Below are positions 1 through 64,000 of a stretch of DNA of 64,000 bases, one piece after another. The position numbers and the translations under genes were made by a program. The stretch comes from a virus. The stretch's first letter is position 1, and each line of letters begins with the position of its first letter. The stretch is taken from the IMG/VR virus record IMGVR_UViG_3300032323_001119, positions 1 to 64,000 of that record. One strand, given 5' to 3'. The notes below the pieces were generated by a model. That model had not been told where the DNA came from. It did no database searches and saw only the letters and a list, made by a program, of their open reading frames with translations.

Positions 1-686
1 ACTGCATCATCTGCGTGATCCTTTGCTCTTTCTTCTGCAAGACCAATCTCTGTACTTGTCTTGTATGATGACCAAGTTGTTGTTGATGTTGTTTGAGAAT
101 CTTGAACTTGAGCATCTGCATAACTTTGAGCATCTGTAAGTGCTTGTGCTGCTGCGCCCTTTGCATCATATGTATTAGGAAGGTTTAAGTCTGTGATTGC
201 ATTAGCAATTGCATTGTTTCTGTTTGTCTGCTCACGGCCTTCTGCTAAATCTGTGTAAGCATTTGCTGTTACAACTGCTGCTGCCTCTGCTGCGTTAGCC
301 TTGTTTGTAGCATCAGTTGCTGCTGTGGCTTCTGCTGCAGCCTGTGCTGCGTTAGCCTTGTTTGTAGCATCAGTTGCTGCTGTGGCTTCTGCTGCAGCCT
401 GTGCTGCGTTAGCCTTGTTTGTAGCATCAGTTGCTGCTGCTAACTGTGCATCTGTTGCTGAACCGTATGAGTCAAATGTATTGACATTAATTGTAAGGTT
501 GCCAGCATTGTCAACGGTAAATACGTCTGTGTCTACTGACTTTACAAGTGTGGCTCCACCTACGAGGTTGAGGATATAAGAATCGCCAGCGACTTCTGAA
601 AGTATATTATTGCCATTAAGGGTTGCGGTTGATCCTTCGATAACCAGCCCATTTTTAATTCTAAAGTTTTTATCTACTGTTGCCAT
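1..686 (-). CDS. Tail fibre / minor tail protein, 3' end outside window
   Basis: The frame is open from an ATG at 686 to the window edge (about 228 residues, C-terminus missing). A GGGAG ribosome-binding site precedes the start. The N-terminus (MATVDKNFRIKNGLVIEG) is a beginning I associate with actinophage tail fibres. Next comes a beta-rich stretch, then Ala/Asn-rich 19-residue repeats containing ATDATNKANAAQAAAE, which suggest a trimeric fibre shaft. The same repeat type occurs in the 726-residue protein at 3590-5770. It heads the tail cluster; its receptor is unknown. Confidence 0.8.
   Translation of the reverse strand, partial: MATVDKNFRIKNGLVIEGSTATLNGNNILSEVAGDSYILNLVGGATLVKSVDTDVFTVDNAGNLTINVNTFDSYGSATDAQLAAATDATNKANAAQAAAEATAATDATNKANAAQAAAEATAATDATNKANAAEAAAVVTANAYTDLAEGREQTNRNNAIANAITDLNLPNTYDAKGAAAQALTDAQSYADAQVQDSQTTSTTTWSSYKTSTEIGLAEERAKDHADDA
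294..441. repeat. 57-bp tandem repeat in tail gene
   Basis: A 57-base unit is repeated about 2.6 times (units begin near 301, 358 and 415) and the two full copies are identical. It encodes a 19-residue Ala-rich unit, in frame with the partial tail protein. Exact identity suggests recent duplication or recombination. Confidence 0.9.
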
Positions 687-719
687 TTTTATGACTCCCT
701 GTACTGCTTTATTTTTTTA

Positions 720-1277
720 CTACGCCTTTACTGCTGTGCGAATAAATCTTACTGAAATTTCACCAGAAGTAGGGGTGATTCTTAAACTAATTATACCTGA
801 ATTTTCTTCAAAGGTATAACTAAATAGACTGTTTTCTGTGTTAGACATAATGTTTGTCTCTGATATCATGATGTCTGTACCATCATGTGATGCAAGGATC
901 TCTGATGTATAAAGCTCAGAGCCTTTTCTAACCTGAAGATTATATCTTACTGTTCTCCAGATTGCCTTTGCAAATGAGTCAACGTTTGTAGGATTTTCAA
1001 TTCCATAAACTGTAAGGTCATTGTTGCCTTCCAGCCCAAGTAGCTCTATGGTTGCATCACTACTGTTGTTTACATCATTAAGTAGAGTTTCTATTGCACC
1101 CACCTTGTATGACAAAGAGTCTGGATCTTGAGAACCGTCTATGCCAACTTTAACCTGAAGAGCTTCAATTGCATCATTTGCATTTGCATGCTGTTCAGAG
1201 TGTGATGGCGCTGACAATTGATCAGTTCCATTTGGGTTAATAAATTCGTCTAAATTGTTTGGATAACTGGTGGCCAT
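720..1277 (-). CDS. Tail-associated virion protein
   Basis: A 185-residue product that lies in the tail cluster. Its N-terminus contains NPNGTDQLSAPSHSEQHANA and NDAIEALQVKVG, an arrangement I associate with N-termini of actinophage tail fibres and baseplate appendages. The rest is predicted beta-rich without catalytic motifs. An AGGGGGT ribosome-binding site precedes the start. Its exact place in the virion is inferred from the neighbours. Confidence 0.65.
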   Translation of the reverse strand: MATSYPNNLDEFINPNGTDQLSAPSHSEQHANANDAIEALQVKVGIDGSQDPDSLSYKVGAIETLLNDVNNSSDATIELLGLEGNNDLTVYGIENPTNVDSFAKAIWRTVRYNLQVRKGSELYTSEILASHDGTDIMISETNIMSNTENSLFSYTFEENSGIISLRITPTSGEISVRFIRTAVKA

Positions 1278-1336
1278 TGGCTACCCCCTATGTGAATTAC
1301 TTTACTTAGATAATTATACCGCAAAACATTCTAACG

Positions 1337-1573
1337 CTACCACTTATTTAAAGGGCAGGTAGCATTTAAAAGCTTAGTTTTTGCTGACATAAAACATCCG
1401 CATTTTTTACATGTTTTAGTTAATTGAATTAGTTCTGGGCAGGACTTACATGTATTGTATCTTGATTCTGCTAGATCATCTGAAGCATATTCTGTGTTAG
1501 GATTTAAAAAATCCCATGGCTTTACATCTCTAGTTTTTTCTTGATACTTTTCCCATTCGGTTTTTTCTGTCAT
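1337..1573 (-). CDS. Zinc-ribbon small protein, DUF6171-like
   Basis: A 78-residue protein with C-x2-CP in the middle, then TCKKCGCFMSAK and a closing ATCPLNKW. Four or more cysteines should bind zinc. The order CxxCP, CxxCGC and CPxxKW matches my recollection of DUF6171. Its ATG overlaps the stop of the 1570-1962 gene by four bases, so the two are translationally coupled. The role is unknown; tail assembly is possible from position alone. Confidence 0.7.
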   Translation of the reverse strand: MTEKTEWEKYQEKTRDVKPWDFLNPNTEYASDDLAESRYNTCKSCPELIQLTKTCKKCGCFMSAKTKLLNATCPLNKW

Positions 1574-1962
1574 TCAAGTTCTCCTGGAATTATGAAGTCG
1601 CCATTAACATATTTCCAGCCTACACCAATCATTTCGGCATATTTATTTTTTTCTGTCCATCCAACTAATGTAGGATTAGAAAGAAGAATAGCTCTAATCT
1701 TTTCTGGACAAACTAAAATATCTACAACTAATCCGTCTTTTATTAGTTCTACGGCATACTCTTCTTCAGAAGAATACTCAGCATTATCTTTAAATTCATC
1801 TATTGTTTCCATTAAATCAGAAAACCATCTATCTGTTGCGAGTGTTTCTACAACTGTTCCATCTATAATAAATGCTAAAGGTTTTCCGCCTTCAATATTA
1901 TTATCAACTCTATGTTGTTTTATTCCTGGAGTAGACCAGTCTATTTCTGAATAAATAATCAT
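1570..1962 (-). CDS. Conserved phage protein, tail region
   Basis: A 130-residue acidic protein of the tail operon. It ends in a Trp/Gly-rich segment (GVGWKYVNGDFIIPGE) of the kind found at the ends of small phage baseplate or tail accessory proteins. No enzymatic motif is visible. It is led by its own promoter at 1968-1997 and coupled to the zinc-ribbon gene downstream. Function not recognised. Confidence 0.6.
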   Translation of the reverse strand: MIIYSEIDWSTPGIKQHRVDNNIEGGKPLAFIIDGTVVETLATDRWFSDLMETIDEFKDNAEYSSEEEYAVELIKDGLVVDILVCPEKIRAILLSNPTLVGWTEKNKYAEMIGVGWKYVNGDFIIPGELE

Positions 1963-1967
1963 AATTT

Positions 1968-1997
1968 ATTATATCCTTTTTTATACAGATCTGTCAA
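1968..1997 (-). promoter_or_regulatory. Promoter TTGACA-18-TATAAT
   Basis: Read on the minus strand, TTGACA (1997-1992) and TATAAT (1973-1968) are separated by 18 bases. The ATG at 1962 follows the -10 by five bases, so the message is leaderless or nearly so. It separates the tail-fibre genes from the small genes downstream. Confidence 0.7.
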
Positions 1998-2002
1998 CAC
2001 CA

Positions 2003-3580
2003 TTATGAATAGCAAGCTGCTCTGCTTCCATCTGGGTTTCTATTAGCTTGACATGCTCCAACTGTAAAGCATGTAGAATAATTTGTACTTGCAGGATTAT
2101 TAACGTCAAAGGAACTGCAGGCAAACCGCCCAGTAGCTGTTCTAGATACATTTGGGCAGCATGAATTTACAGTAGTACCACTTAGTGTTCCAGTTCTTTG
2201 TGACCCTCCAGGACAGCATTGTGGTGAATAATGTATTGGGTCGGTTGGTCCACTATTTGAATAGTTGCATACACAAGGTGGTGGTGGTGTGGTATATCCG
2301 CAAAGTCCGTCTACTTGACGATAATTACCGTATGTAGTTGTTACATCAGCTGCACAATTATAATCATATTGACCAGTAGGAGTTCCATTGCTAAGTTGAG
2401 TTTTTCTTTTTTCTTTTACATTTGTATAAACTTCTCTATAAAATGTTCCAGAGCATTCAGATCCACTAAAATTGCTTTCTGAATATACTTCGCATCCAGT
2501 CCAAGTAATTACTGGTGCTGGAGGAACATATACATCTGTAGTGTAATATGCAGTTGAGCTAACTGTTCCTTCAGAGTTAGCAATACTAGCTGTACATGAA
2601 ATGGTTTGGCCATTTCTGTCAGCCAACATAAAGTTTCCGCCATTCCACACAAACCCTGGACCCCAATAATAATCTAAAGAGCCTGCTGGACTTCCAAAGC
2701 TTCCAACGTTAACATTCATTCTTAGTTCTACTAAGCTTGGATATTGAGACGACTGAGTAGCAGTAATAAAAGAGCTATTGATTGATGGTGGAGTAGATGT
2801 TCTAATTGTTGATAGAGCAACAGATCTTGCTCCTCCTTGAATTCTTGAACCAAGTATATTAGAAAAAGGATTTGAGTTGCTTGTAGGCCAAATAGTTATG
2901 CCCAGCGTTCCTCTTTTGTTTGTTCCTAGATCTAAGTATTTATTACCAAAATCGGTTCCTACTGAAGTTCCTGGCTCTTCATTGTGTGATGGCAGAACAA
3001 GTTCTGTAAAAGAAACTTCTGGTCCTTGATACTGAACATAATATCCATTTGCACCCTTAGATTTTTGCCACAACATATATATTCTTCCGTCTGAAACTGG
3101 ATATGCTGTAAAAAATGGAAGTTTTTCTGGGCCAAGTATAATTCCTGGCTCAACTATCTTTGGTTGTGACTCTCCAACTGCATTTGAAGCATAAACTTTG
3201 CATCTAATTAAATATCCAACATAGTTAAAATTGACATATGCGGTAGCTCCAACTTGAGCAACTCCATTGTGAATAAGTGGTGACCATGAATATGATGAGT
3301 TTGAATATGGTGCCGCTTCCCAAACATATCTGTAGGATGTTGGTGTATTATCCCATGTTCCAGTTGTTATAGAAACTGTTTGCTCTACTAAACCTTCTAG
3401 ACCACTTTGCTGAGAAAATGATGGAGCAACTGTATTTTCTGGAACTCCTGTTGAAAACAATTTCCATTCTGTACCATTCCAGATATAAGAAGCCTTTGAA
3501 TCAACCCATGTTGACCCATTGTGTACCTGTATTTTTTTAAATGGGTTCCAATTAGAACCATTAAAAATATTTAGCGGCAT
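2003..3580 (-). CDS. Large tail protein with Ig-like repeats
   Basis: A 525-residue protein. The N-terminus has paired motifs of the form hNGStW / WNGTEW (residues 8-40), as in phage tail proteins that display adhesion domains. Two or three immunoglobulin/fibronectin-like repeats follow. The last about 120 residues are Cys- and Pro-rich (PPPPCVCNYS, CCPGGSQ, NSCCPNV) and may form a disulphide or metal-stabilised receptor tip. It lies between two fibre genes; host-surface recognition is inferred. Confidence 0.65.
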   Translation of the reverse strand: MPLNIFNGSNWNPFKKIQVHNGSTWVDSKASYIWNGTEWKLFSTGVPENTVAPSFSQQSGLEGLVEQTVSITTGTWDNTPTSYRYVWEAAPYSNSSYSWSPLIHNGVAQVGATAYVNFNYVGYLIRCKVYASNAVGESQPKIVEPGIILGPEKLPFFTAYPVSDGRIYMLWQKSKGANGYYVQYQGPEVSFTELVLPSHNEEPGTSVGTDFGNKYLDLGTNKRGTLGITIWPTSNSNPFSNILGSRIQGGARSVALSTIRTSTPPSINSSFITATQSSQYPSLVELRMNVNVGSFGSPAGSLDYYWGPGFVWNGGNFMLADRNGQTISCTASIANSEGTVSSTAYYTTDVYVPPAPVITWTGCEVYSESNFSGSECSGTFYREVYTNVKEKRKTQLSNGTPTGQYDYNCAADVTTTYGNYRQVDGLCGYTTPPPPCVCNYSNSGPTDPIHYSPQCCPGGSQRTGTLSGTTVNSCCPNVSRTATGRFACSSFDVNNPASTNYSTCFTVGACQANRNPDGSRAACYS

Positions 3581-3589
3581 TAGAACTCC

Positions 3590-5770
3590 TTAGTATTGAA
3601 TGTAAATATCTCCAGCAGAGTTTCCGCTAGCTGGTGGGGTTGCACTAGTTCCATAAGTAATTTTATTTACATTGGCACCGCTCATTCCATTGGTATATCC
3701 AGTTATTACTGAACTTCCAAGTGAGACCGCTGATCCGTTTATTGTAATGGAATTATTTTGAAGCATAGAATTAGATATTGTTGGTATTGCAGATGTTGAT
3801 ATCTTGCCACTTAAATCAAGTCCAGCATATCCTCCAGCCTGATTTCTATCTGATGCTAATGCATAGTCATCAAGTGAGTTATTAATTCCATTTATAGCTG
3901 TATCGGTATATGTTTTAGCTTCTGCTATACCAGATGTTAGTGCTATTGTTGTTGCATATGATGAAGTAATGCTATTTAGCTGAGACTGAACTCCAGAAGT
4001 AACACCACTTAATCTTTGTATTTCATCGTTAGTAACAGAACCTATTGTTGCAGATGTTGCTTCAAGTCCTCCAACTGCAAGATCATCCAGTAAGCCCTGA
4101 GTAAAATTAATTACTGTGGTTGGCTCATCTGTAACGCCCTTAAAGAATTTCCATTTATTTGATGAAGAATCACGCACAATACCTGAGTGCTGATATCCTG
4201 ATTCATCTACAAAAGAAGAAACTATTCCAAGATCTACCGTATTGGCAGCATTTCCTTCTCCAAGATATATGAGTGCGTCTGAAGTTGAAAAATTAGCTGT
4301 GTCTACTGTTGTTGTTGTGCCATTTACAGTTAAATTGCCATCTACAACCAAATTGTTTTCTATATTTACATTTCCACTAAATGAAGGTCCTGAAACTCTA
4401 GCTATAGTGCTAGGAATTATTGAATCAGAAATCTTTCCAGATGAATCAAGACCTGCTACTCCTTCGGCAACTCCTCTATCTGCATTTGGAATATAGTTTG
4501 TAAGATATCCCTGAACCTCGGTCCTTAAATCATCTACAGATGAGAGAGCTGACAAAAGTATATTTGTTCTTGCTGCATTTGTAGCTGTTACTGCTCTAGC
4601 ATTTGTAAAGTATAGATTGTTGCCTTCTGGCAAATCTGTAGTTGAAGTTATAGAGCTTCCTCCATCTGGAATTGCTGCTATTGCATCTGCTATATCTGAC
4701 GCAACTGCCTGCTTTGCTCTAGCTTCTGTAAAATAAAGTCTGTTTCCTTCTGGAATATCAGAAGTGGTTAAATCAGCAATTGCTGAGCTTGTAAAGCCTT
4801 CTGCATGCATATTAGCATTTTCTAGAACTATTAAATCTTGACTTTCTGCATGAGTTGCTGCTGCTGCAATTGCAGCAGATTGTGCAGCATTTGCTTTATT
4901 TGTTGCATCTGTTGCTGCTGCAGATATAGCAGCAGATTGTGCAGCATTTGCTTTGGTGGTTGCATCTGATGAAGATAGGGCAAGCACTTCTAGCTTTGCT
5001 GCGTTTACTTTATTTGTTGCATCTGTTGCTGCTGTTGTAACAGCAGCATTTGCTTTGGTGGTTGCATCTGATGCAGCTGTAGATACGGCAGCATTTGCTT
5101 TAGTTGTTGCATCTAATGAAGCTGCTGCCTCTGCTAGATCTGCTGCTCCTTTATCGTCATAAACATTATCAGATACTGAAATTGTGTTACCTACTATAGA
5201 TATAGCATTTCCCGCAGTTAAAATATTTTGTTTTCCAGCTACCAAGTTAACTACATCTTCTACATAGTTTTCATTATCTTGTATTGCTGCTGCTAGTTCA
5301 CCTAGAGTATTTAATACTTCTGGAGCAGAATTAAGCAAGTCACTTATTTTAGTGGCAGTATTAGTTGCCGCCGTTGCAACTGCTTGAGTTGATGAGCCAT
5401 AAGGATCAAAAACTCCCTGACCTGCTGCAATTGCTCTAGCTGGAGTAAAGTATAGGTTCGTTCCTTCTGCAAGATTAGAGGTTGTTCTTGAAGAAAAGGC
5501 TTGTTGTATTGCTGCCTCTAAATCTTCAATGGTATCAAATGCTGGGAGTTGTGAAGCTGGAATTTTTCCAGAAGAATCTAGTGTAGCAACTCCATTTGGA
5601 GATCCTATTTTAAAAGCATAGAAATTAATGGCATTCCATCTTTGAGAACCGTTACCAATTTTAAACTTTAGTGTGTCGGTTTCTATTCCTATTTCACCGT
5701 TTAAAAGAAGTGGATTGTTTGCTGTCCAATTCGCTGCTGTGTCTCTTCTTAATTGAATTTTAATTGCCAT
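3590..5770 (-). CDS. Long tail fibre with Ala-rich coiled repeats
   Basis: A 726-residue product. The N-terminus (MAIKIQLRRDTAANW, then NPLLLNGEIGIETD) is the short attachment domain of many phage fibres and major tropism determinants. Residues of about 200-300 are Ala/Asn-rich repeats with ATDATNKANAAQ units. After these come several copies of the motif [ST]-x2-[DN]-LPEGxxLYFT-x2-RA and a Gly/Ser-rich C-terminus. Stop and start overlap the next gene by one base (ATGGC after the TAA), which suggests coupled translation. Role in adsorption is inferred. Confidence 0.75.
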   Translation of the reverse strand: MAIKIQLRRDTAANWTANNPLLLNGEIGIETDTLKFKIGNGSQRWNAINFYAFKIGSPNGVATLDSSGKIPASQLPAFDTIEDLEAAIQQAFSSRTTSNLAEGTNLYFTPARAIAAGQGVFDPYGSSTQAVATAATNTATKISDLLNSAPEVLNTLGELAAAIQDNENYVEDVVNLVAGKQNILTAGNAISIVGNTISVSDNVYDDKGAADLAEAAASLDATTKANAAVSTAASDATTKANAAVTTAATDATNKVNAAKLEVLALSSSDATTKANAAQSAAISAAATDATNKANAAQSAAIAAAATHAESQDLIVLENANMHAEGFTSSAIADLTTSDIPEGNRLYFTEARAKQAVASDIADAIAAIPDGGSSITSTTDLPEGNNLYFTNARAVTATNAARTNILLSALSSVDDLRTEVQGYLTNYIPNADRGVAEGVAGLDSSGKISDSIIPSTIARVSGPSFSGNVNIENNLVVDGNLTVNGTTTTVDTANFSTSDALIYLGEGNAANTVDLGIVSSFVDESGYQHSGIVRDSSSNKWKFFKGVTDEPTTVINFTQGLLDDLAVGGLEATSATIGSVTNDEIQRLSGVTSGVQSQLNSITSSYATTIALTSGIAEAKTYTDTAINGINNSLDDYALASDRNQAGGYAGLDLSGKISTSAIPTISNSMLQNNSITINGSAVSLGSSVITGYTNGMSGANVNKITYGTSATPPASGNSAGDIYIQY
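4861..5120. repeat. Imperfect Ala-codon repeat array in fibre gene
   Basis: About four imperfect units of roughly 50-57 bases. All encode ATDATNKANAAQ-like peptides and resemble the 57-base unit at 294-441. Two genes sharing this repeat gives a ready substrate for recombination between fibre shafts. Confidence 0.75.
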
Positions 5771-6225
5771 TATGAATTTCCTCCGTCGAGTGATGGAGCA
5801 TCAAAATCTTCTGATCCTCCCCCTCCTAGTATTGTATCTTTTATTTCAGCTTCTCCATTAAATAAACCTCCATCAAACAAAGTTTCTTCAACAAATGAAG
5901 GTCCATCTAGGTTACTTCCTGGATTTCCTCCGTCATAACCAATAATTTCTGGCAAAACTAGGCCAGGAGTTGATGGGTTGGAAAGTGACTTAAAGTCAAC
6001 TTGATTTTGAATATCAATTGTATGTACATCTCCATCAAAGGTATGAGTGTGCATGTAAAATGGAGTGGGATCAGTACTTGGTGGTGTAAGTTCTATCCAG
6101 ACATTGCCATTATGAACACGCAAATTTTTAGTCAAAGTGTTAATATAAACTTCACCAACTTGACCAAAGGCTGGGTCTTCTGACAAAGCTAAAAGTCTTA
6201 ATGGGACTAGCATTTGTCTAGACAT
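5770..6225 (-). CDS. Small tail fibre-associated protein
   Basis: A 151-residue protein with the phage tail motif VGEVYINTLTKNLRVHNGNV near residues 22-42. The same 'G.vYyd..t..lr...g..W' pattern occurs in the neighbouring 401-residue protein. Its C-terminus is Asp/Gly-rich. It overlaps the long fibre gene by one base. Most likely a fibre adaptor or baseplate decoration; no enzymatic residues seen. Confidence 0.6.
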   Translation of the reverse strand: MSRQMLVPLRLLALSEDPAFGQVGEVYINTLTKNLRVHNGNVWIELTPPSTDPTPFYMHTHTFDGDVHTIDIQNQVDFKSLSNPSTPGLVLPEIIGYDGGNPGSNLDGPSFVEETLFDGGLFNGEAEIKDTILGGGGSEDFDAPSLDGGNS

Positions 6226-6227
6226 AA

Positions 6228-7433
6228 TTAACCTACTACAACTACTCTATATTCTCCAGCTGATGGTGCAGAAGCAAAGTTAACAGTTACAGAGTTTACA
6301 CCTGATCTTTGAACATCTGCTTCTACCTGTGCAAAAGGAGTAAGAGCTTCAAATATTTGAACTGTGACATCAGTTGTTCCCAGATTATGGGTTATAGTGT
6401 ATGATGTTGCAGAAGATCCTAAAGTAGTTGCGTACTTTCTTGCAATAGCATGATAATCTGAACCATTGTTTGTTAATGTCCACTTGTCAGATGTTTCATT
6501 CCATAGAATTTCTACATCTGATTCTGTTCCACGCTCTACTGTTATTCCAGCATCTGTTGTTGGAGCTCCAGTAAAATTGCTATTAAGCTTTACTTTATTA
6601 TCTTCAATGTTAATCTGTGTAGTATTTACAGAATTAACAGTTCCAATTACATTTAAGTTTCCGCCAACCTGCAAATTACCAACAATTTCAACATCTTCTG
6701 GTAATCCAATTGTTACGGCAGCATTATGTCCGCTATTTGGTGATACAGTGATTTCATTTTCTGTGCCAACAATTGTAGCAACATAATCGCCTGTAGTTTG
6801 TTCATCTAAATCAATATCTTTTATAGATACAACGCCTGCATTTACATTAAAGTCTGCTGCTGCAAATGATGCAATACCTTTGTTTGTTGTAGATGCATCT
6901 TCTCCAGAAATTGTTATCTTTAGTCCACCGTCATTGGTGACATCAATTCCTTCTCCGCCTTCAATCTTTAATGTTTCGTTTAAAAGATTTACTTGAATTC
7001 CAGCAGCATCATCGTTATTGATTGAAAGTGTTGTAGCTACATCAACTTCTCCAGCTTCAGTAAGTCTACCTTGCTGATCTACTGTAAATGTAGGTATTTT
7101 TGTTTGTGATCCGTATGAGCCAGCATTTACTGCAGTATCATCTAAATCTAATGTTGTTACTCCTGTATTATCAACATATGTTTTTGTTAATCCGACTCCG
7201 CCTTCAACATATGTTCCAATTGCATCTGTAATAACTTCCACAGAAGCAGACATTGGCATCCATGGACCGTTAGGAGATGAAAGTCCATTGTAGTAGTACA
7301 TGACATTATTTGATGTGTCATAATAAACTTGACCAGATACTGGACTCGATGGAGCAGTTCCTAAGTTTTGAATCCTAGCATTGAGTAATTCATTTTTGTT
7401 TAAATCAATGCTTACTAAAAATTTTCTTGCCAT
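6228..7433 (-). CDS. Tail fibre / minor tail protein
   Basis: A 401-residue protein. The N-terminus holds SIDLNKNELLNARIQNLG followed by VSGQVYYDTSNNVMYYYNG, a typical start for phage fibre proteins. Beta-rich repeats follow. The C-terminus (THNLGTTDVTVQIFE) resembles the terminal domain of short tail fibres and is shared in style with the 145-residue neighbour (VVINHNLQFNPNVSVK). Receptor unknown. Confidence 0.7.
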   Translation of the reverse strand: MARKFLVSIDLNKNELLNARIQNLGTAPSSPVSGQVYYDTSNNVMYYYNGLSSPNGPWMPMSASVEVITDAIGTYVEGGVGLTKTYVDNTGVTTLDLDDTAVNAGSYGSQTKIPTFTVDQQGRLTEAGEVDVATTLSINNDDAAGIQVNLLNETLKIEGGEGIDVTNDGGLKITISGEDASTTNKGIASFAAADFNVNAGVVSIKDIDLDEQTTGDYVATIVGTENEITVSPNSGHNAAVTIGLPEDVEIVGNLQVGGNLNVIGTVNSVNTTQINIEDNKVKLNSNFTGAPTTDAGITVERGTESDVEILWNETSDKWTLTNNGSDYHAIARKYATTLGSSATSYTITHNLGTTDVTVQIFEALTPFAQVEADVQRSGVNSVTVNFASAPSAGEYRVVVVG

Positions 7434-7447
7434 TTTTTATCTCCTTT

Positions 7448-7885
7448 TTAGGACAGGTATGCTGTCCCCGAAAATGGCTGGGCCATTGTCAATGTTATTT
7501 GGTTAATACTATTATAGTCTATTCCCGTTTCTAATAAGTCTCCAGAGCTTGACTTAACAGATACGTTAGGGTTAAACTGCAAATTGTGATTTATCACTAC
7601 TGAATATATTCCGTTTACTGGACCAGTTATTTGACTCATTTCCCAAGAATACATATAGGATATTTGCTTGTCTAATACGAAGCTATTTTCCACGCTCCAA
7701 GAATCTGTCTCTAAAGACTTAGGGCCCCAGAATCTTGTTGTAATTGTGTCAAAATAAAAGTCCCCTGGGACACCAAGTGAGTTTGAAGGATTTCCTTCTC
7801 CACTGATAATGGTTCTTCCAGGGGCACCAGAAGCTCTTACTACTACTAACGGATTATTTTCAGTTACGATTAAGCGGGTTGCCAT
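7448..7885 (-). CDS. Small tail protein
   Basis: A 145-residue product. The middle (GVPGDFYFDTITTRFWGPK) is the collagen-free version of a motif that ends many phage collar or fibre proteins. The C-terminal half has the NHNLQFNPNV segment shared with the neighbouring fibre. It overlaps the next gene by one base. Structural role inferred from context. Confidence 0.6.
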   Translation of the reverse strand: MATRLIVTENNPLVVVRASGAPGRTIISGEGNPSNSLGVPGDFYFDTITTRFWGPKSLETDSWSVENSFVLDKQISYMYSWEMSQITGPVNGIYSVVINHNLQFNPNVSVKSSSGDLLETGIDYNSINQITLTMAQPFSGTAYLS

Positions 7886-8229
7886 TATAGGGTTACCGCC
7901 CTATTTAATGTAAGATATCCTTCTAGTAATCTAGTAACATTTACACTTGGATCTATTACAACTAAATCGTAAGCAGATTTTGGGTAAAATAGCTTTTTGG
8001 TTCTTTCAGCTGAAACAGATATTGAAAGTTTTCCAAGAGATGGGGTTATTGTGATTCCGTCTGTATGATCTAGTGTAAATGCTAATTTTTTCCCACCTTG
8101 AGTGTCTCTAACTTGCATTTTTGCTGTATGATGGTTTAGCTGTATTGGTTCGTTGTCTTCATCAAGGTACTGCACCTCAAAAGTAAACGTCGCGTTCTCG
8201 TCTACTTGAAAATTTTTTTGAGCTGCCAT
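7885..8229 (-). CDS. Baseplate/tail accessory protein, beta-sandwich
   Basis: A 114-residue protein with alternating beta strands. The segment IQLNHHTAKMQVRDTQGG recalls the N-terminal domain of phage baseplate proteins of the BppU type. That comparison is from pattern memory and is weak. It is first of the tail run after a hairpin at 8240-8277 and has an AGGGG ribosome-binding site. Confidence 0.55.
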   Translation of the reverse strand: MAAQKNFQVDENATFTFEVQYLDEDNEPIQLNHHTAKMQVRDTQGGKKLAFTLDHTDGITITPSLGKLSISVSAERTKKLFYPKSAYDLVVIDPSVNVTRLLEGYLTLNRAVTL

Positions 8230-8239
8230 TTTTACCCCT

Positions 8240-8277
8240 AAAAAGAAAATACCCTTACACTATTTTAGCATAAGGGC
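8240..8277 (-). terminator. Hairpin between candidate holin and tail genes
   Basis: On the minus strand GCCCTTA and TAAGGGT form an imperfect stem followed by TATTTTCTTTTT. It could act as a terminator for the holin gene. A TAAAAT -10-like box sits in its loop, so it may also mark a promoter for the tail genes. Confidence 0.45.
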
Positions 8278-8296
8278 ATTCTCAATTGACTAATAA

Positions 8297-8539
8297 CTAC
8301 TTGCTCTTAAATCCAAAGCTCTGGTCGCTTGGGCTTAAAGCCTTCAGTATTACTGGAGCAATTGCTGCGAAGCCTGCTGCCACCAAATCTTTTGGATCTG
8401 TATTTCCAGTCATATAAAGTGCTGTTGCGGCTGCTAAAAATGCTCGCCCGTAAGTTCCTAATGCTGCTAGAATTTGTTCTTGCACTGTCACTTTCCCATC
8501 TTTATTTAAATCAGCTTTATCAAATTTTTTGATAGCCAT
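8297..8539 (-). CDS. Candidate holin with EF-hand-like loop
   Basis: An 80-residue protein. Residues 9-16 are an EF-hand/dockerin-type calcium loop (DLNKDGKVT). One or two hydrophobic helices follow (AFLAAATALYM and VAAGFAAIAPVIL). The end is a short polar tail (SPSDQSFGFKSK). This layout matches small holin-like membrane proteins of actinophages. A second protein of the same design is at 45864-46154. Membrane permeabilisation is inferred. Confidence 0.55.
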   Translation of the reverse strand: MAIKKFDKADLNKDGKVTVQEQILAALGTYGRAFLAAATALYMTGNTDPKDLVAAGFAAIAPVILKALSPSDQSFGFKSK

Positions 8540-8605
8540 TTTATCTTCTCCTCGTAGGCGGGTTGCCCATGAATTTTGGTTTTACCCAATACTATAATTC
8601 TACCA

Positions 8606-10540
8606 TTATGCAGATATATCTACAAGCTCACAATTACCGTCTGAACTACAGGCAAGTGTGGCGTTTGTGGAAGTTCCATCTTCTGTCTCATAAAAAGATA
8701 GGTCTTCCCATCTAATGTTTTCTGGCATTCTGGAAACAAGCTCGTCGTACTCTTCTTTGGTTATTTCTTGGTATGGAGCCTGCTTGTATGAATGATCTGA
8801 GTGAGGTAAAAATGAAATTCCTGAGCATTCGTCAAAATGTTTATAAACCCAGGCACCTACTTCCATCCATTCTTCTTCTTTAACAGAAACTGTAATTGAT
8901 GGCTTATGCTCACACCATGCTCTTTGATAAACAAGCCACATGTTTAGATGTTCAATTGCTGTTAAGTCATTTCTTGTTATTGCTCCTTGTGGTGCCTTTA
9001 CTGGAAACGAAAAAACATAAGTTTCATTTGGTTTCATTACATCGTCTTCGGTTGGTATTCCAACTTCTTTTAAAAATATTGAAATAGGATCAGCCTTAGA
9101 CCCACGTACAGTTCTAATATAATAATCTGAATGCCATGCATGCATTCCAGATGAAACTCCAACTAACTGTGACACTGTTCCTGATGGCTTAACGCATGTA
9201 ATTGCTGCTGACTCCTGAATTCCAATTTTTGACGACTCATCAGAGTTAGATAAACGTGCATGTTCTCTAGCTGTCATTAAAAAGGCCTCTAGTCCAATAA
9301 GGTCTTGTTTTCCAGACATAAAGTTGTGACCAAACTGCCCAGTTAGAGAAACTCCTAAAAGTCTTTCTTCTTCTGTGTTGTCTTTCCATATCTTTCTAAG
9401 ATATTTAAAATCTGTAAGTGTTGATTGCCATGTTCCCAAGACTGTGGCTAACCTAACTTTATTCAAAATGTCTTCTTTTGTATCAGACTCTCTAATAACT
9501 ACTTCAGACAAATTACAAAATTGGTAAGGCCTTAATATAATTTCAGAGCAAGGGTTGGTTCCATAGTGAATTTCAGGATCCCTGCGTCCGTATTTTGCTG
9601 CTTGTGCTTGTGCTGCAGCAACATTGTAGATTCCACGCTCACCAGACTTTGAATCGTAAAGAGATTTCCACTCAGTAATAAACTGTTCCATTGCTGGTTT
9701 GCGTGAGTATGCTACTGAGTTATTAGCAAGTGCTCTTTGTCCATTGTTTTCCCACCAGTTACCAGATTTAGCTGCAGCCATTTCAATATCATTAATGTTT
9801 GACAAAGATATCATTGCTGATCTGCGAACTCCACCTACCACAACGATTTCTCCAATTTTACACATTAGATCATGAGCCTCAATTGGCTTTAACTGTCTAC
9901 CAGCTGCTGCTTTAAACTTTGCAATTGTAAAATCAAAAAGATTTACCAGTGGCTGTGGACCAGAAGATCTTCCGCCCATAGTTTTCAATCTTGCTCCAGC
10001 TGGTCGAACTTTAGAAACATCAATCATTGGAATCTGACCAATCCACAATAGTGCAAGAAGTTCTCTATAAGCTTTTGCCCACCCTTGCTTTGAATCTTCA
10101 ACAGAAACTACTGTTTCTGACTTATCAAATGAGTCTGGGACGGCAGGAAGCTTATTTACATACTTATACTCAACAGAGAATCCAACACCAGTTCCACACA
10201 TAGAGATATACATTGCTTCATCAAAAGATCTTGGTGAATCTACTGGCAAGAATGAGCAGTTGTATCCAGCCACATTGTCTCTTGCAAGTGCTGGTCCAGC
10301 AGTCATTACGGAGCGCATTGATGGCATTATGTTTCTATCAAATACAGATTTTCTTAATTCTTCTACAAGACTTGAATCTGGCTCGTATGCATGGTTTTCA
10401 AAAAGATGATCAAGCATGAAATCAAAATATCTATCTACTGTTTCGCCCCATGTTTCACGACGATTTTCATCAGATATCCATCTTGCATATCGTGACAGTG
10501 CAATAAAGTTTTCGTATGGGTTTTCAATAGTATTTTTCAT
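8606..10540 (-). CDS. Adenosylcobalamin-dependent (class II) ribonucleotide reductase
   Basis: A 644-residue enzyme reducing ribonucleoside triphosphates to deoxynucleotides for phage DNA synthesis. Spacing matches the monomeric Lactobacillus-type RTPR: C95 (NCSF) and C342 (FCNLSE) are the active-site redox pair, C331 of NPCSEI is the thiyl-radical cysteine and E333 the catalytic glutamate. C631 and C637 are the C-terminal shuttle cysteines. It is shorter than the bacterial enzyme (about 740), mostly at the N-terminus. The thioredoxin at 39993-40295 could re-reduce it. It needs vitamin B12 from the host. Confidence 0.93.
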   Translation of the reverse strand: MKNTIENPYENFIALSRYARWISDENRRETWGETVDRYFDFMLDHLFENHAYEPDSSLVEELRKSVFDRNIMPSMRSVMTAGPALARDNVAGYNCSFLPVDSPRSFDEAMYISMCGTGVGFSVEYKYVNKLPAVPDSFDKSETVVSVEDSKQGWAKAYRELLALLWIGQIPMIDVSKVRPAGARLKTMGGRSSGPQPLVNLFDFTIAKFKAAAGRQLKPIEAHDLMCKIGEIVVVGGVRRSAMISLSNINDIEMAAAKSGNWWENNGQRALANNSVAYSRKPAMEQFITEWKSLYDSKSGERGIYNVAAAQAQAAKYGRRDPEIHYGTNPCSEIILRPYQFCNLSEVVIRESDTKEDILNKVRLATVLGTWQSTLTDFKYLRKIWKDNTEEERLLGVSLTGQFGHNFMSGKQDLIGLEAFLMTAREHARLSNSDESSKIGIQESAAITCVKPSGTVSQLVGVSSGMHAWHSDYYIRTVRGSKADPISIFLKEVGIPTEDDVMKPNETYVFSFPVKAPQGAITRNDLTAIEHLNMWLVYQRAWCEHKPSITVSVKEEEWMEVGAWVYKHFDECSGISFLPHSDHSYKQAPYQEITKEEYDELVSRMPENIRWEDLSFYETEDGTSTNATLACSSDGNCELVDISA

Positions 10541-10835
10541 GTGTCGCCTTTTCTTCCGCCTTACGGATTGATTGTTTTTTGAATGAGTTCTAAGTGTATC
10601 AAACTTTTTTATAAAAGAAAAGGAAAATTGTTTTTATCGTTGTTTTTTAGTTAACTATAATATATAATACTTACTATATATAATATATATTGATTTGTAT
10701 TGATTTGTTGACCCCCCGACCCCCCTATTGGAAGTATACTATTTAGATATTCTATGTCAAGAGAAAAATGATTTGACATGTTCTTTGTTGCAATGGTATG
10801 ATTATATCTCGCTATCTCTAAAGGAGGAAATGCCA
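10541..10835. other. Divergent promoter region
   Basis: A very AT-rich stretch between the ribonucleotide reductase and the plus-strand lysis operon. It contains the plus promoter at 10773-10802 and a C-rich patch at 10711-10726. The AAAAGG ribosome-binding site of the reductase is also here. No gene is convincing. Confidence 0.5.
10773..10802 (+). promoter_or_regulatory. Promoter TTGACA-18-TATGAT
   Basis: TTGACA at 10773-10778 and TATGAT at 10797-10802 with an 18-base spacer. An AAGGAGG ribosome-binding site at 10821 and an ATG at 10836 follow. This should drive the lysozyme operon. Confidence 0.7.
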
Positions 10836-11384
10836 ATGGAGAATATAAAAGAAAGTTTGAGCAGTGTTGTTCATCACTGGACAGCAATTGCAGTAGCAAC
10901 AATGTTTTTGTTTTCAAACAGCAATACTGTTGCACTAGCTCAAGCAGAAATAGTAAAACCAAAGACAGAAGTACAACTTAAGAAAGAAACCTTAGAAAAG
11001 TACAGCACTACTGTTTATAAGCCTTCAGAAATGCTTACTGACGCAGAACTTAAAGAACTGTTGTCTATAGTAGGATTCGAAGGAAAAGCCCTTAGAACGG
11101 CTTGGGCCATTGCTAAGAGGGAGTCTAATGGACGACCATTAGCTTACAATGGTAACAGAGAAACTGGAGACAGTTCTTACGGAATTTTTCAGATCAACAT
11201 GTTGGGTAATCTCGGCGTAGATCGTAAAGAAAAATTTAACTTGAAGTCAAATGACTCGTTATTTGACCCAACTAAAAATGCAGAGATAGCGTACCACATG
11301 ACTAATGGCGGAGTCGATTGGTCAGCTTGGAAGGGTTTAACCCCAAGAGCAATGGAATTTTATTTAAAATTTCCAAGTAATTAG
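10836..11384 (+). CDS. Secreted lysozyme-like transglycosylase
   Basis: A 182-residue protein. The ATG at 10836 lies eight bases after AAGGAGG; an ATG six bases upstream is too close. Residues of about 15-36 are a signal peptide or signal anchor (hydrophobic core AIAVATMFLF, then ALAQA). The catalytic region has AKRESNGRP with the likely catalytic Glu, followed by DSSYGIFQINM, the lysozyme/SLT hallmark. A phage lytic enzyme exported by Sec would not need a holin, like SAR endolysins. A second lytic enzyme (CHAP type) is at 52763-53365. Confidence 0.8.
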   Translation: MENIKESLSSVVHHWTAIAVATMFLFSNSNTVALAQAEIVKPKTEVQLKKETLEKYSTTVYKPSEMLTDAELKELLSIVGFEGKALRTAWAIAKRESNGRPLAYNGNRETGDSSYGIFQINMLGNLGVDRKEKFNLKSNDSLFDPTKNAEIAYHMTNGGVDWSAWKGLTPRAMEFYLKFPSN

Positions 11385-11396
11385 AAAGGGGATATA

Positions 11397-11612
11397 GTGA
11401 AGATACAGTATGTGTCTACCTATATAAACCTTTCGCTAGAGGGCCTTGTTCCTAAGCTTTTATGCCCACAGGATCAAGGCCTTCTATTTTGCAATGGCGA
11501 TGGTGAGTCATTAATATACCTTTATTGCCTAGAGTGCGAATATAAAAACACTATGGGAATACAAAAGTATGAAAGTATAGTAAAATTAGTAGATGAACAA
11601 AAAAGAGTTTGA
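11397..11612 (+). CDS. Small zinc-binding-like protein
   Basis: A 71-residue product with a GTG start after GAAAGGGG. Cysteines occur as LLCPQDQGLLFC and LYCLECEY, a possible four-Cys zinc site. It follows the lysozyme gene by 12 bases. Not recognised. Confidence 0.55.
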   Translation: MKIQYVSTYINLSLEGLVPKLLCPQDQGLLFCNGDGESLIYLYCLECEYKNTMGIQKYESIVKLVDEQKRV

Positions 11613-11703
11613 TTTTGAGTCAAACATGATATCCCCTACGGATGCCATGGGTAGAGAAATTTGGTGGGAAGATGCAGGAAGACCAGAAGGCGGAGACAAG
11701 TAA
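11593..11703 (+). CDS. Small protein (36 residues)
   Basis: ATG at 11593 to TAA at 11703. The peptide is acidic with a Trp pair (GREIWWEDAG) and the ending GRPEGGDK, which looks selected. It overlaps the end of the previous gene by 20 bases and the start of the next. No clear ribosome-binding site, so coupled translation is likely. Function unknown. Confidence 0.45.
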   Translation: MNKKEFDFESNMISPTDAMGREIWWEDAGRPEGGDK

Positions 11704-11884
11704 TTTAGAAGATAACCTTCCGATGGTTACCTATATTATGCTCCACAGAATCTATGACTTGCTATCTTTAATAGCAAATAAAGTAGTCGGTTCACAAGAT
11801 GTTGAAAAAATGATAGAATATCATGAGGCGGGATACTTATTGGGTCCAGTTCCGTCTTTTAAACCAGGAGAAGAAAATGAATAA
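11672..11884 (+). CDS. Small conserved phage protein
   Basis: A 70-residue product when started at the ATG at 11672 after GGTGGGAAG; an in-frame ATG at 11642 lacks a ribosome-binding site. It contains a helical segment MVTYIMLHRIYDLLSLIANK that could be amphipathic, and a Gly/Pro end. Function unknown. Confidence 0.55.
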   Translation: MQEDQKAETSNLEDNLPMVTYIMLHRIYDLLSLIANKVVGSQDVEKMIEYHEAGYLLGPVPSFKPGEENE

Positions 11885-12068
11885 AGCAGACTTTACTGAA
11901 CTGATGATTGATGAGTTTCAGCTGGCCAACAAAGAGGCTATGATTAAAATTGGAATGACAGAAGAAGAAGCAGAAGAAAAAAATGCAGAATTTTACCCTT
12001 CAATATCATTCCTACTTGGTCAAGTAGCAGAAAAAATCTTTGCTACAGATATTGTATTAGAAAAGTAA
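11877..12068 (+). CDS. Small acidic helical protein
   Basis: A 63-residue protein starting at 11877 after AGGAGAAG and overlapping the previous stop. Rich in Glu and Ala, helical, no recognisable motif. Last gene before the inverted repeats at 12083-12155. Confidence 0.6.
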   Translation: MNKADFTELMIDEFQLANKEAMIKIGMTEEEAEEKNAEFYPSISFLLGQVAEKIFATDIVLEK

Positions 12069-12082
12069 TAATACTATAATAT

Positions 12083-12109
12083 TACGTCAGTTGAGTAAAT
12101 CCTGACGTA
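12083..12109. repeat. Inverted repeat TACGTCAG/CTGACGTA
   Basis: Perfect 8-base arms (12083-12090 and 12102-12109) with an 11-base spacer, directly after a stop codon. It could be a terminator stem or an operator. A TATAAT box sits just upstream. Confidence 0.7.
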
Positions 12110-12125
12110 TGCATGCAAATGCAGC

Positions 12126-12155
12126 TAACCCCCTGGATCCGCCTCCAGGGGGTTA
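12126..12155. repeat. Perfect 12-bp inverted repeat before promoter
   Basis: TAACCCCCTGGA (12126-12137) and its exact complement TCCAGGGGGTTA (12144-12155) flank a six-base loop. No T-run follows. Instead a TGCTATAAT extended -10 begins six bases later, so the stem either ends the previous message or is an operator covering the -35 region. Confidence 0.75.
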
Positions 12156-12161
12156 CGCATG

Positions 12162-12167
12162 CTATAA
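12162..12167 (+). promoter_or_regulatory. Extended -10 promoter TGCTATAAT
   Basis: TATAAT at 12162-12167 preceded by TGC, ten bases before the ATG at 12178. No clear -35; the perfect inverted repeat occupies that place. The transcript would have almost no leader. Confidence 0.6.
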
Positions 12168-12177
12168 TAAGTATATT

Positions 12178-12330
12178 ATGACTAGAGATTATTTTGCTAA
12201 ATATATGGCCAGTCCACAATTTCAGCAGGATGAAAAAAATAAAAAAGAGCATAAAGAAATTTGCGAAAGATGCAGATTGGGAATTATAAGATTCTATTTT
12301 AAAAAATTTACAAAAGGAGTTGGCGAATAA
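12178..12330 (+). CDS. Small basic protein with CxxC
   Basis: A 50-residue Lys-rich product with ICERCRLG near the middle. The start at 12178 follows the extended -10 box; an upstream in-frame ATG at 12109 lies inside the inverted repeats. Its stop is one base before the ATG of the oxygenase gene. Function unknown. Confidence 0.55.
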   Translation: MTRDYFAKYMASPQFQQDEKNKKEHKEICERCRLGIIRFYFKKFTKGVGE

Positions 12331-12331
12331 A

Positions 12332-13180
12332 ATGTTTTACGACAGAGAAGATTGCACAAAACTTTCATTTTTCCCAGACGACTACGGAACACCTAGCGGA
12401 GTATTTTTATTCAAAGGATTTTACACAGACGAAGAGTGCAAGATAGTTGAAGACGCTCTTCGGGAATACAAATATGATGACGTATACGAACAGACATTGA
12501 TAAGCTGGTATGCAGATAAACTTTCTCCTCCAATTAAAGGACTGCACAAGCTGTGGGAAAAGGCTAGCGACCTTCTTTATCCAGAATACGTTATTCATCC
12601 TCAAAACAATGTTCTTGTTATTAGCGAGCATATGAAGCAGGGCATGTTTACCCATTCTGACTCTCCAGGAAAGGGTGAATGCCACAGACTTTCTCAAGTA
12701 GATGTCTGGAAAACATGCTGCGAGTTAGATTACGGTCTAGTTGCATATTTCGGTGATTTTGAAGGCGGAGAAATATTTTATGTTAATATTAATGAAGATG
12801 GCTCAAAAAAGGATCCAGATATAGATTCCAAGATACTTGAGTTTAAGCCAGTAAGGGGAGACCTTGTAGTACATGGAGCATTTTCTCCACACACTCACGG
12901 AGTAAAGCCAGTTACTAAAGGTGTTAGATATGCTTTCTCAAACTTTGTGTTAAAGGCCGAGGACAATCCAGGAACTTTTTACAACTACAAAACACCAGAG
13001 TATTACGAACAGATAAAGGATGTTGATACTGATTTTGAAAAGTTTCAGCACACATGGATGCAGCCATTAAAACAGAACCCTCAATTTACTGATGAACGAA
13101 TTAAAGAAATGCAGGCTTCAGGTCTTGAAGGCGTAGAACTAGCTAACGCATTCCCATTCCATCACGAAAAAGATGCCTGA
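12332..13180 (+). CDS. Fe(II)/2-oxoglutarate-dependent oxygenase
   Basis: A 282-residue protein of the prolyl-4-hydroxylase-like fold. The iron triad is H108-x-D110 (MFTHSDSPG) with H189 (HTHGVKP); R199 (GVRYAF) should bind the 2-oxoglutarate carboxylate. The core strand has GDFEGGEIFY. ATG 12332 is preferred over a TTG at 12320 that abuts the GGAG. It is paralogous to the 44333-45040 protein along its length (shared LYPEY, GMFxHxDSPG, GLVAYxGDFEGGE, GTFxxYxTPEY). The substrate is unknown; protein or glycan hydroxylation is possible. Confidence 0.88.
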   Translation: MFYDREDCTKLSFFPDDYGTPSGVFLFKGFYTDEECKIVEDALREYKYDDVYEQTLISWYADKLSPPIKGLHKLWEKASDLLYPEYVIHPQNNVLVISEHMKQGMFTHSDSPGKGECHRLSQVDVWKTCCELDYGLVAYFGDFEGGEIFYVNINEDGSKKDPDIDSKILEFKPVRGDLVVHGAFSPHTHGVKPVTKGVRYAFSNFVLKAEDNPGTFYNYKTPEYYEQIKDVDTDFEKFQHTWMQPLKQNPQFTDERIKEMQASGLEGVELANAFPFHHEKDA

Positions 13181-13742
13181 AAGATTTGAATCTAGGCCAG
13201 AAATAAAAAAAATACATGAAGGAATATTCCTTTATAAAAATTTTATTACTGAAGAAGAGGCATCTAAGTTCAACGAAGAGCTATCATCATTTAAGCCAGA
13301 AGAATGGTTTAAGCATGAAAACATAGTTCCAGGAGACATAAGTGGGGAATACTGGGATGGCAAATTAAGTTTAGACATATTAGATCATTGGTTTCATAGC
13401 AAGTTTATAAATTACTTTGCTCCTGAATTTTGGATTTTTTCTTATGGAAATTTCTTAAAGCTAGATGCTGGAGAGTCTTCTTTACCAGAGCACTCTTTGG
13501 CACAAAATATGGAATATTACAATAAAATAATACCTTATAAGCTTGCGCTTTATATTAGTGATTTCGGCGGTGGAGAGATAGTTTTCCCTAACTTAGACTT
13601 TGAATATAAGCCAGAGCCTGGAGACCTGCTAATATTTAAAGCCAGCCTAGAACATGAACATTATACGAAAGAAGTTACATATGGAACTAGATACGTCTAT
13701 ATAGACTATTTAGTTAAGAATCCACGATACTTCATGCCTTAA
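13173..13742 (+). CDS. 2OG-oxygenase-fold protein lacking the metal-binding acid
   Basis: A 189-residue protein overlapping the previous oxygenase by eight bases. The fold markers are present: SDFGGGEIVFP, YKPEPGDLLIF, a distal His in LEHEHYTKEV and the Arg of GTRYVY. At the expected HxD site the sequence reads H107-S-L109, so the carboxylate ligand is replaced by Leu. Halogenases of this superfamily carry Gly or Ala there; Leu may mean loss of iron binding. It may act as a partner of its neighbour. Confidence 0.75.
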   Translation: MPERFESRPEIKKIHEGIFLYKNFITEEEASKFNEELSSFKPEEWFKHENIVPGDISGEYWDGKLSLDILDHWFHSKFINYFAPEFWIFSYGNFLKLDAGESSLPEHSLAQNMEYYNKIIPYKLALYISDFGGGEIVFPNLDFEYKPEPGDLLIFKASLEHEHYTKEVTYGTRYVYIDYLVKNPRYFMP

Positions 13743-13750
13743 AGTGCGAA

Positions 13751-13782
13751 AAAAGTGCGGCGGCGAAAGAAGACCAATATTT
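13751..13782. repeat. Direct repeat flanking PASTA gene, copy 1
   Basis: AAAAGTGCGGCGGCGAAAGA and following bases match 14192-14220 imperfectly (AAAAGTGCGTCGCCGAGAAG). The 21 bases 13743-13763 also recur exactly, in inverse orientation, at 30650-30670. Confidence 0.7.
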
Positions 13783-13787
13783 TTATA

Positions 13788-14165
13788 TTATTCCCACCAG
13801 TAATAAATTACAATTTGCTGTCCAGTATTTTCTGTTCCTGGCAGTAAAGATCTATATGGGTTAAATTCATGAACAGTTGCCACGGTATTAATTCCTGTAG
13901 ATGGACCAGGGTTTCCACCAGATCCTGAAAACAATCCGTCTGGATAGGCAGAATAACCAGTATAAAATTTCCAACCTTGTGACTCTAATAAAATTTTAGC
14001 TTCATTTTTATTCATCCCTATTACATTCGGCAGACCAGTAGGAAAAGCATATACCCCCTGGTATGGATATTCGGGAGCAATGTCAACAAATGAAGTATCT
14101 ATAGGTTGATTATTAAATAAAGAAAATGATGTCTGCTGTAATTCAGAATTATAAAAAGAGTCCAT
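13788..14165 (-). CDS. PASTA-like domain protein
   Basis: A 125-residue product. Residues of about 44-70 read LPNVIGMNKNEAKILLESQG and the end has LLPGTENTGQQIVIYY. Together they match the start and end of a PASTA domain (VPNVxGxxxxxA...PGTxVxxGxxVxLxx), a beta-lactam/peptidoglycan-binding module of Ser/Thr kinases and penicillin-binding proteins. There is no signal peptide. It sits alone between two copies of a 30-base repeat. It could be a virion tip or a wall-recognition protein. Confidence 0.55.
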   Translation of the reverse strand: MDSFYNSELQQTSFSLFNNQPIDTSFVDIAPEYPYQGVYAFPTGLPNVIGMNKNEAKILLESQGWKFYTGYSAYPDGLFSGSGGNPGPSTGINTVATVHEFNPYRSLLPGTENTGQQIVIYYWWE

Positions 14166-14191
14166 ACCTATATTGTATCATTTGACTGCAT

Positions 14192-14220
14192 AAAAGTGCG
14201 TCGCCGAGAAGAACAACATT
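14192..14220. repeat. Direct repeat flanking PASTA gene, copy 2
   Basis: Second copy of the repeat seen at 13751-13782, beginning AAAAGTGCGTCGCCGAGAAG. The pair brackets the PASTA-like gene and may mark its insertion. Confidence 0.6.
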
Positions 14221-14238
14221 TAGTCAACTGTAATATAT

Positions 14239-14254
14239 AGTTTCACGTGAAACA
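14239..14254. promoter_or_regulatory. parS-like ParB binding site
   Basis: AGTTTCACGTGAAACA matches the conserved bacterial parS 16-mer TGTTTCACGTGAAACA at 15 of 16 positions, including the perfect 14-base palindrome. It lies in a noncoding gap, not in a gene. No parA or parB is seen in this window, so a host ParB or one encoded outside the window would have to bind it. Confidence 0.7.
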
Positions 14255-14316
14255 CAATTGGGTAGTGTAACACAGAATGCACCGCAAAAGGGCTACAAGG
14301 GTCCTATAAGGACATT

Positions 14317-14988
14317 TTAGCTAATGTCGGTCCACTTGTGAAGAGCTGGTACAGATTCTATATGTTTGGCTATAGCCTTACCCTTTAAAAAGCTCATATG
14401 CAAAAGATCTTCCGATCTATCTTCTAATTCTAGAAATTCTGATCCAAGGCTAATATCGATAGGTTCTGGCAAAGACAGCTCTGAACAAATATCGGTCAAA
14501 TGCTTTACAAAATTTTTATGTTCAGCAGATCTTATATCTGCGTCAAATGAGAAATCTTCTCCGTCAAGGGTTACTGTATATTCTGTACTTGTTTGAGGCA
14601 ATGGAGTCAAAAAGAATACTTCGTTATCTGGGAAACTTTTCACTGTATTATTAACATAAGCCTCTACTACTTCTTTGGTGTTATTGTATTTATGCAAGTA
14701 GAGTCTTATATCACATTCACCCATAGAGGCTACTATTTTATCCCCCGCCTTTATTAATTTAGAAAAAGCTAAATTTGTGTAATCTGAATTATATGCTAGC
14801 CTTCCAGGCTTTATGTGAAAGCTATACAGTGTGTCTGTAGACATTTTGTATGCGCCTCTCCACTCTTCATTTGGATAATCCAAAAAAACATCTTCATTAT
14901 TAATTTGCTTAGTGCTAGATAAACACAATGCTCCATTATATATTGGAACTAGATGTGAGTCTCCTATAAAGTGAATTGATTTAGTCAT
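14317..14988 (-). CDS. SGNH/GDSL-type hydrolase
   Basis: A 223-residue protein with the SGNH blocks: FIGDSH at residues 7-12 (nucleophile S11), MGECDIR near 89-95 in place of block III, and D194-x-x-H197 (DLLH) as the catalytic acid and base. This family includes esterases and carbohydrate O-deacetylases. Similar genes occur in phages beside glycan-modifying genes. A TATAAT box seven bases upstream suggests a leaderless message. Substrate unknown; a glycan ester is plausible. Confidence 0.75.
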   Translation of the reverse strand: MTKSIHFIGDSHLVPIYNGALCLSSTKQINNEDVFLDYPNEEWRGAYKMSTDTLYSFHIKPGRLAYNSDYTNLAFSKLIKAGDKIVASMGECDIRLYLHKYNNTKEVVEAYVNNTVKSFPDNEVFFLTPLPQTSTEYTVTLDGEDFSFDADIRSAEHKNFVKHLTDICSELSLPEPIDISLGSEFLELEDRSEDLLHMSFLKGKAIAKHIESVPALHKWTDIS

Positions 14989-15015
14989 GTATATAATTAT
15001 ACTACATATATATTC

Positions 15016-15046
15016 TAGTTGACTAATATTATCTGCATGCTATAAT
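15016..15046 (+). promoter_or_regulatory. Promoter TTGACT-16-TATAAT, leaderless
   Basis: TTGACT (15019-15024) and TATAAT (15041-15046) with TGC before the -10. The ATG at 15053 is six bases after the -10, so transcription should begin at the start codon. The -35 lies within a TAGTTGACTA motif that recurs in the window. Confidence 0.75.
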
Positions 15047-15052
15047 ATATAC

Positions 15053-15703
15053 ATGAACTACACAATTGAGCCATGGAGCGAAAAAGTATTAGACACAGAA
15101 TTTCTTGAAGTTTTAAAAGAAATCATTGATTTAGAATTAAACCTAGCTGCAGTTCCAGAAGAAGAATTAAAGCTCTGGGATCCCGCCGAAAGATACTATA
15201 TATTGTGGAGTGCGCTAAAGCAAATTTCTCACATTCCAGGTGACTTTGTGCAATGTGGTATCTATAGAGGAGAACAAGCCTTCTATATGGCCAAAGAGTG
15301 CAAGACACATGTTCACTTGTTTGACTCATTTGAAGGATCAGTAGATCTAGGAGAATTTGATAACGAGTACTACGAAGAAAATCCTTACAAGGCTTCTCTT
15401 GATGAGGCAGAGGCTGTACTTGCACAGTTTGATAACGTAACTATTAATGTTGGCAGAGTTCCAGAAAATTTTGAAAAAGTAGAATCAATTGCATTCTTAC
15501 ATGTAGATGTTAACCTGTATACACCGACAAAAATTACACTAACCGAGCTGTGGCCAAAGGTCGTATCTGGTGGTATGGTTATGGTTGACCTACATGACTC
15601 ATATTCTTCAGGAGCAGAGCTTGCAGTTGCAGAATTCTTTGCAGCTTTAGACTTACCGATTCAAATGCTGCCTACTGGTATTGCAGTAGTTTACAAGCCC
15701 TAA
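15053..15703 (+). CDS. TylF/MycF-like O-methyltransferase
   Basis: A 216-residue S-adenosylmethionine-dependent methyltransferase. Family markers in order: PGDFVQCGIYRGEQA (SAM loop), THVHLFDSFEG, AFLHVDVNLYTPT (metal-binding Asp) and SGGMVMVDLHD. TylF-like enzymes methylate sugar hydroxyls in macrolides and are found in many viruses, where they may modify glycans. Length is near the family norm (about 230-260). Tail-to-tail overlap of four bases with the next oxygenase on the other strand. Confidence 0.8.
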   Translation: MNYTIEPWSEKVLDTEFLEVLKEIIDLELNLAAVPEEELKLWDPAERYYILWSALKQISHIPGDFVQCGIYRGEQAFYMAKECKTHVHLFDSFEGSVDLGEFDNEYYEENPYKASLDEAEAVLAQFDNVTINVGRVPENFEKVESIAFLHVDVNLYTPTKITLTELWPKVVSGGMVMVDLHDSYSSGAELAVAEFFAALDLPIQMLPTGIAVVYKP

Positions 15704-16401
15704 TTATTGTAAGTCCCATCAGGAATATAGGTTTCCATAAACTTCTTTAGTGCAGGATTTTCTGACTCTCCATGATGAGAAGAGTAAAAAAATCTAGGAT
15801 CATCTAGATTAAATTCGCCTTCTGGAAAATCAATTTTATTATAGGTTTCCATGCTTACCCATATATCATCTTCAATTGTAGAAGTGTGTGTAAACCTTAC
15901 ACCGTAATCAACTTTTTTAACAGCATGAACATTTTTAACGTCATGCACAATCAGTTCACCAGCTTTTGGTTTATGACATAAGTTTTGCATAGGATAGCAT
16001 ATTTCACCGCCAAGATAATCGTCATTGAAATAAAGAACGTAGCTGTATCTTGCAGACACAAGCTTTATTTTTTCTATATCTGATTGTTCATCTATTTCAT
16101 TGTAATATGCTAGGTTAAAATGATTTTGTATATCTACGTGAGGGTCCATTCCCTGATCTGTGTATCTAATTATTACGTGGTCTAATGGTTGTATTTTACA
16201 GTTTGGCATGTTTAAAGATTTAAGTAGTCTTTCTCCATATTTTGCAAAACTAGTGAACTCTCTATGGTGATGATTCTCTACCGTCCACTCCCTTGATCTT
16301 ATTTCTTTCATAACAGGAATCAATTCTTCTTCAGATAAAAAATTTTCCCAAGACCAGACGCCTTCTCCTATTTGCTTATATTGCTCTTTAAAGTGGCTCA
16401 T
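15700..16401 (-). CDS. Fe(II)/2-oxoglutarate-dependent oxygenase
   Basis: A 233-residue protein. H88-x-D90 (DPHVDIQ) and H159 (NVHAVKKV) are the iron ligands; R169 (GVRFTH) is the 2-oxoglutarate anchor. The core strand reads FNDDYLGGEICYP. All key residues are intact, so it should be active. Its start is leaderless: a TATAAT box lies six bases upstream. The adjacent methyltransferase and SGNH hydrolase suggest a small-molecule or glycan-modification cluster. Confidence 0.87.
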   Translation of the reverse strand: MSHFKEQYKQIGEGVWSWENFLSEEELIPVMKEIRSREWTVENHHHREFTSFAKYGERLLKSLNMPNCKIQPLDHVIIRYTDQGMDPHVDIQNHFNLAYYNEIDEQSDIEKIKLVSARYSYVLYFNDDYLGGEICYPMQNLCHKPKAGELIVHDVKNVHAVKKVDYGVRFTHTSTIEDDIWVSMETYNKIDFPEGEFNLDDPRFFYSSHHGESENPALKKFMETYIPDGTYNN

Positions 16402-16419
16402 AATTATATTATACCATCG

Positions 16420-16494
16420 TAGGGATAATCGGATTTGAACCGATAGTCGATTGTATATAAGACAATTGCTTTAACCAGATTAAGCTATATCCCC
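16420..16494 (-). tRNA. tRNA-Ile (anticodon UAU)
   Basis: A complete cloverleaf of 75 bases. Acceptor GGGGATA/TATCCCT (one G-U), D stem GCTT/AAGC, anticodon stem ATTGT/ACAAT around CTTATAT, T stem ATCGG/CCGAT with TTCAAAT loop. CCA is not encoded. UAU reads AUA directly; bacteria generally use a lysidine-modified CAU tRNA instead, so this may relieve AUA decoding in an AT-rich phage. Confidence 0.92.
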
Positions 16495-16574
16495 TAGTTC
16501 ATATTAAATTGCAGAATTATTCCGCATATATGTACTATGATAGCTACTACTCCGATCCAAATGATTAATTTCAT
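16494..16574 (-). CDS. Single-span membrane microprotein (26 residues)
   Basis: ATG at 16574 after GGGCGGG, TAG ending on the first base of the tRNA. Residues 3-20 are hydrophobic (LIIWIGVVAIIVHICGII). It overlaps the stop of the upstream gene (ATGA). Possible membrane-active peptide; function unknown. Confidence 0.55.
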   Translation of the reverse strand: MKLIIWIGVVAIIVHICGIILQFNMN

Positions 16575-16684
16575 TTCCCGCCCTTTATTAACTTCTGAAT
16601 GCAATTAACGCAAAAGCTTTCTAGTACGCCTTTTGAGTTTAATCTCTCAACGTATTTTGTGTTGTCACAGAAGTTACATTTCAT
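16571..16684 (-). CDS. Zinc-finger microprotein (37 residues)
   Basis: ATG at 16684. CNFC near the start and CVNC in the second half form a four-Cys zinc knuckle. The TATACT box is six bases upstream, hence leaderless. It is coupled to the membrane microprotein. Confidence 0.65.
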   Translation of the reverse strand: MKCNFCDNTKYVERLNSKGVLESFCVNCIQKLIKGGK

Positions 16685-16828
16685 AATATGAGTATAGCAT
16701 AATTCTGGTCAACTAGCATTTCATATTTTCTAAAATGTTAATATTTTTTTAATTTGTATGATACACGTATTTTATAGAAACGGACATTTGGTATAGTCCG
16801 CACATATTGAGCGTGAGCATACGGTCAA

Positions 16829-16844
16829 TGTGATAGACCTCACA
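16829..16844. promoter_or_regulatory. CRP/GlxR-like operator
   Basis: TGTGATAGACCTCACA, a perfect match to TGTGA-N6-TCACA, 64 bases upstream of the first TGTCAG promoter element (start to start). Confidence 0.7.
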
Positions 16845-16892
16845 AAGTATTTTTTTGATTTGTCCCTAATGTCCGAATTGCGACTTGCAATT

Positions 16893-16914
16893 TGTCAGAC
16901 CCCCATGCAATAAT
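16893..16914 (+). promoter_or_regulatory. TGTCAG early promoter 1
   Basis: TGTCAG 16893-16898, ten bases, AATAAT 16909-16914. GAAAGGAG and the ATG at 16946 follow. Confidence 0.8.
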
Positions 16915-16945
16915 TAAGGTATAACAAAAAGAAAGGAGCAATTAA

Positions 16946-17098
16946 ATGCTCACTCAAAAAACACTAGACGCAATCGTCTATGAATACCAACATGGTGGCG
17001 TTAAGTCTAACCACCCTGAATTAACTACCTATGAGCGCAAGGCTCTACTTAAGCACTTGTTCTCCCTCCCTACTTATTGCGCTTGTTGTGTGAGGTAA
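16946..17098 (+). CDS. Small early protein (50 residues)
   Basis: First gene of the plus-strand early block, after GAAAGGAG. Polar, ending in YCACCVR with three closely spaced cysteines. The stop codon lies inside the operator at 17089-17104. Function unknown. Confidence 0.65.
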   Translation: MLTQKTLDAIVYEYQHGGVKSNHPELTTYERKALLKHLFSLPTYCACCVR

Positions 17099-17104
17099 CT
17101 CACA
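17089..17104. promoter_or_regulatory. CRP/GlxR-like operator
   Basis: TGTGAGGTAACTCACA, a perfect TGTGA-N6-TCACA site; the symmetry extends to GTGTGAG-GTAA-CTCACAC. It overlaps the end of the preceding gene and is 43 bases before promoter 2. Confidence 0.75.
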
Positions 17105-17131
17105 CGACACACCCCCTCAACATCCCCATAA

Positions 17132-17153
17132 TGTCAGACCTATCCGCTACAAT
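17132..17153 (+). promoter_or_regulatory. TGTCAG early promoter 2
   Basis: TGTCAG 17132-17137, ten bases, TACAAT 17148-17153, then AACGAAAGAGG before the ATG at 17185. Confidence 0.82.
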
Positions 17154-17184
17154 TACAACATAACAACAACGAAAGAGGCACTAA

Positions 17185-17367
17185 ATGTCATACGCTTACT
17201 CATACGAAACTAACTCGGTCTCTAAATGGGAGACTATCCAATCAGATGTTGCAGATGCATACTCATACTTAGATGAGGTAGATGATGAGCAACCACCCGT
17301 TGATGATTTTGATGATGCAGATGATGAAGAACTAGCAAAACTATTCACACTAACTTGGGAGAACTAA
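17185..17367 (+). CDS. Small acidic early protein (60 residues)
   Basis: Strongly acidic middle (EVDDEQPPVDDFDDADDEE). Such acidic peptides often mimic DNA or bind host basic proteins, but no family is recognised. It heads a run of six tightly packed small genes. Confidence 0.65.
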   Translation: MSYAYSYETNSVSKWETIQSDVADAYSYLDEVDDEQPPVDDFDDADDEELAKLFTLTWEN

Positions 17368-17369
17368 TA

Positions 17370-17540
17370 ATGACTATCACTTACTCAATTTGGCAAGGCT
17401 CTCGCTTACTATCTATCGACAATGTAGCGCATGAGGTTAAGGCTATTGACCACCTAATCGAATCGCTTAACGCTAGCGAACTAGGTAAGAAAACAAAATT
17501 CACCGCTAATGTAATGTCTATCAAGGTAGGGGATAATTAA
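17370..17540 (+). CDS. Small early protein (56 residues)
   Basis: ATG at 17370, two bases after the previous stop. Mixed alpha/beta composition, no motif. Stop overlaps the next start (TAATG). Confidence 0.6.
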   Translation: MTITYSIWQGSRLLSIDNVAHEVKAIDHLIESLNASELGKKTKFTANVMSIKVGDN

Positions 17541-17692
17541 TGAGAAAATGTAAGATAGATGTATGCGATTCAACCGAACTAGTGTATAGCGGTGTAGATG
17601 CTTTCCTATTGGGTGTGCCAACCGAAACTTATTGCTATGATTGCTCTAACAATGGAGATGCACATAGAGAATTGCTAGAGGTAACTAACTAA
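17540..17692 (+). CDS. Small Cys-rich protein (50 residues)
   Basis: ATG shares a base with the previous stop. Cysteines in KCKIDVCD and YCYDCSNN suggest a zinc site. Function unknown. Confidence 0.6.
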   Translation: MRKCKIDVCDSTELVYSGVDAFLLGVPTETYCYDCSNNGDAHRELLEVTN

Positions 17693-17811
17693 TGAATAGA
17701 CTACTAACTACACTAGTGCAATTGGCTATTGCTATCCCCGCCCTATATATGGGGCGCTTAATGTGGCACGAACTAAAGGCAGACCTAAGAGAGATGATGA
17801 GGGGCAACTAA
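17692..17811 (+). CDS. Small membrane protein (39 residues)
   Basis: One hydrophobic span (LLTTLVQLAIAIPALYMG) with a charged C-terminal tail. Coupled by TAATG overlaps on both sides. Confidence 0.6.
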   Translation: MNRLLTTLVQLAIAIPALYMGRLMWHELKADLREMMRGN

Positions 17812-17909
17812 TGGAAGACCTATTCGGATTTGAAAAGGCGATTCAACTAGATCACCTTAACCTAGAACAACTAAAAGAACTAGAAAAGATTCTAGATAAA
17901 ATTAAATAA
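17811..17909 (+). CDS. Small helical protein (32 residues)
   Basis: Glu/Lys/Leu-rich helix (LEQLKELEKILDKIK), a likely coiled coil. Last gene of this operon, followed by the hairpin repeat region. Confidence 0.5.
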   Translation: MEDLFGFEKAIQLDHLNLEQLKELEKILDKIK

Positions 17910-17939
17910 ATACGGCGTGTCGACTTGACAAAAGTTGGC

Positions 17940-17974
17940 ACCCGCACATAGCTGCGGGGTCGGGCGTGTCGTTA
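17940..17974. repeat. 35-nt exact repeat with hairpin, copy 1
   Basis: Identical to 19564-19598. It contains CCCGCA-CATAGC-TGCGGG (a six-base-pair hairpin) followed by GGGTCGGGCGTGTCG. Both copies lie after the end of an operon, so a terminator or processing signal is likely. GGCGTGTCG elements also flank it at 17914 and 18005. Confidence 0.85.
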
Positions 17975-18042
17975 TGAACATGTTATAAAATCCCCCGAAA
18001 TTTACGGCGTGTCGATTTGACAGACAAATCGGACATTTTTTA

Positions 18043-18058
18043 TGTGATGTAAAACACA
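18043..18058. promoter_or_regulatory. CRP/GlxR-like operator, imperfect
   Basis: TGTGATGTAAAACACA has one arm mismatch. It is 65 bases before promoter 3. Confidence 0.5.
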
Positions 18059-18107
18059 TGACTTGAGCGTCTCACATCTTGGAATTACTGGTTAGTAATT
18101 AGATAAA

Positions 18108-18129
18108 TGTCAGTCCCCTAATGTATAAT
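18108..18129 (+). promoter_or_regulatory. TGTCAG early promoter 3
   Basis: TGTCAG 18108-18113, ten bases, TATAAT 18124-18129, then AACGAAAGAAGG. Confidence 0.85.
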
Positions 18130-18161
18130 GTCTACTATAACAACAACGAAAGAAGGTCACC

Positions 18162-18278
18162 ATGAACCTAGAGCAATTCAAGGCTCACGTTATCGCACAA
18201 CGTGAAGCAAGCAAGGCAGAAGCCTTGTCAGTCCTATCTGCTACAATTACCAAATCAACAACGAAAGAAGGCAACTAA
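18162..18278 (+). CDS. Small early protein (38 residues), tail encoded by next promoter
   Basis: ATG at 18162 after GAAAGAAGG. The N-terminal half is a charged helix (LEQFKAHVIAQREASKAE). The last 18 residues are the translation of promoter 4 and its ribosome-binding leader. Stop overlaps the next ATG. Confidence 0.55.
   Translation: MNLEQFKAHVIAQREASKAEALSVLSATITKSTTKEGN
18226..18247 (+). promoter_or_regulatory. TGTCAG early promoter 4 (inside a gene)
   Basis: TGTCAG 18226-18231, ten bases, TACAAT 18242-18247, then AACGAAAGAAGG and the ATG at 18278. It lies wholly within the preceding coding sequence. Confidence 0.8.
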
Positions 18279-18475
18279 TGTCAGCAAATGTCTACTCCGT
18301 AGAGAGTCTGCTAATCGGCAAGGCTTACAATTCCCGTTCCGTATCTGGCGAAATAATTGACGCAGAAAAAACCGATAAAGTTTGGTATGCGGATTGCGAT
18401 ACTTATCGCGTTCAGGTTAGACCACGCCACGGATTTAACGATACTTATCGTTATCTAGCGGTAAAAACTTCATAA
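18278..18475 (+). CDS. Small early protein (65 residues)
   Basis: Beta-rich sequence with DTYRVQVRPRHGF and a YRYLAVK end, similar in style to small OB- or SH3-like phage proteins. No family recognised. Confidence 0.65.
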   Translation: MSANVYSVESLLIGKAYNSRSVSGEIIDAEKTDKVWYADCDTYRVQVRPRHGFNDTYRYLAVKTS

Positions 18476-18566
18476 CTAAATAATCGAAACAGGGGCAGTT
18501 TAGAGAGTGTTCTCGCCCAATGTCGTAAGTAAGAACTCTCACCAATTTTTTAACGAAAGGAAAACT

Positions 18567-18731
18567 ATGTTAAACATAATCGACAAAACCGATTTCTATG
18601 AAATCGCAGATGAGCAACACTTTTGCTGTGATGAAAGTCAGTTTAAGTATTACTGTATCGAGCACCTAGAGTTTATGGGTTGCTACTTTTGCGGATTTGA
18701 CTATGACAAGGATTGCGAGGAACAACACTAA
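18567..18731 (+). CDS. Cys-rich small protein (54 residues)
   Basis: ATG at 18567 after AACGAAAGG. Cysteines in HFCCDE, YYCIEHLEFMGCYFC and KDCEEQH predict a zinc-binding fold. Function unknown. Confidence 0.6.
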   Translation: MLNIIDKTDFYEIADEQHFCCDESQFKYYCIEHLEFMGCYFCGFDYDKDCEEQH

Positions 18732-18853
18732 TGGGACACATTGAGTTTTTCCGCCTTGATGATGAAGGCGCTGGGTGGGTAGATTTGGATCAAGCCACTC
18801 CAGAGGAATTGCTAACTCTTGAGATAGGCTTATTTCAAGAGGGCGCCCTCTAA
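18731..18853 (+). CDS. Small acidic protein (40 residues)
   Basis: ATG overlaps the preceding TAA. Acidic, with the pattern WVDLDQATPEELLTLE. Function unknown. Confidence 0.55.
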   Translation: MGHIEFFRLDDEGAGWVDLDQATPEELLTLEIGLFQEGAL

Positions 18854-18855
18854 TT

Positions 18856-18877
18856 TGTCAGACCCCTCTGCTACAAT
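18856..18877 (+). promoter_or_regulatory. TGTCAG early promoter 5
   Basis: TGTCAG 18856-18861, ten bases, TACAAT 18872-18877, then TACGAAAGGG before the ATG at 18906. Confidence 0.82.
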
Positions 18878-18905
18878 ACTCTAAATAACTACGAAAGGGA
18901 AACTA

Positions 18906-19112
18906 ATGTATAAAGTAACTTGCCAGTATGACTTTGAGGAAAGCCCTCATTGGTCTGCAAACTACGAGGACGAATTCGAAGCGTGGAAATCTTTTTTCTC
19001 ATTCACCGACTGGGGAATGGCTAACGAATACTCAACTGTAAATATTTACACACCAGCATTGAAATGCTACACAAAAGTTTTTTATCGCAACGGAATGGTG
19101 GTAACGAAATGA
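18906..19112 (+). CDS. Early protein, N-half homologue of the 43384 protein
   Basis: A 68-residue product. Its second half (DWGMANEYSTVNIYTP...TKV) aligns with DWGFAKHFLTVTLYEP...SKV of the 152-residue protein at 43384-43842. The next gene matches that protein's C-terminal half, so this is one half of a split pair. Function unknown. Confidence 0.7.
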   Translation: MYKVTCQYDFEESPHWSANYEDEFEAWKSFFSFTDWGMANEYSTVNIYTPALKCYTKVFYRNGMVVTK

Positions 19113-19303
19113 TGACCCGTAAAGATTATGTAGCAACCGCAGAAATTCTAAAGTATGCAAGCAACAAAACGCACCCAGCGTTATTTTCTAAAATCGTAAA
19201 TGATTTTGCGGAAATGTTTGCAAAAGATAATCCTCGATTTGATGTCGTGAGATTTCACGAAGCCAGCAACTACACAACAATTTTTGGAAAGGTTGAAAAA
19301 TGA
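19109..19303 (+). CDS. Early protein, C-half homologue of the 43384 protein
   Basis: A 64-residue product after GGTGG. The pattern 'DFA-hhF--D--RFD--RF' (DFAEMFAKDNPRFDVVRFHEA) matches DFAKIFSLDSWRFDSERFFAN of the 43384-43842 protein. Small proteins of this pattern are common in actinophages. Overlaps its neighbours by four bases. Confidence 0.7.
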   Translation: MMTRKDYVATAEILKYASNKTHPALFSKIVNDFAEMFAKDNPRFDVVRFHEASNYTTIFGKVEK

Positions 19304-19443
19304 TTTTAGAAATGTCAGCAATTTATTGTGAAGCGTGTGAGGACTCAGCGTTTATCGTTCAACATGAGGATATGATAGAAATTTCTGCGTGTGCTTGCGA
19401 ACAAGATTTGCAACAATTAGCGGAGTGGATAAATGAACCTTAA
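19300..19443 (+). CDS. Cys-rich small protein (47 residues)
   Basis: Starts in the previous stop (ATGA). CEAC and CACEQD point to a zinc site. Function unknown. Confidence 0.6.
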   Translation: MILEMSAIYCEACEDSAFIVQHEDMIEISACACEQDLQQLAEWINEP

Positions 19444-19552
19444 AGAAAAAATAAAACGCATTCAGGAATTGCGGAGATCAAACGCCGCAACTCCTGTTCG
19501 CAATAAGAAAAAATACACACGCAAGCGCAAGCATAAAAATTCAGAGTATTGA
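19433..19552 (+). CDS. Small basic protein (39 residues)
   Basis: ATG at 19433 overlapping the previous end by 11 bases. Very basic (NKKKYTRKRKHKN), so it may bind nucleic acid. Last of its operon, followed by the 35-base hairpin repeat. Confidence 0.5.
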   Translation: MNLKEKIKRIQELRRSNAATPVRNKKKYTRKRKHKNSEY

Positions 19553-19563
19553 ATATTTATGCG

Positions 19564-19598
19564 ACCCGCACATAGCTGCGGGGTCGGGCGTGTCGTTA
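19564..19598. repeat. 35-nt exact repeat with hairpin, copy 2
   Basis: Identical to 17940-17974; follows the stop of the 19433 gene by 11 bases. See copy 1. Confidence 0.85.
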
Positions 19599-19602
19599 AG
19601 TA

Positions 19603-19618
19603 GGTGATCAAAATCACC
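19603..19618. promoter_or_regulatory. CRP/GlxR-like operator variant
   Basis: GGTGATCAAAATCACC keeps GTGA-N6-TCAC but has G/C outer bases. It is 44 bases before promoter 6 and is followed by the shared CCTGGAATTTTT element. Confidence 0.5.
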
Positions 19619-19646
19619 CTGGAATTTTTGGGCGTGTTGTAGAAAA

Positions 19647-19668
19647 TGTCAGTGGGCCATGGTATTAT
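19647..19668 (+). promoter_or_regulatory. TGTCAG early promoter 6
   Basis: TGTCAG 19647-19652, ten bases, TATTAT 19663-19668, then AACGAAAGG and the ATG at 19697. Confidence 0.82.
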
Positions 19669-19696
19669 TCTCTTAAATCTAACGAAAGGCTCATCC

Positions 19697-19807
19697 ATGG
19701 ATTTTTATGATGAATACTATGAAACAGATATGATACGCCCAGACGCTAAGTCTTGCTATTGCACTAATCATTCTATTTGTACTAATTGTGTTAAGGGGTA
19801 TAACTAA
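19697..19807 (+). CDS. Cys-rich microprotein (36 residues)
   Basis: Contains KSCYCTNHSICTNC, four cysteines and one His, probably zinc-bound. Overlaps the next ATG by one base, so coupled to the gp88-like gene. Confidence 0.6.
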   Translation: MDFYDEYYETDMIRPDAKSCYCTNHSICTNCVKGYN

Positions 19808-20529
19808 TGACTAAACTAAAGCGCTCAAATGATAGAAAGGTGGCTAACCTTGTCACAAAAAATGGAAAGCAAGCCGCAATTGCCAATACATTCGGATTAC
19901 CTGCAGGAAAGGCTTATTCATGTCCTGGCGCTACGAGTATCTGCGAAAGTGTTTGCTATGCAGGCAAATTGGAAAAACTCTTCCCTGGTGTAAAAACTAA
20001 TCTATTGCACAATTGGGAATTGTTACGCAATGCAGACATGGATAGCATGTTGCTATTGCTTGATGAAATGATTGTAGAATTTGTTGCAGACTGTGAAAAG
20101 AAAGACGCCCCTAAGTTATTCCGTATACACTGGGACGGGGACTTCTTTAATGATACCTACGCATATGCCTGGAAGACTATTATCATGAACCACCCCGATG
20201 TTCAATTCTGGGTTTATACACGTGTAAAGTCTGCAGCACTTATTCTTAAGGATGTATCTAATCTGTCTCTTTACTATTCAACGGATGACGAGAATAAAGA
20301 AATAGCATTCGATTTGAAAACTAATTCTAAGGTCCGCCTTGCTTATCTAGGCAAGACATTCGCAGACACTGAGGGCACCATGAAAGAATTAACTGGTAAG
20401 CCTGGCGCTAAGTGTCCTGAGAATATGAAATCAATTCCGCTTATTAGCAATGCAGGGTCCGCATGTGTTTCATGTGGCCTATGTGTTTATGGTAAAGCAG
20501 ACATTCGATTCTCTGCGAGTAAAAAATAA
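19807..20529 (+). CDS. gp88-family phage protein
   Basis: A 240-residue product with a Cys-rich centre near residues 39-52 (SCPGATSICESVCYAG) and a C-terminal Cys group (CVSCGLCVYGK). This matches the mycobacteriophage gp88 domain, which I recall as widespread in actinophages with unknown function. The cysteines could hold an iron-sulphur cluster or zinc. HWDGDFFND near residue 117 is another conserved-looking motif. Confidence 0.7.
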   Translation: MTKLKRSNDRKVANLVTKNGKQAAIANTFGLPAGKAYSCPGATSICESVCYAGKLEKLFPGVKTNLLHNWELLRNADMDSMLLLLDEMIVEFVADCEKKDAPKLFRIHWDGDFFNDTYAYAWKTIIMNHPDVQFWVYTRVKSAALILKDVSNLSLYYSTDDENKEIAFDLKTNSKVRLAYLGKTFADTEGTMKELTGKPGAKCPENMKSIPLISNAGSACVSCGLCVYGKADIRFSASKK

Positions 20530-20624
20530 TGTATGAAGTTATTGGAGCTATTGTAGGATTCTTAATGATATTAACTTCCTTATTACCGTTTGCCCTTGTG
20601 TACTATTTATTTAAACACTTATAA
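20529..20624 (+). CDS. Membrane microprotein (31 residues)
   Basis: ATG overlaps the preceding TAA. Residues 3-27 are one hydrophobic span (IGAIVGFLMILTSLLPFALV). Followed by the regulatory cassette at 20.63 kb. Confidence 0.55.
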   Translation: MYEVIGAIVGFLMILTSLLPFALVYYLFKHL

Positions 20625-20671
20625 CGGCGTGTTGACTTGACAAGATCAAGTCAGCCCCCATATTTGAGGGG

Positions 20672-20702
20672 TTATCCACAGGTTTAAGTGGAGTTATCCA
20701 CA
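20672..20702. promoter_or_regulatory. Two perfect DnaA boxes
   Basis: TTATCCACA occurs at 20672-20680 and 20694-20702, 22 bases apart (start to start). The first box and the bases after it (GTTATCCACAGGTTTAAGTG) are repeated exactly at 22431-22450. Both places lie 44 bases before a CRP-like site. Confidence 0.75.
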
Positions 20703-20715
20703 ATCCCTGGAATTT

Positions 20716-20731
20716 TGTGATTAATCTCACA
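20716..20731. promoter_or_regulatory. CRP/GlxR-like operator
   Basis: TGTGATTAATCTCACA, a perfect arm match, preceded by CCTGGAATTT and 49 bases before promoter 7. Confidence 0.75.
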
Positions 20732-20764
20732 AAAGCTGCGACACGCCGAGGATGGATTAGGTAA

Positions 20765-20786
20765 TGTCAGTGGGTAATGCTAAAAT
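20765..20786 (+). promoter_or_regulatory. TGTCAG early promoter 7
   Basis: TGTCAG 20765-20770, ten bases, TAAAAT 20781-20786, then AACGAAAGG and the ATG at 20815. Confidence 0.82.
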
Positions 20787-20814
20787 ACTCTTATCCAACA
20801 ACGAAAGGTAACAA

Positions 20815-21039
20815 ATGCCAAATGTAATCACCGTTCCACACACAGTGGAGTTTGTCGCTACTATTGATTTAGATAAGATTGACTCCAACCTATTACCCAC
20901 CCTATTATCTTTATCTGAGGATGAACTAACAAAGATGTGTTCAGAAGCAACACACTCTGCACTAGACATAGCAGATGTATTAACAGTTGCTAACAAAGGT
21001 TATTCTTGGGCTGAACTATCTATCAAGAAGGGAAACTAA
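20815..21039 (+). CDS. Early protein (74 residues)
   Basis: Acidic helical product with LLPTLLSLSEDELTKMCSEA. No family recognised. First gene of the operon controlled by the DnaA-box cassette. Confidence 0.65.
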   Translation: MPNVITVPHTVEFVATIDLDKIDSNLLPTLLSLSEDELTKMCSEATHSALDIADVLTVANKGYSWAELSIKKGN

Positions 21040-21041
21040 TA

Positions 21042-21308
21042 ATGGGATACACAACAGCGTTATCTATTGCTGAGGACTTATCGCTAGAGGCAGGACTTGC
21101 TTATCACTTACAGGGTAATCATTACCCACCCGTTCCCGTCTCAATGGTGCAACCTTGCATAGATGCTATTGATGCGTTCTATGATGAGGAATACAGCCGT
21201 GAGATCAATTTACCTGAAGGTATAACTTGGAGAGGTCAGACTTCCTGCCCTGCGTCTGCGATAGTAGATGCCCACCACTTGGAAGCGTGGCTACCTGAGT
21301 ATGACTAA
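21042..21308 (+). CDS. Early protein (88 residues)
   Basis: Starts two bases after the previous stop. Contains PCIDAIDAFYDEEYSR and a Trp/His-rich end. A conserved actinophage-type small protein of unknown function. Confidence 0.6.
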   Translation: MGYTTALSIAEDLSLEAGLAYHLQGNHYPPVPVSMVQPCIDAIDAFYDEEYSREINLPEGITWRGQTSCPASAIVDAHHLEAWLPEYD

Positions 21309-21353
21309 GGTCACACAATAACTTTCTCAAATAATGAGATAGGGCTTGATAAA

Positions 21354-21375
21354 TGTCAGCCCCCAATGCTACAAT
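21354..21375 (+). promoter_or_regulatory. TGTCAG early promoter 8
   Basis: TGTCAG 21354-21359, ten bases, TACAAT 21370-21375, then AGAAAGAAGG and the ATG at 21404. Confidence 0.82.
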
Positions 21376-21403
21376 ACTACCCTACACAGAAAGAAGGAAG
21401 CAA

Positions 21404-21586
21404 ATGACAGTACAAGATAAGTTGTATCAGGTTGGAGATTTATTCACCACCCTAAAGTCAAAAAAGACAGGTGTGATTAAAGAAATCCACCCACAGGCAT
21501 CTGGCTCGGTGCGTGTGTTGCTAGAAATGCCAAACAAGGAAACTCGCTGGACATCAGTATCAGCAAGCACCCTAGCAGGTAATTAG
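21404..21586 (+). CDS. Early protein (60 residues), SH3/KOW-like
   Basis: The layout VGDLFTTLKSKKTGVIKEIH...VRVLLEM resembles small beta-barrel (SH3/KOW) domains that bind nucleic acid or protein. The likeness is structural guesswork. ATG 21404 follows GAAAGAAGG; an upstream ATG at 21353 overlaps the promoter. Confidence 0.6.
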   Translation: MTVQDKLYQVGDLFTTLKSKKTGVIKEIHPQASGSVRVLLEMPNKETRWTSVSASTLAGN

Positions 21587-21602
21587 CATAGGGCAGGGGG
21601 GT

Positions 21603-21624
21603 TGTCAGACCCCCCTGCTATAAT
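21603..21624 (+). promoter_or_regulatory. TGTCAG early promoter 9 (best match)
   Basis: TGTCAG 21603-21608, ten bases, TATAAT 21619-21624 with TGC before the -10, then CAACGAAAGG and the ATG at 21660. Confidence 0.88.
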
Positions 21625-21659
21625 ACTCTCAACAACAACCAACCAACGAAAGGTAACAA

Positions 21660-22076
21660 ATGTCAAGAGCAATCACAGTAAAGGTGGCAACACCAAAGGT
21701 AATCAAGGCTTTGGAAACAAAGTTAGCAACAATCAAGAAAGACTATGCAGAGCAAGGTGCAAACGAGGCTAAGTATGAAAAGGCTCGTAAGATTTGGCAG
21801 AAGGAACTTCAGGACTATGCAATCGCAAACATCAAGAAGTCAGAGAACCTTCGCACTTCTTACCGCTCTTGGAATAACACTCTCAACATTGACTTTGATT
21901 TGACAGTATCCGAAAAGGATTTGCCAAAAGAGCCTGAGCGTGATTTTGTAACAATGCACCAACACACATACAATGAATTAGTTGAGGACATCACAAATGC
22001 TCTCACAATTCTAAAGATGACAGATGAGGAAACAGTAAATGCTTCTACAATGAAGCAAATTGCTCGTTATCTCTAA
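21660..22076 (+). CDS. Early protein (138 residues)
   Basis: Lys-rich and helical, with a long N-terminal charged helix (ALETKLATIKKDYAEQ). No catalytic motif; possibly nucleic-acid or host-protein binding. Strong promoter and ribosome-binding site suggest high expression. Confidence 0.65.
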   Translation: MSRAITVKVATPKVIKALETKLATIKKDYAEQGANEAKYEKARKIWQKELQDYAIANIKKSENLRTSYRSWNNTLNIDFDLTVSEKDLPKEPERDFVTMHQHTYNELVEDITNALTILKMTDEETVNASTMKQIARYL

Positions 22077-22114
22077 CTAATCCAACGACCTGAGTATGTC
22101 GCCAAACTGCTCAC

Positions 22115-22130
22115 ACCTTCGGGTGTAACT
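22115..22130 (+). terminator. Small UUCG-loop hairpin
   Basis: ACACC-TTCG-GGTGT forms a compact tetraloop hairpin between two genes. No T-run follows, so it may stabilise RNA more than terminate. Confidence 0.45.
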
Positions 22131-22148
22131 ACTAACAAAGGTAAAGCA

Positions 22149-22376
22149 ATGCGTTTCAAAATTGAAATGTACGATGAAGTAAAACAAAATGATTTAACAA
22201 TCTATTCAGAAGAGGGCTATGATAACGAAAGCCTTAAAGAACTTGTCTTCTCAAACCTAAAGAGGTTTGATGGAAATGTTAAAGCTTTTGTCTATGATCA
22301 AAAAAATAAAAAGAAAACATCAGCGGCGTTTGTTCCTATGGAAACAGTCAATTACGTAAAATCATTGTCAAAGTAA
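22149..22376 (+). CDS. Early protein (75 residues)
   Basis: ATG after AAAGGTAAAGCA. Alpha/beta protein with VKAFVYDQKNKKKTS. No family recognised. Followed by a clear terminator. Confidence 0.6.
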   Translation: MRFKIEMYDEVKQNDLTIYSEEGYDNESLKELVFSNLKRFDGNVKAFVYDQKNKKKTSAAFVPMETVNYVKSLSK

Positions 22377-22380
22377 AATG

Positions 22381-22411
22381 AGCGGGGCAGTTATTCTGCC
22401 CCGCTTGTTTG
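22381..22411 (+). terminator. Strong GC-rich terminator hairpin
   Basis: AGCGGGGCAG and CTGCCCCGCT form a perfect ten-base-pair stem around TTATT, followed by TGTTT. Confidence 0.8.
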
Positions 22412-22431
22412 GCCCGCAATAATGTGGGGGG

Positions 22432-22463
22432 TTATCCACAGGTTTAAGTGAGCTTGTGGAAAA
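22432..22463. promoter_or_regulatory. DnaA boxes, inverted pair
   Basis: TTATCCACA at 22432-22440 and, on the other strand, TTTTCCACA at 22463-22455. Both fit TTWTNCACA. Same position relative to the operator as at 20672. Confidence 0.7.
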
Positions 22464-22475
22464 CCCCTGAAATTA

Positions 22476-22491
22476 TGTGAGATTACTCACA
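22476..22491. promoter_or_regulatory. CRP/GlxR-like operator
   Basis: TGTGAGATTACTCACA, a perfect arm match, 54 bases before promoter 10. Confidence 0.75.
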
Positions 22492-22529
22492 CTGATCAAT
22501 TCGGACATATTGTAACTAATCCTAGACAA

Positions 22530-22551
22530 TGTCAGTGGGGTCTGTTATACT
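22530..22551 (+). promoter_or_regulatory. TGTCAG early promoter 10
   Basis: TGTCAG 22530-22535, ten bases, TATACT 22546-22551, then AACGAAAGG and the ATG at 22583. Confidence 0.82.
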
Positions 22552-22582
22552 TACAACTAATCAAACGAAAGGTAATAAATAT

Positions 22583-23590
22583 ATGGCTCACAATCTCGAA
22601 GTCGAAAACGGCGAAGTTGCATTTGCATTGCGTGGCGCTCCTGCTTGGCACAATCTTGCAAATCGCATCTTTACAAAAGATGAAGAAGTTACAACTCAAA
22701 CAATGCTTGATGAAGCAAAACTTTCTAATTGGAATGTTCGCTTGTCTCCATTGACCGACCACATTTCAGAATCTTGGAATGATGTATCGAATGCTCAATT
22801 AGTTATTCGTGATAACCCATTTAATAAGGGTACTGATGTTCTCGCAACTGTTGGTAAGCGTTACAAGCCTGTGCAGAATGAAGAACTATTCGCATTCGCT
22901 GATGCAATTCACGATGCAAATGCTGATTGCCGTTGGGAATCTGCTGGTTCTCTTAAGAAGGGCAAAGTTGTATTCGGAACTGTGGATATTCCTCGCACAA
23001 TGGTTCTTGACCCACAAGGTGCAAACGATGAAACTAAACTCTATCTAATCGTATGGACATCTCACGACGGGTCTGTTGCTGTTCAGGCTGCTGTTACTCC
23101 TGTTCGTGTTGTATGCCAAAACACTTTGAACCTTGCAATGCGTAATGCAAAGCAATCTTTCAAGATTCGCCACACGCAATCTGTTGAAGGTCGCATTCAA
23201 GTTGCTCGTGAAACTCTTGGGCTTGCTCTTGGTTACTTTGATGAATTCGAAGCCGAAGCAAAGTCTCTCTACTCACAAGCAATTACCGATGCTGAATTCT
23301 CAAAGTTGATTCAGACAATTTATCCTAAGCCAGATAAAGATGCTGCAAAGGTTGCGCTAACTAAGTGGGAGAACAAGGTTGTTCTGCTTGATGACCTTTA
23401 CCACAATTCACCAACGAATGCTAATATCAAGGGAACAAAGTGGGGTGCATTCAATGCACTTACTGAGCGCCTTGATTACTATCGTTCAGGTCGTGGCAAT
23501 TCTGAAACACTAATGGCTGGTGCATCAGGGTTTGACCCAATTCTAACCGCAGAAAAAAATAAAATTAAGAAATTAATTTCTGCGTTTTAA
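22583..23590 (+). CDS. DUF932 phage/plasmid-like protein
   Basis: A 335-residue product starting at 22583; an upstream ATG at 22529 overlaps the promoter. The N-terminus (GEVAFALRGAPAWHNL) and the later TPVRVVCQNTLNLAMRN are hallmarks of the phage/plasmid-like DUF932/TIGR03299 family. Function is unproven; plasmid relatives are often linked to replication or conjugation. Largest early gene and under the cassette with DnaA boxes, so a role in DNA takeover is worth testing. Confidence 0.8.
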   Translation: MAHNLEVENGEVAFALRGAPAWHNLANRIFTKDEEVTTQTMLDEAKLSNWNVRLSPLTDHISESWNDVSNAQLVIRDNPFNKGTDVLATVGKRYKPVQNEELFAFADAIHDANADCRWESAGSLKKGKVVFGTVDIPRTMVLDPQGANDETKLYLIVWTSHDGSVAVQAAVTPVRVVCQNTLNLAMRNAKQSFKIRHTQSVEGRIQVARETLGLALGYFDEFEAEAKSLYSQAITDAEFSKLIQTIYPKPDKDAAKVALTKWENKVVLLDDLYHNSPTNANIKGTKWGAFNALTERLDYYRSGRGNSETLMAGASGFDPILTAEKNKIKKLISAF

Positions 23591-23630
23591 TAAATAAATC
23601 CTGAGCAAGATTTAAAACTGCTCACCATTT

Positions 23631-23704
23631 GGTCTGTTAGCTCAGTTGGTTAGAGCGCTACCCTGTCACGGTAGAGGTCGACGGTTCAAGTCCGTTACAG
23701 ATCG
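23631..23704 (+). tRNA. tRNA-Asp (anticodon GUC)
   Basis: Cloverleaf of 74 bases: acceptor GGTCTGT/ACAGATC, D arm with GCTC/GAGC, anticodon stem CTACC/GGTAG around CTGTCAC, T loop TTCAAGT. CCA not encoded. The only plus-strand tRNA. Confidence 0.93.
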
Positions 23705-23766
23705 CAAATTATATTTATGCAGATCAATGCATAACTATGCGCCCGCAATATTAAGGGAAAAAAAAT

Positions 23767-23782
23767 TGTGTTAAGTGTCACA
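23767..23782. promoter_or_regulatory. CRP/GlxR-like operator, imperfect
   Basis: TGTGTTAAGTGTCACA has one arm mismatch; 45 bases before promoter 11 and followed by CCTGGAAT. Confidence 0.5.
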
Positions 23783-23811
23783 TAAAAAATTCCCTGGAAT
23801 CTGTAGACAAA

Positions 23812-23833
23812 TGTCAGTGTGGTCCTGTATAAT
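23812..23833 (+). promoter_or_regulatory. TGTCAG early promoter 11, leaderless
   Basis: TGTCAG 23812-23817, ten bases, TATAAT 23828-23833. The ATG at 23841 is seven bases downstream without a ribosome-binding site, unlike its sister promoters. Confidence 0.8.
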
Positions 23834-23840
23834 TCTCGTC

Positions 23841-24500
23841 ATGACCAACTATCAGAAGTATACATGGGTGTGCACAGGCGACTGTGACGCATTGATCGAA
23901 TACACAATTAAAGATGGATATGGTTGGCCAGCGGGTGTGATGGACCTCACATGCCGTTGCAACTCTAACTGTACATTATTGTCAGTGGAAGATGCTACAA
24001 TACCGTATACAGATTCACCCCTACCAACGAAAGAGGAACAAATGGAAACAACAATTGGCTCGGATGCATTCCACTCGACTGCAGTCGAATACAATCCTGA
24101 TTTACTAGTTACATATAAAGTAATTAAGGGTTACTCTGACCCTGAATACACAACATCTAAAGTTACATCTCTTGAATGGGATTTGCATAACGGGCGCCAA
24201 GCACAGAAGCGTGTTGGTCTTCTTGAGTCTAACATTAACACAGTTAAAGATATTATCTCTGAGGCATATGCTGATTCAGATGACCAAGATACTCTCCGTG
24301 CAATTGCCGAAGCGCTTAGCATTGAATTAACTAGAACTGTAGAGTTCACCGCAACTATCGAGGTTAGCGGAACAATTGACCTCAACCTTCTTGAAGACTA
24401 TGATTTTGAAACAGAAATCACAGACAACCTTTATGTTGATTCACAGAGTGGAAACATTGAAATTGGCGATACTGAAATCTGTTATGTGAGGGAAGCATAA
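23841..24500 (+). CDS. Early protein with internal promoter and start (219 residues)
   Basis: The first 67 residues hold a Cys-rich domain (VCTGDCD, LTCRCNSNCT). A full TGTCAG promoter and CCAACGAAAGAGG leader lie inside the gene, with an ATG at 24042 that would give a separate 152-residue protein (METTIGSDAFH...). The second part is acidic and helical with EFTATIEVSGTIDLNLLE. It looks like two genes fused in frame across an intact control module. Function unknown. Confidence 0.7.
   Translation: MTNYQKYTWVCTGDCDALIEYTIKDGYGWPAGVMDLTCRCNSNCTLLSVEDATIPYTDSPLPTKEEQMETTIGSDAFHSTAVEYNPDLLVTYKVIKGYSDPEYTTSKVTSLEWDLHNGRQAQKRVGLLESNINTVKDIISEAYADSDDQDTLRAIAEALSIELTRTVEFTATIEVSGTIDLNLLEDYDFETEITDNLYVDSQSGNIEIGDTEICYVREA
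23980..24001 (+). promoter_or_regulatory. TGTCAG early promoter 12 (inside a gene)
   Basis: TGTCAG 23980-23985, ten bases, TACAAT 23996-24001, then CCAACGAAAGAGG and the internal ATG at 24042. Confidence 0.78.
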
Positions 24501-24715
24501 TGTATTTCGAACTCACCGCTCCTAATAGGCTCTCCATGGAGAGAGCCTATTGGGATGCACATATCATTGGACTGGACCCTACTGTAATGTCAGCATTGAC
24601 TTTCAACATTGGAACTGGTAGTATTGAGAAGGTAAGTCGTATTCGTGATAAGTATAACTTGATTGAAAGTTATACATCAGACTATGAGCCAACAGAAATT
24701 TATAATAGGAGATAA
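24500..24715 (+). CDS. Early protein (71 residues)
   Basis: Starts in the preceding stop (TAATG). Contains YWDAHIIGLDPTVMSALTF. No family recognised. Confidence 0.6.
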   Translation: MYFELTAPNRLSMERAYWDAHIIGLDPTVMSALTFNIGTGSIEKVSRIRDKYNLIESYTSDYEPTEIYNRR

Positions 24716-24716
24716 T

Positions 24717-24863
24717 ATGTCAGACTACAAAGATGGTTTTGAGGACGGGTACAAGTTTGCTCGTGAAGAGATGATGGAGAAGTTATCAGAGATTGATATC
24801 GCCGATATCGACTCTTGGATTCTTGACCGTCTTTCTGAGATGATTGAAGGCGGGACACTATGA
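24717..24863 (+). CDS. Early protein (48 residues)
   Basis: ATG at 24717 after AGGAGATAAT. Begins DYKDGFEDGYKFAREEM, a pattern common in small actinophage proteins. Acidic helix, function unknown. Confidence 0.62.
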   Translation: MSDYKDGFEDGYKFAREEMMEKLSEIDIADIDSWILDRLSEMIEGGTL

Positions 24864-25069
24864 CATCTGAGGACCTAACAAGATGGATTGGCTGTGATCA
24901 ATGCCATACAGCTCAAGCAATGTATATGGTCAAGCTAGTAGAGGGTGAGCTATTCTTTTGTGGCCACCACTACAACGCAAGCAAGGCAGGCCTTGACAAG
25001 GTCGCATACGAAGTGATAGAATTAAACAAAATCGAAGAAGCGGTACCTCAACTAGAAACGGCGGAATAA
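24860..25069 (+). CDS. DUF7455-like zinc protein
   Basis: A 69-residue protein with CDQCHTAQAMYMV and GELFFCGHHY: two CxxC/CxHH-type ligand pairs, as in the actinobacterial DUF7455 family. Starts within the previous stop. Function unknown; zinc binding expected. Confidence 0.7.
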   Translation: MTSEDLTRWIGCDQCHTAQAMYMVKLVEGELFFCGHHYNASKAGLDKVAYEVIELNKIEEAVPQLETAE

Positions 25070-25070
25070 A

Positions 25071-25466
25071 ATGGGCGACAGAGCAAACTTTGGATTCAAG
25101 CAATCTAATGATGAAACAATCGTATTATACGGTCACTGGGCTGGACATGAAATGCTTGCTAATCTTGCAGAAGCAGTAGAGAAAGCACGTTCACGCTGGA
25201 CCGATGAATCATATGCAACACGTATTGTTGTATCTAATTTAATTGGAGATAACTGGCATGAGACCACGGGTTGGGGTCTAACGGTTAACAACATTCTAGA
25301 CAACGAGCACAAAATTCCTGTTATCGATTGGCGCTCAGGGACCTTTAGTCTTCATGAGGAAGCCTCGTGGGAAGAAGATACCAAGGTTAAAGGTATGATG
25401 GATGAACCAATGTTCACAATGACATTAGATTCATTTGTTAATAAGTACTCTAGGGTAAACGCATAA
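25071..25466 (+). CDS. Conserved phage protein (131 residues)
   Basis: Begins GDRANFGFKQSNDETIVLYGHWAG, a layout shared by small phage proteins that I cannot assign. Trp-rich beta protein. Last gene before a 295-base regulatory gap. Confidence 0.62.
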   Translation: MGDRANFGFKQSNDETIVLYGHWAGHEMLANLAEAVEKARSRWTDESYATRIVVSNLIGDNWHETTGWGLTVNNILDNEHKIPVIDWRSGTFSLHEEASWEEDTKVKGMMDEPMFTMTLDSFVNKYSRVNA

Positions 25467-25650
25467 ATTAATTCAAGGGTGCCTCTAGCAGTCACACGAC
25501 GTGGCCAGGGGTTAAATAAAGCATCGGATTTTACTTTCGTTGGTTACCGATAGCAGCCTGTGTAAGAACTTGACAAATAGATCAATGGCCCGCAAAAAAT
25601 AAGGGTAACATATTTTGTTTACGGGGTCAATATAAAAAACCCTGGAATTT

Positions 25651-25666
25651 TGTGATCTTGACCACA
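25651..25666. promoter_or_regulatory. CRP/GlxR-like operator, near-perfect
   Basis: TGTGATCTTGACCACA has one arm mismatch; 62 bases before promoter 13. Confidence 0.6.
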
Positions 25667-25712
25667 TAGCTTGGAAAATGTGGTGTGAAACACACCCAAA
25701 TAGTATTCCAAT

Positions 25713-25734
25713 TGTCAGTGGTCCAATGTATAAT
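25713..25734 (+). promoter_or_regulatory. TGTCAG early promoter 13
   Basis: TGTCAG 25713-25718, ten bases, TATAAT 25729-25734, then CAACGAAAGG and the ATG at 25762. Confidence 0.86.
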
Positions 25735-25761
25735 TATCACATATCAACGAAAGGATATAAT

Positions 25762-26535
25762 ATGCCAAATTGGGTATATAACACATTGACTATTCAAGGA
25801 CCTAAGTCTGAGATAGATATGATTAAAGATAGATTGAATAAGCCTTTTACATTAGCACAAGAGACATTCGGTATGGGTGATATTTCTTCTATGGGTTTCC
25901 CCACCAAAATTAAGCAGGTTGAATATAATAATCCTGTCTTTGCTTTCTACAATATACACTCATATAAAGATGACGGTATTACTGATGAAGAGTATGCCTG
26001 CCAGCCTGACCGTTCAGGTGTTGACATGAAAGACCCTCAATGGTTTGCTAAGTCTGTTGCATTCGCAAAGACTCAGAAGGATTGGTATTCTTGGAACAAC
26101 TCTAATTGGGGAACTAAGTGGGATGTTGCTGTATCTGATGATGACCAGTATCCAAACACAGAACTACTTGAATATAAATCAGATGGTGATGATAATTGGC
26201 TTGTCTACAAATATGAAACTGCTTGGTCACCTGCTGTAACTATTCTAACTAAACTATCTAATCTTGTTCCGAACTGCCTGCTCACATTAGAGTATGAGGA
26301 GGAAACAGGTTGGGGTGGAGAGTATGAGATTGTCCGTGGTGATGTTAAAACTATTCTAGAATATGAAAACCGCTGCTACGCTTGCCAGTCTTTTGATACA
26401 TTAGATTATTGTGAAGATGACTGCGGTGAATTTTGCTCCGAATGTAATCAAGGCTCTTGGCAAGATGAGGTGGCTATGAAAGAATGTCAGACCCACATGG
26501 TATTATTGGAATCTAAAGAAAAGGCGGATGCATAA
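25762..26535 (+). CDS. YubB/DUF1281-like ferredoxin-fold protein
   Basis: A 257-residue protein beginning MPNWVYNTLTIQGP, the usual start of the phage/plasmid Api92/YubB (DUF1281) family. EEETGWGGEYEIVRGD is a second family-like motif near residue 180. The C-terminus adds a zinc-like group (CYACQ, CEDDCGEFCSEC). The last residues are the translation of promoter 14. Function unknown. Confidence 0.7.
   Translation: MPNWVYNTLTIQGPKSEIDMIKDRLNKPFTLAQETFGMGDISSMGFPTKIKQVEYNNPVFAFYNIHSYKDDGITDEEYACQPDRSGVDMKDPQWFAKSVAFAKTQKDWYSWNNSNWGTKWDVAVSDDDQYPNTELLEYKSDGDDNWLVYKYETAWSPAVTILTKLSNLVPNCLLTLEYEEETGWGGEYEIVRGDVKTILEYENRCYACQSFDTLDYCEDDCGEFCSECNQGSWQDEVAMKECQTHMVLLESKEKADA
26485..26506 (+). promoter_or_regulatory. 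TGTCAG early promoter 14 (inside a gene)
   Basis: TGTCAG 26485-26490, ten bases, TATTAT 26501-26506, within the 3' end of the previous gene and 29 bases before the ATG at 26535. Confidence 0.72.
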
Positions 26536-26747
26536 TGGAAGCATTTACAGATACAGTTGGAGAACATATCCTTGGAGCAATTCAAGTAGATATTGAGCAA
26601 CATCTATTTGAGCAATGGAACAATGCTAATTTAGATGAGGGAGAAGCATATGCTGAATATAAGTTTATGCAATTTGCTCCTGATAGCCTAAAGCAATCAT
26701 ACAATGAATACTATGGCTATATTGAGGGAGATGAGTTTCTATTATGA
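26535..26747 (+). CDS. Early protein (70 residues)
   Basis: Acidic, aromatic-rich (SYNEYYGYIEGDEFLL). ATG overlaps the previous stop. No family recognised. Confidence 0.6.
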   Translation: MEAFTDTVGEHILGAIQVDIEQHLFEQWNNANLDEGEAYAEYKFMQFAPDSLKQSYNEYYGYIEGDEFLL

Positions 26748-26890
26748 TTACATCACAAGAACTCATTGATTACATGTATGATGACAACTTAATCCATTTT
26801 GACGACAGAGATACATCAGATGATTGTGATTGTCACATTCATATAACACTTAATACTATGATTAAATATATGGAGGCAATTGAATGCTAG
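26744..26890 (+). CDS. Early protein (48 residues)
   Basis: Starts in the previous stop (ATGATT). Contains DDCDCHIHI, a possible metal site. Function unknown. Confidence 0.58.
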   Translation: MITSQELIDYMYDDNLIHFDDRDTSDDCDCHIHITLNTMIKYMEAIEC

Positions 26891-27069
26891 GTTATGAGAT
26901 GTCTGATATTAATGAGATGATTAATGCTGTACATGATGCTAAGTTATTCTATCTTAGGTCCCCGTCCGATTTGATCGATAAGGAGCCTTTAATTAAAAGC
27001 TTGGAAAAGACAAATGATTTTCTTCAAGGCTTGTGGGCAGAGGGGTATTTTGATGGCTACCAAGACTAG
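26884..27069 (+). CDS. Early protein (61 residues)
   Basis: ATG eight bases after GGAGG. Ends LWAEGYFDGYQD. Helical, unknown function. Confidence 0.6.
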   Translation: MLGYEMSDINEMINAVHDAKLFYLRSPSDLIDKEPLIKSLEKTNDFLQGLWAEGYFDGYQD

Positions 27070-27253
27070 TACATTTATGGAGTATCTAAAGATACATCTA
27101 ATTAGTTTAGAACAAGACTTAGAACAGATTGATTATGTAAATAGTCATCATTTCTATAGAGTCAAAGAGGCTGAAATTGCAAATACGAAACACATTTTGT
27201 CAGTGGCTACTGATATAATGAACTCTTCTAACGAAAGGTATAACAATGAATAG
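27053..27253 (+). CDS. Early protein (66 residues), tail encoded by promoter
   Basis: ATG at 27053 after GAGGGG, overlapping the previous gene. Helical; contains HHFYRVKEAEIANTKHI. The last 19 residues are the translation of promoter 15 and its leader. Confidence 0.58.
   Translation: MATKTSTFMEYLKIHLISLEQDLEQIDYVNSHHFYRVKEAEIANTKHILSVATDIMNSSNERYNNE
27198..27219 (+). promoter_or_regulatory. TGTCAG early promoter 15 (inside a gene)
   Basis: TGTCAG 27198-27203, ten bases, TATAAT 27214-27219, then AACGAAAGG and the ATG at 27246. Confidence 0.82.
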
Positions 27254-27560
27254 AGAAGACATTGGGCTCCCGCCCCATTTGCAACGCATGATTAACCTAG
27301 GTATGGACGGTGCAGACATTATGCATGGAGAACTAAAGGTGCTCATGCTAGAGGCGGAAAAGCAATTAGAACTAGCACAACAAGCCGAAGACGAATCTGA
27401 AGAGGCAATGGATTCTATGGAGCGAAAGTACTGGGAAGGTGTACTTGATACATATGGAGAACTATACGGTCTTACATATGACATAGCATTTGCTAAAACA
27501 GAAAAAGATAAAGAAAACATGCTAGCAGCAATTAGTCAGAGGAGATACAATGAAGCCTGA
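27246..27560 (+). CDS. Early coiled-coil protein (104 residues)
   Basis: Strongly helical and acidic (EAEKQLELAQQAEDESEEAM). No family recognised. Overlaps the next gene by 11 bases. Confidence 0.65.
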   Translation: MNREDIGLPPHLQRMINLGMDGADIMHGELKVLMLEAEKQLELAQQAEDESEEAMDSMERKYWEGVLDTYGELYGLTYDIAFAKTEKDKENMLAAISQRRYNEA

Positions 27561-27867
27561 TGATAAAGATAAACTAAACAAATGTTTAGAGATTCTAGAC
27601 ACTACCGACCTAGGTCTGTCCATGGTATGGCTATGGACATGGTCAACAATTGGCAATATATTAGATGATGAAACATTCAGGGCCAATGTAACCAAGGACC
27701 AGATGTGGGACCACCTGTGCGAGGCTGTACAGGCTGGCCAAGGCTTCTCTCTGGAATACGGTGCCGAACAGCACCATGAAGAAGTACAAGAATGGATGTT
27801 AAATCGTGAATACATTGTAGACACAATGTTTGAAGAAGATGAGGAGGAAGAAGATGAAGATGAGTGA
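27550..27867 (+). CDS. Early acidic protein (105 residues)
   Basis: Trp-rich centre (MVWLWTWSTIGNIL) and a poly-Glu/Asp end of about 15 residues. Possible DNA mimic or chaperone-like tail; unproven. Confidence 0.62.
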   Translation: MKPDDKDKLNKCLEILDTTDLGLSMVWLWTWSTIGNILDDETFRANVTKDQMWDHLCEAVQAGQGFSLEYGAEQHHEEVQEWMLNREYIVDTMFEEDEEEEDEDE

Positions 27868-28000
27868 TGTATATATTAATGATCAATTAAGTAAGGCTCA
27901 ACAATTGTTATGGGGTGGCTCCGAAACTGAAAACATCGAAGCGCATAACATTATATCTAAACTAATTAAAGATAGAGTAGAGCAAGTAGATCAAATTTAA
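27854..28000 (+). CDS. Early protein (48 residues)
   Basis: ATG at 27854 six bases after GAGGAGG. Contains LSKAQQLLWGGSETENIEA. Function unknown. Confidence 0.55.
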   Translation: MKMSDVYINDQLSKAQQLLWGGSETENIEAHNIISKLIKDRVEQVDQI

Positions 28001-28093
28001 GGGCAGAAAAAATGTCTTACGGCAACTATTTACAATTTCGTGGAAAGTTGCTATAATTAACAAAACAACTATCTCTTGAAAGGGGATTATCAA

Positions 28094-28240
28094 ATGGCAA
28101 CAAAGCGTGAATATCTAAAGCAGCAGGGCATTACTGTAGGTGTACGTGGTCGCTTCTCAGGAGCAGCCAAGGTAGCTCTAGCTGAGGCGGAAGCTAAGGG
28201 CATTAAGTTTACAGCCGAAGTTACAAAGAAGGCTAAGTAA
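28094..28240 (+). CDS. Lsr2-like mini DNA-binding protein (48 residues)
   Basis: After GAAAGGGG. The segment REYLKQQGITVGVRGRFSG resembles the actinobacterial Lsr2 DNA-binding domain (helix, G-hydrophobic, RGR that enters the AT minor groove). It lacks the Lsr2 dimerisation domain. It could compete with host Lsr2 on AT-rich phage DNA. The assignment is from pattern only. Confidence 0.5.
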   Translation: MATKREYLKQQGITVGVRGRFSGAAKVALAEAEAKGIKFTAEVTKKAK

Positions 28241-28249
28241 ACCAGGGAC

Positions 28250-28290
28250 GGGGTCAGGGTTCGTTGGTCCTTGACCCCCTTCCTTATTTT
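28250..28290 (+). terminator. Terminator hairpin after Lsr2-like gene
   Basis: GGGGTCA and TGACCCC form the stem, followed by CTTCCTTATTTTT. Confidence 0.65.
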
Positions 28291-28324
28291 TGGTATAATC
28301 GAGAGTTAACGAACAGGGGCGGAC

Positions 28325-28600
28325 ATGGCAAAGACACAATCACTAGAAACAAAAGCGGCTGAAAAAGTACTGGAGGCTATGGATAGCCATTGGTTTAATC
28401 CAACTATCATGGCTAGAGCATTAGTAAATGGTTGCGGATACTATACTCAATCTAAGGTAATGGAGTTAGTCGTAGAAATTATCAAGCAAACTGCAAGTCA
28501 ATTAGATAATGCGTGGGAAGAAGGGGTTACAACAGAAGCCCTATTCATGGCAGATAGACTAGCAGATTACATTGCTAACTTTGAACCAATAGAAGCATAG
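28325..28600 (+). CDS. Early protein (91 residues)
   Basis: Helical protein after a TATAAT box at 28295 and GAACAGGGG. Contains FNPTIMARALVNGCGYYTQS. No family recognised. Last gene of the plus-strand block. Confidence 0.65.
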   Translation: MAKTQSLETKAAEKVLEAMDSHWFNPTIMARALVNGCGYYTQSKVMELVVEIIKQTASQLDNAWEEGVTTEALFMADRLADYIANFEPIEA

Positions 28601-28664
28601 CCATCATATAGATCAAGACCGAAAAGATATATCTATCTAAGTATTACTCTTGATCATATAGCCC

Positions 28665-28709
28665 AAGATATCCATAGGATCTACACAGGTCCTGTGGATA
28701 TCTTTTTTT
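28665..28709 (+). terminator. Strong intrinsic terminator
   Basis: AAGATATCCATAGGA pairs with TCCTGTGGATATCTT (one mismatch pair) and is followed by a run of T. Ends the early transcripts. Confidence 0.88.
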
Positions 28710-28718
28710 GTATGGGCA

Positions 28719-28769
28719 TGTGGGCAAAATTATCCGTTTACGACCAAGCTAAAAAAATCGCTGGAATAT
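28719..28769. repeat. 51-nt imperfect repeat, copy 1
   Basis: Shares TGTGGGC, TTTACGAC and AAAATCGCTGGAATAT, in the same order and length, with 28887-28937. Confidence 0.75.
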
Positions 28770-28886
28770 TTGGCAGAATATAATAAAATGAATATAATAT
28801 CTATTAAAATATATAATAAATTAGGCATAATATAGCCAAAATCTGTCAGAATTTATATCAAATTGTTATACAAAATATGTTGACAA

Positions 28887-28937
28887 TGTGGGCCAAATAT
28901 GCCTTTTACGACGCTATTGACAAAATCGCTGGAATAT
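28887..28937. repeat. 51-nt imperfect repeat, copy 2
   Basis: Second copy, 168 bases after the first. The CTGGAAT core also occurs in the early promoter cassettes. Confidence 0.75.
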
Positions 28938-29173
28938 GCGCTATGTCTCATATAAGTCCATATGGCCCTATTGACATTACGGTTATGATTATGATAAGCT
29001 CAATTACATAGTATTGTTTATCTAAGTATAACTATAGTATATAGATCTGAATTTATAGTAAATATTCTCCACTTTACTCCACAATACTCCACTTTAAAAG
29101 CCTCTAGAAGGCTCATAGAGAGGAGATAAATGGGAGGGGGATATAGGAGTTAGGACCTGTTTGCTTGCAATTT

Positions 29174-29305
29174 CTACCTATTGGTAGAGGAGCAAGAGAG
29201 ACAGATAAATGGGTCATCATTAGCCTTATCAAACAATACTAGACATTGACTGCAAGCTACCTTGAATCTAATGTATTTGCTATATGATGACTTAAACGCA
29301 TTCAT
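29174..29305 (-). CDS. Zinc-finger small protein (43 residues)
   Basis: ATG at 29305, TAG at 29174. CSQC and CLSC are spaced like a four-Cys zinc ribbon. It lies four bases after the membrane-protein gene, without a clear ribosome-binding site. Confidence 0.6.
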   Translation of the reverse strand: MNAFKSSYSKYIRFKVACSQCLVLFDKANDDPFICLSCSSTNR

Positions 29306-29309
29306 GGTC

Positions 29310-29657
29310 TTATTTTACAGCACATTCTTTGCAAACATGATCTACAAATATCTTAGTTGACAGGGATGTATGTTCTATCTTAGTCTTGGGATTAGTTCTC
29401 TTGAATACATCTCTTAATAGTTCTATTGGTGAAGTTCTTATTTCTTCTGGTAGCCCGCCGTGTTTGTGCAGTATCTTCAATAGGATGCCTGCGATGAATA
29501 GATCATCGCTAAATGCCATCCAGGGAAATAGTATATCAAATGGGTCAATTGGGACAGATAGGTACATAACGCACAAAATGGCGATAATCTTTATATGTCT
29601 AGGTGATCTATCAAATTGAGCTTTATAGGGCTTAAATACTTCATTTAGGTTCTTCAT
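29310..29657 (-). CDS. DUF1232 (YkvA-like) membrane protein
   Basis: A 115-residue protein with two hydrophobic stretches. The core VPIDPFDILFPWMAFSDDLF matches the DUF1232 signature (SPIDLIPDxxPxxGxxDD). Function of this family is unknown; it is common in bacteria, less so in phages. Confidence 0.72.
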   Translation of the reverse strand: MKNLNEVFKPYKAQFDRSPRHIKIIAILCVMYLSVPIDPFDILFPWMAFSDDLFIAGILLKILHKHGGLPEEIRTSPIELLRDVFKRTNPKTKIEHTSLSTKIFVDHVCKECAVK

Positions 29658-29682
29658 GATGCCTATCTAAGTCAGGTACTGA

Positions 29683-29826
29683 CTAAATGGTCTCTCCCGC
29701 CGCGAATTCACTTTCTAGGCGGTCAATATACTGCTATATATCTTCTTTATCTATATCTTCAGTTAAATCAAGATCATCTAATAGATCTAAATCAATATAT
29801 GCTTCAAGGTTGTCTAGTATGCCCAT
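29683..29826 (-). CDS. Small acidic protein with in-frame amber codon
   Basis: From ATG 29826 the frame gives 30 acidic residues (...LTEDIDKEDI) to a TAG at 29734-29736. The same frame continues sensibly with QYIDRLESEFAAGETI to a second TAG at 29683. Either the product is 30 residues, or readthrough or a point mutation is involved. Coupled to the gene upstream (TAATG). Confidence 0.5.
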
Positions 29827-30473
29827 TATTTAAGGAACGTACCTTTCCATATAGACTTCTCTACCTGACCTGCTTCAGATAGATCCTCCGCCTTTTCAAT
29901 GGGTACGCAGTTAGGTACCTTCCGACCATTCTTATCTTTCATGCCTCTCTGGGTATATCCACGCCAGCAAGCTTTTTCCATATTATCCCATTTGTCTTCA
30001 TCTTCATCTTCTGACTCATAGGTCTTTGAAATCTCTTCATCTGTCATATCATCTTCAGTATCAATTACTTTTGTAATTGGATTAACTATATCATCTAGGA
30101 TATCAGCAATTTCTTCAGCAAGTTCGAATGACTCTAGTGACTTCTTCATGTTCTTTTCTCTTTCAACAATCTTACGAGACCATGAGTATCCTGCATCCCC
30201 GCCCCAAGCAAGCCACATGATCTTGCCGTTTGATGGGTTTTCAGCGTTGTCCCAATCTTTACCTTTTTTATCTACTTCATGTCTAGAGAAATATGAATAC
30301 ATACGCTTAACAGTAGAAAGACTTAATGTCTCTCCCCTTGCCAACTGACCAGCTCTTGTCCAGCCCACAGAAGTTCCCGCACCCTTGGCCTTGCCCTGCT
30401 CTTTTAATTTAATAGCACGTCGTGCTGCTGACTTCATGCCTGATGTTGGCTTATATCCTGTTTTTTCGCTCAT
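29826..30473 (-). CDS. Conserved phage protein, head-associated candidate
   Basis: A 215-residue protein starting at 30473, leaderless (TACAAT six bases upstream). The N-terminal domain has SVGWTRAGQLARGETLSLST, then MYSYFSRHEVDK and KIMWLAWGGDAGYSW, motifs I recall from phage portal/protease-associated or scaffold-like proteins. The C-terminus (ACWRGYTQRGMK...VPNCVP) is another short phage motif. It overlaps nothing; a tRNA-Arg lies just upstream. Virion assembly role is possible. Confidence 0.6.
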   Translation of the reverse strand: MSEKTGYKPTSGMKSAARRAIKLKEQGKAKGAGTSVGWTRAGQLARGETLSLSTVKRMYSYFSRHEVDKKGKDWDNAENPSNGKIMWLAWGGDAGYSWSRKIVEREKNMKKSLESFELAEEIADILDDIVNPITKVIDTEDDMTDEEISKTYESEDEDEDKWDNMEKACWRGYTQRGMKDKNGRKVPNCVPIEKAEDLSEAGQVEKSIWKGTFLK

Positions 30474-30523
30474 AATACTATTGTACCATTTCTTATATTT
30501 TATGTAGTTTAAACATGCGTAAG

Positions 30524-30594
30524 CTTTGGGTACAGGAATCGGACCTATATTCCCCGCTTCGGAGGCGGGTGTCCGACCATTAGACGAACCCAAA
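30524..30594 (-). tRNA. tRNA-Arg (anticodon CCG)
   Basis: Cloverleaf of 71 bases: acceptor TTTGGGT/ACCCAAA, D stem GTCT/GGAC, anticodon stem CCCGC/GCGGG around CTCCGAA, T stem ATAGG/CCTGT. CCA not encoded. CCG reads CGG, a codon expected to be rare in this AT-rich phage, which makes its presence odd. Confidence 0.88.
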
Positions 30595-30622
30595 TTGTAT
30601 TATATAATCAGTATACCATGAA

Positions 30623-30637
30623 TGTCACGTAGTGACA
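30623..30637. promoter_or_regulatory. Perfect palindrome TGTCAC-GTA-GTGACA
   Basis: Six-base arms around GTA, in the gap between a tRNA and the 30669 gene. Its arms resemble the TGTCAG half-element. Candidate operator. Confidence 0.5.
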
Positions 30638-30649
30638 GAATGCTCTCTA

Positions 30650-30670
30650 CCGCCGCACTTTTTTCGCACT
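30650..30670. repeat. 21-nt inverted copy of the 13743 repeat
   Basis: Exact reverse complement of 13743-13763, about 17 kb away. It covers the stop codon region of the 30669 gene. Confidence 0.85.
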
Positions 30671-30905
30671 ATAATGGGATCTTATTTACTGGTTCTTTAG
30701 ACCAATGTATGTAGGATCTAATATAGACTACACCATAAGCTAAGGCTGCAAAGATAAATCCGTACTGCTCAGTTGTAAGAGCATAGACTATCCACAAGCA
30801 CTCATTAAACAATAGCAAAAGCCATGCCCAAACAAGCTTGCGTCCTACAAAAAATATTCCAGTCACACCAATTGCTGCTAATATCCAAGACCAGTACTGC
30901 ATCAT
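30669..30905 (-). CDS. Three-span membrane protein
   Basis: A 78-residue product with three hydrophobic helices (about residues 5-20, 26-42 and 48-66) and a Trp-rich start. The order recalls one half of a PnuC-type nicotinamide riboside carrier, but it is too short and the likeness weak. Start follows GGAGTAG; ATG overlaps the previous stop. Confidence 0.6.
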   Translation of the reverse strand: MMQYWSWILAAIGVTGIFFVGRKLVWAWLLLLFNECLWIVYALTTEQYGFIFAALAYGVVYIRSYIHWSKEPVNKIPL

Positions 30906-31066
30906 TTGTTATCTACTCCTTCAGATTCCCACGCCCATTGATCTTCCCATAAAGCCATCAAAGACTTGTTTCCAATATCGTTAAAATAATAACGCTTCTT
31001 TTCTGTACTATAAGTCCAGCCATACCAAGTGTCACCTTCGGCCCATGTTAAATTATCACTTATCAT
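30902..31066 (-). CDS. Trp-rich small protein (54 residues)
   Basis: Contains EGDTWYGWTYSTEKKRYYF and MALWEDQWAWE. Overlaps both neighbours by four bases (ATGA). No family recognised. Confidence 0.6.
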   Translation of the reverse strand: MISDNLTWAEGDTWYGWTYSTEKKRYYFNDIGNKSLMALWEDQWAWESEGVDNK

Positions 31067-31164
31067 TGTCTATGCCTTTTCTTGTTACCGTATCTGTCTT
31101 TAACTTCCGCCTTTGCCTTATCTACAATAGATTTAGTTAGCGCTTCAAGCTCTTCCTTTGTCAT
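31063..31164 (-). CDS. Small charged protein (33 residues)
   Basis: ATG at 31164. Helical, Lys/Glu-rich with a basic end (GNKKRHRQ). ATGA overlap with the next gene supports translation. Confidence 0.5.
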   Translation of the reverse strand: MTKEELEALTKSIVDKAKAEVKDRYGNKKRHRQ

Positions 31165-31258
31165 CTGGATCCTTTTCCCATGTAAGTTTGCCATCTGTGT
31201 ATACAGGCCAGTAGCCTAATGGACGCCAATCCATCTTTATAATCTTAGGCTCTTTCAA
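31145..31258 (-). CDS. Small protein with TTG start (37 residues)
   Basis: TTG at 31258 directly after the glutathione peroxidase stop. Peptide contains WRPLGYWPVYTDGKLTWEKD, similar in style to the Trp-rich neighbour. Overlaps the next gene by 20 bases. No ATG or strong ribosome-binding site, so confidence is low. Confidence 0.4.
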   Translation of the reverse strand: MKEPKIIKMDWRPLGYWPVYTDGKLTWEKDPDDKGRA

Positions 31259-31726
31259 TTACTGAATTCCTAAAACTCTTTTTAGGTATACCTCTATTTG
31301 ATCTAAAGTACCATTTGGCCCAATAGCTACCACCTTGCCATTATTTACAACAAATTTAGTAAAGTTCCATGGAACTTCTTTAAAGTCTGATGCTTCAGCT
31401 ACATCTATCCACAATGGGTGCGCTTTATCTCCCATAACATCTATCTTTTTGGACATTGTAAATGTTACTCCATAATTAGATTGACAGAAATCTTTAATTT
31501 CTTCGTCAGTTCCAGGCTCTTGTTCTCCAAATTGGTTGCATGGGAATCCGATTACTACTAATCCATTTTCAGAATATTTTTCATGAAAATATTGCAGCCA
31601 TTCGTACTGTTTTGTAAATCCACATCTACTGGCTACATTTACTAACATTAAAGTTTTGTCTTTAAAATCAGACATATGAACTACATTGTTGTTGTTATCT
31701 ATAAAGCTGTGATCAAATATTGACAT
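31259..31726 (-). CDS. Glutathione-peroxidase-family thiol peroxidase
   Basis: A 155-residue enzyme reducing hydrogen peroxide or organic peroxides. The tetrad is C35 (ASRCGFT), Q65 (FPCNQFG), W120 and N121 (VPWNFTKF). C63 and C81 are possible resolving residues. Bacterial Cys forms usually use thioredoxin, and a thioredoxin is encoded at 39993-40295. A promoter with TTGACA-17-TATAAT is at 31757-31785. Unusual in phages; likely protects DNA or virions during host stress. Confidence 0.88.
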   Translation of the reverse strand: MSIFDHSFIDNNNNVVHMSDFKDKTLMLVNVASRCGFTKQYEWLQYFHEKYSENGLVVIGFPCNQFGEQEPGTDEEIKDFCQSNYGVTFTMSKKIDVMGDKAHPLWIDVAEASDFKEVPWNFTKFVVNNGKVVAIGPNGTLDQIEVYLKRVLGIQ

Positions 31727-31756
31727 TGTTAATCTTTCTGTTAGGGTGTTATAATA

Positions 31757-31785
31757 ATTATACTATTAAGGAAGATGACTGTCAA
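31757..31785 (-). promoter_or_regulatory. Promoter TTGACA-17-TATAAT
   Basis: TTGACA (31785-31780) and TATAAT (31762-31757), 30 bases before the peroxidase ATG. Confidence 0.78.
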
Positions 31786-32008
31786 TAGGTGTATATCTGT
31801 CGTCGTCCATCAATATCTCGTAATACAGCATATCTGGTATATTGTGTCCCGCCTTAAAATGATCTTTTATATGAATAAATAGATGATCGTCATTGTTTAT
31901 TATTTCAGATTTAGCTTCATCTGACAGCCAGCAGCAAGCGCAGCAAACATATCCGTCTACATGTGGATAGATATATATGTCGCTATCCCAGAACCTGCTG
32001 TAAGCCAT
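31766..32008 (-). CDS. Small Cys-rich protein (80 residues)
   Basis: Contains YVCCACCWLSDEAKSE and HIKDHFKAGHNIP, a Cys/His group likely to bind zinc. The pattern is common in actinophages. Function unknown. Coupled to the 41-residue gene upstream. Confidence 0.6.
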   Translation of the reverse strand: MAYSRFWDSDIYIYPHVDGYVCCACCWLSDEAKSEIINNDDHLFIHIKDHFKAGHNIPDMLYYEILMDDDRYTPIDSHLP

Positions 32009-32009
32009 T

Positions 32010-32135
32010 TTATCCCATGTACTTTAAATGGAAATGTTTATCGCAGACATCAATTACCTGCCCCGTTTTTGGCTCTGGCTCAGAGTATTTGCTTGCTTCA
32101 GGACAATAAAAGCATGGTGGTGTATTGGTTTCCAT
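32010..32135 (-). CDS. Small Cys-His protein (41 residues)
   Basis: Has PCFYCPE and CDKHFHLK, a zinc-ribbon-like arrangement. TATAAT lies six bases before the ATG, so leaderless. The stop overlaps the next ATG region. Confidence 0.6.
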   Translation of the reverse strand: METNTPPCFYCPEASKYSEPEPKTGQVIDVCDKHFHLKYMG

Positions 32136-32152
32136 ATTTATATTATACCAAA

Positions 32153-32281
32153 CTAATTTAATTTTGTCTTTTCAAAAATTTTTGTGCATCTTTTGCATAT
32201 AAGATATTCTTTGTGCGTAAATGGACAATTGCCAGCTTCATGTAAATTATGTTTAAATAAGGCACATATAAAAATATTAAT
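32153..32281 (-). CDS. Zinc-finger small protein, non-standard start
   Basis: The frame encodes CALFKHN...NCPFTHKEYLICKRC, a convincing four-Cys zinc finger, ending at TAG 32153. No ATG, GTG or TTG is in frame upstream; the first candidate is an ATT at 32281 overlapping the previous stop. Real gene with AUU start, or a remnant. Confidence 0.4.
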   Translation of the reverse strand: MNIFICALFKHNLHEAGNCPFTHKEYLICKRCTKIFEKTKLN

Positions 32282-32819
32282 CAGCTGCATTTATGTGCTC
32301 ATCTATCTTACTATACATTTCTTCTATGCTGTAATCGTTTTGGATTACGTAATCAAAGTTATAATCGTCTAGATCAATTTCAGATACATGACCAGTTACT
32401 GGCTTAACTGATACTCTATTCACACGCCAAATTTGCCCGCCCATAGATCTAATTCTATCTGCTTCATTTTTAAACCTTACATCAGTTACTACTATGTTTT
32501 CGCTGCCTGCATTTTTTAATGCTAAGTCTACCCAAAAATTTTCTCCAAACATTGAGCGACCAACTTCTGTTCCAAAAATTTGTAGTAGTCTTCTTATTTC
32601 TGGAGTATCCTCTTTTGCTTTATCTAGCCCATATACATCTACAAGGTCTTTATATCTAAAGTTACCAATTGAGTCTGATGACACTATTGGGTTCAATATG
32701 TACATAGCTTTTTTCATAGGTGCTGCAAAAGACACTCTAGAAAAATTGTACTTATCTACTAAGTGGTCTGCTGCAGTATCTTTGCCAGACCTTGCGTATC
32801 CAGATACTCCTATAATCAT
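32277..32819 (-). CDS. Deoxynucleoside monophosphate kinase-like P-loop kinase
   Basis: A 180-residue protein. The Walker A is GYARSGKDTAA near residue 7. TDVRFKNEADRI and the C-terminal DYVIQND resemble T4 gp1-type dNMP kinases. It should phosphorylate deoxynucleotides for replication, together with the ribonucleotide reductase. ATG 32819 overlaps the previous stop and follows AAAGGG; an upstream ATG at 32837 is less likely. Confidence 0.75.
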   Translation of the reverse strand: MIIGVSGYARSGKDTAADHLVDKYNFSRVSFAAPMKKAMYILNPIVSSDSIGNFRYKDLVDVYGLDKAKEDTPEIRRLLQIFGTEVGRSMFGENFWVDLALKNAGSENIVVTDVRFKNEADRIRSMGGQIWRVNRVSVKPVTGHVSEIDLDDYNFDYVIQNDYSIEEMYSKIDEHINAAD

Positions 32820-33286
32820 CCCTTTACTCCGTCCCAATTACCTATTTTGGTTGTGCTAATTCCGTTTTCTTCCCATAGCTTAATAATTCCTGGATGATCA
32901 TCTACTGCATGCTTTATATTCCAATATTCTTGAATATGCTCAAGTATATCTTTTTTGACCTCATAGTCTTCTCTGTGGTCATCATCTTGTCTCATGAATA
33001 ATGCATCGTGTGGCACATTATTATTTTTAAGCCATCGAGCAGTTAATGCTCTATACTTTTCTTTTCTTGCAGTAACTATAATTATATCTAAGTTATCACA
33101 AACTTGCCATACCATATCTAAGACATCTTGGTTTGGGTCGCAAGTAAGAGATGCCTTATGAAAGGCATCAAAATCTTTTTTAAAAGACTCACTGGACCTG
33201 TCTTTATTTAATATATGATGAAGCACTGGGTCAACATTAACAAGTGTGCCATCGACATCAAATATCCAAGCTGGTCTTTTTATCAT
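32816..33286 (-). CDS. HAD phosphatase, polynucleotide kinase 3'-phosphatase-like
   Basis: A 156-residue HAD protein: FDVDGTL (nucleophile Asp), IIVTAR, and MRQDDDHREDYEVK, the arrangement in the 3'-phosphatase half of T4 polynucleotide kinase. AVDDHPGIIKLW closes the active site. It likely removes 3' phosphates from DNA or RNA ends during repair. A GATAAT box lies six bases before the ATG. Confidence 0.75.
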   Translation of the reverse strand: MIKRPAWIFDVDGTLVNVDPVLHHILNKDRSSESFKKDFDAFHKASLTCDPNQDVLDMVWQVCDNLDIIIVTARKEKYRALTARWLKNNNVPHDALFMRQDDDHREDYEVKKDILEHIQEYWNIKHAVDDHPGIIKLWEENGISTTKIGNWDGVKG

Positions 33287-33292
33287 TAATTA

Positions 33293-33321
33293 ATTATCTC
33301 ATTTCTAAATAGTCATGTCAA
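33293..33321 (-). promoter_or_regulatory. Promoter TTGACA-17-GATAAT, leaderless
   Basis: TTGACA (33321-33316) and GATAAT (33298-33293), six bases before the HAD-phosphatase ATG. A weak hairpin (GGGCA/TGCCC, 33332-33352) follows the upstream gene. Confidence 0.72.
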
Positions 33322-33361
33322 TAAAATATTGGGCAGTTTTAAGTCTTGCCCAGGACATTTA

Positions 33362-33496
33362 TTAATTACGTTTAGTAAAGCTAAATGCTTTAGACTTTAC
33401 GTTGTTTGCGGCCTGCTTAAAGCCATAAGCATATGAACCAATCATTAAGCCAATAATTGCTGTTGAATGTAATAGATAAAACAATGCACTTCTCAT
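33362..33496 (-). CDS. Membrane microprotein (44 residues)
   Basis: After GGAGAGAAAG. One hydrophobic span (LLHSTAIIGLMIGSYAYG) and a basic tail. Its ATG abuts the katG stop. Confidence 0.6.
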   Translation of the reverse strand: MRSALFYLLHSTAIIGLMIGSYAYGFKQAANNVKSKAFSFTKRN

Positions 33497-35560
33497 TTAC
33501 TTTCTCTCCTTAATAAATAGATCAGCATTCATTACTTTTGTCCAAGCAGAAACAAAATCTTGAACAAACTTATCTTTAGCATCATCTGAGGCATAAACCT
33601 CAGCAATAGCTCTGAGTTCAGAGTTAGACGCTAAAATTAAATCAACTTTTGGTACGTCTAAAGCATCGCTAGCATTTACATAAGAAAGCAATTTAACCAA
33701 ATAAGTGTTGTCCAGCTTATTATTCTTTAGCAATCTCATTCCAGATAGCAAGACTACCATGTCTACTGCCGTTAAGCCAAGCAGGTTAGATTTTTCTACA
33801 AGTAAAACTTCTTCTGGAGCAGTGACACTTTGGTCAATATAGTTGCGGAATGCATCAAACTTTGGCTCAAGAACTGAAAATGATTCAACATCTGTTTGCT
33901 CTTGTGTGGCATCCCCTCTTCCAATTTTTATCATTGGCTCAACATCTATACCACTATTGCCTGCGGCTGATTGGATACCAATCATTCCTCCTAATACAAT
34001 TAGGTCAGCAAGTGAAATTTTAAACTCATCTTTAATTGGATTTAAAACAGAAATAACCTTATTGATTACATCTTGATCATTTACCTTCCATGTATTTTGT
34101 GGAGCAAGGTTTATACGGGCACCATTAGCACCGCCACGCTTATCTGTCTTTCTAAATGTAGATGCAGATGCCCATGCTGTTGTAGTTAATTCATTTGGGG
34201 ATAGCCCAGAAGAAATAATTCTTTCTTTAATAGCGTCTACATCTTTTACTGATAGGCTGCTTCTTGTTGGATTGCCTACTGGATCCTGCCAAATAAGTTC
34301 TTCTGACGGAACTTCCTTACCAAGATATCTTGCAATTGGACCCATATCACGATGAGTTAGCTTGAACCAAGCACGAGCAAACTGATCTGAGAAGTAGTCG
34401 AAGTCTTCAAGGAATCTACGTGAAATCTTTTCATACTCTGGATCAAACCTCAATGCAAGGTCTGCTGTTGTCATAACTGGGGCATGAAACTTGCCTTCAA
34501 CATGTGCATCTGGTACTAAATTAGCTGCAGACTCATCTGTTGGAATCCATTGTGTTGCGCCAGCAGGTGATTTTGTTTGCTTCCATTCATACTTAAATAA
34601 TAACTTTAGGTATGAGTTATCCCACTTAGTTGGTGTTGCGGTCCATGCACCTTCAATACCGCTTGTGATTGTGTCTTCTGCATTGCCCTTACCAAATGAG
34701 TTCTTCCATCCAAGACCAAGGTCTTCAAGTGGAGCAGCCTCTGGATTAGGACCAACATGTGAAGGATCTCCAGCACCATGTGCCTTACCAAATGCGTGTC
34801 CACCTGCAATAAGAGCAACGGTCTCTTCATCATTCATCGCCATGCGAGCAAAAGTTTCACGAATGTCTCTTGCAGAAAGAACTGGATCAGGGTTTCCATT
34901 AGGCCCTTCTGGGTTTACATAGATGAGACCCATCTGAACTGCAGCAAGTGGGTTCTCTAGCTCACGGTCTCCGCTATAACGGTTATCTGCAAGCCATTCT
35001 TTTTCTGTACCCCAATATGTATCATCAGACTCCCAAACATCTTCACGACCTCCACCAAAACCAAAAGTCTTAAAGCCCATGTTTTCAAGAGCAACATTAC
35101 CTGCAAGAATCATAAGGTCTGCCCATGAAATCTTCTTGCCATACTTCTGCTTAATTGGCCATAGCAAACGACGTGCCTTATCTAAATTGCCGTTATCTGG
35201 CCAAGAATTTTGTGGAGCAAATCTATGTAGCCCTTCTCCAGCACCGCCACGACCATCACTAGTTCTGTATGTTCCTGCACTGTGCCATGCCATACGAATA
35301 AAGAATGGTCCATAGTTACCGTAATCTGCTGGCCACCACTCTTGTGAATCTGTTAAAAGATTGTTAATATCATTTTTAAGGGCATCAAGATCTAGGCTAT
35401 CGAACTCTTTTGCGTAATTAAAATCTTTTCCCATCGGATTAGATTTTTCTGAATTCTTTCGTAATCCTGATAGATCTAGCTTATTCGGCCACCAATCTTT
35501 ATTTGTTCTTGCTTCTGTGCTTGATGAATGTCCAGTTACTGGGCACTTTGCTTCGCTCAT
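33497..35560 (-). CDS. katG: Catalase-peroxidase (KatG)
   Basis: A 687-residue bifunctional haem enzyme that removes hydrogen peroxide. Distal residues R89, W92 and H93 ([13 protein letters not shown]) and proximal H255 ([11 protein letters not shown]) are intact. The Met-Tyr-Trp cross-link partners W92, Y214 ([10 protein letters not shown]) and M240 (FARMAMND) keep the spacing of the M. tuberculosis enzyme. Both duplicated domains are present and the gene is complete, only slightly short at the N-terminus. GAAAGAG precedes the start and two tRNA genes lie upstream, a common insertion point. A full-length katG in a phage is very unusual. Confidence 0.97.
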
Positions 35561-35595
35561 TTATTTCTCTTTCTGTTTGATATTACATTTATTCG

Positions 35596-35668
35596 TATCC
35601 CCAGATGGGCTCGAACCATCGACCCGCAGATTAAAAGTCTGCTGCTCTACCAACTGAGCTATAGGAAC
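35596..35668 (-). tRNA. tRNA-Lys (anticodon UUU)
   Basis: 73-base cloverleaf: anticodon stem GCAGA/TCTGC around CTTTTAA, T loop TTCGAGC, D arm GCTC/GAGC. The acceptor GTTCCTA/TGGGGAT has three G-U pairs. CCA not encoded. Confidence 0.88.
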
Positions 35669-35669
35669 G

Positions 35670-35742
35670 CTGCCCCACCTGGCCTCGATCCAGGGACATC
35701 CAAATTAACAGTTTGGCGCTCTACCATCTGAGCTATAGGGCA
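35670..35742 (-). tRNA. tRNA-Asn (anticodon GUU)
   Basis: 73-base cloverleaf: acceptor TGCCCTA/TGGGGCA, anticodon stem CCAAA/TTTGG around CTGTTAA, T loop ATCGAGG. CCA not encoded. Transcribed with tRNA-Lys. Confidence 0.9.
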
Positions 35743-35753
35743 TAGATACATTA

Positions 35754-35782
35754 ATTATACAATTTACTAAAATGGCTGTCAA
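35754..35782 (-). promoter_or_regulatory. tRNA promoter TTGACA-17-TATAAT
   Basis: TTGACA (35782-35777) and TATAAT (35759-35754), 12 bases before the tRNA-Asn 5' end. Confidence 0.8.
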
Positions 35783-35785
35783 GAC

Positions 35786-36004
35786 TTATTTGTCTTTTAG
35801 TCGCATCCATTTACCATATTTATTTGGCTCTTTAGAGCCTATATACTCTTGTCCAGTTTCTAGGTCTATAAGCAACCACTTACCTGGAGCTTTTGTATGA
35901 ACAGTTAAGTCTACTGCCTCTTCATACTCAACAACTTCGACGCCTTGATACATTCTTGGAAGGAAAGTGTATGCATTATCTAAAAGTTTGCGTGTTTTTT
36001 TCAC
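35786..36004 (-). CDS. Conserved small phage protein (72 residues)
   Basis: GTG start after AGGA. Contains WLLIDLETGQEYIGSKEPNK, a small beta-domain pattern. The gene ends four bases from the tRNA promoter. Function unknown. Confidence 0.6.
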   Translation of the reverse strand: MKKTRKLLDNAYTFLPRMYQGVEVVEYEEAVDLTVHTKAPGKWLLIDLETGQEYIGSKEPNKYGKWMRLKDK

Positions 36005-36015
36005 AAAAATCCTAA

Positions 36016-36102
36016 CTAAAATGGAAGATCTAATACTATATCTACTGCATCATCAATTGTAGGTGCATGCTCTTTAGAGCATGCACCACAACTTTTACAC
36101 AT
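36016..36102 (-). CDS. Cys-rich microprotein (28 residues)
   Basis: Begins MCKSCGACSKEHAPT, a CxxCxxC metal knuckle, then an acidic tail. Its codons contain the perfect 26-base palindrome at 36062-36087. It overlaps the stop of the upstream gene by one base. Confidence 0.5.
   Translation of the reverse strand: MCKSCGACSKEHAPTIDDAVDIVLDLPF
36062..36087. repeat. 26-nt palindrome
   Basis: GGTGCATGCTCT and AGAGCATGCACC are perfect 12-base arms around TT. In RNA it forms a strong hairpin. Confidence 0.8.
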
Positions 36103-36290
36103 TATACTTTTTTACGTCCTGTTTTTTTAGGAGGTCTTGGACTAGTATTAAGTTCACGGCGTATACCATGTCTATTAATATCTGTCTTAAGTCCCTGTCG
36201 TGGATTCTTGCGAGTTGCCTCACGACTAGTGACTGCTCCTGCTGCTGCACCACTTGGTGGTGGAGTCATTCCTGTTCCGTCCATTGACAT
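36102..36290 (-). CDS. Small basic protein (62 residues)
   Basis: Pro/Arg/Lys-rich second half (GIRRELNTSPRPPKKTGRKK) and a Pro/Gly/Ala-rich start; probably unstructured and nucleic-acid binding. Overlaps the upstream gene by one base. Confidence 0.5.
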   Translation of the reverse strand: MSMDGTGMTPPPSGAAAGAVTSREATRKNPRQGLKTDINRHGIRRELNTSPRPPKKTGRKKV

Positions 36291-36478
36291 TAGTCCATAT
36301 CCTCTTCTGATTCAACATTAGATCCACGAAATTCTTGTGAAGATCCAAGGGGATTAGATGAGTCTGTTCCGAACATGATTGGGGATGGTAGTTGGCCTGG
36401 ACCAACATCATAAACATTTTGATTAGGCATCTCTACGCCCATAAAGGCTTCTGAGCTGCATCCACACATAGCGCACAT
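36290..36478 (-). CDS. Small protein, MCAMCGC start (62 residues)
   Basis: Begins MCAMCGCSSEAFMG, a Cys knuckle, then a Ser/Gly/Pro-rich low-complexity body and acidic end. Coupled on both sides. This operon of low-complexity small genes (36016-36775) may encode head decoration or scaffold peptides, by guess. Confidence 0.5.
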   Translation of the reverse strand: MCAMCGCSSEAFMGVEMPNQNVYDVGPGQLPSPIMFGTDSSNPLGSSQEFRGSNVESEEDMD

Positions 36479-36615
36479 TATACGCCTCGATTTGCCCAGG
36501 CATTTGCCCAGAAGTCTACTTGATCTTCAGCCTTAACCTCTGCAGGCTTTGGCGCTTCTGACTTTATTGGCGCTGTGGGTGCTACATCAGGCTTTGATGT
36601 TAAGTTTTCTGACAT
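36478..36615 (-). CDS. Small Pro/Ala/Lys-rich protein (45 residues)
   Basis: Ends VDFWANAWANRGV after a Pro/Lys-rich linker. Stop overlaps the next ATG. Function unknown. Confidence 0.5.
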   Translation of the reverse strand: MSENLTSKPDVAPTAPIKSEAPKPAEVKAEDQVDFWANAWANRGV

Positions 36616-36616
36616 G

Positions 36617-36775
36617 TTACTTACCGTTGTTTCCTACTCCAGATCCATCTTGTGATGACTTGTCTGCTGCTGGAAATGCAGAAGCTGGTGCCTCTGTGTA
36701 ATTTTCTGTAGGCCAAGGTGATGAGCCTGCTGGCTTTGTATCGTTAAATCCTGTTAAATTCAATCCGTCTGTCAT
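36617..36775 (-). CDS. Small low-complexity protein (52 residues)
   Basis: After TAGGAG. Ser/Gly/Pro-rich with SSPWPTENYTEAPASAF. Function unknown. Confidence 0.5.
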   Translation of the reverse strand: MTDGLNLTGFNDTKPAGSSPWPTENYTEAPASAFPAADKSSQDGSGVGNNGK

Positions 36776-36824
36776 TTTTTTTCTCCTATAGGTTATTATT
36801 TAAGCGGGACTAGTAATCCGCTTA

Positions 36825-36968
36825 TCAGTCTATTATACCATCTGGTTGATTAGAACTAGAATCGATATACTCTGGGTGTGCCTCTAAATAAGATTTAGGA
36901 GGTTGCTTTAGGCCATATTTTGCCATCAAAATATGTATTGGTGCTTGCTTCGAATCATCTATTTTCAT
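36825..36968 (-). CDS. Small protein (47 residues)
   Basis: After AAAGG. Contains ILMAKYGLKQPPKSYLEAHPEY. Its 3' end carries the TATAAT promoter for the next operon (36832-36837). Function unknown. Confidence 0.55.
   Translation of the reverse strand: MKIDDSKQAPIHILMAKYGLKQPPKSYLEAHPEYIDSSSNQPDGIID
36832..36856 (-). promoter_or_regulatory. Promoter with shared TTCTAATCAACCA element, copy 1
   Basis: TATAAT (36837-36832) preceded by TTCTAATCAACCAGATGG. The same arrangement occurs at 51277-51301, upstream of hsp20. Confidence 0.6.
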
Positions 36969-36975
36969 ATTGTCA

Positions 36976-37518
36976 TTACCTTTCATTATCTTTATCTGGC
37001 CAACAAAATCCCACTAAAGCTTGTCGTGACCCTCCAGTTACTTCTTCTACGTTATGCAATAAATCTTTTTCACCTTTAAAAAATACAAGCATTCCTGGCT
37101 CTGGAATAAGCACCAAGTTGTGGTTAATAAATTTTAATAGGCCTCCACTAAAATCATTGTTTAGATAAAGTAAAGCTGAAACATCTTCTTGCTGAGACTG
37201 CTCTTGATTATCCCAATGTGGGGGATTTACTGCTCCTCTTTCCATAATGCTGTGGAACATGGATTTTATCTTCATTTTTGTCCCGTAATGATTTGATATT
37301 TCATTAGATATTTTTTTTAACACTGAAGACTCAATGCTGTCTTCATTCATTAAATCATGATATTCTTTTTGATCAAAGGATATAGAAAATCCACTTTTAA
37401 TTAGTTCTGAGTCTGGAGTAGAAGTAACATCTTTGCTAAATTTACTTATTAGATTTTTACTTTCTTCTTTAGTTATAAATCCTCTAATAACAAAAATTTT
37501 ATTTAAATATGTTTCCAC
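36976..37518 (-). CDS. Fe(II)/2-oxoglutarate-dependent oxygenase
   Basis: A 180-residue P4H-like enzyme. Ligands H101-x-D103 (NPPHWDN) and H155 (LLHNVEEV); R165 (GGSRQAL) binds the co-substrate. Core strand LLYLNNDFSGGLLKF. All key residues present. Substrate unknown. Confidence 0.87.
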   Translation of the reverse strand: METYLNKIFVIRGFITKEESKNLISKFSKDVTSTPDSELIKSGFSISFDQKEYHDLMNEDSIESSVLKKISNEISNHYGTKMKIKSMFHSIMERGAVNPPHWDNQEQSQQEDVSALLYLNNDFSGGLLKFINHNLVLIPEPGMLVFFKGEKDLLHNVEEVTGGSRQALVGFCWPDKDNER

Positions 37519-37659
37519 TTAAGACTTCTTTGCTCTTTGTCCTCTATACCCAGTCTTCTTTTTATTCATTGAACCTGGCTTTTTGTAGCCCGCTCCATTT
37601 GGAGTTGCTGCAATTCTTTGTTCAAGAGCCTTCTTTATTTTATCTAAATGCTTTGACAT
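37519..37659 (-). CDS. Small very basic protein (46 residues)
   Basis: Lys/Arg-rich (NKKKTGYRGQRAKKS) with a helical N-terminus. Likely nucleic-acid binding. Overlaps the next gene by one base. Confidence 0.55.
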   Translation of the reverse strand: MSKHLDKIKKALEQRIAATPNGAGYKKPGSMNKKKTGYRGQRAKKS

Positions 37660-37868
37660 TACTTTACGCCTTTCCCAAATATTGCCCATAATCTTTCATG
37701 AATAAAATACCCTGCTGCTTCAAAAACAATATATAATAATGCGCCTAGAGTTGCATACTCCCACTCGCCAGTAAATAAAAATATAATGCCAGCAAGAACT
37801 ACAAGGTGAAAGGTTTCCCAGCTTAAAGTTTTTATTGAACTTCTTTTATTTGATTCCATTTTGATCAT
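37659..37868 (-). CDS. DUF2061 membrane protein
   Basis: A 69-residue protein with two spans and the DUF2061 pattern KTLSWETFHLVVLAGIIFLF ... FIHERLWAIFG. Function unknown. Overlaps the end of the monooxygenase gene. Confidence 0.75.
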   Translation of the reverse strand: MIKMESNKRSSIKTLSWETFHLVVLAGIIFLFTGEWEYATLGALLYIVFEAAGYFIHERLWAIFGKGVK

Positions 37869-38643
37869 CTACCATTTCTTTTACTAAGTAATGAATTGAA
37901 GAAACATTGTTGTCAGATGGGTGATAGCTTATTAATAAGTCAGTAACTCCCATATTCTTCAATTTTAAAATTTCAGATTTAATTTTATCTTTGTTACCAT
38001 ACATAGTCCACTGTCCTGATCCTGGGTTACTATCTAGCATACCAGATATTTCTTCTTCTGAATCGTTTATTATTATGCTTATTGATACCATTTGTTTTTT
38101 ATTTACTATAAAGTCTGGATTATTTAAAGACTGCTTATACATGTTTAATGCAGATAAGTGAGTGGCATTATATTTTTCTGCCATCTTTTTTGTTTCATTT
38201 GAGTGTCCAGCCATTACAATTACAGGCAAGCTATCGCCTGCAAGCTCTACAAATTTCGACATCCATTTATCAGTGTACACAAGCCTTTTTTCAGGTGTCT
38301 CCAAATCCCCTATAGAAGAGACAAGATCTTCTAGTGAGCTTTCTTCTGAATGTATATCACCAGAAACAATATTTAACATTAGTCTATTTGGAGATATGTC
38401 TTTAAAGGCCTTGCACATCATGGCGCAATATTCTGGACTGATTGCATAGGTTCTAATTGCTGGCATATATTTAAATTTATGATTTATATCCAGAACCCTT
38501 GCTGCTTTAATCCAATTATCAGAAATTTTGGAATGATAGACTAAAAGCACTGACTCGTATTTAAACTCATCTAATATATTAGAAATTGATTTTAAATACT
38601 CAACACTGCTATTGTTTCCTCTTTCCATCCAGTGAAAGTTCAT
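37846..38643 (-). CDS. Luciferase-like monooxygenase
   Basis: A 265-residue TIM-barrel protein. Markers of the bacterial luciferase/F420 family are the flavin-contacting MLNIVSGDIHSE near residue 91 and a PVIVMAGHSNETKKMA strand later. No single key catalytic residue identifies the subfamily (FMN alkanesulphonate type or F420 type). Rare in phages; may alter sulphur or cofactor metabolism. TAGAAT lies six bases before the ATG. Confidence 0.6.
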   Translation of the reverse strand: MNFHWMERGNNSSVEYLKSISNILDEFKYESVLLVYHSKISDNWIKAARVLDINHKFKYMPAIRTYAISPEYCAMMCKAFKDISPNRLMLNIVSGDIHSEESSLEDLVSSIGDLETPEKRLVYTDKWMSKFVELAGDSLPVIVMAGHSNETKKMAEKYNATHLSALNMYKQSLNNPDFIVNKKQMVSISIIINDSEEEISGMLDSNPGSGQWTMYGNKDKIKSEILKLKNMGVTDLLISYHPSDNNVSSIHYLVKEMVDDQNGIK

Positions 38644-38667
38644 ATTCCCATTCTATCATTTATAGGG

Positions 38668-38701
38668 TAAAGGGGCAAGACCCTAGGATCCTGCCCCTTT
38701 A
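38668..38701 (-). terminator. Bidirectional terminator hairpin
   Basis: TAAAGGGGCA and TGCCCCTTTA form a perfect ten-base-pair stem. It separates the secreted protein from the monooxygenase gene. Confidence 0.8.
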
Positions 38702-38712
38702 ATTGAAGTTAA

Positions 38713-39792
38713 TTACTTCTTTAGCTTAACCTTTGCACGTGGGTTCTTTGCATTCCACTTCTTTGCTAGGTCATTGTACTCTGCAATAAAAGTTGCTCTA
38801 GCAATTGCTGCTTGTGCTTTTGCTGTTGCTTCCGCTGCTCTTGCTGCTGCTACTGCAGCTGTTGCAGTTGCTGAGTCAGTTGCAAACTTTGCTGCTGCAT
38901 CTGCTAGTGCTTTGTCTGATGCCGCCTTGTCTGCTGCACGACCAGCTCTTTCTGCTGCAAGTGCTGCGTTAGCGACTGCTAGCTCTGAAGTTCTAGTTGC
39001 AAGCTCGCCTGCAAGATCACGTACGGCAATTGTTGCAACTACAGAACCTACTGGTACTGCAAGGCCTGTTACGGCTGCTGCTACTGTTGCGTATGCTGTA
39101 ACAACTACTTGTCCAGAAGCAGGAAGTGTAACTGTCTGCTCCTTTGTTCCAATAGTTGCTACTGCTGTGTCTGTTGTTAGCGCTGTTACAATAGCTGCAC
39201 CGTTTGAGCTTACAAGAGTGTTAATTGTTGATCCACCCTTTAGGTTACCAAACACATCGTATCCTGCTACTCTGAGTGTTGCAACTGTTCCAGCTGCTCC
39301 AGATGATGGTGCAGTGATAGCGATTGAGTTCAAGGCACCTGCGGTACCCTGCACATAGTAAACTGTTGTAGTTCCAGCACGAGTGATTGATACTGTTCCT
39401 ACTGCTGTACTTTTAGTGTATACATAAAAGTCTGCTGAGTTTCCAGTCCCTGTTGAAACTGAAAGTGTTGATGAACCGCTTGAAGCGGTTACTGGTGCTG
39501 TTGGTGTTGCTAAAGCAGGTACAATAGTTGCATTGGTTGCAACTGCTGTTACAACTGTTCCAGTGTCAACTGATGTTACTGCAATACGCAATGCATCTGC
39601 TGCATCGATACTGTTATCTGCTGGCACTGGTAGTGCTACAGGAGTTCCTACTACTGTACCACCTGTTGCTGCAGATCCCGCCACCGTTAGGGTAACAGTT
39701 CCAGCATTAGCCTGAGCTGCTGGCGATACAAGCATTGTGCTAGTCAGGGCTGCAGCGATGATTAGCGATACTTTCTTAAATGAATTCATCAT
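38713..39792 (-). CDS. Secreted surface protein with Ig-like domain and coiled coil
   Basis: A 359-residue protein with a clear signal peptide (residues 1-30, ending AQANA). The middle is Thr/Val/Gly-rich beta sandwich; residues of about 260-345 are an Ala-rich coiled coil. The basic end is NAKNPRAKVKLKK. It resembles actinobacterial secreted surface proteins, so it may have been taken from a host. It could change the infected cell's surface. Not recognised as virion protein. Confidence 0.65.
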   Translation of the reverse strand: MMNSFKKVSLIIAAALTSTMLVSPAAQANAGTVTLTVAGSAATGGTVVGTPVALPVPADNSIDAADALRIAVTSVDTGTVVTAVATNATIVPALATPTAPVTASSGSSTLSVSTGTGNSADFYVYTKSTAVGTVSITRAGTTTVYYVQGTAGALNSIAITAPSSGAAGTVATLRVAGYDVFGNLKGGSTINTLVSSNGAAIVTALTTDTAVATIGTKEQTVTLPASGQVVVTAYATVAAAVTGLAVPVGSVVATIAVRDLAGELATRTSELAVANAALAAERAGRAADKAASDKALADAAAKFATDSATATAAVAAARAAEATAKAQAAIARATFIAEYNDLAKKWNAKNPRAKVKLKK

Positions 39793-39831
39793 TCTCCTTA
39801 TTTTAATCTAATTCTTAAACGAATCAGAAAC

Positions 39832-40002
39832 TTAGTGTAATTCTATCATTTTGACATGGAAAGAGCAAGGGTCTCCACCCTCATCCAATTCCTTCATTTC
39901 TTCTTCTGACATTGGTGGGCCATCATGCGTATCGCAAAACACGTCTGATATCCATCCTTTATCATAACCAAATTTAACCCAATCTTCAAATCCTAAATCC
40001 AT
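39832..40002 (-). CDS. Conserved small protein (56 residues)
   Basis: Pattern DWVKFGYDKGWISDVFCDTHDGPPMSEEE... with DPCSF, a pattern I associate with actinophages and actinobacteria. Possible metal site C-x2-H. Overlaps the thioredoxin gene by ten bases. Confidence 0.65.
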   Translation of the reverse strand: MDLGFEDWVKFGYDKGWISDVFCDTHDGPPMSEEEMKELDEGGDPCSFHVKMIELH

Positions 40003-40295
40003 TCAGATATCTCTTCTAGGAATTTATGCTTTGGCATTGCGCCCTTGGTTCTTTTTACTTCTTTTCCGCCTTTAAAAACAATTACTGTAGGCAAAGAAAT
40101 AACATTATACTTTTCTGCACTTATAGTGTTTTCATCAGCATCAATTTTTCCTATCCAAACATTATTTTCTGCTGCTATTTCATCTAAAATAGGAGAAAAT
40201 CGTCTGCATGGACTGCACCACTCTGCCCAAAAATCTACAAGAACTACGTCGTGAGACGATATAACTTCATCAAAATTACTATCAGTTACAATCAT
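39993..40295 (-). CDS. Thioredoxin
   Basis: A 100-residue complete thioredoxin with the active site W26-C27-S-P-C30 and cis-Pro loop SLPTVIVF. WCSPC differs from the common WCGPC. It can donate electrons to the ribonucleotide reductase and to the glutathione peroxidase, so those three enzymes may form one redox chain. Starts four bases inside the upstream gene. Confidence 0.92.
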   Translation of the reverse strand: MIVTDSNFDEVISSHDVVLVDFWAEWCSPCRRFSPILDEIAAENNVWIGKIDADENTISAEKYNVISLPTVIVFKGGKEVKRTKGAMPKHKFLEEISEWI

Positions 40296-40501
40296 TCTTT
40301 ATCCTTTAGGGCTTCTGCTGCATCATTAAATCGAATCATAAAATTTTGGATTACCCAAAATGTTGTTTCGCCAGCGTTTTTAGACATGGCTTCAGATGCC
40401 TCTGGAGTTCTATCTTCTTCCGCTAATGAATTATACCATTTCTGATATAGTTCATGACCAAGATCTTTAATAATTCCGTCTAGAACCGTTAGCTCAGCCA
40501 T
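40292..40501 (-). CDS. Small helical protein (69 residues)
   Basis: ATG 40501 overlaps the protease stop. Acidic helical with DGIIKDLGHELYQKWYNSLAE. Function unknown. Confidence 0.58.
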   Translation of the reverse strand: MAELTVLDGIIKDLGHELYQKWYNSLAEEDRTPEASEAMSKNAGETTFWVIQNFMIRFNDAAEALKDKE

Positions 40502-41666
40502 TAAGTTTTGCCATCCAAGCTGCTTTAGATGCATTAAGCTTATCTTGTGCAGCCTTTAGCTCAATGGCATACTGTGCTTCTGCTGCTGCAATTCCTGCAT
40601 TAACCTCAGCTCTGATCGCTGCTGCCCTTGCTGCTGCTTCTGCTGCCTTTGCTGCTGCTTCTGCTGCCTTTGCTGCTGCTTCTGCTGCTGCCTTTTCTGC
40701 TGCAGAATTATCAATCTTCTTAGGTAATTCAACAGGGATTGCAGTACTAGCCACATTTAAGGAACTTGGCATTAGCTTTGCAAATGTGCCTTGCCTTCCT
40801 TTTGTTTGCAAAGAGTTTGCAGATAACATAGAAATTAATTGGCTACCAGCAATTCCAGTTCTGCTAGATACAGACAAATAGGTTGCTGCTGCTACCTGTG
40901 TAGCAGATGATGTTCCAGCAATATTTTTTGAAACATTTCCTGGTCCTGGCAAACTCATGCTTCCTAGCGCAAAGAAGTCAAGTAAGGCTGAGTCGTTATT
41001 GCTGTATGAAGCAATCTCGCCAATCTGATCTACTGCTCCTACTGCTACAACATCTGAAATGCATGAAGGCCAATCAATTCTTGAGTAATCACGAGCATTA
41101 CCTACTGCTGAAAAAACTGGAATAGACATTGAATTTAAAGATTGAACTACAGAAATTGTACGAGTAAATGTTGGACAATACTGTGTTCCAGCCCTGCCCA
41201 GAAGTCCGTTACTTCCTTGAGAAAGTGATACTGCCTTTACATTATACTTTGATGCATTGTCTCTTACCCATGCAAGTGCTGCAGAGATTGTAGGCTCTCC
41301 TGCTGGCTTTCTAAGGCCAGCTGGGGTATTAGCAATAATCTTTACAAAAAGAATTTTAATATTAGGGTTAGTTCTTACTGCTGCGCTAGCCATAAATGTT
41401 CCGTGATCAAATCCATTTCTAGTAATAAGATCTGATGGCATTGATGCGGAGCCAGCTCCCTCTTGAAAGTTGGTTCCATTAGGGCAAAGAGCCCATTCAA
41501 GAATACAAACTTCTCCAACAATCTTTCCTTGTAGTTCTGGTAGTGATGTGTCGATAGCAGTGTCTAGGATAGCCAAGACTGGGGCATCGACATTATTAGC
41601 CTTTGCAATTGCAATAGGTGATAGAAGTGATAAAGTAAGTACCGCCGTTATTAGTTTATTTTTCAT
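40494..41666 (-). CDS. Secreted subtilisin-like serine protease
   Basis: A 390-residue S8 peptidase with a signal peptide (residues 1-23). Catalytic D35 (LAILDTAID), H88 (DHGTFMA), oxyanion N190 (SAVGN) and S253 (AGTSSATQVAA) are all in place. After residue 310 an Ala/Lys coil follows, like the Ala-rich repeats of other genes here. There is no propeptide between signal and catalytic domain. TATACT six bases before the ATG gives a leaderless message. Confidence 0.88.
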   Translation of the reverse strand: MKNKLITAVLTLSLLSPIAIAKANNVDAPVLAILDTAIDTSLPELQGKIVGEVCILEWALCPNGTNFQEGAGSASMPSDLITRNGFDHGTFMASAAVRTNPNIKILFVKIIANTPAGLRKPAGEPTISAALAWVRDNASKYNVKAVSLSQGSNGLLGRAGTQYCPTFTRTISVVQSLNSMSIPVFSAVGNARDYSRIDWPSCISDVVAVGAVDQIGEIASYSNNDSALLDFFALGSMSLPGPGNVSKNIAGTSSATQVAAATYLSVSSRTGIAGSQLISMLSANSLQTKGRQGTFAKLMPSSLNVASTAIPVELPKKIDNSAAEKAAAEAAAKAAEAAAKAAEAAARAAAIRAEVNAGIAAAEAQYAIELKAAQDKLNASKAAWMAKLNG

Positions 41667-41672
41667 ACCCTA

Positions 41673-41700
41673 AGTATACTAAATTGACTGGGTTTGTCAA
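41673..41700 (-). promoter_or_regulatory. Promoter TTGACA-16-TATACT, leaderless
   Basis: TTGACA (41700-41695) and TATACT (41678-41673), six bases before the protease ATG. The -35 overlaps the stop of the gene upstream. Confidence 0.75.
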
Positions 41701-41849
41701 GACTTTGGCCGATACCATTTCCCTGAATCTAATTCAAGACCTGACTTTTCGTTAATAAGATCATTTACAAGAACTATCAGTATATCTGTTACGGCGCTGA
41801 GCTCTTCTACTCTATTTTCAAGAGCCTTTATTTTTTTAGATTTCCTCAC
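41697..41849 (-). CDS. Small coiled-coil protein (50 residues)
   Basis: GTG start inside the end of the upstream gene. Helical KKIKALENRVEELSAVTDIL. Function unknown. Confidence 0.55.
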   Translation of the reverse strand: MRKSKKIKALENRVEELSAVTDILIVLVNDLINEKSGLELDSGKWYRPKS

Positions 41850-42207
41850 TATTTGCCTTATCTATGGGTGTAGGTGCAGTAGCCAAACTACCGCACATCA
41901 TGCATTCCATATCTAAAAAGTAATTAGATATTTCATAATCTGAGAATGTTACCTTTAGTAGCCAAACTTGTGAACCACAAGGGCAGGTGTGAGTTGGTGT
42001 GCCTCTGAGATCCATTGCATTATCATAATCAATAGGGGGTATGTAGTTAGGGTCACTTTTAACAATTGATATCAGTGCGTCCTGTACAGCCTCTTCGTAC
42101 TTATCAATGTAATAAAAGCCCACTTTAAATCTTTTAAAAAACATTCTAAGAAAAAATGTTAAAAGAATTGCGCTTATTGTTACAGATATAATGAATGCAA
42201 TTTTCAT
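41836..42207 (-). CDS. Membrane-anchored zinc-ribbon protein
   Basis: A 123-residue protein: N-terminal membrane helix (residues 3-21), then THTCPCGSQVW and ECMMCGSLATAPTP, a four-Cys zinc ribbon of a type seen in phages. TATAAT six bases before the ATG. Confidence 0.65.
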   Translation of the reverse strand: MKIAFIISVTISAILLTFFLRMFFKRFKVGFYYIDKYEEAVQDALISIVKSDPNYIPPIDYDNAMDLRGTPTHTCPCGSQVWLLKVTFSDYEISNYFLDMECMMCGSLATAPTPIDKANSEEI

Positions 42208-42221
42208 ATAATCATTATACC

Positions 42222-42779
42222 TTAAACTTGAATATATGTATAGGGTGCTGCTACGCTCATATTAAATTCAGTTGCAGCTTCAAGAGCAGCTTTTAGTCTT
42301 AGTTTCGGGTTCTTTTGATTTTTTGTGGCATATAAAGCACCAAGTGCTATCTGACCACCGCTTCCCTCAGCCATATAATTTACAACATTTTCTCCAACAT
42401 GAAAGTCTTCATCTACAGTAAAAAGCCTTCCGCATACACCAACTATAAATATTCCTCCAGTGTCTTCATCTGAAGAAGATCCTATGCTGCCGTATCCGTT
42501 ATCTTTAAATGCCTGCTTAACTGAGTCTACAAATTTAGTTCTCATAAACTTATCTAAGCCTGAATTAGTTTTTGTTGGAGTATATTTTGGTGGAGTCCAA
42601 GAATACTGCAGAATCTGTCCCATTCTAAATGAATCAGTAAAAGCTATTCCGTACTGTCCAACCTTGAAACACTTTGGTTCTTTTCTAGATATGATCCAGC
42701 CAGTTTTATCATCTGAGGCTGCGTGGTCGGAACCCATATAAACTGTCCCATTTTGAGCAATAGCAACTATACATGTCAT
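42222..42779 (-). CDS. Ntn-hydrolase, proteasome-beta/HslV-like
   Basis: A 185-residue protein starting MTCIVAIAQNGTVYMGSDHA, the fold signature of N-terminal nucleophile hydrolases; T2 would be the nucleophile after Met removal. A Gly-rich turn AEGSGGQIALGALYA matches the proteasome beta family (GSGGxxAxGaL). Could be a peptidase or amidase. Related small proteins are known in phages. Leaderless (TATACT six bases upstream). Confidence 0.65.
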   Translation of the reverse strand: MTCIVAIAQNGTVYMGSDHAASDDKTGWIISRKEPKCFKVGQYGIAFTDSFRMGQILQYSWTPPKYTPTKTNSGLDKFMRTKFVDSVKQAFKDNGYGSIGSSSDEDTGGIFIVGVCGRLFTVDEDFHVGENVVNYMAEGSGGQIALGALYATKNQKNPKLRLKAALEAATEFNMSVAAPYTYIQV

Positions 42780-42811
42780 GATACCAGTATACTATTTATA
42801 AATTCGTAGTG

Positions 42812-43117
42812 CTAGTCCTCATTTATGTGAATTTCAACATGCTCTAATTTAAGCAGGGACTCTTCTAGGTCCGCCTTAACATGAATTAGCTCCTGTAAAG
42901 CCTCATAATATTTATTTTTCCATTCATCTAGATCTTTTTCTAATTTATATAGCTTTATCTGCAAATCTTTAAGCTCAATTAAAAGTCCATCATGGAGTTT
43001 TTCTTGAAGTCTAATCTGCTCTTTTTTCTTTTCTCTTTTATAATTAAACAAAACACCTATTAAGCCACTAGAAACAGAGGCCAAGATAGTTATAATTATT
43101 TGAGTAGTATTTAGCAT
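42812..43117 (-). CDS. Membrane-anchored coiled-coil protein
   Basis: A 101-residue protein with one N-terminal span (IIITILASVSSGLIGVLF) and a long Lys/Glu/Leu coiled coil to the end. This is the layout of an i-spanin, though an actinobacterial host has no outer membrane in the usual sense. A membrane tether is an alternative. Confidence 0.6.
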   Translation of the reverse strand: MLNTTQIIITILASVSSGLIGVLFNYKREKKKEQIRLQEKLHDGLLIELKDLQIKLYKLEKDLDEWKNKYYEALQELIHVKADLEESLLKLEHVEIHINED

Positions 43118-43147
43118 TATTACATAATTATACCGTAATATATACCT

Positions 43148-43384
43148 TTATACGAGCAGTTCAGAAGCCTTTATTTCTTCTCCAACATATTTCTTTTTGG
43201 CGATATAGTCTTTTACTGTTTCGTGACCATATTGTCTACCAGATAATATTACAGTCCATCTAGGCTCAAATTTATTAGATATACATGTTTCACACATTAG
43301 CAAATTAATTGGCAAAAGTGAGGACCTTTTTAAGTTCAAGTTAGCCTTGCTCTTATTGCAGCTATAGCATAGCACCTTTTCCAC
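43148..43384 (-). CDS. Zinc-ribbon protein (78 residues)
   Basis: VLCYSCNKSKA and LMCETCISNKF are two CxxC pairs. WTVILSGRQYGHETVKDYI follows. A pattern I associate with actinophages, function unknown. One-base overlap with the next gene. Confidence 0.65.
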   Translation of the reverse strand: MEKVLCYSCNKSKANLNLKRSSLLPINLLMCETCISNKFEPRWTVILSGRQYGHETVKDYIAKKKYVGEEIKASELLV

Positions 43385-43842
43385 TATTCAATTACCTCTC
43401 TGTCGCATTGGGTGTTAGCAAAAAATCTTTCTGAATCAAATCTCCAGCTATCTAATGAAAATATCTTTGCAAAATCATAAACTAAATTAGAGTATGTCTC
43501 TTCGTCTGTCTTGTCTTTAACCTTTAATATTGCATCCGTTGCTTGATAATACTGTTCTCTTAAAAATACACACTCTCCTGCTGGAGGCCTTCTAAGAACT
43601 TTTGAATGCACCTTGCCGCTAGGCTCATAAAGAGTTACTGTAAGAAAATGTTTTGCAAATCCCCAGTCTTTGTACTCATTGTATCCATTAACTGCAAGCA
43701 AGGCGTCTGGCCACATATATATTGCTCTTTCTGGATACTCTCCGTCTCTAGATGTAGTTAGCATATACATACCCTTTGGATCTTCTTTGTATGCAGCAAT
43801 CTGTACTTCATGCGATGCGTGTGCTTTTACGTACTCTGACAT
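43384..43842 (-). CDS. Conserved phage protein, fused homologue of two early genes
   Basis: A 152-residue product. Residues of about 25-95 align with the 18906-19112 protein (DWGFAKHFLTVTLYEP) and residues 97-145 with the 19109-19303 protein (DFAKIFSLDSWRFDSERF). The genome thus holds both a fused and a split copy. Function unknown. Confidence 0.68.
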   Translation of the reverse strand: MSEYVKAHASHEVQIAAYKEDPKGMYMLTTSRDGEYPERAIYMWPDALLAVNGYNEYKDWGFAKHFLTVTLYEPSGKVHSKVLRRPPAGECVFLREQYYQATDAILKVKDKTDEETYSNLVYDFAKIFSLDSWRFDSERFFANTQCDREVIE

Positions 43843-44033
43843 TAATTTATCTCCTTGTTTATTTTGATTTCATCTAAAATAATAAAATCATTAGAATCAA
43901 AAGGCTCTACAACCTCTTCAAAACCGTCGTGATACTTTATTGCTGACATATAAGCTCCATAAGAAACAATTATGCCATGCTTTTGCTCTGGTATTATAAA
44001 TACCTTCGAAGGTATATCAAATTCTTCTTCCAC
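43842..44033 (-). CDS. Small protein, GTG start preferred
   Basis: The GTG at 44033 follows GAGGG and gives 63 residues (M-EEEFDIPSKVF...). An ATG at 44096 would overlap the upstream gene by 80 bases without a ribosome-binding site. Acidic beta-rich, function unknown. Confidence 0.5.
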   Translation of the reverse strand: MEEEFDIPSKVFIIPEQKHGIIVSYGAYMSAIKYHDGFEEVVEPFDSNDFIILDEIKINKEIN

Positions 44034-44340
44034 CTGGCTTGCCCTCCAACTCGACTCGTACCCCGTATGATTCCAGGATCCTTTTAACCATTTCAATATA
44101 ATCTATAACTTTTAATCTCATACTTCCATCGTACTGTGAAAAATTATCTTCATATAATCTTATTGCTAAAAACTCAGGATACTTTACTATATCCATCTGT
44201 AAGTCGGTAGAAGGGCTTTTTAGCTCTCTGACCTTTCGTGACATTTCTTTTGTATAAAAAACTGGTTTATTTGCTTCACCAGTCCATTGATTAATTCCAT
44301 ACTTAAAGTGATTTTTATCTTTATCTATAAAGTTAGCCAT
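44017..44340 (-). CDS. Conserved phage protein (107 residues)
   Basis: Contains NHFKYGINQWTGEANKP and YIEMVKRILESYGVRVE. Not assigned. Overlaps the oxygenase gene by eight bases. Confidence 0.6.
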   Translation of the reverse strand: MANFIDKDKNHFKYGINQWTGEANKPVFYTKEMSRKVRELKSPSTDLQMDIVKYPEFLAIRLYEDNFSQYDGSMRLKVIDYIEMVKRILESYGVRVELEGKPGGRRI

Positions 44341-45040
44341 TTAGCCACCTTTCAAGTGACTCCTTTGACCTATCTTTTATTGCTTCAAGATACTCTGGCG
44401 TGTTATAGTGCAAGAATGTTCCAGGAGACATACCAATCTCAGTTGCAAACAAAGAATAGGCATATCTAGTACCAGATAAAACTGGTTTTGTTCCATGGAA
44501 ATATGGTGCTTCTGCATGGTGAATTATTACATCTCCAGGCTCTGGTTTATAAGAAAGCTTTCCTTCTGGTGAAGGATCGTACTCATCTAATAATTTACCA
44601 CTCTCATCAAATGCTGGATAGAAAACTTCCCCACCTTCAAAATCACCTAGATATGCAACTAAACCATATGATATAAGGCTGCATGTACCATATCCATCTT
44701 CTTGAGTTAGCATGTCTCTATTCTCCATGCCAGGGCTATCACAATGAACAAACATTCCTGCTTGACCTGGCCTTGAAGCAATAACCTTATCCTGTGGGTT
44801 AATGATGTATTCTGGATAAATTAAATCAGAAACTTTTTCCCAAATATCAAAGAACTCTGGTATTGAAGGGCTCATTTTATCATAATACCATTCGATAAAA
44901 TCATCATCTTCCCAAAATTCTTTAGGGTCTATTGTTTCTAAAAGAGAAACAAATTTGTCTACCATGTCTTTAGGTATATATCCTTTAAACAAATATATCT
45001 CATCTGCTAGCTTTATGCATCCTGGCTTATCCGAAAACAT
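44333..45040 (-). CDS. Fe(II)/2-oxoglutarate-dependent oxygenase, paralogue of 12332 gene
   Basis: A 235-residue protein. H99-x-D101 (MFVHCDSPG) with the distal His of YFHGTKP and Arg of SGTRYAY. Aligns along its whole length with the 12332-13180 protein and shares the C-terminal LHYNTPEYLE. Two paralogues with separate context suggest distinct substrates or doses. Confidence 0.88.
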   Translation of the reverse strand: MFSDKPGCIKLADEIYLFKGYIPKDMVDKFVSLLETIDPKEFWEDDDFIEWYYDKMSPSIPEFFDIWEKVSDLIYPEYIINPQDKVIASRPGQAGMFVHCDSPGMENRDMLTQEDGYGTCSLISYGLVAYLGDFEGGEVFYPAFDESGKLLDEYDPSPEGKLSYKPEPGDVIIHHAEAPYFHGTKPVLSGTRYAYSLFATEIGMSPGTFLHYNTPEYLEAIKDRSKESLERWLNG

Positions 45041-45041
45041 T

Positions 45042-45353
45042 TTAACCCCCGTGTTTTTTCTTTAAGATCTTATCTATATCTTTAGTTTTGTGTATATTTT
45101 TTGATTTATCTCTTACCCCATTAGACAAGTATACACCACCCCATACGCCATAGTTCTCAGACTCTTTACCGTATTCATAGCATATTGCTATCACTGGGCA
45201 GGATATGCATGCTTGATCAATGCTTTTTGCAACATTGATGTCGGACTCATATAGATCAAAAAATAGGTTAGTGTCCATGCCTAAGCATAGGGCAAGATCT
45301 TGCCATTGAACTGAGTCTTTATCTACCCCTAGGCTATTTAAAAAATTTGACAT
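45042..45353 (-). CDS. WhiB-family transcription factor
   Basis: A 103-residue WhiB-like protein. Four cysteines C23, C49, C52 and C58 (ALCLGMD, ACISCPVIAICYE) bind a [4Fe-4S] cluster, and G69-V-W-G-G73 is the turn that contacts sigma factor. A basic tail (KILKKKHGG) could touch DNA. WhiB proteins are restricted to Actinobacteria and their phages, which identifies the host phylum. It may tune host or phage promoters. Confidence 0.92.
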   Translation of the reverse strand: MSNFLNSLGVDKDSVQWQDLALCLGMDTNLFFDLYESDINVAKSIDQACISCPVIAICYEYGKESENYGVWGGVYLSNGVRDKSKNIHKTKDIDKILKKKHGG

Positions 45354-45564
45354 ACTTTACTGGCAGCCTCCATGTTCCGTCATTTTCAACGAAAAATTTC
45401 TCTGCAGTACCCCAATCATTTCTAAACATTCCTTTAGGGTTTGTAAAACCAGAGGCATCCTTTTTCCAAACAACTAGGTCGTAGTTTTCCCAAAACGCTT
45501 TAACGTTTTTATGTTTATTTTTTTTAATTAGAACTTCTACACCAAGCTCAGTTAAGTTAAGCAA
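45334..45564 (-). CDS. Conserved small phage protein (76 residues)
   Basis: Contains FWENYDLVVWKKDASGFTNP and the Trp-rich end GTWRLPVKYVKFF, a pattern I associate with actinophages. Function unknown. Overlaps the WhiB start. Confidence 0.62.
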   Translation of the reverse strand: MLNLTELGVEVLIKKNKHKNVKAFWENYDLVVWKKDASGFTNPKGMFRNDWGTAEKFFVENDGTWRLPVKYVKFFK

Positions 45565-45580
45565 CTAACTTCCTATCTAG

Positions 45581-45664
45581 TACCCATAGTCGGATTTGAA
45601 CCGACACTCCACAGTTGGAGGCAAATTTTAAGTCTGCTGCGTCTGCCGATTCCGCCATACGGGC
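45581..45664 (-). tRNA. tRNA-Leu (anticodon UAA)
   Basis: 84-base class II tRNA with a long variable arm (CTCCAACTGTGGAG). Anticodon stem GCAGA/TTTGC around CTTAAAA, T loop TTCAAAT, acceptor GCCCGTA/TATGGGT. CCA not encoded. UUA is a frequent codon in AT-rich genomes. Confidence 0.92.
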
Positions 45665-45679
45665 ATAATGCTTAACATT

Positions 45680-45708
45680 ATTATACCGTGATCGACATAG
45701 CATGTCAA
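45680..45708 (-). promoter_or_regulatory. tRNA promoter TTGACA-17-TATAAT
   Basis: TTGACA (45708-45703) and TATAAT (45685-45680), 16 bases before the tRNA-Leu. The -35 overlaps the stop of the 45705 gene. Confidence 0.8.
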
Positions 45709-45851
45709 CTGTTTTTTGAAGTTTTTAATATTTTGACAGACTTTATTTCATCATCTATATTAAATATATCTGATATATAGTCCTTGGCATCATCTTCGGA
45801 AAAAGCTTCAACTTCTGCTATTACCTCTAACTTAATGCTGTATTTGTTCAT
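45705..45851 (-). CDS. Small acidic protein (48 residues)
   Basis: ATG 45851, with TATAAT six bases upstream (leaderless). Alternating beta/alpha: SIKLEVIAEVEAFSEDDAK. Function unknown. Confidence 0.58.
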   Translation of the reverse strand: MNKYSIKLEVIAEVEAFSEDDAKDYISDIFNIDDEIKSVKILKTSKNS

Positions 45852-45863
45852 AATATAATTATA

Positions 45864-46154
45864 CTACTGTTGAGCTTTTTTATCTACTGATGTAAATGCT
45901 GCATTAATTTCATCAATTGTTAGTTTGCCGTCGTCTAGAAAACCTCTTGCAAGCCTTTCAACCACGGTGGCAACGCCAAGAGTACCTGCTAGTATTACTG
46001 CTTTATATGTTTCTATTCCTACGACTGCGCCTGCTCCAATTACTGAAAGACCAGATGCGGCAAATACGGCTACTATACGCATAAATATATTGTTTATGCT
46101 TGCTATAGCACCTCCGCCAACATGCTGTGGTTCATTAATATTTTTTCTTGCCAT
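45864..46154 (-). CDS. Candidate holin with EF-hand-like motif
   Basis: A 96-residue protein from ATG 46154 (after GAGGAATAAG). Two hydrophobic spans (IVAVFAASGLSVIGAGAVVG and AVILAGTLGVATVV) and DDGKLTIDEINAAF, a calcium-like loop at the C-terminus. The design mirrors the 8297-8539 protein with the loop at the other end. Confidence 0.55.
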   Translation of the reverse strand: MARKNINEPQHVGGGAIASINNIFMRIVAVFAASGLSVIGAGAVVGIETYKAVILAGTLGVATVVERLARGFLDDGKLTIDEINAAFTSVDKKAQQ

Positions 46155-46155
46155 C

Positions 46156-46338
46156 TTATTCCTCATTTCTATTTCTAATCGGACTTGTAATTATCCAAAG
46201 AGCTGTGGTTGCCATGATTCCATAACCAACAACAGTCTTTGCACTTCCGTCCAGAACTACCCAAGCAATAAACATACCAAGAAGGGTCCATGCTTGGTCA
46301 ACCATATCCTTTAGAATATTTTTTACTATTCTTACCAT
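46156..46338 (-). CDS. Two-span membrane protein
   Basis: A 60-residue protein after GGAGGAAG. Two hydrophobic helices (TLLGMFIAWVVL and TVVGYGIMATTALWIITS) and a charged end. With the holin-like gene next to it, a holin/antiholin pair is possible. Confidence 0.58.
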   Translation of the reverse strand: MVRIVKNILKDMVDQAWTLLGMFIAWVVLDGSAKTVVGYGIMATTALWIITSPIRNRNEE

Positions 46339-49172
46339 TTTCTTCCTCCTCGTGAACCTGGTGAATTTGCTCCTGACGAGCCTCCCCCAGAACTTCCTCC
46401 GCCTGTACCTGTGCCACCCCCTGTGGCTCCTCCTGCAGCGACTGCTGCTGCGTTAATCGCTGCACCTGCTGCTACAACTGTAGCAACTACCATATCTGTT
46501 GCTTCTTCTCTTTCTTCATCTGACATATCAGCGCCAATACTTCCAAATGCTGCTAATGCTGCTGCTGGATTAGTAAATAATTCTTCTACCAGTGCTCCTG
46601 GGTTCTGTAGTAATTCTACTTGAGCAGCGACTTCTGCAGTAATCACAACTGCATTTCCATTTTCATCAGTACGAATATCTACTGGTGTTGATGGTGGCAA
46701 ATCAGAATATGATACACCTGCTGCTTTTATATCTGCAGATGAAACGGCTTCTCCAGGTTTAATTTCTTCAAGCAGTTTATTTACAACTACTTCTTTTTGT
46801 TTTTCAGTTAACTTACCTTCTTCTGCCGCTTTCTTTAATTCCTCTGCTTCCTTTTTTGCTGCTTCTAATTCTGCAGCTTTTGCTTCAGCTTCAGCTTTTG
46901 CATCTGCGGCTTCTTGTGCTTTAGCTTCCGCCTCTGCCTTAGCATCTGCTTCTTCTTGAGCCTTTGCTTCTGCTTCAGCCTTAGCATCTGCCTCTGCCTG
47001 CGCTGCCGCTTCAGCCTCAGCCTCTAATCTATCCGCCTCTGCTTTTGCATCTGCTTCAGCTTGTTCTTTGGCTTCTTGTTCTGCCTGCGCTGCTGCTTCT
47101 TCTGCTGCTATACGATCAGCCTCTGCTTTAGCAGCGGCTTCCTCTGCGGCTACACGGTCTGCCTCAGCCTTAGCTGCCGCTTCTTCTGCGGCTTTAGCTT
47201 CTGCTTCTGCTTTTGCTGCAGCTTCCGCTGCTGTTTTGGCGGCTGCTTCTGCGGCTGCTGCTTGTGCAGCTGCTTGTTGTGCTGCAGCCTCCGCTGCTGC
47301 TGCTTCTTGTGCTGCTTGGGCTGCTGCAGCTGCTGCTGCGGCATTTGCAGCGGCTTGTGCTGCTGCTTGTTGCTCTGCATAATAATTAACTGTAACCTGT
47401 GCTGCATTTGTCATTGCAGTTACTGCTTCATTTACTTTAGTTATTGCTATATTAGCCAATGTATCTGCTGTCTGTACAGCTACTGATAGATTTTGATTTG
47501 CAGTTGCAAGGTTCTGCTGCTCTGTTGATAAGGTTTGATTAGCATTAGTTAAATTTGTTTGAGCAGCTGTTAGGTTTGTTTCTGCTACTACCTTTTCTGC
47601 TGTGACAGTTGTTAATACTGCTGTGCTAGCAGCAAGATCAGTAGTGGCTGATTGTAATGCTGCTACCTGTTGTGGTGTAGCAGATGATGTTGAGAACTCT
47701 GATGCTGGAATTACTTCCCAGGTTGACCCGTTATATCTACGTAATGATACTGCTGCCCCTCCACCATTTTCGTAATACCACATTTCAAGGGTCTTTCCAA
47801 CACCAGCAGTAGTTTCAACATCTGCTGTGGATCCTCCACCACCCTTGTCAAACCAGTCATTGATAACGGTCTGCCCGTCTAGCTTTAAAAGAACTCCGTC
47901 ATCTGCAGGTGCTGTAATATATTGCGTTCCAGTAGTTTGTGGAGTCCAGATACCATCCCATTTAACCTGAAATCCTTCTGTAATTGTTGTAGTTCCTTGC
48001 TTAGTTGCAGACACATTGTCTACTCCATAGTAGTCCCAATTTGCTGGTATATTTATAGATGCAATCTTTTTGCCTTCTGGGGCAGTAATAACTTCTTGAT
48101 GCACATAGCTAGGGTATGTTGAGTTAACATTATCCTGAATATTAAAAGTGCTTGTAGTTCCATCAGTGTATGTAACTACTGCATTATGATCTCCATTTTT
48201 AGCAAAGACTTGGAAGCTTGCAGCAACTGTATTTGCTGGCATGGTAATAAGAGTGTCTGCAGTTGATCCTCTAAGAGTTAGGGATGGATCTTGTCCAGGA
48301 CCAGGAAATCCAATAGACCCAATATATACTTGATTATTATTTGTAGTTGAGACTGGAGTTCCATTTACTGTAATTCCTATCTCAGTGTTTAGTCTATTAT
48401 TAGCAAAGGTTTCGGTTACTGTTGTTGTACCGCCATTTACTGTCGGTCCTCCACTACCCCACTGCTCATTAATTCCATTTGTATCTTTTCCAGTGTAAAC
48501 AACTGTTCCTTCTCCAACTGTGGGAGAAGCTCCATTATCTGCGCTATCAATAACTGTTATATTTAGTCCAAGAGAGGTATTTGCATTTACTACTGCTGTG
48601 GCAGACTCTACAGCTTCTGCCTTTACCTCTACTACTGCCGTCTGAGATTCAACTGCTGCTGTTGCTGTAGCCAATGTAGTAGTTGCTGTGGCGACTGTTG
48701 CTGTAGCTGACTCAACTACTGTTACTGCTGTAGCTACCACTGCTGTCTGTGAATCAACATTAGCCTGTGCTGTTGTGGCAACTGCTACGGCTGTCTCTGC
48801 AGATTGAATAGCAGTATTCGCTTCTGACACCTTTACTGTTGCCTCTGCGACTGCTGTGGCTATAGGCTCTTGAGTTGTAGCAATTTGGGTAGCAGTCTGA
48901 GTATCTGTGTTTGGAACATTGGATTGAATAGTATTTACAATAGCTGTTGCTTGAGTTTCAGCAGCTTGCTGTAGTGTTGTTTCTGCTGTTTCTATTTTAG
49001 CTGCAACTGTCTCAACTGTAATAGGAGTGGTTGCTGTGGCTGTATCTGAAGATGGGTTTGCTGGAGTTACTTGAACGGTAACTTCTTCAGCATGTGCGTT
49101 GCTTGGTCCAAAAAGAAAGAGCCAGCCGATTATAAAAAGGCTGGTTAAAAAATACTGTAACTTTCTAGTCAA
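46332..49172 (-). CDS. Giant secreted Ala-rich protein with PA14 domain
   Basis: A 946-residue protein with TTG start after AGGAG. Residues 1-28 are a signal peptide (FLTSLFIIGWLFLFGPS, cleavage near AHA-EE). Residues of about 400-470 are a PA14-type carbohydrate-binding domain (WTPQTTGTQYITAPADDGVL, LKLDGQTVINDWF). Residues 580-740 are an Ala/Glu/Lys coiled coil, the last 100 Gly/Ser-rich with a hydrophobic stretch. Probably exported to the cell surface. It could mediate aggregation, wall binding or superinfection effects. Confidence 0.72.
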   Translation of the reverse strand: MTRKLQYFLTSLFIIGWLFLFGPSNAHAEEVTVQVTPANPSSDTATATTPITVETVAAKIETAETTLQQAAETQATAIVNTIQSNVPNTDTQTATQIATTQEPIATAVAEATVKVSEANTAIQSAETAVAVATTAQANVDSQTAVVATAVTVVESATATVATATTTLATATAAVESQTAVVEVKAEAVESATAVVNANTSLGLNITVIDSADNGASPTVGEGTVVYTGKDTNGINEQWGSGGPTVNGGTTTVTETFANNRLNTEIGITVNGTPVSTTNNNQVYIGSIGFPGPGQDPSLTLRGSTADTLITMPANTVAASFQVFAKNGDHNAVVTYTDGTTSTFNIQDNVNSTYPSYVHQEVITAPEGKKIASINIPANWDYYGVDNVSATKQGTTTITEGFQVKWDGIWTPQTTGTQYITAPADDGVLLKLDGQTVINDWFDKGGGGSTADVETTAGVGKTLEMWYYENGGGAAVSLRRYNGSTWEVIPASEFSTSSATPQQVAALQSATTDLAASTAVLTTVTAEKVVAETNLTAAQTNLTNANQTLSTEQQNLATANQNLSVAVQTADTLANIAITKVNEAVTAMTNAAQVTVNYYAEQQAAAQAAANAAAAAAAAQAAQEAAAAEAAAQQAAAQAAAAEAAAKTAAEAAAKAEAEAKAAEEAAAKAEADRVAAEEAAAKAEADRIAAEEAAAQAEQEAKEQAEADAKAEADRLEAEAEAAAQAEADAKAEAEAKAQEEADAKAEAEAKAQEAADAKAEAEAKAAELEAAKKEAEELKKAAEEGKLTEKQKEVVVNKLLEEIKPGEAVSSADIKAAGVSYSDLPPSTPVDIRTDENGNAVVITAEVAAQVELLQNPGALVEELFTNPAAALAAFGSIGADMSDEEREEATDMVVATVVAAGAAINAAAVAAGGATGGGTGTGGGSSGGGSSGANSPGSRGGRKW
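46860..47390. repeat. Low-complexity Ala-codon array
   Basis: Repeated GCT/GCA/GCC-rich codons encode an Ala/Glu/Lys coil in the PA14 gene. The opposite strand shows long false ORFs for the same reason. Confidence 0.85.
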
Positions 49173-49215
49173 CTAGGTATCTCCTAAGTAATGCAATATT
49201 TTTGCTTACTTAGTA

Positions 49216-49223
49216 ATTATAGC
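49216..49223 (-). promoter_or_regulatory. Extended -10 promoter TGCTATAAT
   Basis: TATAAT (49221-49216) with TGC before it, 44 bases before the TTG start of the PA14 protein. Confidence 0.6.
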
Positions 49224-49239
49224 AGAATGTTAGTTTAAA

Positions 49240-49866
49240 CTAGTTAGATATGTAAGTTCCATTAACATAAATATTTGTGTTTGTTGTTAGCGTTACTGGT
49301 TTCCCCTGCTTTAAAATTGCTTCCATAACTGGAGAGTTTGATCCAGGAATTTGCTTTATGTAATGAAGATCAAGTGTTTGTGTGTTGGGCAAATGATCAG
49401 CATTGACAATGATATGTCCAGCTAAGTCTGGGTTAGCTGTTTCATCAACAAAAACCCAACCTGGGAAATGATTCATAGTTCCCGATAATGGAGCAAATGG
49501 TAGTTCTAAATTTAACTGTCCTGTTCCAAAACTTGTTACTGTTGAACAGTCTACTGCTATCCAAAATGAAACTAACTGTCCCTGCTTAACATAATAAGAA
49601 TTGTATGTTGGGTGATTTACGCCTGTTCCAGTAAATGTTAGTCCAGTTGCTGTAAAGCTTGGAGTCCATCTAACTGATTGAAAAGAAACATCTGCATCTG
49701 CACCTGGCTCGCCTTGTGGACCTTGTGGACCTTGTGGACCAGGCGTTAATGATACATTCGTTATGGCTTCTGCCAACTCTTTTATTGAGTTTAAATTTGA
49801 TGGGGCAGCAGCAATTTCTAGCTCCTGTGGAGTAACTGCTCTATATGCATAAGTTTCTGGTGACAT
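49240..49866 (-). CDS. Collagen-like tail fibre protein
   Basis: A 208-residue protein with Gly-x-y repeats near residues 43-56 (GPQGPQGPQGEPG), then a beta-rich C-terminal head with VNHPTYNSYYVKQGQLVSFW. This is a common layout of phage collar/tail fibres. It is separate from the main tail cluster. TATAAT six bases before the ATG. Confidence 0.72.
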   Translation of the reverse strand: MSPETYAYRAVTPQELEIAAAPSNLNSIKELAEAITNVSLTPGPQGPQGPQGEPGADADVSFQSVRWTPSFTATGLTFTGTGVNHPTYNSYYVKQGQLVSFWIAVDCSTVTSFGTGQLNLELPFAPLSGTMNHFPGWVFVDETANPDLAGHIIVNADHLPNTQTLDLHYIKQIPGSNSPVMEAILKQGKPVTLTTNTNIYVNGTYISN

Positions 49867-49892
49867 ATATTTATTATACCCTATATGCTTGT

Positions 49893-50516
49893 CTAGTAGC
49901 TAATCATATCAAATATGAAAGCTGCTCGTATGCTTGAATTGTCTATAGAGTGTATCGTGCCCTTTGGCATAAAAAGAATATCATTTTTTTCCATTAAATA
50001 CTCTTTGTGCTCTCTACCTGTAACATCTATAGGGCTACCATATGGGTCATTTTCGTCTGATTCATGAATAACATATCTTGCATTACCTAAAACTTGCGTT
50101 AGTAAAACGTGGTGAGGGTCTCTGTGTGGATCTAGCTGTGGAGTATTTTCTGTCATGTTTACAGCAAGCTTTAAATGGGTATGGAAATCGTCAGAGATGT
50201 TAGACAATTCCTGATGAATAGCAAATACTTGATTGTATTTTATTGGATCTAGTCCATTATTTCTTTCTAGCAAATCCGTGCAATGAAATGTTAGACCGTG
50301 TTTTGCAGCCTGCATTAGGCTTGTAAATTTTTTTTCTTTGTCATTAAATAGCATTGAGGAGTTTTTATAGCTGTCTCTATGTTCATCTGACAACAAAAAA
50401 TTGTAAGATATGCTTAAAGTCTTTATTGCATCTTCCCAATCAAAATTATAATCTAAGCAGGACTTTATAAATACAGGCTTTCCAGTTTTAATTGAATTTT
50501 TAATTTCATCTATCAT
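49893..50516 (-). CDS. JmjC/cupin-like Fe(II)/2OG oxygenase
   Basis: A 207-residue protein from ATG 50516 (after GGAGCT). LDPHRDPHHVLLTQ holds the H-x-D pair, and FMPKGTIHSID supplies the distal His in a cupin/JmjC barrel. FIKSCLDYNFDW near the start is another JmjC-like motif. Such enzymes hydroxylate protein side chains or modified bases. The track's longer ORF includes the previous gene. Confidence 0.7.
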   Translation of the reverse strand: MIDEIKNSIKTGKPVFIKSCLDYNFDWEDAIKTLSISYNFLLSDEHRDSYKNSSMLFNDKEKKFTSLMQAAKHGLTFHCTDLLERNNGLDPIKYNQVFAIHQELSNISDDFHTHLKLAVNMTENTPQLDPHRDPHHVLLTQVLGNARYVIHESDENDPYGSPIDVTGREHKEYLMEKNDILFMPKGTIHSIDNSSIRAAFIFDMISY

Positions 50517-50520
50517 ATAC

Positions 50521-50709
50521 TTAGCTCCTGTGGTCTGTCTTATAAAATCCGTTACCCTTAAATTGTATTCCAAATGAACTAAAATGTCTAACCATATTTG
50601 ATTCACACTCTTGGCATAAGTAGCCTGGGTCATCTTCTGATATTGATCGTGTTACTGAAAGTAGCGCATGGGCATCGTCTTGGCTACACTTGTATTCATA
50701 TACTGGCAT
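50521..50709 (-). CDS. FmdB-like zinc-ribbon protein
   Basis: A 62-residue protein beginning MPVYEYKCSQDDAH, with CQECESN in the middle and GIQFKGNGFYKTD at the end, the layout of FmdB/Zn-ribbon_8 regulators. One ligand of the first CxxC is replaced (CSQD). Its stop is four bases before the oxygenase ATG. Confidence 0.68.
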   Translation of the reverse strand: MPVYEYKCSQDDAHALLSVTRSISEDDPGYLCQECESNMVRHFSSFGIQFKGNGFYKTDHRS

Positions 50710-50800
50710 CTTAATCCTTTTGTTTAATGAGCAGTTTAAAGAGATGCTCAGCTCTATTCTGTTAACTTCCTACGCTATTAGCGCCCACCCACTAACAGAA

Positions 50801-51220
50801 TTATTTAATTTTAATTGTTTTAGGCTTCTTTTCTTCTGGAATAATTCTGTCTACATTAACATGAAGCATTCCATCCTCAATAGTTGCCCCAGTAACTTCC
50901 ATGTATTCACCCAAAGCAAATGTTCGAGTAAATTTACGTGCAGCTATACCTTTGTGCAGATATTCGCCGTCTGTTACCTCAGTTATTTCACCCTTGACAA
51001 TAAGTGTACCATTTTCTACTGATACGTCAATATCGTCTTTTGTAAAACCTGCTACTGCTATTGATACCTGAAAGGTATCTTCGTCTAGCTTCAATACGTC
51101 ATACGGAGGGTATGTCTGTCTTGTGGCTGCTTGATGTACTGTAGCCATTCTTTCAAGTTCACGATTAAAGCCAATAAAAAATGGATCTCTAAAAAGATCC
51201 ATAGCAAACTGTGTTACCAT
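50801..51220 (-). CDS. Hsp20 small heat-shock protein
   Basis: A 139-residue alpha-crystallin protein. YPPYDVLKL opens the domain, then VSIAVAGFTKDDIDVSVENG, YLHKGIAARKFTRTF and the C-terminal IPEEKKPKTIKIK (I-x-I tail). Prevents aggregation of unfolded proteins; also found in cyanophages. Start after AAAAGGAGC. The 5' leader begins with a hairpin (51247-51273). Confidence 0.92.
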   Translation of the reverse strand: MVTQFAMDLFRDPFFIGFNRELERMATVHQAATRQTYPPYDVLKLDEDTFQVSIAVAGFTKDDIDVSVENGTLIVKGEITEVTDGEYLHKGIAARKFTRTFALGEYMEVTGATIEDGMLHVNVDRIIPEEKKPKTIKIK

Positions 51221-51246
51221 TTTGTGCTCCTTTTAAGCGAGTTAAA

Positions 51247-51273
51247 TTAGTACCCCCATTTGGCAGGTACTAA
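51247..51273 (-). promoter_or_regulatory. 5'-leader hairpin of hsp20
   Basis: TTAGTACC and GGTACTAA pair over an 11-base loop at the very start of the predicted message (TATAAT at 51282-51277). It could stabilise the RNA or sense temperature. Confidence 0.5.
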
Positions 51274-51276
51274 CCT

Positions 51277-51301
51277 ATTATATCATTTGGTTGATTAGAA
51301 C
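51277..51301 (-). promoter_or_regulatory. Promoter with shared TTCTAATCAACCA element, copy 2
   Basis: TATAAT (51282-51277) preceded by TTCTAATCAACCAAATGA, almost identical to the promoter at 36832-36856. Confidence 0.6.
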
Positions 51302-51307
51302 TGCAAG

Positions 51308-51715
51308 CTACTTTTTATTGCTTGATCTTGCTTTTGCAAGCACTGAAAAGTCTTTAACCTTAGTATCTCCTAGGTATCCCCAGGCATAACCTTCGTCTAT
51401 CATTTTCTGGTTTATAGATTTATCTGCACCATCTAAAAAAACCCATCCAAGTATTCGGCCATATTTTTCTGAGGAGTCTATTTTTTCCGTTTTGATTACA
51501 ATAGTTTTTGCGGAATCAATTGCATTTTTTAAATAAGCTTTAGATTCTAGACCTAATGCCTTTTCTGCTTTATTTGTTGTTCTGCTTTCTGGCGTATCTA
51601 TACCAGCAAGCCTAACTCTGGAGCTAAATGAGATATCAAATCCTAAATCTATATCTACATCTATAGTGTCCCCATCAACTACCTTACTAACTTTTTTGAC
51701 GTAATATTCAAACAT
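51308..51715 (-). CDS. Thermonuclease (SNase-like)
   Basis: A 135-residue nuclease with the staphylococcal nuclease motifs VVDGDTIDVDID (metal Asp), RVRLAGIDTPES (catalytic Arg and Glu) and EKYGRILGWV (second Arg). No signal peptide. It may degrade host DNA or recycle nucleotides. One-base overlap with the next gene. Confidence 0.88.
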   Translation of the reverse strand: MFEYYVKKVSKVVDGDTIDVDIDLGFDISFSSRVRLAGIDTPESRTTNKAEKALGLESKAYLKNAIDSAKTIVIKTEKIDSSEKYGRILGWVFLDGADKSINQKMIDEGYAWGYLGDTKVKDFSVLAKARSSNKK

Positions 51716-52758
51716 TATATTCTGTTACCTGACTCTCTTAAAGATTGTGGAGATACCTCTATATATTCAAGTGACGACTGCAACTCTTTTATATTGCCCG
51801 CGCCTGAATATGTAAAAGCACTTTTTGTATTATTAAGTATATTCCATAGTCCTTCAAATGCTGGGCCCCTAGACTCTATTTCTCCAGCAACACCTTCAAA
51901 ATTAAATATAGGATTTTTAATCCCAGACAAACCTTCTTCTTTTGCAGCAAACTCTTTTGATCCAAGACCTATGAGTGAGTACTTGCCATTCTCAGAACTA
52001 CACTCATCGTGTCCTGCCAACATATACCCTAGCATTACAGCACTTGCACCTGCGCCTAAAGCTTTTACTATATCACCAGATGTTTTTATGCCACCATCTG
52101 CAATAATTCCATTGACGCTGTCTTCTTTTACCATTTCGTATATATTCATAATAGATGATAATGTAGGAGCTCCGAATCCAGTCATTATTCTAGTCGTGCA
52201 TGCTGCTCCACCCCCGATACCAACCCTAACCGAGTCACATCCAGCATCCATTAACATCTTATAGGCACCATATGAAGATACGTTGCCACACATTATATGT
52301 GTTGATTTAGGAACAGATTTTCTTAAATGAGATACTGCATCTGCAACCAGCTTCAAGTGCCCATTTGCAACATCAAGAAGTATTATCTTAATATTGTTTT
52401 TAACAATTTTATTTACTGAATCTTGATCGTAAACATCTTTTATTTTTATAGTTACTGCAACTCTACTAGGATTTACCTCTAATGATTTTTGAATTTTTTC
52501 TTCTAGACTGTAAGTCCTAACTGTTGTCCCAATGCACCCAGATGTTACCAGTATGGAAAGCATCTCCTTAGAGGAAATGCTTTCCATAGGTGCTGAAATT
52601 ATAGGGGACTCAAACTCTATAATTGCATCTGGATTATTTGGATTACCTATTTTAGTAGTAAGATCAATATGATGTCTACTTAAAAGAGGGGATGAGTCAT
52701 TTGGAACTAAGAGTATGTCATCAAAACACAATCCGTTTATGGAAGTATTTTTTTTCAC
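51715..52758 (-). CDS. IMP dehydrogenase/GMP reductase family enzyme
   Basis: A 347-residue TIM barrel without CBS domains, the length of GMP reductase. Catalytic C187 lies in GIGGGAACTTRIMTGFG, close to the GMP reductase loop (GIGPGSVCTTRxxTGVG). SAPMESIS and IADGGIKTSGDIVKALGAGA bind phosphate and base. The Ser before Cys is Ala here. Probably recycles guanine nucleotides to IMP, or shifts purine pools for the phage. Confidence 0.83.
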   Translation of the reverse strand: MKKNTSINGLCFDDILLVPNDSSPLLSRHHIDLTTKIGNPNNPDAIIEFESPIISAPMESISSKEMLSILVTSGCIGTTVRTYSLEEKIQKSLEVNPSRVAVTIKIKDVYDQDSVNKIVKNNIKIILLDVANGHLKLVADAVSHLRKSVPKSTHIMCGNVSSYGAYKMLMDAGCDSVRVGIGGGAACTTRIMTGFGAPTLSSIMNIYEMVKEDSVNGIIADGGIKTSGDIVKALGAGASAVMLGYMLAGHDECSSENGKYSLIGLGSKEFAAKEEGLSGIKNPIFNFEGVAGEIESRGPAFEGLWNILNNTKSAFTYSGAGNIKELQSSLEYIEVSPQSLRESGNRI

Positions 52759-52762
52759 AGAC

Positions 52763-53365
52763 TTATTTCTTTTTGGCTGTTGGTTTTGCTTCTGTCTTTA
52801 CTGCAGCTTTTTTAACTGCTGGCTTATCTGACTTTGGCTTAACTGCTTGACCGAATGCTGGTCTTCCAAATCCTACAATAAATACTGGCTGCGACTTACG
52901 AAGCTTTGAGCCGTTCTTCTTTTTGTATGCACGATTCTTTAGGCATGCCTCTCCACCATTTCTCTGATCTCCCTTTTTATCTGGGCTGGTGTTTCCTTCT
53001 GCAACATCGACTGTTCCATCTGTATTAACTGCAGTTACAATTCCTACGTGAGAAATTCTGTCGACCCCATCATTTGGAAAATCAAAATAGACAATGTCTC
53101 CGACTGCAGGTGCTGCTGTCTCTACTGGTTGCCATGTTCCTGCTTTAATAAATGCTTGTGCTCCTGCTGGAGTGTAAACTGTATTGGGGACTTTTACGCC
53201 AGCTTCATTGGCGCACCACATAACAAACGATCCACACCAAGGCTGGAAATTAGCTTTTGTAAACTTTCCATACTTTGTTTCATTATCTTTTGGACCCTCT
53301 ATGTATCCAATTTCGCCTAATGCTACTTCTACTAATCTTGCTGCTGATCCTTGTACTGCTGCCAT
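52763..53365 (-). CDS. CHAP-domain endolysin
   Basis: A 200-residue wall hydrolase. Catalytic Cys in QPWCGSFVMWC, His in RISHVGIVT and Glu/Asn in AEGNTSPD form the CHAP triad. A Lys/Ala-rich tail (residues 165-200) may bind the wall. No signal peptide, so it needs a holin. Complements the exported lysozyme-like protein. Confidence 0.87.
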   Translation of the reverse strand: MAAVQGSAARLVEVALGEIGYIEGPKDNETKYGKFTKANFQPWCGSFVMWCANEAGVKVPNTVYTPAGAQAFIKAGTWQPVETAAPAVGDIVYFDFPNDGVDRISHVGIVTAVNTDGTVDVAEGNTSPDKKGDQRNGGEACLKNRAYKKKNGSKLRKSQPVFIVGFGRPAFGQAVKPKSDKPAVKKAAVKTEAKPTAKKK

Positions 53366-53432
53366 TTTATTTCTCCTTAATTATTGGTTGATTACATTAT
53401 TAGTATACCATTTTTTATTACATAAATGCTTG

Positions 53433-53506
53433 GTGCCCCTGAAAGGAATCGAACCTCCGACACGCAGGGTAGAAACCTGCTGCTCTATCCACTGAGCTAC
53501 AAAGGC
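53433..53506 (-). tRNA. tRNA-Arg (anticodon UCU), CCA encoded
   Basis: 74-base cloverleaf: acceptor GCCTTTG/CAGGGGC, anticodon stem GCAGG/CCTGC around TTTCTAC, T loop TTCGATT. The three bases after the discriminator read CCA (to 53430), the only tRNA here with encoded CCA. Reads AGA, frequent in AT-rich genomes. Confidence 0.93.
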
Positions 53507-53510
53507 TTAG

Positions 53511-53584
53511 TGTGCCAGGTAGGACTTGAACCTACGATTACCGAATTATGAGTTCGGGGCTTTAACCAACTAAGCTACTGGCAC
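53511..53584 (-). tRNA. tRNA with CAU anticodon (Met or lysidine-Ile)
   Basis: 74-base cloverleaf: acceptor GTGCCAG/CTGGCAC, anticodon stem CCGAA/TTCGG around CTCATAA. The first pair G-C and elongator-like body exclude an initiator by the usual C1-A72 rule. Met and lysidine-Ile cannot be separated by eye. Confidence 0.9.
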
Positions 53585-53593
53585 CTAAGCTTA

Positions 53594-53621
53594 ATTTTAC
53601 TATATTAATTATCAGTGTCAA
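53594..53621 (-). promoter_or_regulatory. tRNA promoter TTGACA-16-TAAAAT
   Basis: TTGACA (53621-53616) and TAAAAT (53599-53594), ten bases before the CAU tRNA. Confidence 0.72.
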
Positions 53622-53841
53622 TAGCGGAAGCCACTATATCCTGAACATATTCAGAAAAATGCTTTCTTATGCTTCCAGCTGGCCTAGATCCGTAAGATTC
53701 CCAAATTCTTTTATACTCTATAACATTGTCATATGTTGTTGGACATAAAACAATATCGTTATATTTTTTTAATGTGGTTGGAAGCGGAACGTGCTTGGTA
53801 CAGCATTTACATTCCTTTGCTCTTGCTTGATATTCACTCAT
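53605..53841 (-). CDS. Small conserved protein beside terminase
   Basis: A 78-residue protein with ECKCCTKHVPLPTTLKKY and LCPTTYDNVIEYKRIW. Cys knuckle suggests zinc. It overlaps the terminase stop by four bases, so it is the terminal gene of the packaging operon. Function unknown. Confidence 0.62.
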   Translation of the reverse strand: MSEYQARAKECKCCTKHVPLPTTLKKYNDIVLCPTTYDNVIEYKRIWESYGSRPAGSIRKHFSEYVQDIVASAIDTDN

Positions 53842-55643
53842 ATTATCTCCATACTTTCTATAGATCTAGCTAAACTTTCTGGCATTCTTGGTGCACGAAT
53901 CATGTTTTGGACATACTCTACTTCACCGTCGTTTCTGTTGGCAAAATCGTTATCGTAACTCATTGATTCGTAATCATGAATCTTTATTTCTTCATCCCTT
54001 TTTATTCTACTTCTGCTTATAGCATTATATATAGCCCCACATACAGCGTCAGCTAAATCTTTAGAGCCTTTTCTTGGGTGATCTACTTTATCTCTCATAA
54101 TTCTTAATTGAAGTAATTCGTCTATAAGCAAGGGTATGTGTGGACCAGATAATCTTTCTTCTAGTACAACCATAGCCATGTCGTCATAATGTTTTTTTGC
54201 AACAGAAAGGATTTCTGTATTAATGCCATATGTTTTTAGTTGCTGCATCATATCGTGAGAATTCCATCTGTCAAATGTACAGACTTTTATGTTGAACCCC
54301 CTAGTTTTTAAAGAAAGGATATAGTCTTTTACTTCTGTAAAGTCTACAGACTTATCTGGTGTTGGCGTCCAAAATCTAACTGCATCAATTTCTACAATAG
54401 GTGCTGGCTGGTTATATGTATCTGTCACCTTTATGTCAACCCATTTATTTACATGTCCCATTGCTACTGCACAATGATCATGCTTTTGAGCTAAGTCTAC
54501 ATGTATAAAGTAATCTTTTCCTTCTTCTGGCTTAAACCATTCCTCAAGCCTTCCAAAATTATCTACTGCTAGGTGAGCTTTATTAAATGCCTTTTCAATT
54601 TTTTCTCTAGACTTAAAAAATGCATCAACTGCATCTGATGGCATGCATGCAAATCTTCCTAGTGCGTCCGCTGGATTTTTATGAAATGCAACAGTAAAAT
54701 CTGTTATTTTTTTGGTAGGATTAACTTCCCACGTTGGTCTTTTTAAAGCAAACACTCTTGGATAAACGTAAGAAACTATATGATCCTCTTCCCATGAAAC
54801 CTCAAACTCATTGCCCTCTGTACCGTCTGGAAGATCTTGGTCTAGCTTTAATATTTCTGTTCTAATTATTGTTTCTTTTTCTGCTATCACAGACTGATAA
54901 AATTTTTGTATAGGGTCATTTTTAAAACGAGGGAAGGAAAGCAGTATCACCTTACCGAAATCTGGAAAACGAGAATCTACAGATGCACGATACATATCGT
55001 ATATGGCATCTGCTGTTTTTGCTTGGTCATGGCCGCTTGTATTCTCTGTTGCAAATCCAGAAATTTCATCAAGGATAACTACAAGAACGTTGTAACCTTC
55101 CCAAGCTTCTCTTTCAGAGTGACCTGAATGAACGGTTATTGATTTATCAAATTTAATCTCTGATGCTTTATCTGTATATTTTCCAGCAAACCATGGAGAC
55201 GACTCAATACGCATCTTAAATCCTTTAAAGAAAACATTGTTTGCCTGCTGTGCGTTAATTGCAATATTAAGTATGTCTATTGCATCTCTTGGTGGCTTAC
55301 CATAATATGCTGCTGGATCTTTTAAGCACAGCAATAAATAAACAATGTATGCTACGGCAATAGTAGAAGAGTAATCTTTGCCAGAACCTTTTCCTAGCTG
55401 AGCAATAACCTCGACACAAGTTTGCCTAAACATCTGCTTTCCAAGATCTTCTCCGTAAAGTTTTATCAAAGTAGATTCTTTATATATCTGAGAACTTCTT
55501 GCAATTAAAGTGTACTGATTTTCAGACAGTGGGGGTAGGCCTAAATAGTCTGGGCTTGTAACAAAAGTTTTAAGGTCTACTGGCCTTTCTTCAAACTCTT
55601 CCCCGTCAAGAATCTCTATAAAATCAGAAAAATCAAACGCCAT
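53838..55643 (-). CDS. Terminase large subunit
   Basis: A 601-residue packaging ATPase/nuclease. ATG 55643 follows GAAGAG and is preferred over a TTG at 55655. Walker A-like QLGKGSGKDYSS near residues 82-93, Walker B VVILDEISG near 188-196, and the nuclease metal motif HVDLAQKHDHCAVAMG in the C-terminal half with LADAVCGAIYNA later. It cuts and pumps DNA into the prohead. Overlaps the small subunit by 11 bases. Confidence 0.9.
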   Translation of the reverse strand: MAFDFSDFIEILDGEEFEERPVDLKTFVTSPDYLGLPPLSENQYTLIARSSQIYKESTLIKLYGEDLGKQMFRQTCVEVIAQLGKGSGKDYSSTIAVAYIVYLLLCLKDPAAYYGKPPRDAIDILNIAINAQQANNVFFKGFKMRIESSPWFAGKYTDKASEIKFDKSITVHSGHSEREAWEGYNVLVVILDEISGFATENTSGHDQAKTADAIYDMYRASVDSRFPDFGKVILLSFPRFKNDPIQKFYQSVIAEKETIIRTEILKLDQDLPDGTEGNEFEVSWEEDHIVSYVYPRVFALKRPTWEVNPTKKITDFTVAFHKNPADALGRFACMPSDAVDAFFKSREKIEKAFNKAHLAVDNFGRLEEWFKPEEGKDYFIHVDLAQKHDHCAVAMGHVNKWVDIKVTDTYNQPAPIVEIDAVRFWTPTPDKSVDFTEVKDYILSLKTRGFNIKVCTFDRWNSHDMMQQLKTYGINTEILSVAKKHYDDMAMVVLEERLSGPHIPLLIDELLQLRIMRDKVDHPRKGSKDLADAVCGAIYNAISRSRIKRDEEIKIHDYESMSYDNDFANRNDGEVEYVQNMIRAPRMPESLARSIESMEII

Positions 55644-56172
55644 GCGACTCTTCAATTATTGTTATAGGCTCTACTATCCCAGTTATTTGAGACAGGCGTT
55701 TTGCCACTTCTATTTTGCAATGACTGCAGCTTGACGTTACTTCTTTTAATATGCCGACAAGCATCTCTTGCTTTCTTTCTGTTTCTAAAATCTGAGAAGC
55801 CATCTCATTGTTTTCTAAAACACCAACAGATTGAAGCATAGCTATTCTTTTATTTTCTATGTCCGCAATCAACTTTAATGTGCCAGACTTTACATTTAAT
55901 TGGCCTTGCGTGTCTGCATCTTCTACAGTCTTCCAGGCCTCTTTAATTAGCATATCGTAATGTTGATCTGCACCCATTAGTGCTTCTTTGGCTCTGTCTC
56001 TAACATTAGTGTCGTTATGGACTACAGACTTCCACTCATCAATATATTCAAGTACTTCTTTGCGAGTAAATCCAGTAAGGGTGGCTATTTGTGTTGCTGA
56101 GCTTCCCTTGAGTAGCTCTGAAACAACCCTATTCATCTTGTCAAAGTGTACTGAAGGCTCTATTTCGGTCAT
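55633..56172 (-). CDS. Terminase small subunit-like protein
   Basis: A 179-residue protein upstream of the large subunit. An N-terminal helix-turn-helix (QIATLTGFTRKEVLEYIDEW) should recognise the packaging site; a long coiled segment follows (IENKRIAMLQSVGVLENNEM). The end has CSHCKIEVA. Assigned mainly by position and HTH. TATACT six bases before the ATG. Confidence 0.75.
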   Translation of the reverse strand: MTEIEPSVHFDKMNRVVSELLKGSSATQIATLTGFTRKEVLEYIDEWKSVVHNDTNVRDRAKEALMGADQHYDMLIKEAWKTVEDADTQGQLNVKSGTLKLIADIENKRIAMLQSVGVLENNEMASQILETERKQEMLVGILKEVTSSCSHCKIEVAKRLSQITGIVEPITIIEESHGV

Positions 56173-56178
56173 TTATTA

Positions 56179-56208
56179 AGTATACTTCTAGTTGACTAAA
56201 ATGTCAAT
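56179..56208 (-). promoter_or_regulatory. Promoter TTGACA-18-TATACT, leaderless
   Basis: TTGACA (56208-56203) and TATACT (56184-56179), six bases before the small terminase ATG. A TAGTTGACTA motif (56189-56198) lies in the spacer. Confidence 0.75.
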
Positions 56209-56354
56209 TAACGCTTTACTTTTATGCCAAATTTTTCTATATATCTTTGTATTGTCATGGCAGATACACCGCACTCTTTTGATATGTCAACAATATTTTT
56301 TTTCTGAATTATATATCTATTGTAAAGCCAAGCCTTATCCTGATACAATTTCAT
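56208..56354 (-). CDS. Small helix-turn-helix protein (48 residues)
   Basis: ATG 56354 inside the RuvC-like gene end. KNIVDISKECGVSAMTIQRY is a clear HTH. It ends in the terminase promoter. It may regulate packaging genes. Confidence 0.65.
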   Translation of the reverse strand: MKLYQDKAWLYNRYIIQKKNIVDISKECGVSAMTIQRYIEKFGIKVKR

Positions 56355-56917
56355 CTTTTAGTAAGCTCCTTATTGGCATAATGTGCGATCCCAAATGAAT
56401 CAGCTACATCAAAATCTTCTATAGATAAATTATACTTTGAATTAAAATAGTTTGCAGTTCTTTGCTTCCTCATATTTCTTATCTGGTTCTTGTACCATGA
56501 GTCTGCATACCCTGGATTAGCTAATCTTATTCCCGCTTTTTCTTCTTTTGTAGGATTTTTATTTCCTATATATGCCTGCCATGAAGTTGGAGATATTGTT
56601 ATAACCTTTGCACCAGTTGACATAAGCTCTGCAATTACAACTCCATATACATAAGAAAGCTTTATGACGGCATCTGCTGATCTTACTAAAACTGCACCTT
56701 CAACTGCAATATAGTCCGCTTGTAATTCATCTAGCATAACGCTCATCTTTATTTTTGCATCATATATTTTTTCGTATATGTCGTTACCAGATAAATTTAT
56801 TTTGCCCCATTTTAAAGGAATGTCATTTTCCATCAAACAAAACGCAATAGAGCTTGTAGATGCGTCTATGCCAAGAACTCTGGATGCTTTAGTTTTTACC
56901 AGACTAGCCAATGTCAT
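56351..56917 (-). CDS. RuvC-like Holliday-junction resolvase
   Basis: A 188-residue RNase H-fold nuclease. The acidic residues are in LGIDASTSS (Asp), DYIAVEGAVL (Glu) and FDVADSFGIA (Asp pair). The order fits RuvC/phage resolvases that debranch DNA before packaging. SPTSWQAYIG is the usual motif between. Overlaps both neighbours. Confidence 0.85.
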   Translation of the reverse strand: MTLASLVKTKASRVLGIDASTSSIAFCLMENDIPLKWGKINLSGNDIYEKIYDAKIKMSVMLDELQADYIAVEGAVLVRSADAVIKLSYVYGVVIAELMSTGAKVITISPTSWQAYIGNKNPTKEEKAGIRLANPGYADSWYKNQIRNMRKQRTANYFNSKYNLSIEDFDVADSFGIAHYANKELTKR

Positions 56918-57182
56918 CGACTATTCCCATCAATGTATTTTTATTTTTGTTGTGCTTAGACTTTATGCATTTAGCGCAGTACAATTCTGAATTATATCTG
57001 CTTAAAAATCCTGGGCAGCCTTTGCATTTTCTGGGAGCTCCATTTTTGATTGCTTTTTTTTCATAATATTTTTCCATTATTCTTTTATTTGTTGCAACCC
57101 TGCAGCACTCGTCAGAACAATATTTTTGATTATGAGTCTTTGACTCAAAGTTTTTAGCGCACTCAGAATTTAAACAAATCAT
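56904..57182 (-). CDS. Zinc-finger protein, two clusters
   Basis: A 92-residue protein with NSECAKNFESKTHNQKYCSD (finger 1) and CKGCPGF...LYCAKC (finger 2). The first finger pattern is common in phage DNA-binding proteins. Located between two nucleases; may guide one of them. Confidence 0.68.
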   Translation of the reverse strand: MICLNSECAKNFESKTHNQKYCSDECCRVATNKRIMEKYYEKKAIKNGAPRKCKGCPGFLSRYNSELYCAKCIKSKHNKNKNTLMGIVDDIG

Positions 57183-57970
57183 TACTTCACAACCTTCATT
57201 AAATCAATTTCTATTGTGCCAGGATTAGAGCCTTTTGCCCAGCATTCTTTTTTGACTGGACAATATGTGCAAGGTAGCTTATATTTGGTAGCGCCTTCTG
57301 GTCGTTTTGGAAGATCTCCCTCTATAAAGTTGTCCCACACATCCCTCATCCACTGAAATGCGTCTTCAATTATCTTTTTATTTTTATCATTCATAGAAAT
57401 TGGAATGATCAATATCTCTTGAGTATTTTTATTTTCATACAAGAAGAAGCCTTCTTTAGCATTCTTTAGCTTCATGTATGTGAGCAACTGAAGCATATGG
57501 TTAGGAGAAGACTTCATCTCTGCCTGCCTAGTATCCCATACCTCTTGCTTGGCTGTTTTAATTTCACCAATGACTGTCTCACCATCATACTCCATGATCA
57601 AGTCTATAAAGCCACGGATTGGAGGGTATTCGTTTATAATTTCTTCTTCTTCTGCCCGCCACTCTGGCATAGTCTTAATTAGGTTCTGTAGCCTCTCATG
57701 AGCTTGTGTTCCCTGAGCCATATTGGCTACAGCAACAGCATCGTTGTCATCAATAAACACTGCACCAGTAAATGCCATATACCAATATCTTGGACAGGTT
57801 CCGTGACCATAACCTAGAGAGCTTGGACTAAAAGATTTTTTAGTGGTGTCTCCATCTGGACGTTTTGTATTTCTATAAGACTCATCAAGCAGTTGTGCAA
57901 ATCTTTCTGGGTCAAAGAAGTTGCCAGTATGTTTTTTAAACTTAAGGTTCTTTACAATATCTCTAGCCAC
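57182..57970 (-). CDS. RecB/Cas4-like PD-(D/E)XK exonuclease
   Basis: A 262-residue nuclease. QGTQAHERL (His), RGFIDLIME (Asp), GEIKTAK (E-x-K) and QLLTYMKL (Gln) build the active site. C60 in GTCPRYWY and the late CTYCPVKKEC form a Cas4/AddB-like iron-sulphur site. It probably processes DNA ends with RecA. No CRISPR array or cas genes are nearby. Confidence 0.85.
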   Translation of the reverse strand: MARDIVKNLKFKKHTGNFFDPERFAQLLDESYRNTKRPDGDTTKKSFSPSSLGYGHGTCPRYWYMAFTGAVFIDDNDAVAVANMAQGTQAHERLQNLIKTMPEWRAEEEEIINEYPPIRGFIDLIMEYDGETVIGEIKTAKQEVWDTRQAEMKSSPNHMLQLLTYMKLKNAKEGFFLYENKNTQEILIIPISMNDKNKKIIEDAFQWMRDVWDNFIEGDLPKRPEGATKYKLPCTYCPVKKECWAKGSNPGTIEIDLMKVVK

Positions 57971-58309
57971 TTATGAATTATACCTAACGACATATTTAAG
58001 TGCATCTACGAGTTTGTCTATGGACTCCTTAACTGAGTAATAAATATTCTTCTTGTTATTATTAACTGTACCAGCCTTGTCTTTAGCAATTGTTGAATAT
58101 ACTGACGCAAGCACAGCAAATTTTGTAGACATGGCCTGAAGCTCCATAATTAAATGTGGAGCTTTTGCAGACGGAACATCAGGATTCATTAGAATCTTTA
58201 CAACAATAGCAAGAGCTTTATCAAGATGCTCGTCATGCATGAATTCATGCAGATCATTAAACTCTGTGATATCACTAATTAGCTCTAAAGTGTTTTTATC
58301 TTCTGGCAT
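57971..58309 (-). CDS. Conserved phage protein (112 residues)
   Basis: All-helical with PHLIMELQAMSTKFAVLAS and YYSVKESIDKLVDALKY. It sits in the recombination operon directly before the nuclease gene; possibly a structural or accessory factor. Function unknown. Confidence 0.62.
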   Translation of the reverse strand: MPEDKNTLELISDITEFNDLHEFMHDEHLDKALAIVVKILMNPDVPSAKAPHLIMELQAMSTKFAVLASVYSTIAKDKAGTVNNNKKNIYYSVKESIDKLVDALKYVVRYNS

Positions 58310-58412
58310 CTTTAATCCTTCTATCTATCTTGTCTATAAACAGCCCTAGGCCATATCCTAGTGATACACCAATTAAAAATCCTAGAAAAAATGGGTAAAC
58401 GCTAGACATCAT
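58296..58412 (-). CDS. Membrane microprotein (38 residues)
   Basis: ATGATG at 58412 after GGAAGGGG. One hydrophobic span (FFLGFLIGVSLGYGLGLFI) and a basic tail. Overlaps the next gene by 14 bases. Confidence 0.58.
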   Translation of the reverse strand: MMSSVYPFFLGFLIGVSLGYGLGLFIDKIDRRIKDARR

Positions 58413-58417
58413 AAATG

Positions 58418-59353
58418 CTACCCCTTCCAAGTTTCAACACTTTTAGGGAAAAAGGGTATTCCGTTGCCATGCATTCTTTCATGAACTGAAACCCCTGGAA
58501 GATAAACATCTTTTTGGTATAGCCCTAGCAGGTCTTCAGTTTCTCTAATTATTTCTTGCATTGCTTCCCATTGCTCTTTACCAAACTTTGCTTGACCCTC
58601 TTTGTATCTATCTGATCCAGAGTGGTACCATAACAAAAAGTTTCTAATAAGGTATTTATCTTTATTTTTTAATGGAAAAGCTGCATGAAAGAATGGTTTT
58701 GCAGACGGGAATATAATCATATCCCCCTTTTCTGGTTTATAGTTTACTATGGTGCTATCAAATTCGTTTAGGAAAGATATTTCTCCACCTTCATAATCAT
58801 CATTTAAATAAATTGTTCCAGTAATAATAGCCTTTGGTCCAGCTGCATCTTTTGAATTAAATGCATCTAGATGATATCCAATAGCAAGCTCAAGGCCTTC
58901 TATTTGGTGATCATGCCTTAAAAATTCAACTGATCCTTTTAACCAGCCCTCTTCTCCTTCGCTTCCACTAAACTTATCAAAATTTTCCCAGTCGCTTGCA
59001 AATTCTCCAAAGACATACTTCCAGTCGTCATGATATGTTGCATTTGGATTTATATACTTTTTAATTATATCGTCGTGAACCCATTCTGATATATAATCTT
59101 TGTAGCCAGAAATTAATGTGTCATTAACTGTGTTATACACCTCTAGATGCTTTTTTTCTTCTTCAGTTAAGTTATGATTCCCACTAAAATTCATTCTAGT
59201 TCTTGTGCCTAGCTCATACCATGGCTCCCACTCTAAAAATATATTAGATGTATTGAAGCTTTTAACTGATTCTAAAAGCCCATCTACATCTTCAAAAACG
59301 TTTTTATATAGATTAACAAAAGGTATGATTGTTTTTTTATTAGATAAGTTCAT
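58418..59353 (-). CDS. Fe(II)/2-oxoglutarate-dependent oxygenase
   Basis: A 311-residue member. Iron ligands in GYHLDAFN and FFHAAFPL, Arg in YLIRNFLL; core strand YLNDDYEGGEISFL. The long N-terminal part (about 140 residues) resembles that of the 59659 protein (WEPWYELGTR and WREWYGQGIR). Substrate unknown. It overlaps the next gene by 14 bases. Confidence 0.87.
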   Translation of the reverse strand: MNLSNKKTIIPFVNLYKNVFEDVDGLLESVKSFNTSNIFLEWEPWYELGTRTRMNFSGNHNLTEEEKKHLEVYNTVNDTLISGYKDYISEWVHDDIIKKYINPNATYHDDWKYVFGEFASDWENFDKFSGSEGEEGWLKGSVEFLRHDHQIEGLELAIGYHLDAFNSKDAAGPKAIITGTIYLNDDYEGGEISFLNEFDSTIVNYKPEKGDMIIFPSAKPFFHAAFPLKNKDKYLIRNFLLWYHSGSDRYKEGQAKFGKEQWEAMQEIIRETEDLLGLYQKDVYLPGVSVHERMHGNGIPFFPKSVETWKG

Positions 59354-59651
59354 TGTTTTTCTCCCAAAATTGTATTAGTTCTTCTAGTACTGCCCACTCT
59401 ATTATACCAAGTCTTACCTTGGATTCGCTTCCTATTATTATTTTTAAAGCTGGGTGCATGTCCCTATTAACTTTAAATGTATCTGTACAAATCTTTGCCC
59501 AAACTTCTTTATTTAAAGTAAATGATTTGTTGGCCTCCTTGTAGTCTACAAGGAACTGATTCCACTGGGCATCACCTTTTTGATAATCTCCCCTTCCAGA
59601 ATTTTTTTGGGCTTTTGCCCCATCTCTTTTTACTTCAGACCTTTCAGACAT
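59340..59651 (-). CDS. Conserved phage protein (103 residues)
   Basis: Starts with RDGAKAQKNSGRGDYQKGDA, followed by DYKEANKSFTLNKEVWAK. Such proteins recur in actinophage replication blocks; function not known to me. Lies between two oxygenase genes. Confidence 0.6.
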   Translation of the reverse strand: MSERSEVKRDGAKAQKNSGRGDYQKGDAQWNQFLVDYKEANKSFTLNKEVWAKICTDTFKVNRDMHPALKIIIGSESKVRLGIIEWAVLEELIQFWEKNNELI

Positions 59652-59658
59652 ATAAATA

Positions 59659-60465
59659 CTATTCCACTATGCTTTCTACAGGTGTTACTTTTATAAGCTG
59701 CAGATCATTTCTTACATACTCTTCTTCCTTTTGCTTTATTTTATTCCAGTCTAGCATTTCTCCTGGAATATTTTTTATGCTATATTCAAAAAATGATCTT
59801 AAGAAATACCTGCTATGATTTCTGTAAGATTTAACTGCATGGTAAAATGGATATGTCGAAGGCATAATTACCGCATCGCCAGGTCTTGGCTTATACTGAT
59901 AGCTTTTATTTGACAATGAATCATACATACAAATTTCTCCTCCGTCGTACTCATCATTAAGATAAAAATTAATTGTTGCAACTTCCCTTGACTCTTTAAA
60001 CTGACCTGGAATAATAAACTCGTCTACATGATATGGCATCATTATTTGATCTTTATCGAGCTCTGAGCTTGTGTGAAGTGTGTATTTAAAATAATCAATA
60101 TACTTTGTTCCAGGGTATTGATCAAAAGCAGACCAGTCGTTTATATACTCTGGCCATATACCATTGCTTGCTTTAAAATCATTAAAGTAGTCTTTGTATA
60201 TAAACTCTAGGCATCTTGATATTTCATCCATAAAAAATTTTTCTTTTTTTAGTGGTTCTGGACTTAAATCATTAACCTCTGAGTAGTAGCTATATGGAAC
60301 ATCTTTTCTAATTCCTTGCCCATACCATTCTCTCCATTTTGAAAACTTAGAATTCTCTGTGTCTTCTTCAAGAAGCTCTATTAAGCTATCGCTGTACTTA
60401 AAAATGTTTTTGTATATAACAATTTGAGGTGCTACTATAACTTTTTTTATTTCAGAGTAATTCAT
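59659..60465 (-). CDS. Fe(II)/2-oxoglutarate-dependent oxygenase
   Basis: A 268-residue member from ATG 60465. Ligands in MPYHVDEF and FYHAVKSY, Arg in YFLRSFF; core strand YLNDEYDGGEICMY. Closest in the window to the 58418 protein. Its start abuts the previous stop. Confidence 0.87.
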   Translation of the reverse strand: MNYSEIKKVIVAPQIVIYKNIFKYSDSLIELLEEDTENSKFSKWREWYGQGIRKDVPYSYYSEVNDLSPEPLKKEKFFMDEISRCLEFIYKDYFNDFKASNGIWPEYINDWSAFDQYPGTKYIDYFKYTLHTSSELDKDQIMMPYHVDEFIIPGQFKESREVATINFYLNDEYDGGEICMYDSLSNKSYQYKPRPGDAVIMPSTYPFYHAVKSYRNHSRYFLRSFFEYSIKNIPGEMLDWNKIKQKEEEYVRNDLQLIKVTPVESIVE

Positions 60466-60466
60466 T

Positions 60467-60664
60467 TTATCCAATCTTGTGCACTGTTTCATGTCCATCA
60501 GAGCATGTCCATGACATTATTAAATTTTCAGGATCCCACAACCCACCATCCACATCAATATTACATTTAGAACAAGGCCGCAAGCCAGGTAAGACCTCAA
60601 ATGTGGAATTAAGATCTTTTTTTTCTTGAGTTTTTTTATTTAAAAACTCATTCAAATTTGGCAT
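60467..60664 (-). CDS. Zinc-binding small protein (65 residues)
   Basis: LRPCSKCNIDVDGGLWDP and WTCSDGHE supply a Cys3His-like site. Common beside RecA in actinophages, by recollection. Overlaps RecA by 17 bases. Confidence 0.62.
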   Translation of the reverse strand: MPNLNEFLNKKTQEKKDLNSTFEVLPGLRPCSKCNIDVDGGLWDPENLIMSWTCSDGHETVHKIG

Positions 60665-61652
60665 TTATTTCTTTTTCTAGTGCATGTAATACATCTGGAT
60701 TCTCTTTAATGTATTGGACTGCCTTAGCCCTTCCTTGTAAGCGCTCACCATTTACTGTATACCAGGCTCCACCTTTTTCTATAACGCCACACATTTCTGC
60801 AACATCTAACGTTTCTCCAACTCTATCTACACCAAGAGCTTCCCCTTGGTAGTAAAAGTCATATTGTCCTGATAGATTTGGGGGGCCGAGTTTGTTGTAA
60901 TCAATAATCCAGTTAACTGGCCTTCCGACCCTTTGCTCAATAATCTTGTCGCCAACTTTAATGCCAGCCTTGATAGCATTAGCCTCAGCTTCAGACGACC
61001 AAAGCTTAATGACGGTGGAAGAAAAGAACTTGACTGCCATGCCACCTGTTGGGATGTGACTAGCATGCATAGATCCAAACTGATTTCGTTGTTGAGATAT
61101 GAGAACAAGTAGTGTGTTTTTGTTTGCATAGTTTAACATTTTGACTGCGTGGGTCATATCCTTTGCTTCTGCGCCTATCTGCTTGGTATCCTGCAAATCT
61201 TTCATTTCATTCCCATCTTTTTCAAAATAGATGGCTGGGAGTAAGGCTGATATTGAGTCAACAACAATCATGTCGACTCCTGCATCCATAAGTTTTGTAG
61301 CAACATCAACCATATCGTTTACTGTTTTAGCTGGAGAATAAATAAGGGAAGACGAATCTACTCCAAGAAGCTCTGCCCATGACTGATCGTATGAAGCTTC
61401 TGCATCAATCCATGCACATGTCTTGCCTTCTTTTTGGGCCAAAGCAATCATCTGTAAGCAAAACGAGGACTTTCCAGCTGATTTATTTCCCCACACTAAT
61501 ACCTGTCGACCATATCCTAGACCGCCTTTAAGAGCCATATTCAGTCCTATACTAGGTGTTAGTTGTTTTTCAACTTTTACATCTTGTGCAGACTGCACCC
61601 TAGATCTTGTTTTTGGGTCTAGCTTAGATAATATATTGTCTATAGCTATCAT
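60648..61652 (-). CDS. recA: RecA recombinase
   Basis: A 334-residue RecA/UvsX-type protein. Walker A GNKSAGKSS at residues 55-63, Walker B MIVVDSISALLP, and the loop QQRNQFGSMHASHIPTGGMA match bacterial RecA closely. The N-terminal oligomerisation segment is short. It catalyses strand exchange with the RuvC-like and RecB-like nucleases nearby. Stop and start overlap neighbours. Confidence 0.92.
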   Translation of the reverse strand: MIAIDNILSKLDPKTRSRVQSAQDVKVEKQLTPSIGLNMALKGGLGYGRQVLVWGNKSAGKSSFCLQMIALAQKEGKTCAWIDAEASYDQSWAELLGVDSSSLIYSPAKTVNDMVDVATKLMDAGVDMIVVDSISALLPAIYFEKDGNEMKDLQDTKQIGAEAKDMTHAVKMLNYANKNTLLVLISQQRNQFGSMHASHIPTGGMAVKFFSSTVIKLWSSEAEANAIKAGIKVGDKIIEQRVGRPVNWIIDYNKLGPPNLSGQYDFYYQGEALGVDRVGETLDVAEMCGVIEKGGAWYTVNGERLQGRAKAVQYIKENPDVLHALEKEINAKFE

Positions 61653-62029
61653 TAGTTTTTGTAAAGAGGGCTAGTGTGATCAACAAATCCTACTTCGGTT
61701 TTGTTTCTTGTGCATGTATATCCAACTAAATCTACTGGGTCATCATTATCCATGCTGTATCTAAGCTCAAAGCCAAATTCATCTGTATTTGGGTTGTAGG
61801 TTATTGCCATTGATGAGCCGTGATTGTAAATAAAATCGTTTGGCCAAAGCTGCTCGACCTCTGCCAATTCCATTAAATTTTTTCTTGGAACAGTAAGCTT
61901 TCCATAATGAGCTAAGATAGCAACTAGTGTGTTCGTTCCTTTTAGATTTGATGCAATTTTTCCGTTTAGGTCCCAATCCTCTTGAGACACATTATATCCG
62001 TTTTCATAAACAACGTCATGATCTTTCAT
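61652..62029 (-). CDS. Conserved phage protein (125 residues)
   Basis: TLVAILAHYGKLTVPRKNLM and AITYNPNTDEFGFELRY align with the 62094-62291 protein (LVATIQSIGEISLPVTDFL, VDYNQENGTFTFKLK). The two are paralogues of unknown function, perhaps an immune-evasion or replication accessory. Confidence 0.62.
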   Translation of the reverse strand: MKDHDVVYENGYNVSQEDWDLNGKIASNLKGTNTLVAILAHYGKLTVPRKNLMELAEVEQLWPNDFIYNHGSSMAITYNPNTDEFGFELRYSMDNDDPVDLVGYTCTRNKTEVGFVDHTSPLYKN

Positions 62030-62093
62030 AATTTCTTCCTTCTTCTCTGTATTAGTATACCATTTTAAAATAGACTTGGGAATAGAATTTTCA

Positions 62094-62291
62094 TTAATCT
62101 TTTAATTTTAATTTAAAAGTAAATGTTCCATTTTCTTGATTATAATCAACTTGAAGCTCTTTATCCTCATTTGTAGCGTTTAAAAAATCTGTAACTGGTA
62201 AAGATATTTCACCAATGCTTTGAATTGTTGCAACTAAAATCTTGGCAACATTAAGCTGTGCGTACACCTCTTCAATATTTAAATCACTCAT
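62094..62291 (-). CDS. Conserved phage protein (65 residues)
   Basis: Shorter paralogue of the 61652-62029 protein. Its stop is followed by a TATACT promoter region. Overlaps dnaE by four bases. Confidence 0.62.
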   Translation of the reverse strand: MSDLNIEEVYAQLNVAKILVATIQSIGEISLPVTDFLNATNEDKELQVDYNQENGTFTFKLKLKD

Positions 62292-64000
62292 TTTATTTCC
62301 TTTATATTTAAAGTTCCATCATCTAGTTTAGATAGAACAACCTTGCATTTCATTCCTTCACGCATCTTAGCAAGAGTCATTTTATACATTGTAGGGAATG
62401 CAATTGCTCTAGTCAATTCTTTATTTCTATTTGAAAGGACTATGTGGCTCATTGTCTTTCCTGCTTTTGTTGTGTATGGCGTAAAGTTAACAACAATATA
62501 TTCATCTTCTTCTAAATCATATTCTTTTCTATATAAATAATCTACAAACATATCTTTTGATGATGGATCAATATCTGACACCTTAATATATCTAGCAATT
62601 CTATTGTCTCCAACTAGAATAAAATACATCTGACCAACTTCAATTTGTGTTTGTTCATTATGGAAAAGTCCAATTGATCCAGTTTCATCTACAATCTCTA
62701 CTCTTGCCCATCCAGAACCACGCTTAATTCCCTTGACCATTCCGAACATAACAAAAGAGCCGAGATCGTCAAATTCTTCAATGGGTCTAGCTTGTGCTTT
62801 AACTCTAGGGGGTATTCCCTCTAAGTTAAATGTTGGGATACCTAAATATTCATAGTAGTTATCCTTTTCATTGCCCTGTCTTGGGTTATCCTTAAATGCT
62901 GCTGCACCAATTGCATTTAGGGAGCTTACTGCCCTGCTGTTAATGCCGCTTCCTTTAGACGAAGCAACTGAAACAAACTGGTTGTAGTTGTCGTAAGGTC
63001 TATTATCAATAATTTTATTTGCAATGTTATCAGAAATAAATTTAATTTCAGATAAACCAAATCTAATAGCATCTTTTTGCAATGAAAAATAAAGATCAGA
63101 TTCATTAACATGTGGAAGAAGAACTTTTAGTCCTAGTCTTTTAGACTCAATAAGGTACTCTGTTCTCGCATCTTTATCATTTTCATTCTTAAGGATTGAA
63201 AACATGAACTCAAGTGGGTAGTAAAACTTAAGCCAAGCAGTATAATAGCTAAGCATAGAGTAAGCAACAGCATGGGAACGGTTAAAAGAATAGCCAGCAT
63301 GCGCTTCAAAATCGTGCCATAGCGCCTCTGCTTTTTTCTTAGTAATGTGCTCTGAAGCCCCAGTAACAAACCTATCTTTGAACTGGTCAAACTCTTTTGC
63401 ATCTTTTTTCTTTCCAATAATCTTGCGGACCTTATCAGCCTCTGCCCAAGTCATACCACCCAAGTGTACGCATGCCTGCATAACTTGCTCTTGATATATA
63501 ATAACACCATATGTGTTCTCGGTAAATGGCTTCATAATTGTATGCATGTAGTCTACTGCTTCATCCCCATGCTTACGCTTGATGTAGGCAGCTCCAACAG
63601 TATTCATGGCTCCTGGTCTTACCAAAGCGTTTGAAGCAACTAAATCTTCAAACTTGTCTGTACCCATTTTAATTAAAAGATTTGTGTAGGGTGTAGCTTC
63701 TGCCTGAAACACGCCCTTAGTGTAACCTTCGCTAAGCATTTTATAAACTTCTGGATCATCTAATGATATATCTGACAGTACTATGTCCTTGCCAGTTCTG
63801 GACTTAATAGACTTAATTGTGTCTGATATAACAGAAAGAGTTTTTAGTCCCAAAGCATCGAGTTTAATAAGACCAATATCTGCAACAGTGTCCATGTCAT
63901 ATGCAACTACTGGTATTCTGCCAGATACTTTATCCTGTGCATCTTCTCTGGATTCAACTGGAGCAAACTTTCTAAGGTCATCCTTTGCAACTACAACTCC
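62288..64000 (-). CDS. dnaE: DNA polymerase III alpha subunit, C-terminal part
   Basis: The frame is open to the window edge (at least 570 residues; N-terminal part and start outside). MDTVADIGLIKLDALGLKTL is the polymerase fingers-linked motif of bacterial DnaE; VYKMLSEGYTKGVFQAE, LVRPGAMNTVGAAYI and SFNRSHAVAYSMLSYYTAWL are further C-family signatures. The C-terminal OB/tau-binding region is present (ARVEIVDETGSIG). The palm Asp residues lie outside. Phage genome replicase. Confidence 0.92.
   Translation of the reverse strand, partial: GVVVAKDDLRKFAPVESREDAQDKVSGRIPVVAYDMDTVADIGLIKLDALGLKTLSVISDTIKSIKSRTGKDIVLSDISLDDPEVYKMLSEGYTKGVFQAEATPYTNLLIKMGTDKFEDLVASNALVRPGAMNTVGAAYIKRKHGDEAVDYMHTIMKPFTENTYGVIIYQEQVMQACVHLGGMTWAEADKVRKIIGKKKDAKEFDQFKDRFVTGASEHITKKKAEALWHDFEAHAGYSFNRSHAVAYSMLSYYTAWLKFYYPLEFMFSILKNENDKDARTEYLIESKRLGLKVLLPHVNESDLYFSLQKDAIRFGLSEIKFISDNIANKIIDNRPYDNYNQFVSVASSKGSGINSRAVSSLNAIGAAAFKDNPRQGNEKDNYYEYLGIPTFNLEGIPPRVKAQARPIEEFDDLGSFVMFGMVKGIKRGSGWARVEIVDETGSIGLFHNEQTQIEVGQMYFILVGDNRIARYIKVSDIDPSSKDMFVDYLYRKEYDLEEDEYIVVNFTPYTTKAGKTMSHIVLSNRNKELTRAIAFPTMYKMTLAKMREGMKCKVVLSKLDDGTLNIKEIK

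Follow-up and report, generated by a model that had tools for sequence, protein, structure and literature searches.

The window analysed here, bases 1-64000 of a 110,437-bp virus record of IMG/VR, carries downstream of the terminase three minus-strand open reading frames that encode an Ig-like protein, a subtilase and a PA14-domain protein, and all three lie exactly where the first-pass annotation had placed them (Table 1). The same region is full of unrelated genes (thioredoxin, WhiB, HslV-like and 2OG oxygenases), and KatG and an IMPDH-domain enzyme are encoded by other auxiliary genes of the genome. Linkage of the Ig, subtilase and PA14 genes is conserved in more than 100 related contigs. 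The gene order, likewise kept in more than 100 contigs, is PA14 - TM60 - holin-like or CHAP endolysin ... subtilase - h80 - thioredoxin - h56 - Ig; in a second clade, the Ig gene is found directly between the terminase and PA14 genes.

The host is very probably an actinobacterium, because the terminase of the record is about 65% identical to those of Streptomyces phages of the Stanwilliamsviridae and a WhiB is encoded in the record. WhiB is confined to actinobacteria and is a marker for recognising freshwater actinophages (PMC6802176). The virus group is apparently a large environmental clade, probably consisting of phages of freshwater actinobacteria; phages of the Nanopelagicales have now been isolated (PMC10202952). 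A PADLOC search found no match, and no description of the Ig, subtilase or PA14 proteins of these phages was found in the published literature.

Table 1. Genes and features of the locus, in positions of the window
Feature	Position	Strand	Basis
Ig-like protein (IG), predicted exported, 359 aa	38713..39792	-	ORF, homologues, AlphaFold2
IG long helix and conserved basic C-terminus [YF]NxLAxKWNxKxPKAKV	38716..39018	-	AlphaFold2, homologue alignment
IG swappable beta region, residues about 29-258, tandem Ig-like domains	39019..39708	-	AlphaFold2, Foldseek
IG predicted signal peptide, residues 1-28, MMNSFKK...PAAQA	39709..39792	-	signal scan; all 122 distinct homologues scored
S8 subtilase, predicted exported, 390 aa, Ala-rich C-terminal coil in this member	40494..41666	-	Pfam, alignment
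Putative promoter TTGACA-16-TATACT, end 6 nt before subtilase ATG	41667..41700	-	consensus match only
Holin-like protein, 100 aa, two-helix, overlaps TM60 stop	45864..46166	-
TM60, 60-aa two-helix membrane protein, start overlapping PA14 stop	46156..46338	-
PA14 protein, predicted exported, 946 aa, TTG start	46332..49172	-	ORF, Pfam, structure
PA14 protein, conserved C-terminal domain, hydrophobic helix (885-913), Gly-rich tail	46335..46820	-	alignment, structure
PA14 protein, Ala/Glu/Lys-rich coiled coil, residues 500-784	46821..47675	-	structure
PA14 protein, beta region (residues 199-363) and PA14 domain (370-498)	47679..48578	-	Pfam, structure match
PA14 protein, predicted signal peptide, residues 1-28, ...SNAHA	49089..49172	-	signal scan
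CHAP endolysin	52763..53365	-

Signal peptides had been proposed for all three proteins, and this proposal holds. In a rule-based Sec scan (n-region, hydrophobic core and AxA site) of 166 non-overlapping ORFs from the whole record, the genes for the Ig-like protein, the subtilase and the PA14 protein were the only plausible ones with a Sec signal peptide and AxA site; the remaining positives were a membrane protein and a pair of plus-strand ORFs antisense to real genes. Among related contigs, all 122 distinct Ig homologues and all 107 subtilase homologues carry the signal peptide, as do 93 of 123 PA14 homologues, against 1 of 559 control genes belonging to seven families. The PA14 misses shown are mostly mis-started or truncated sequences, or contain an acidic residue near the cleavage site (c-region). 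Sec export of all three proteins is therefore supported as a prediction. A motif and Pfam check found no LPXTG motif or SLH domain in the Ig and PA14 proteins.

The Ig-like assignment of the first protein is sustained by its structural model and has no counterpart in the family databases. The AlphaFold2 model (mean pLDDT 82) consists of an all-beta tandem Ig-like region and a 90-residue helix, and its Foldseek matches include invasin/intimin and Big-1 proteins, with virion proteins also among the structural matches; no Pfam, PHROG or NCBIfam family was matched. The likeness to Big-1 and invasin proteins is a structural one, as the protein of the window has no Pfam Big match, and Invasin_D3 was matched by only 1 of 42 Ig homologues. 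The basic C-terminus is kept across allele types. No lipobox Cys is found at +1, where the cleavage region reads PAAQA followed by NA, so the protein is not a Sie lipoprotein of the Ltp type.

A resemblance to host surface proteins, which the first-pass annotation had noted for all three, was not borne out for the Ig protein. A profile scan and a C-terminal-motif scan of 84,980 prokaryote genomes in GTDB, which may overlook diverged host relatives, yielded no cellular relative: none of the 44 pattern matches was confirmed, and the 19 motif matches were chance or unrelated. The C-terminal motif was not found in cellular proteins of similar architecture. In viral contigs, 496 pattern-matched stretches encode a relative of the Ig protein. 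A host origin of the Ig gene found no support in the two GTDB scans.

The identities given to the other two proteins were confirmed over the Pfam cut-offs. The subtilase matches PF00082 (E 1.5e-13; 51.2 bits vs a cut-off of 21.8), and D35, H88, N190 and S253, representing the catalytic Asp, His and Ser and the oxyanion Asn, are invariant in 26 aligned homologues. Four Cys are also invariant and would suit an exported enzyme. The protein resembles cellular S8 proteases, but only generically. It shares PF00082 and the invariant active-site residues with S8 subtilisins (Savinase, proteinase K), which are solved homologues, and differs from them in that its signal runs nearly straight into the catalytic domain, leaving no room for an I9 propeptide: the catalytic Asp is 12 residues past the predicted cleavage site, and no second Pfam match, such as Inhibitor_I9, was found. 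A further difference is the Ala-rich coil added in some phage members. Such coils, reported earlier for all three proteins, are indeed present in all three of the window, but are missing from roughly half of the subtilase homologues aligned. A candidate promoter lies just before the subtilase start, and the subtilase mRNA is possibly leaderless.

The PA14 protein is laid out as a signal, a helical bundle, a beta region, the PA14 domain, a long coiled coil and a C-terminal domain. PF07691 was matched in the window protein (E 8e-8; 32.6 bits vs a cut-off of 24) and in 27 of 31 homologues. Foldseek matches of the domain are 6x7j, 6xa5 and 5j6y, and the closest solved structures include a Marinomonas PA14 sugar-binding domain; an ADDG motif occurs in the protein. 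The domain is thus predicted, by likeness of fold alone, to be of the sugar-binding lectin type. The PA14 lectin domain of the Marinomonas MpAFP / RTX adhesin shares the fold (TM-score about 0.5 on the domain), whereas in the phage protein the domain is placed between coiled coils and the protein is tied to a two-helix membrane protein. We infer a type I membrane topology for the PA14 protein from the model.

Short overlaps of a few bases join the genes for PA14, TM60 and the holin-like protein, and the Shine-Dalgarno sequence of TM60 is formed by the final PA14 codons. A reading of the conserved PA14 C-terminus SRGGRKW as a sorting signal was dropped because it is encoded by these same codons. 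In relatives, the holin-like gene is often replaced by the CHAP endolysin, which in many of them is then immediately 3' of TM60.

Allele exchange was first examined on loci retrieved by their similarity to Ig or PA14, a set discarded as ascertainment-biased. To avoid this bias, the test was repeated on 80 loci retrieved through a gene (44017-44340) located between the Ig and PA14 genes. In the non-redundant loci of this sample, pairwise identity of the Ig region shows no relation to core-gene identity (Mantel rho 0.04) and that of the PA14 regions almost none (0.08-0.12), in contrast with the subtilase (0.83), WhiB (0.81) and h123 (0.78), the core having excluded the subtilase. Mantel permutations leave phylogenetic dependence in, and Ig homologues beyond BLAST reach are uncounted in the identity comparison; the argument for swapping rests on the contrast with control genes of these loci. 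Mapped onto the core tree, the six Ig alleles are distributed nearly at random and require 19 changes (shuffled mean 21.7, SD 1.6; 13 of 200 shuffles as low), and the six subtilase types require 5, the minimum (shuffled 20.1), in a tree that was built with the subtilase among its genes and so favours it in this test.

Close pairs of phages locate the exchange. Between phages that are 92-97% identical upstream, the Ig domain has only 54-57% nucleotide identity; in pairs about 97% identical on both flanks it has about 56%, with identity recovering at the gene ends or no more than 60 nt from them. In one such pair (L273/L291), identity is 97% over the 1.8 kb upstream and 98% over the leader; it falls to 72% over the signal and 56% over the Ig domain, and rises to 100% over the final 78 nt of the gene and 98% downstream. 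In another (L286/L281), the C-terminus and the first 60 nt past the Ig gene were exchanged as well. At the PA14 gene, the pair L272/L265 has 98% identity upstream, 49% in the PA14 body, 69% in TM60 and 100% in h76, and the swaps of PA14 and TM60 are followed by 97-100% identity downstream. A divergent subtilase was found in 0 of 98 close pairs. By these sequence comparisons, the Ig gene, and PA14 together with TM60, are allele-swapping cassettes with breakpoints at the gene ends, and the exchange of Ig alleles is read as a signature of strong diversifying selection. The export signals, combined with horizontal allele exchange, point to a surface role under such selection.

These results also bear on the earlier suggestion that the three proteins together remodel the envelope of the infected cell. 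Predicted Sec export, linkage and a location outside the structural module remain in its favour. The subtilase, however, is inherited vertically, while Ig and PA14 are exchanged, so the three are not one coordinated unit; one joint programme is not supported because the subtilase lacks the swapping pattern. Remodelling was inferred by that annotation, and surface recognition or competition fits the population data at least as well.

With the core held fixed, a weak covariation is seen between the Ig and PA14 alleles (partial 0.21-0.32, permutation 1/300), and a second, partly overlapping set gave a partial value of 0.30 (permutation 20/1000). A stronger value, 0.78, was obtained for the PA14 C-terminus against TM60. 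Moreover, the PA14-like protein of DSL-LC01 (OQ999401), an Actinomycetia phage assembled from a lake metagenome (PMC10611076), ends in a TM60-like segment, a probable fusion with a weak score (E 0.003-0.02). This protein resembles that of the window in 36% identity over residues 268-385 and in a signal-like N-terminus, and differs in the apparently fused segment and in the Thr-rich linkers that replace the Ala coil. The covariation and the fused end together suggest that the PA14 protein and TM60 act together.

Joint action of this kind might belong to lysis, with PA14-TM60 as an accessory of lysis or envelope disruption, a tethered lectin aiding the holin and CHAP, the subtilase digesting surface protein and the Ig protein unrelated. 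The gene overlaps, the CHAP gene directly after TM60 in many relatives and the covariation of TM60 with the PA14 C-terminus agree with such a role, but it leaves unexplained both why the PA14 ligand region is replaced as a whole among near-identical phages and why PA14 covaries with the distant Ig gene, and it is considered unlikely.

Phage tail proteins with Ig-like and PA14 domains are known, and virion proteins are among the structural matches, so the Ig and PA14 proteins could also be minor tail or decoration proteins with unusual N-termini. The portal, head protease, major head protein, an Ig-domain tail protein, the tape measure and tail proteins are encoded at 71-99 kb, and the tail fibres at 98-110 kb and 1-8 kb of the record. 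The Ig, subtilase and PA14 genes all lie outside this head and tail module, and therefore the three are unlikely to be virion components; no structural PHROG matches any of them. Cleavable-type Sec signals in all Ig homologues scored and in most PA14 homologues argue in the same direction, as does the uncoupling of the Ig and PA14 alleles from tail proteins: no significant link to tail fibres, tape measure, tail tube or tail tip was found in 17-18 genomes by crude measures, with significance judged after the number of tests made. Membership of the tail or its decoration is thus highly improbable.

The explanation preferred here, with confidence somewhat short of even, is that the Ig and PA14 proteins are exported, wall- or membrane-associated surface ligands that function in phage exclusion or in matching of the host surface type, with the subtilase in the same space. 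Once the signal is cleaved, the PA14 protein would stay anchored in the membrane together with TM60, its coiled coil carrying the lectin domain across the wall, and the Ig protein would bind the wall via its basic C-terminus. Both would display polymorphic ligand domains on the infected cell, and these ligands may keep out rival phages or fit the host strain's surface type. The subtilase, acting in the same extracytoplasmic space, may clear or process surface proteins. Some observations count against this explanation: matched self-exclusion might show an allele link to the tail genes, which was not significant at n=17-18, and the holin-like and endolysin neighbours also suit a lysis role of PA14-TM60. 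A more specific form is a surface "allotype" system, in which the types of an exported Ig protein and a membrane-tethered lectin are shuffled by cassette exchange and the infected cell is recognised by, or closed to, rivals; this form is possible, though on balance doubtful.

Swapping may instead be driven by the host, each allele suiting one type of host surface glycan, as in host-range matching. The match of the PA14 fold to sugar-binding PA14 domains favours this, and a host type in common might account for the weak covariation of Ig with PA14; content of tail fibres should also track host type, however, and the alleles have no link to it in a comparison of low power. Taken as the sole driver, host matching seems rather improbable. 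A role in scavenging, in which the subtilase and the binding proteins, as products of auxiliary metabolic genes, help the infected cell to collect nutrients or clump debris, could draw on the catalytic residues and conserved Cys of the subtilase and on KatG and the IMPDH-domain enzyme as further auxiliary genes. Such a role does not account for allele swapping, the surroundings of the three genes contain no metabolic or transport partner, and scavenging is very unlikely.

Phage-encoded surface proteins that are exported have been described mostly from prophages. In the present case, the gene for a predicted exported Ig protein holds a fixed place in the genomes of a large environmental clade and its alleles are exchanged among near-identical members, and specific genes can be named for testing phage-phage competition or host-type matching.

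Two known exported proteins block the entry of DNA: Ltp of Streptococcus phage TP-J34 (PMC3952083), and CwpV, a wall protein of Clostridioides difficile with five domain types that blocks phage DNA injection (PMC4737114). Surface recognition or exclusion by Ig and PA14 is rated the most likely reading, with host-type matching as a close rival and PA14-TM60 lysis as a further one. Ltp is similar in being phage-encoded, exported and exposed on the host surface (both predicted in the present case) and moved horizontally between phages. It is, however, a small lipoprotein of temperate phages, and the Ig protein is larger, has no lipobox Cys and consists of Ig domains and a helix. CwpV is similar in being exported and in combining a conserved part with a few discrete variable domain types, a likeness by description; it differs in being bacterial and phase-variable.

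A covariation was also observed between the subtilase and the tape measure (partial 0.35-0.45), and it may only reflect that the subtilase is a longer and less noisy marker than the averaged core genes.

The protein resembling HslV and proteasome beta subunits is more than 80% identical in many of the related viral contigs, and almost every locus of this neighbourhood has retained its gene. A full-length catalase-peroxidase (KatG) is also encoded, with a putative glutathione peroxidase and a thioredoxin nearby.

Several genes encode relatives of 2OG-Fe(II) oxygenases, with possibly more elsewhere in the record; profiles confirm this relation for two genes only, one through Pfam and the other through PHROG, and two genes near 100-104 kb of the record show weak BLAST similarity to the former. 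The resemblance of a 265-aa protein to luciferase-like/alkanesulfonate monooxygenases is weak and confined to its N-terminal 100 residues.

PHROG 26427, which carries the label "nuclease", matches the holin-like 100-aa membrane protein with two helices; this label is probably wrong. In the related locus L240, the place of the exported Ig-like protein is occupied by a different protein of 454 aa, with a signal-like N-terminus and a Gly-rich C-terminus resembling that of the exported PA14 protein.

Many genes have a TATAAT-like hexamer 6-12 nt before the start, where a Shine-Dalgarno sequence is not visible; this sequence arrangement suggests leaderless transcripts for many genes.

Features discussed in the text (hexamer rows are examples among others)
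Feature	Position	Strand	Basis
Glutathione peroxidase, putative	31259-31726		read from sequence
KatG	33497-35560	-	NCBIfam PRK15061, 1085.6 bits
2OG-Fe(II) oxygenase-related	36976-37518		Pfam
265-aa protein	37846-38643	-	
Thioredoxin	39993-40295		
Hexamer start, before subtilase	41667-41700	-	
HslV/proteasome-beta-like; hexamer start	42222-42779	-	
2OG-Fe(II) oxygenase-related	44333-45040		PHROG
Hexamer start	45705-45851	-	
Holin-like protein	45864-46166	-	PHROG 26427
Hexamer start	55633-56172	-	
454-aa protein	L240:14304-15668
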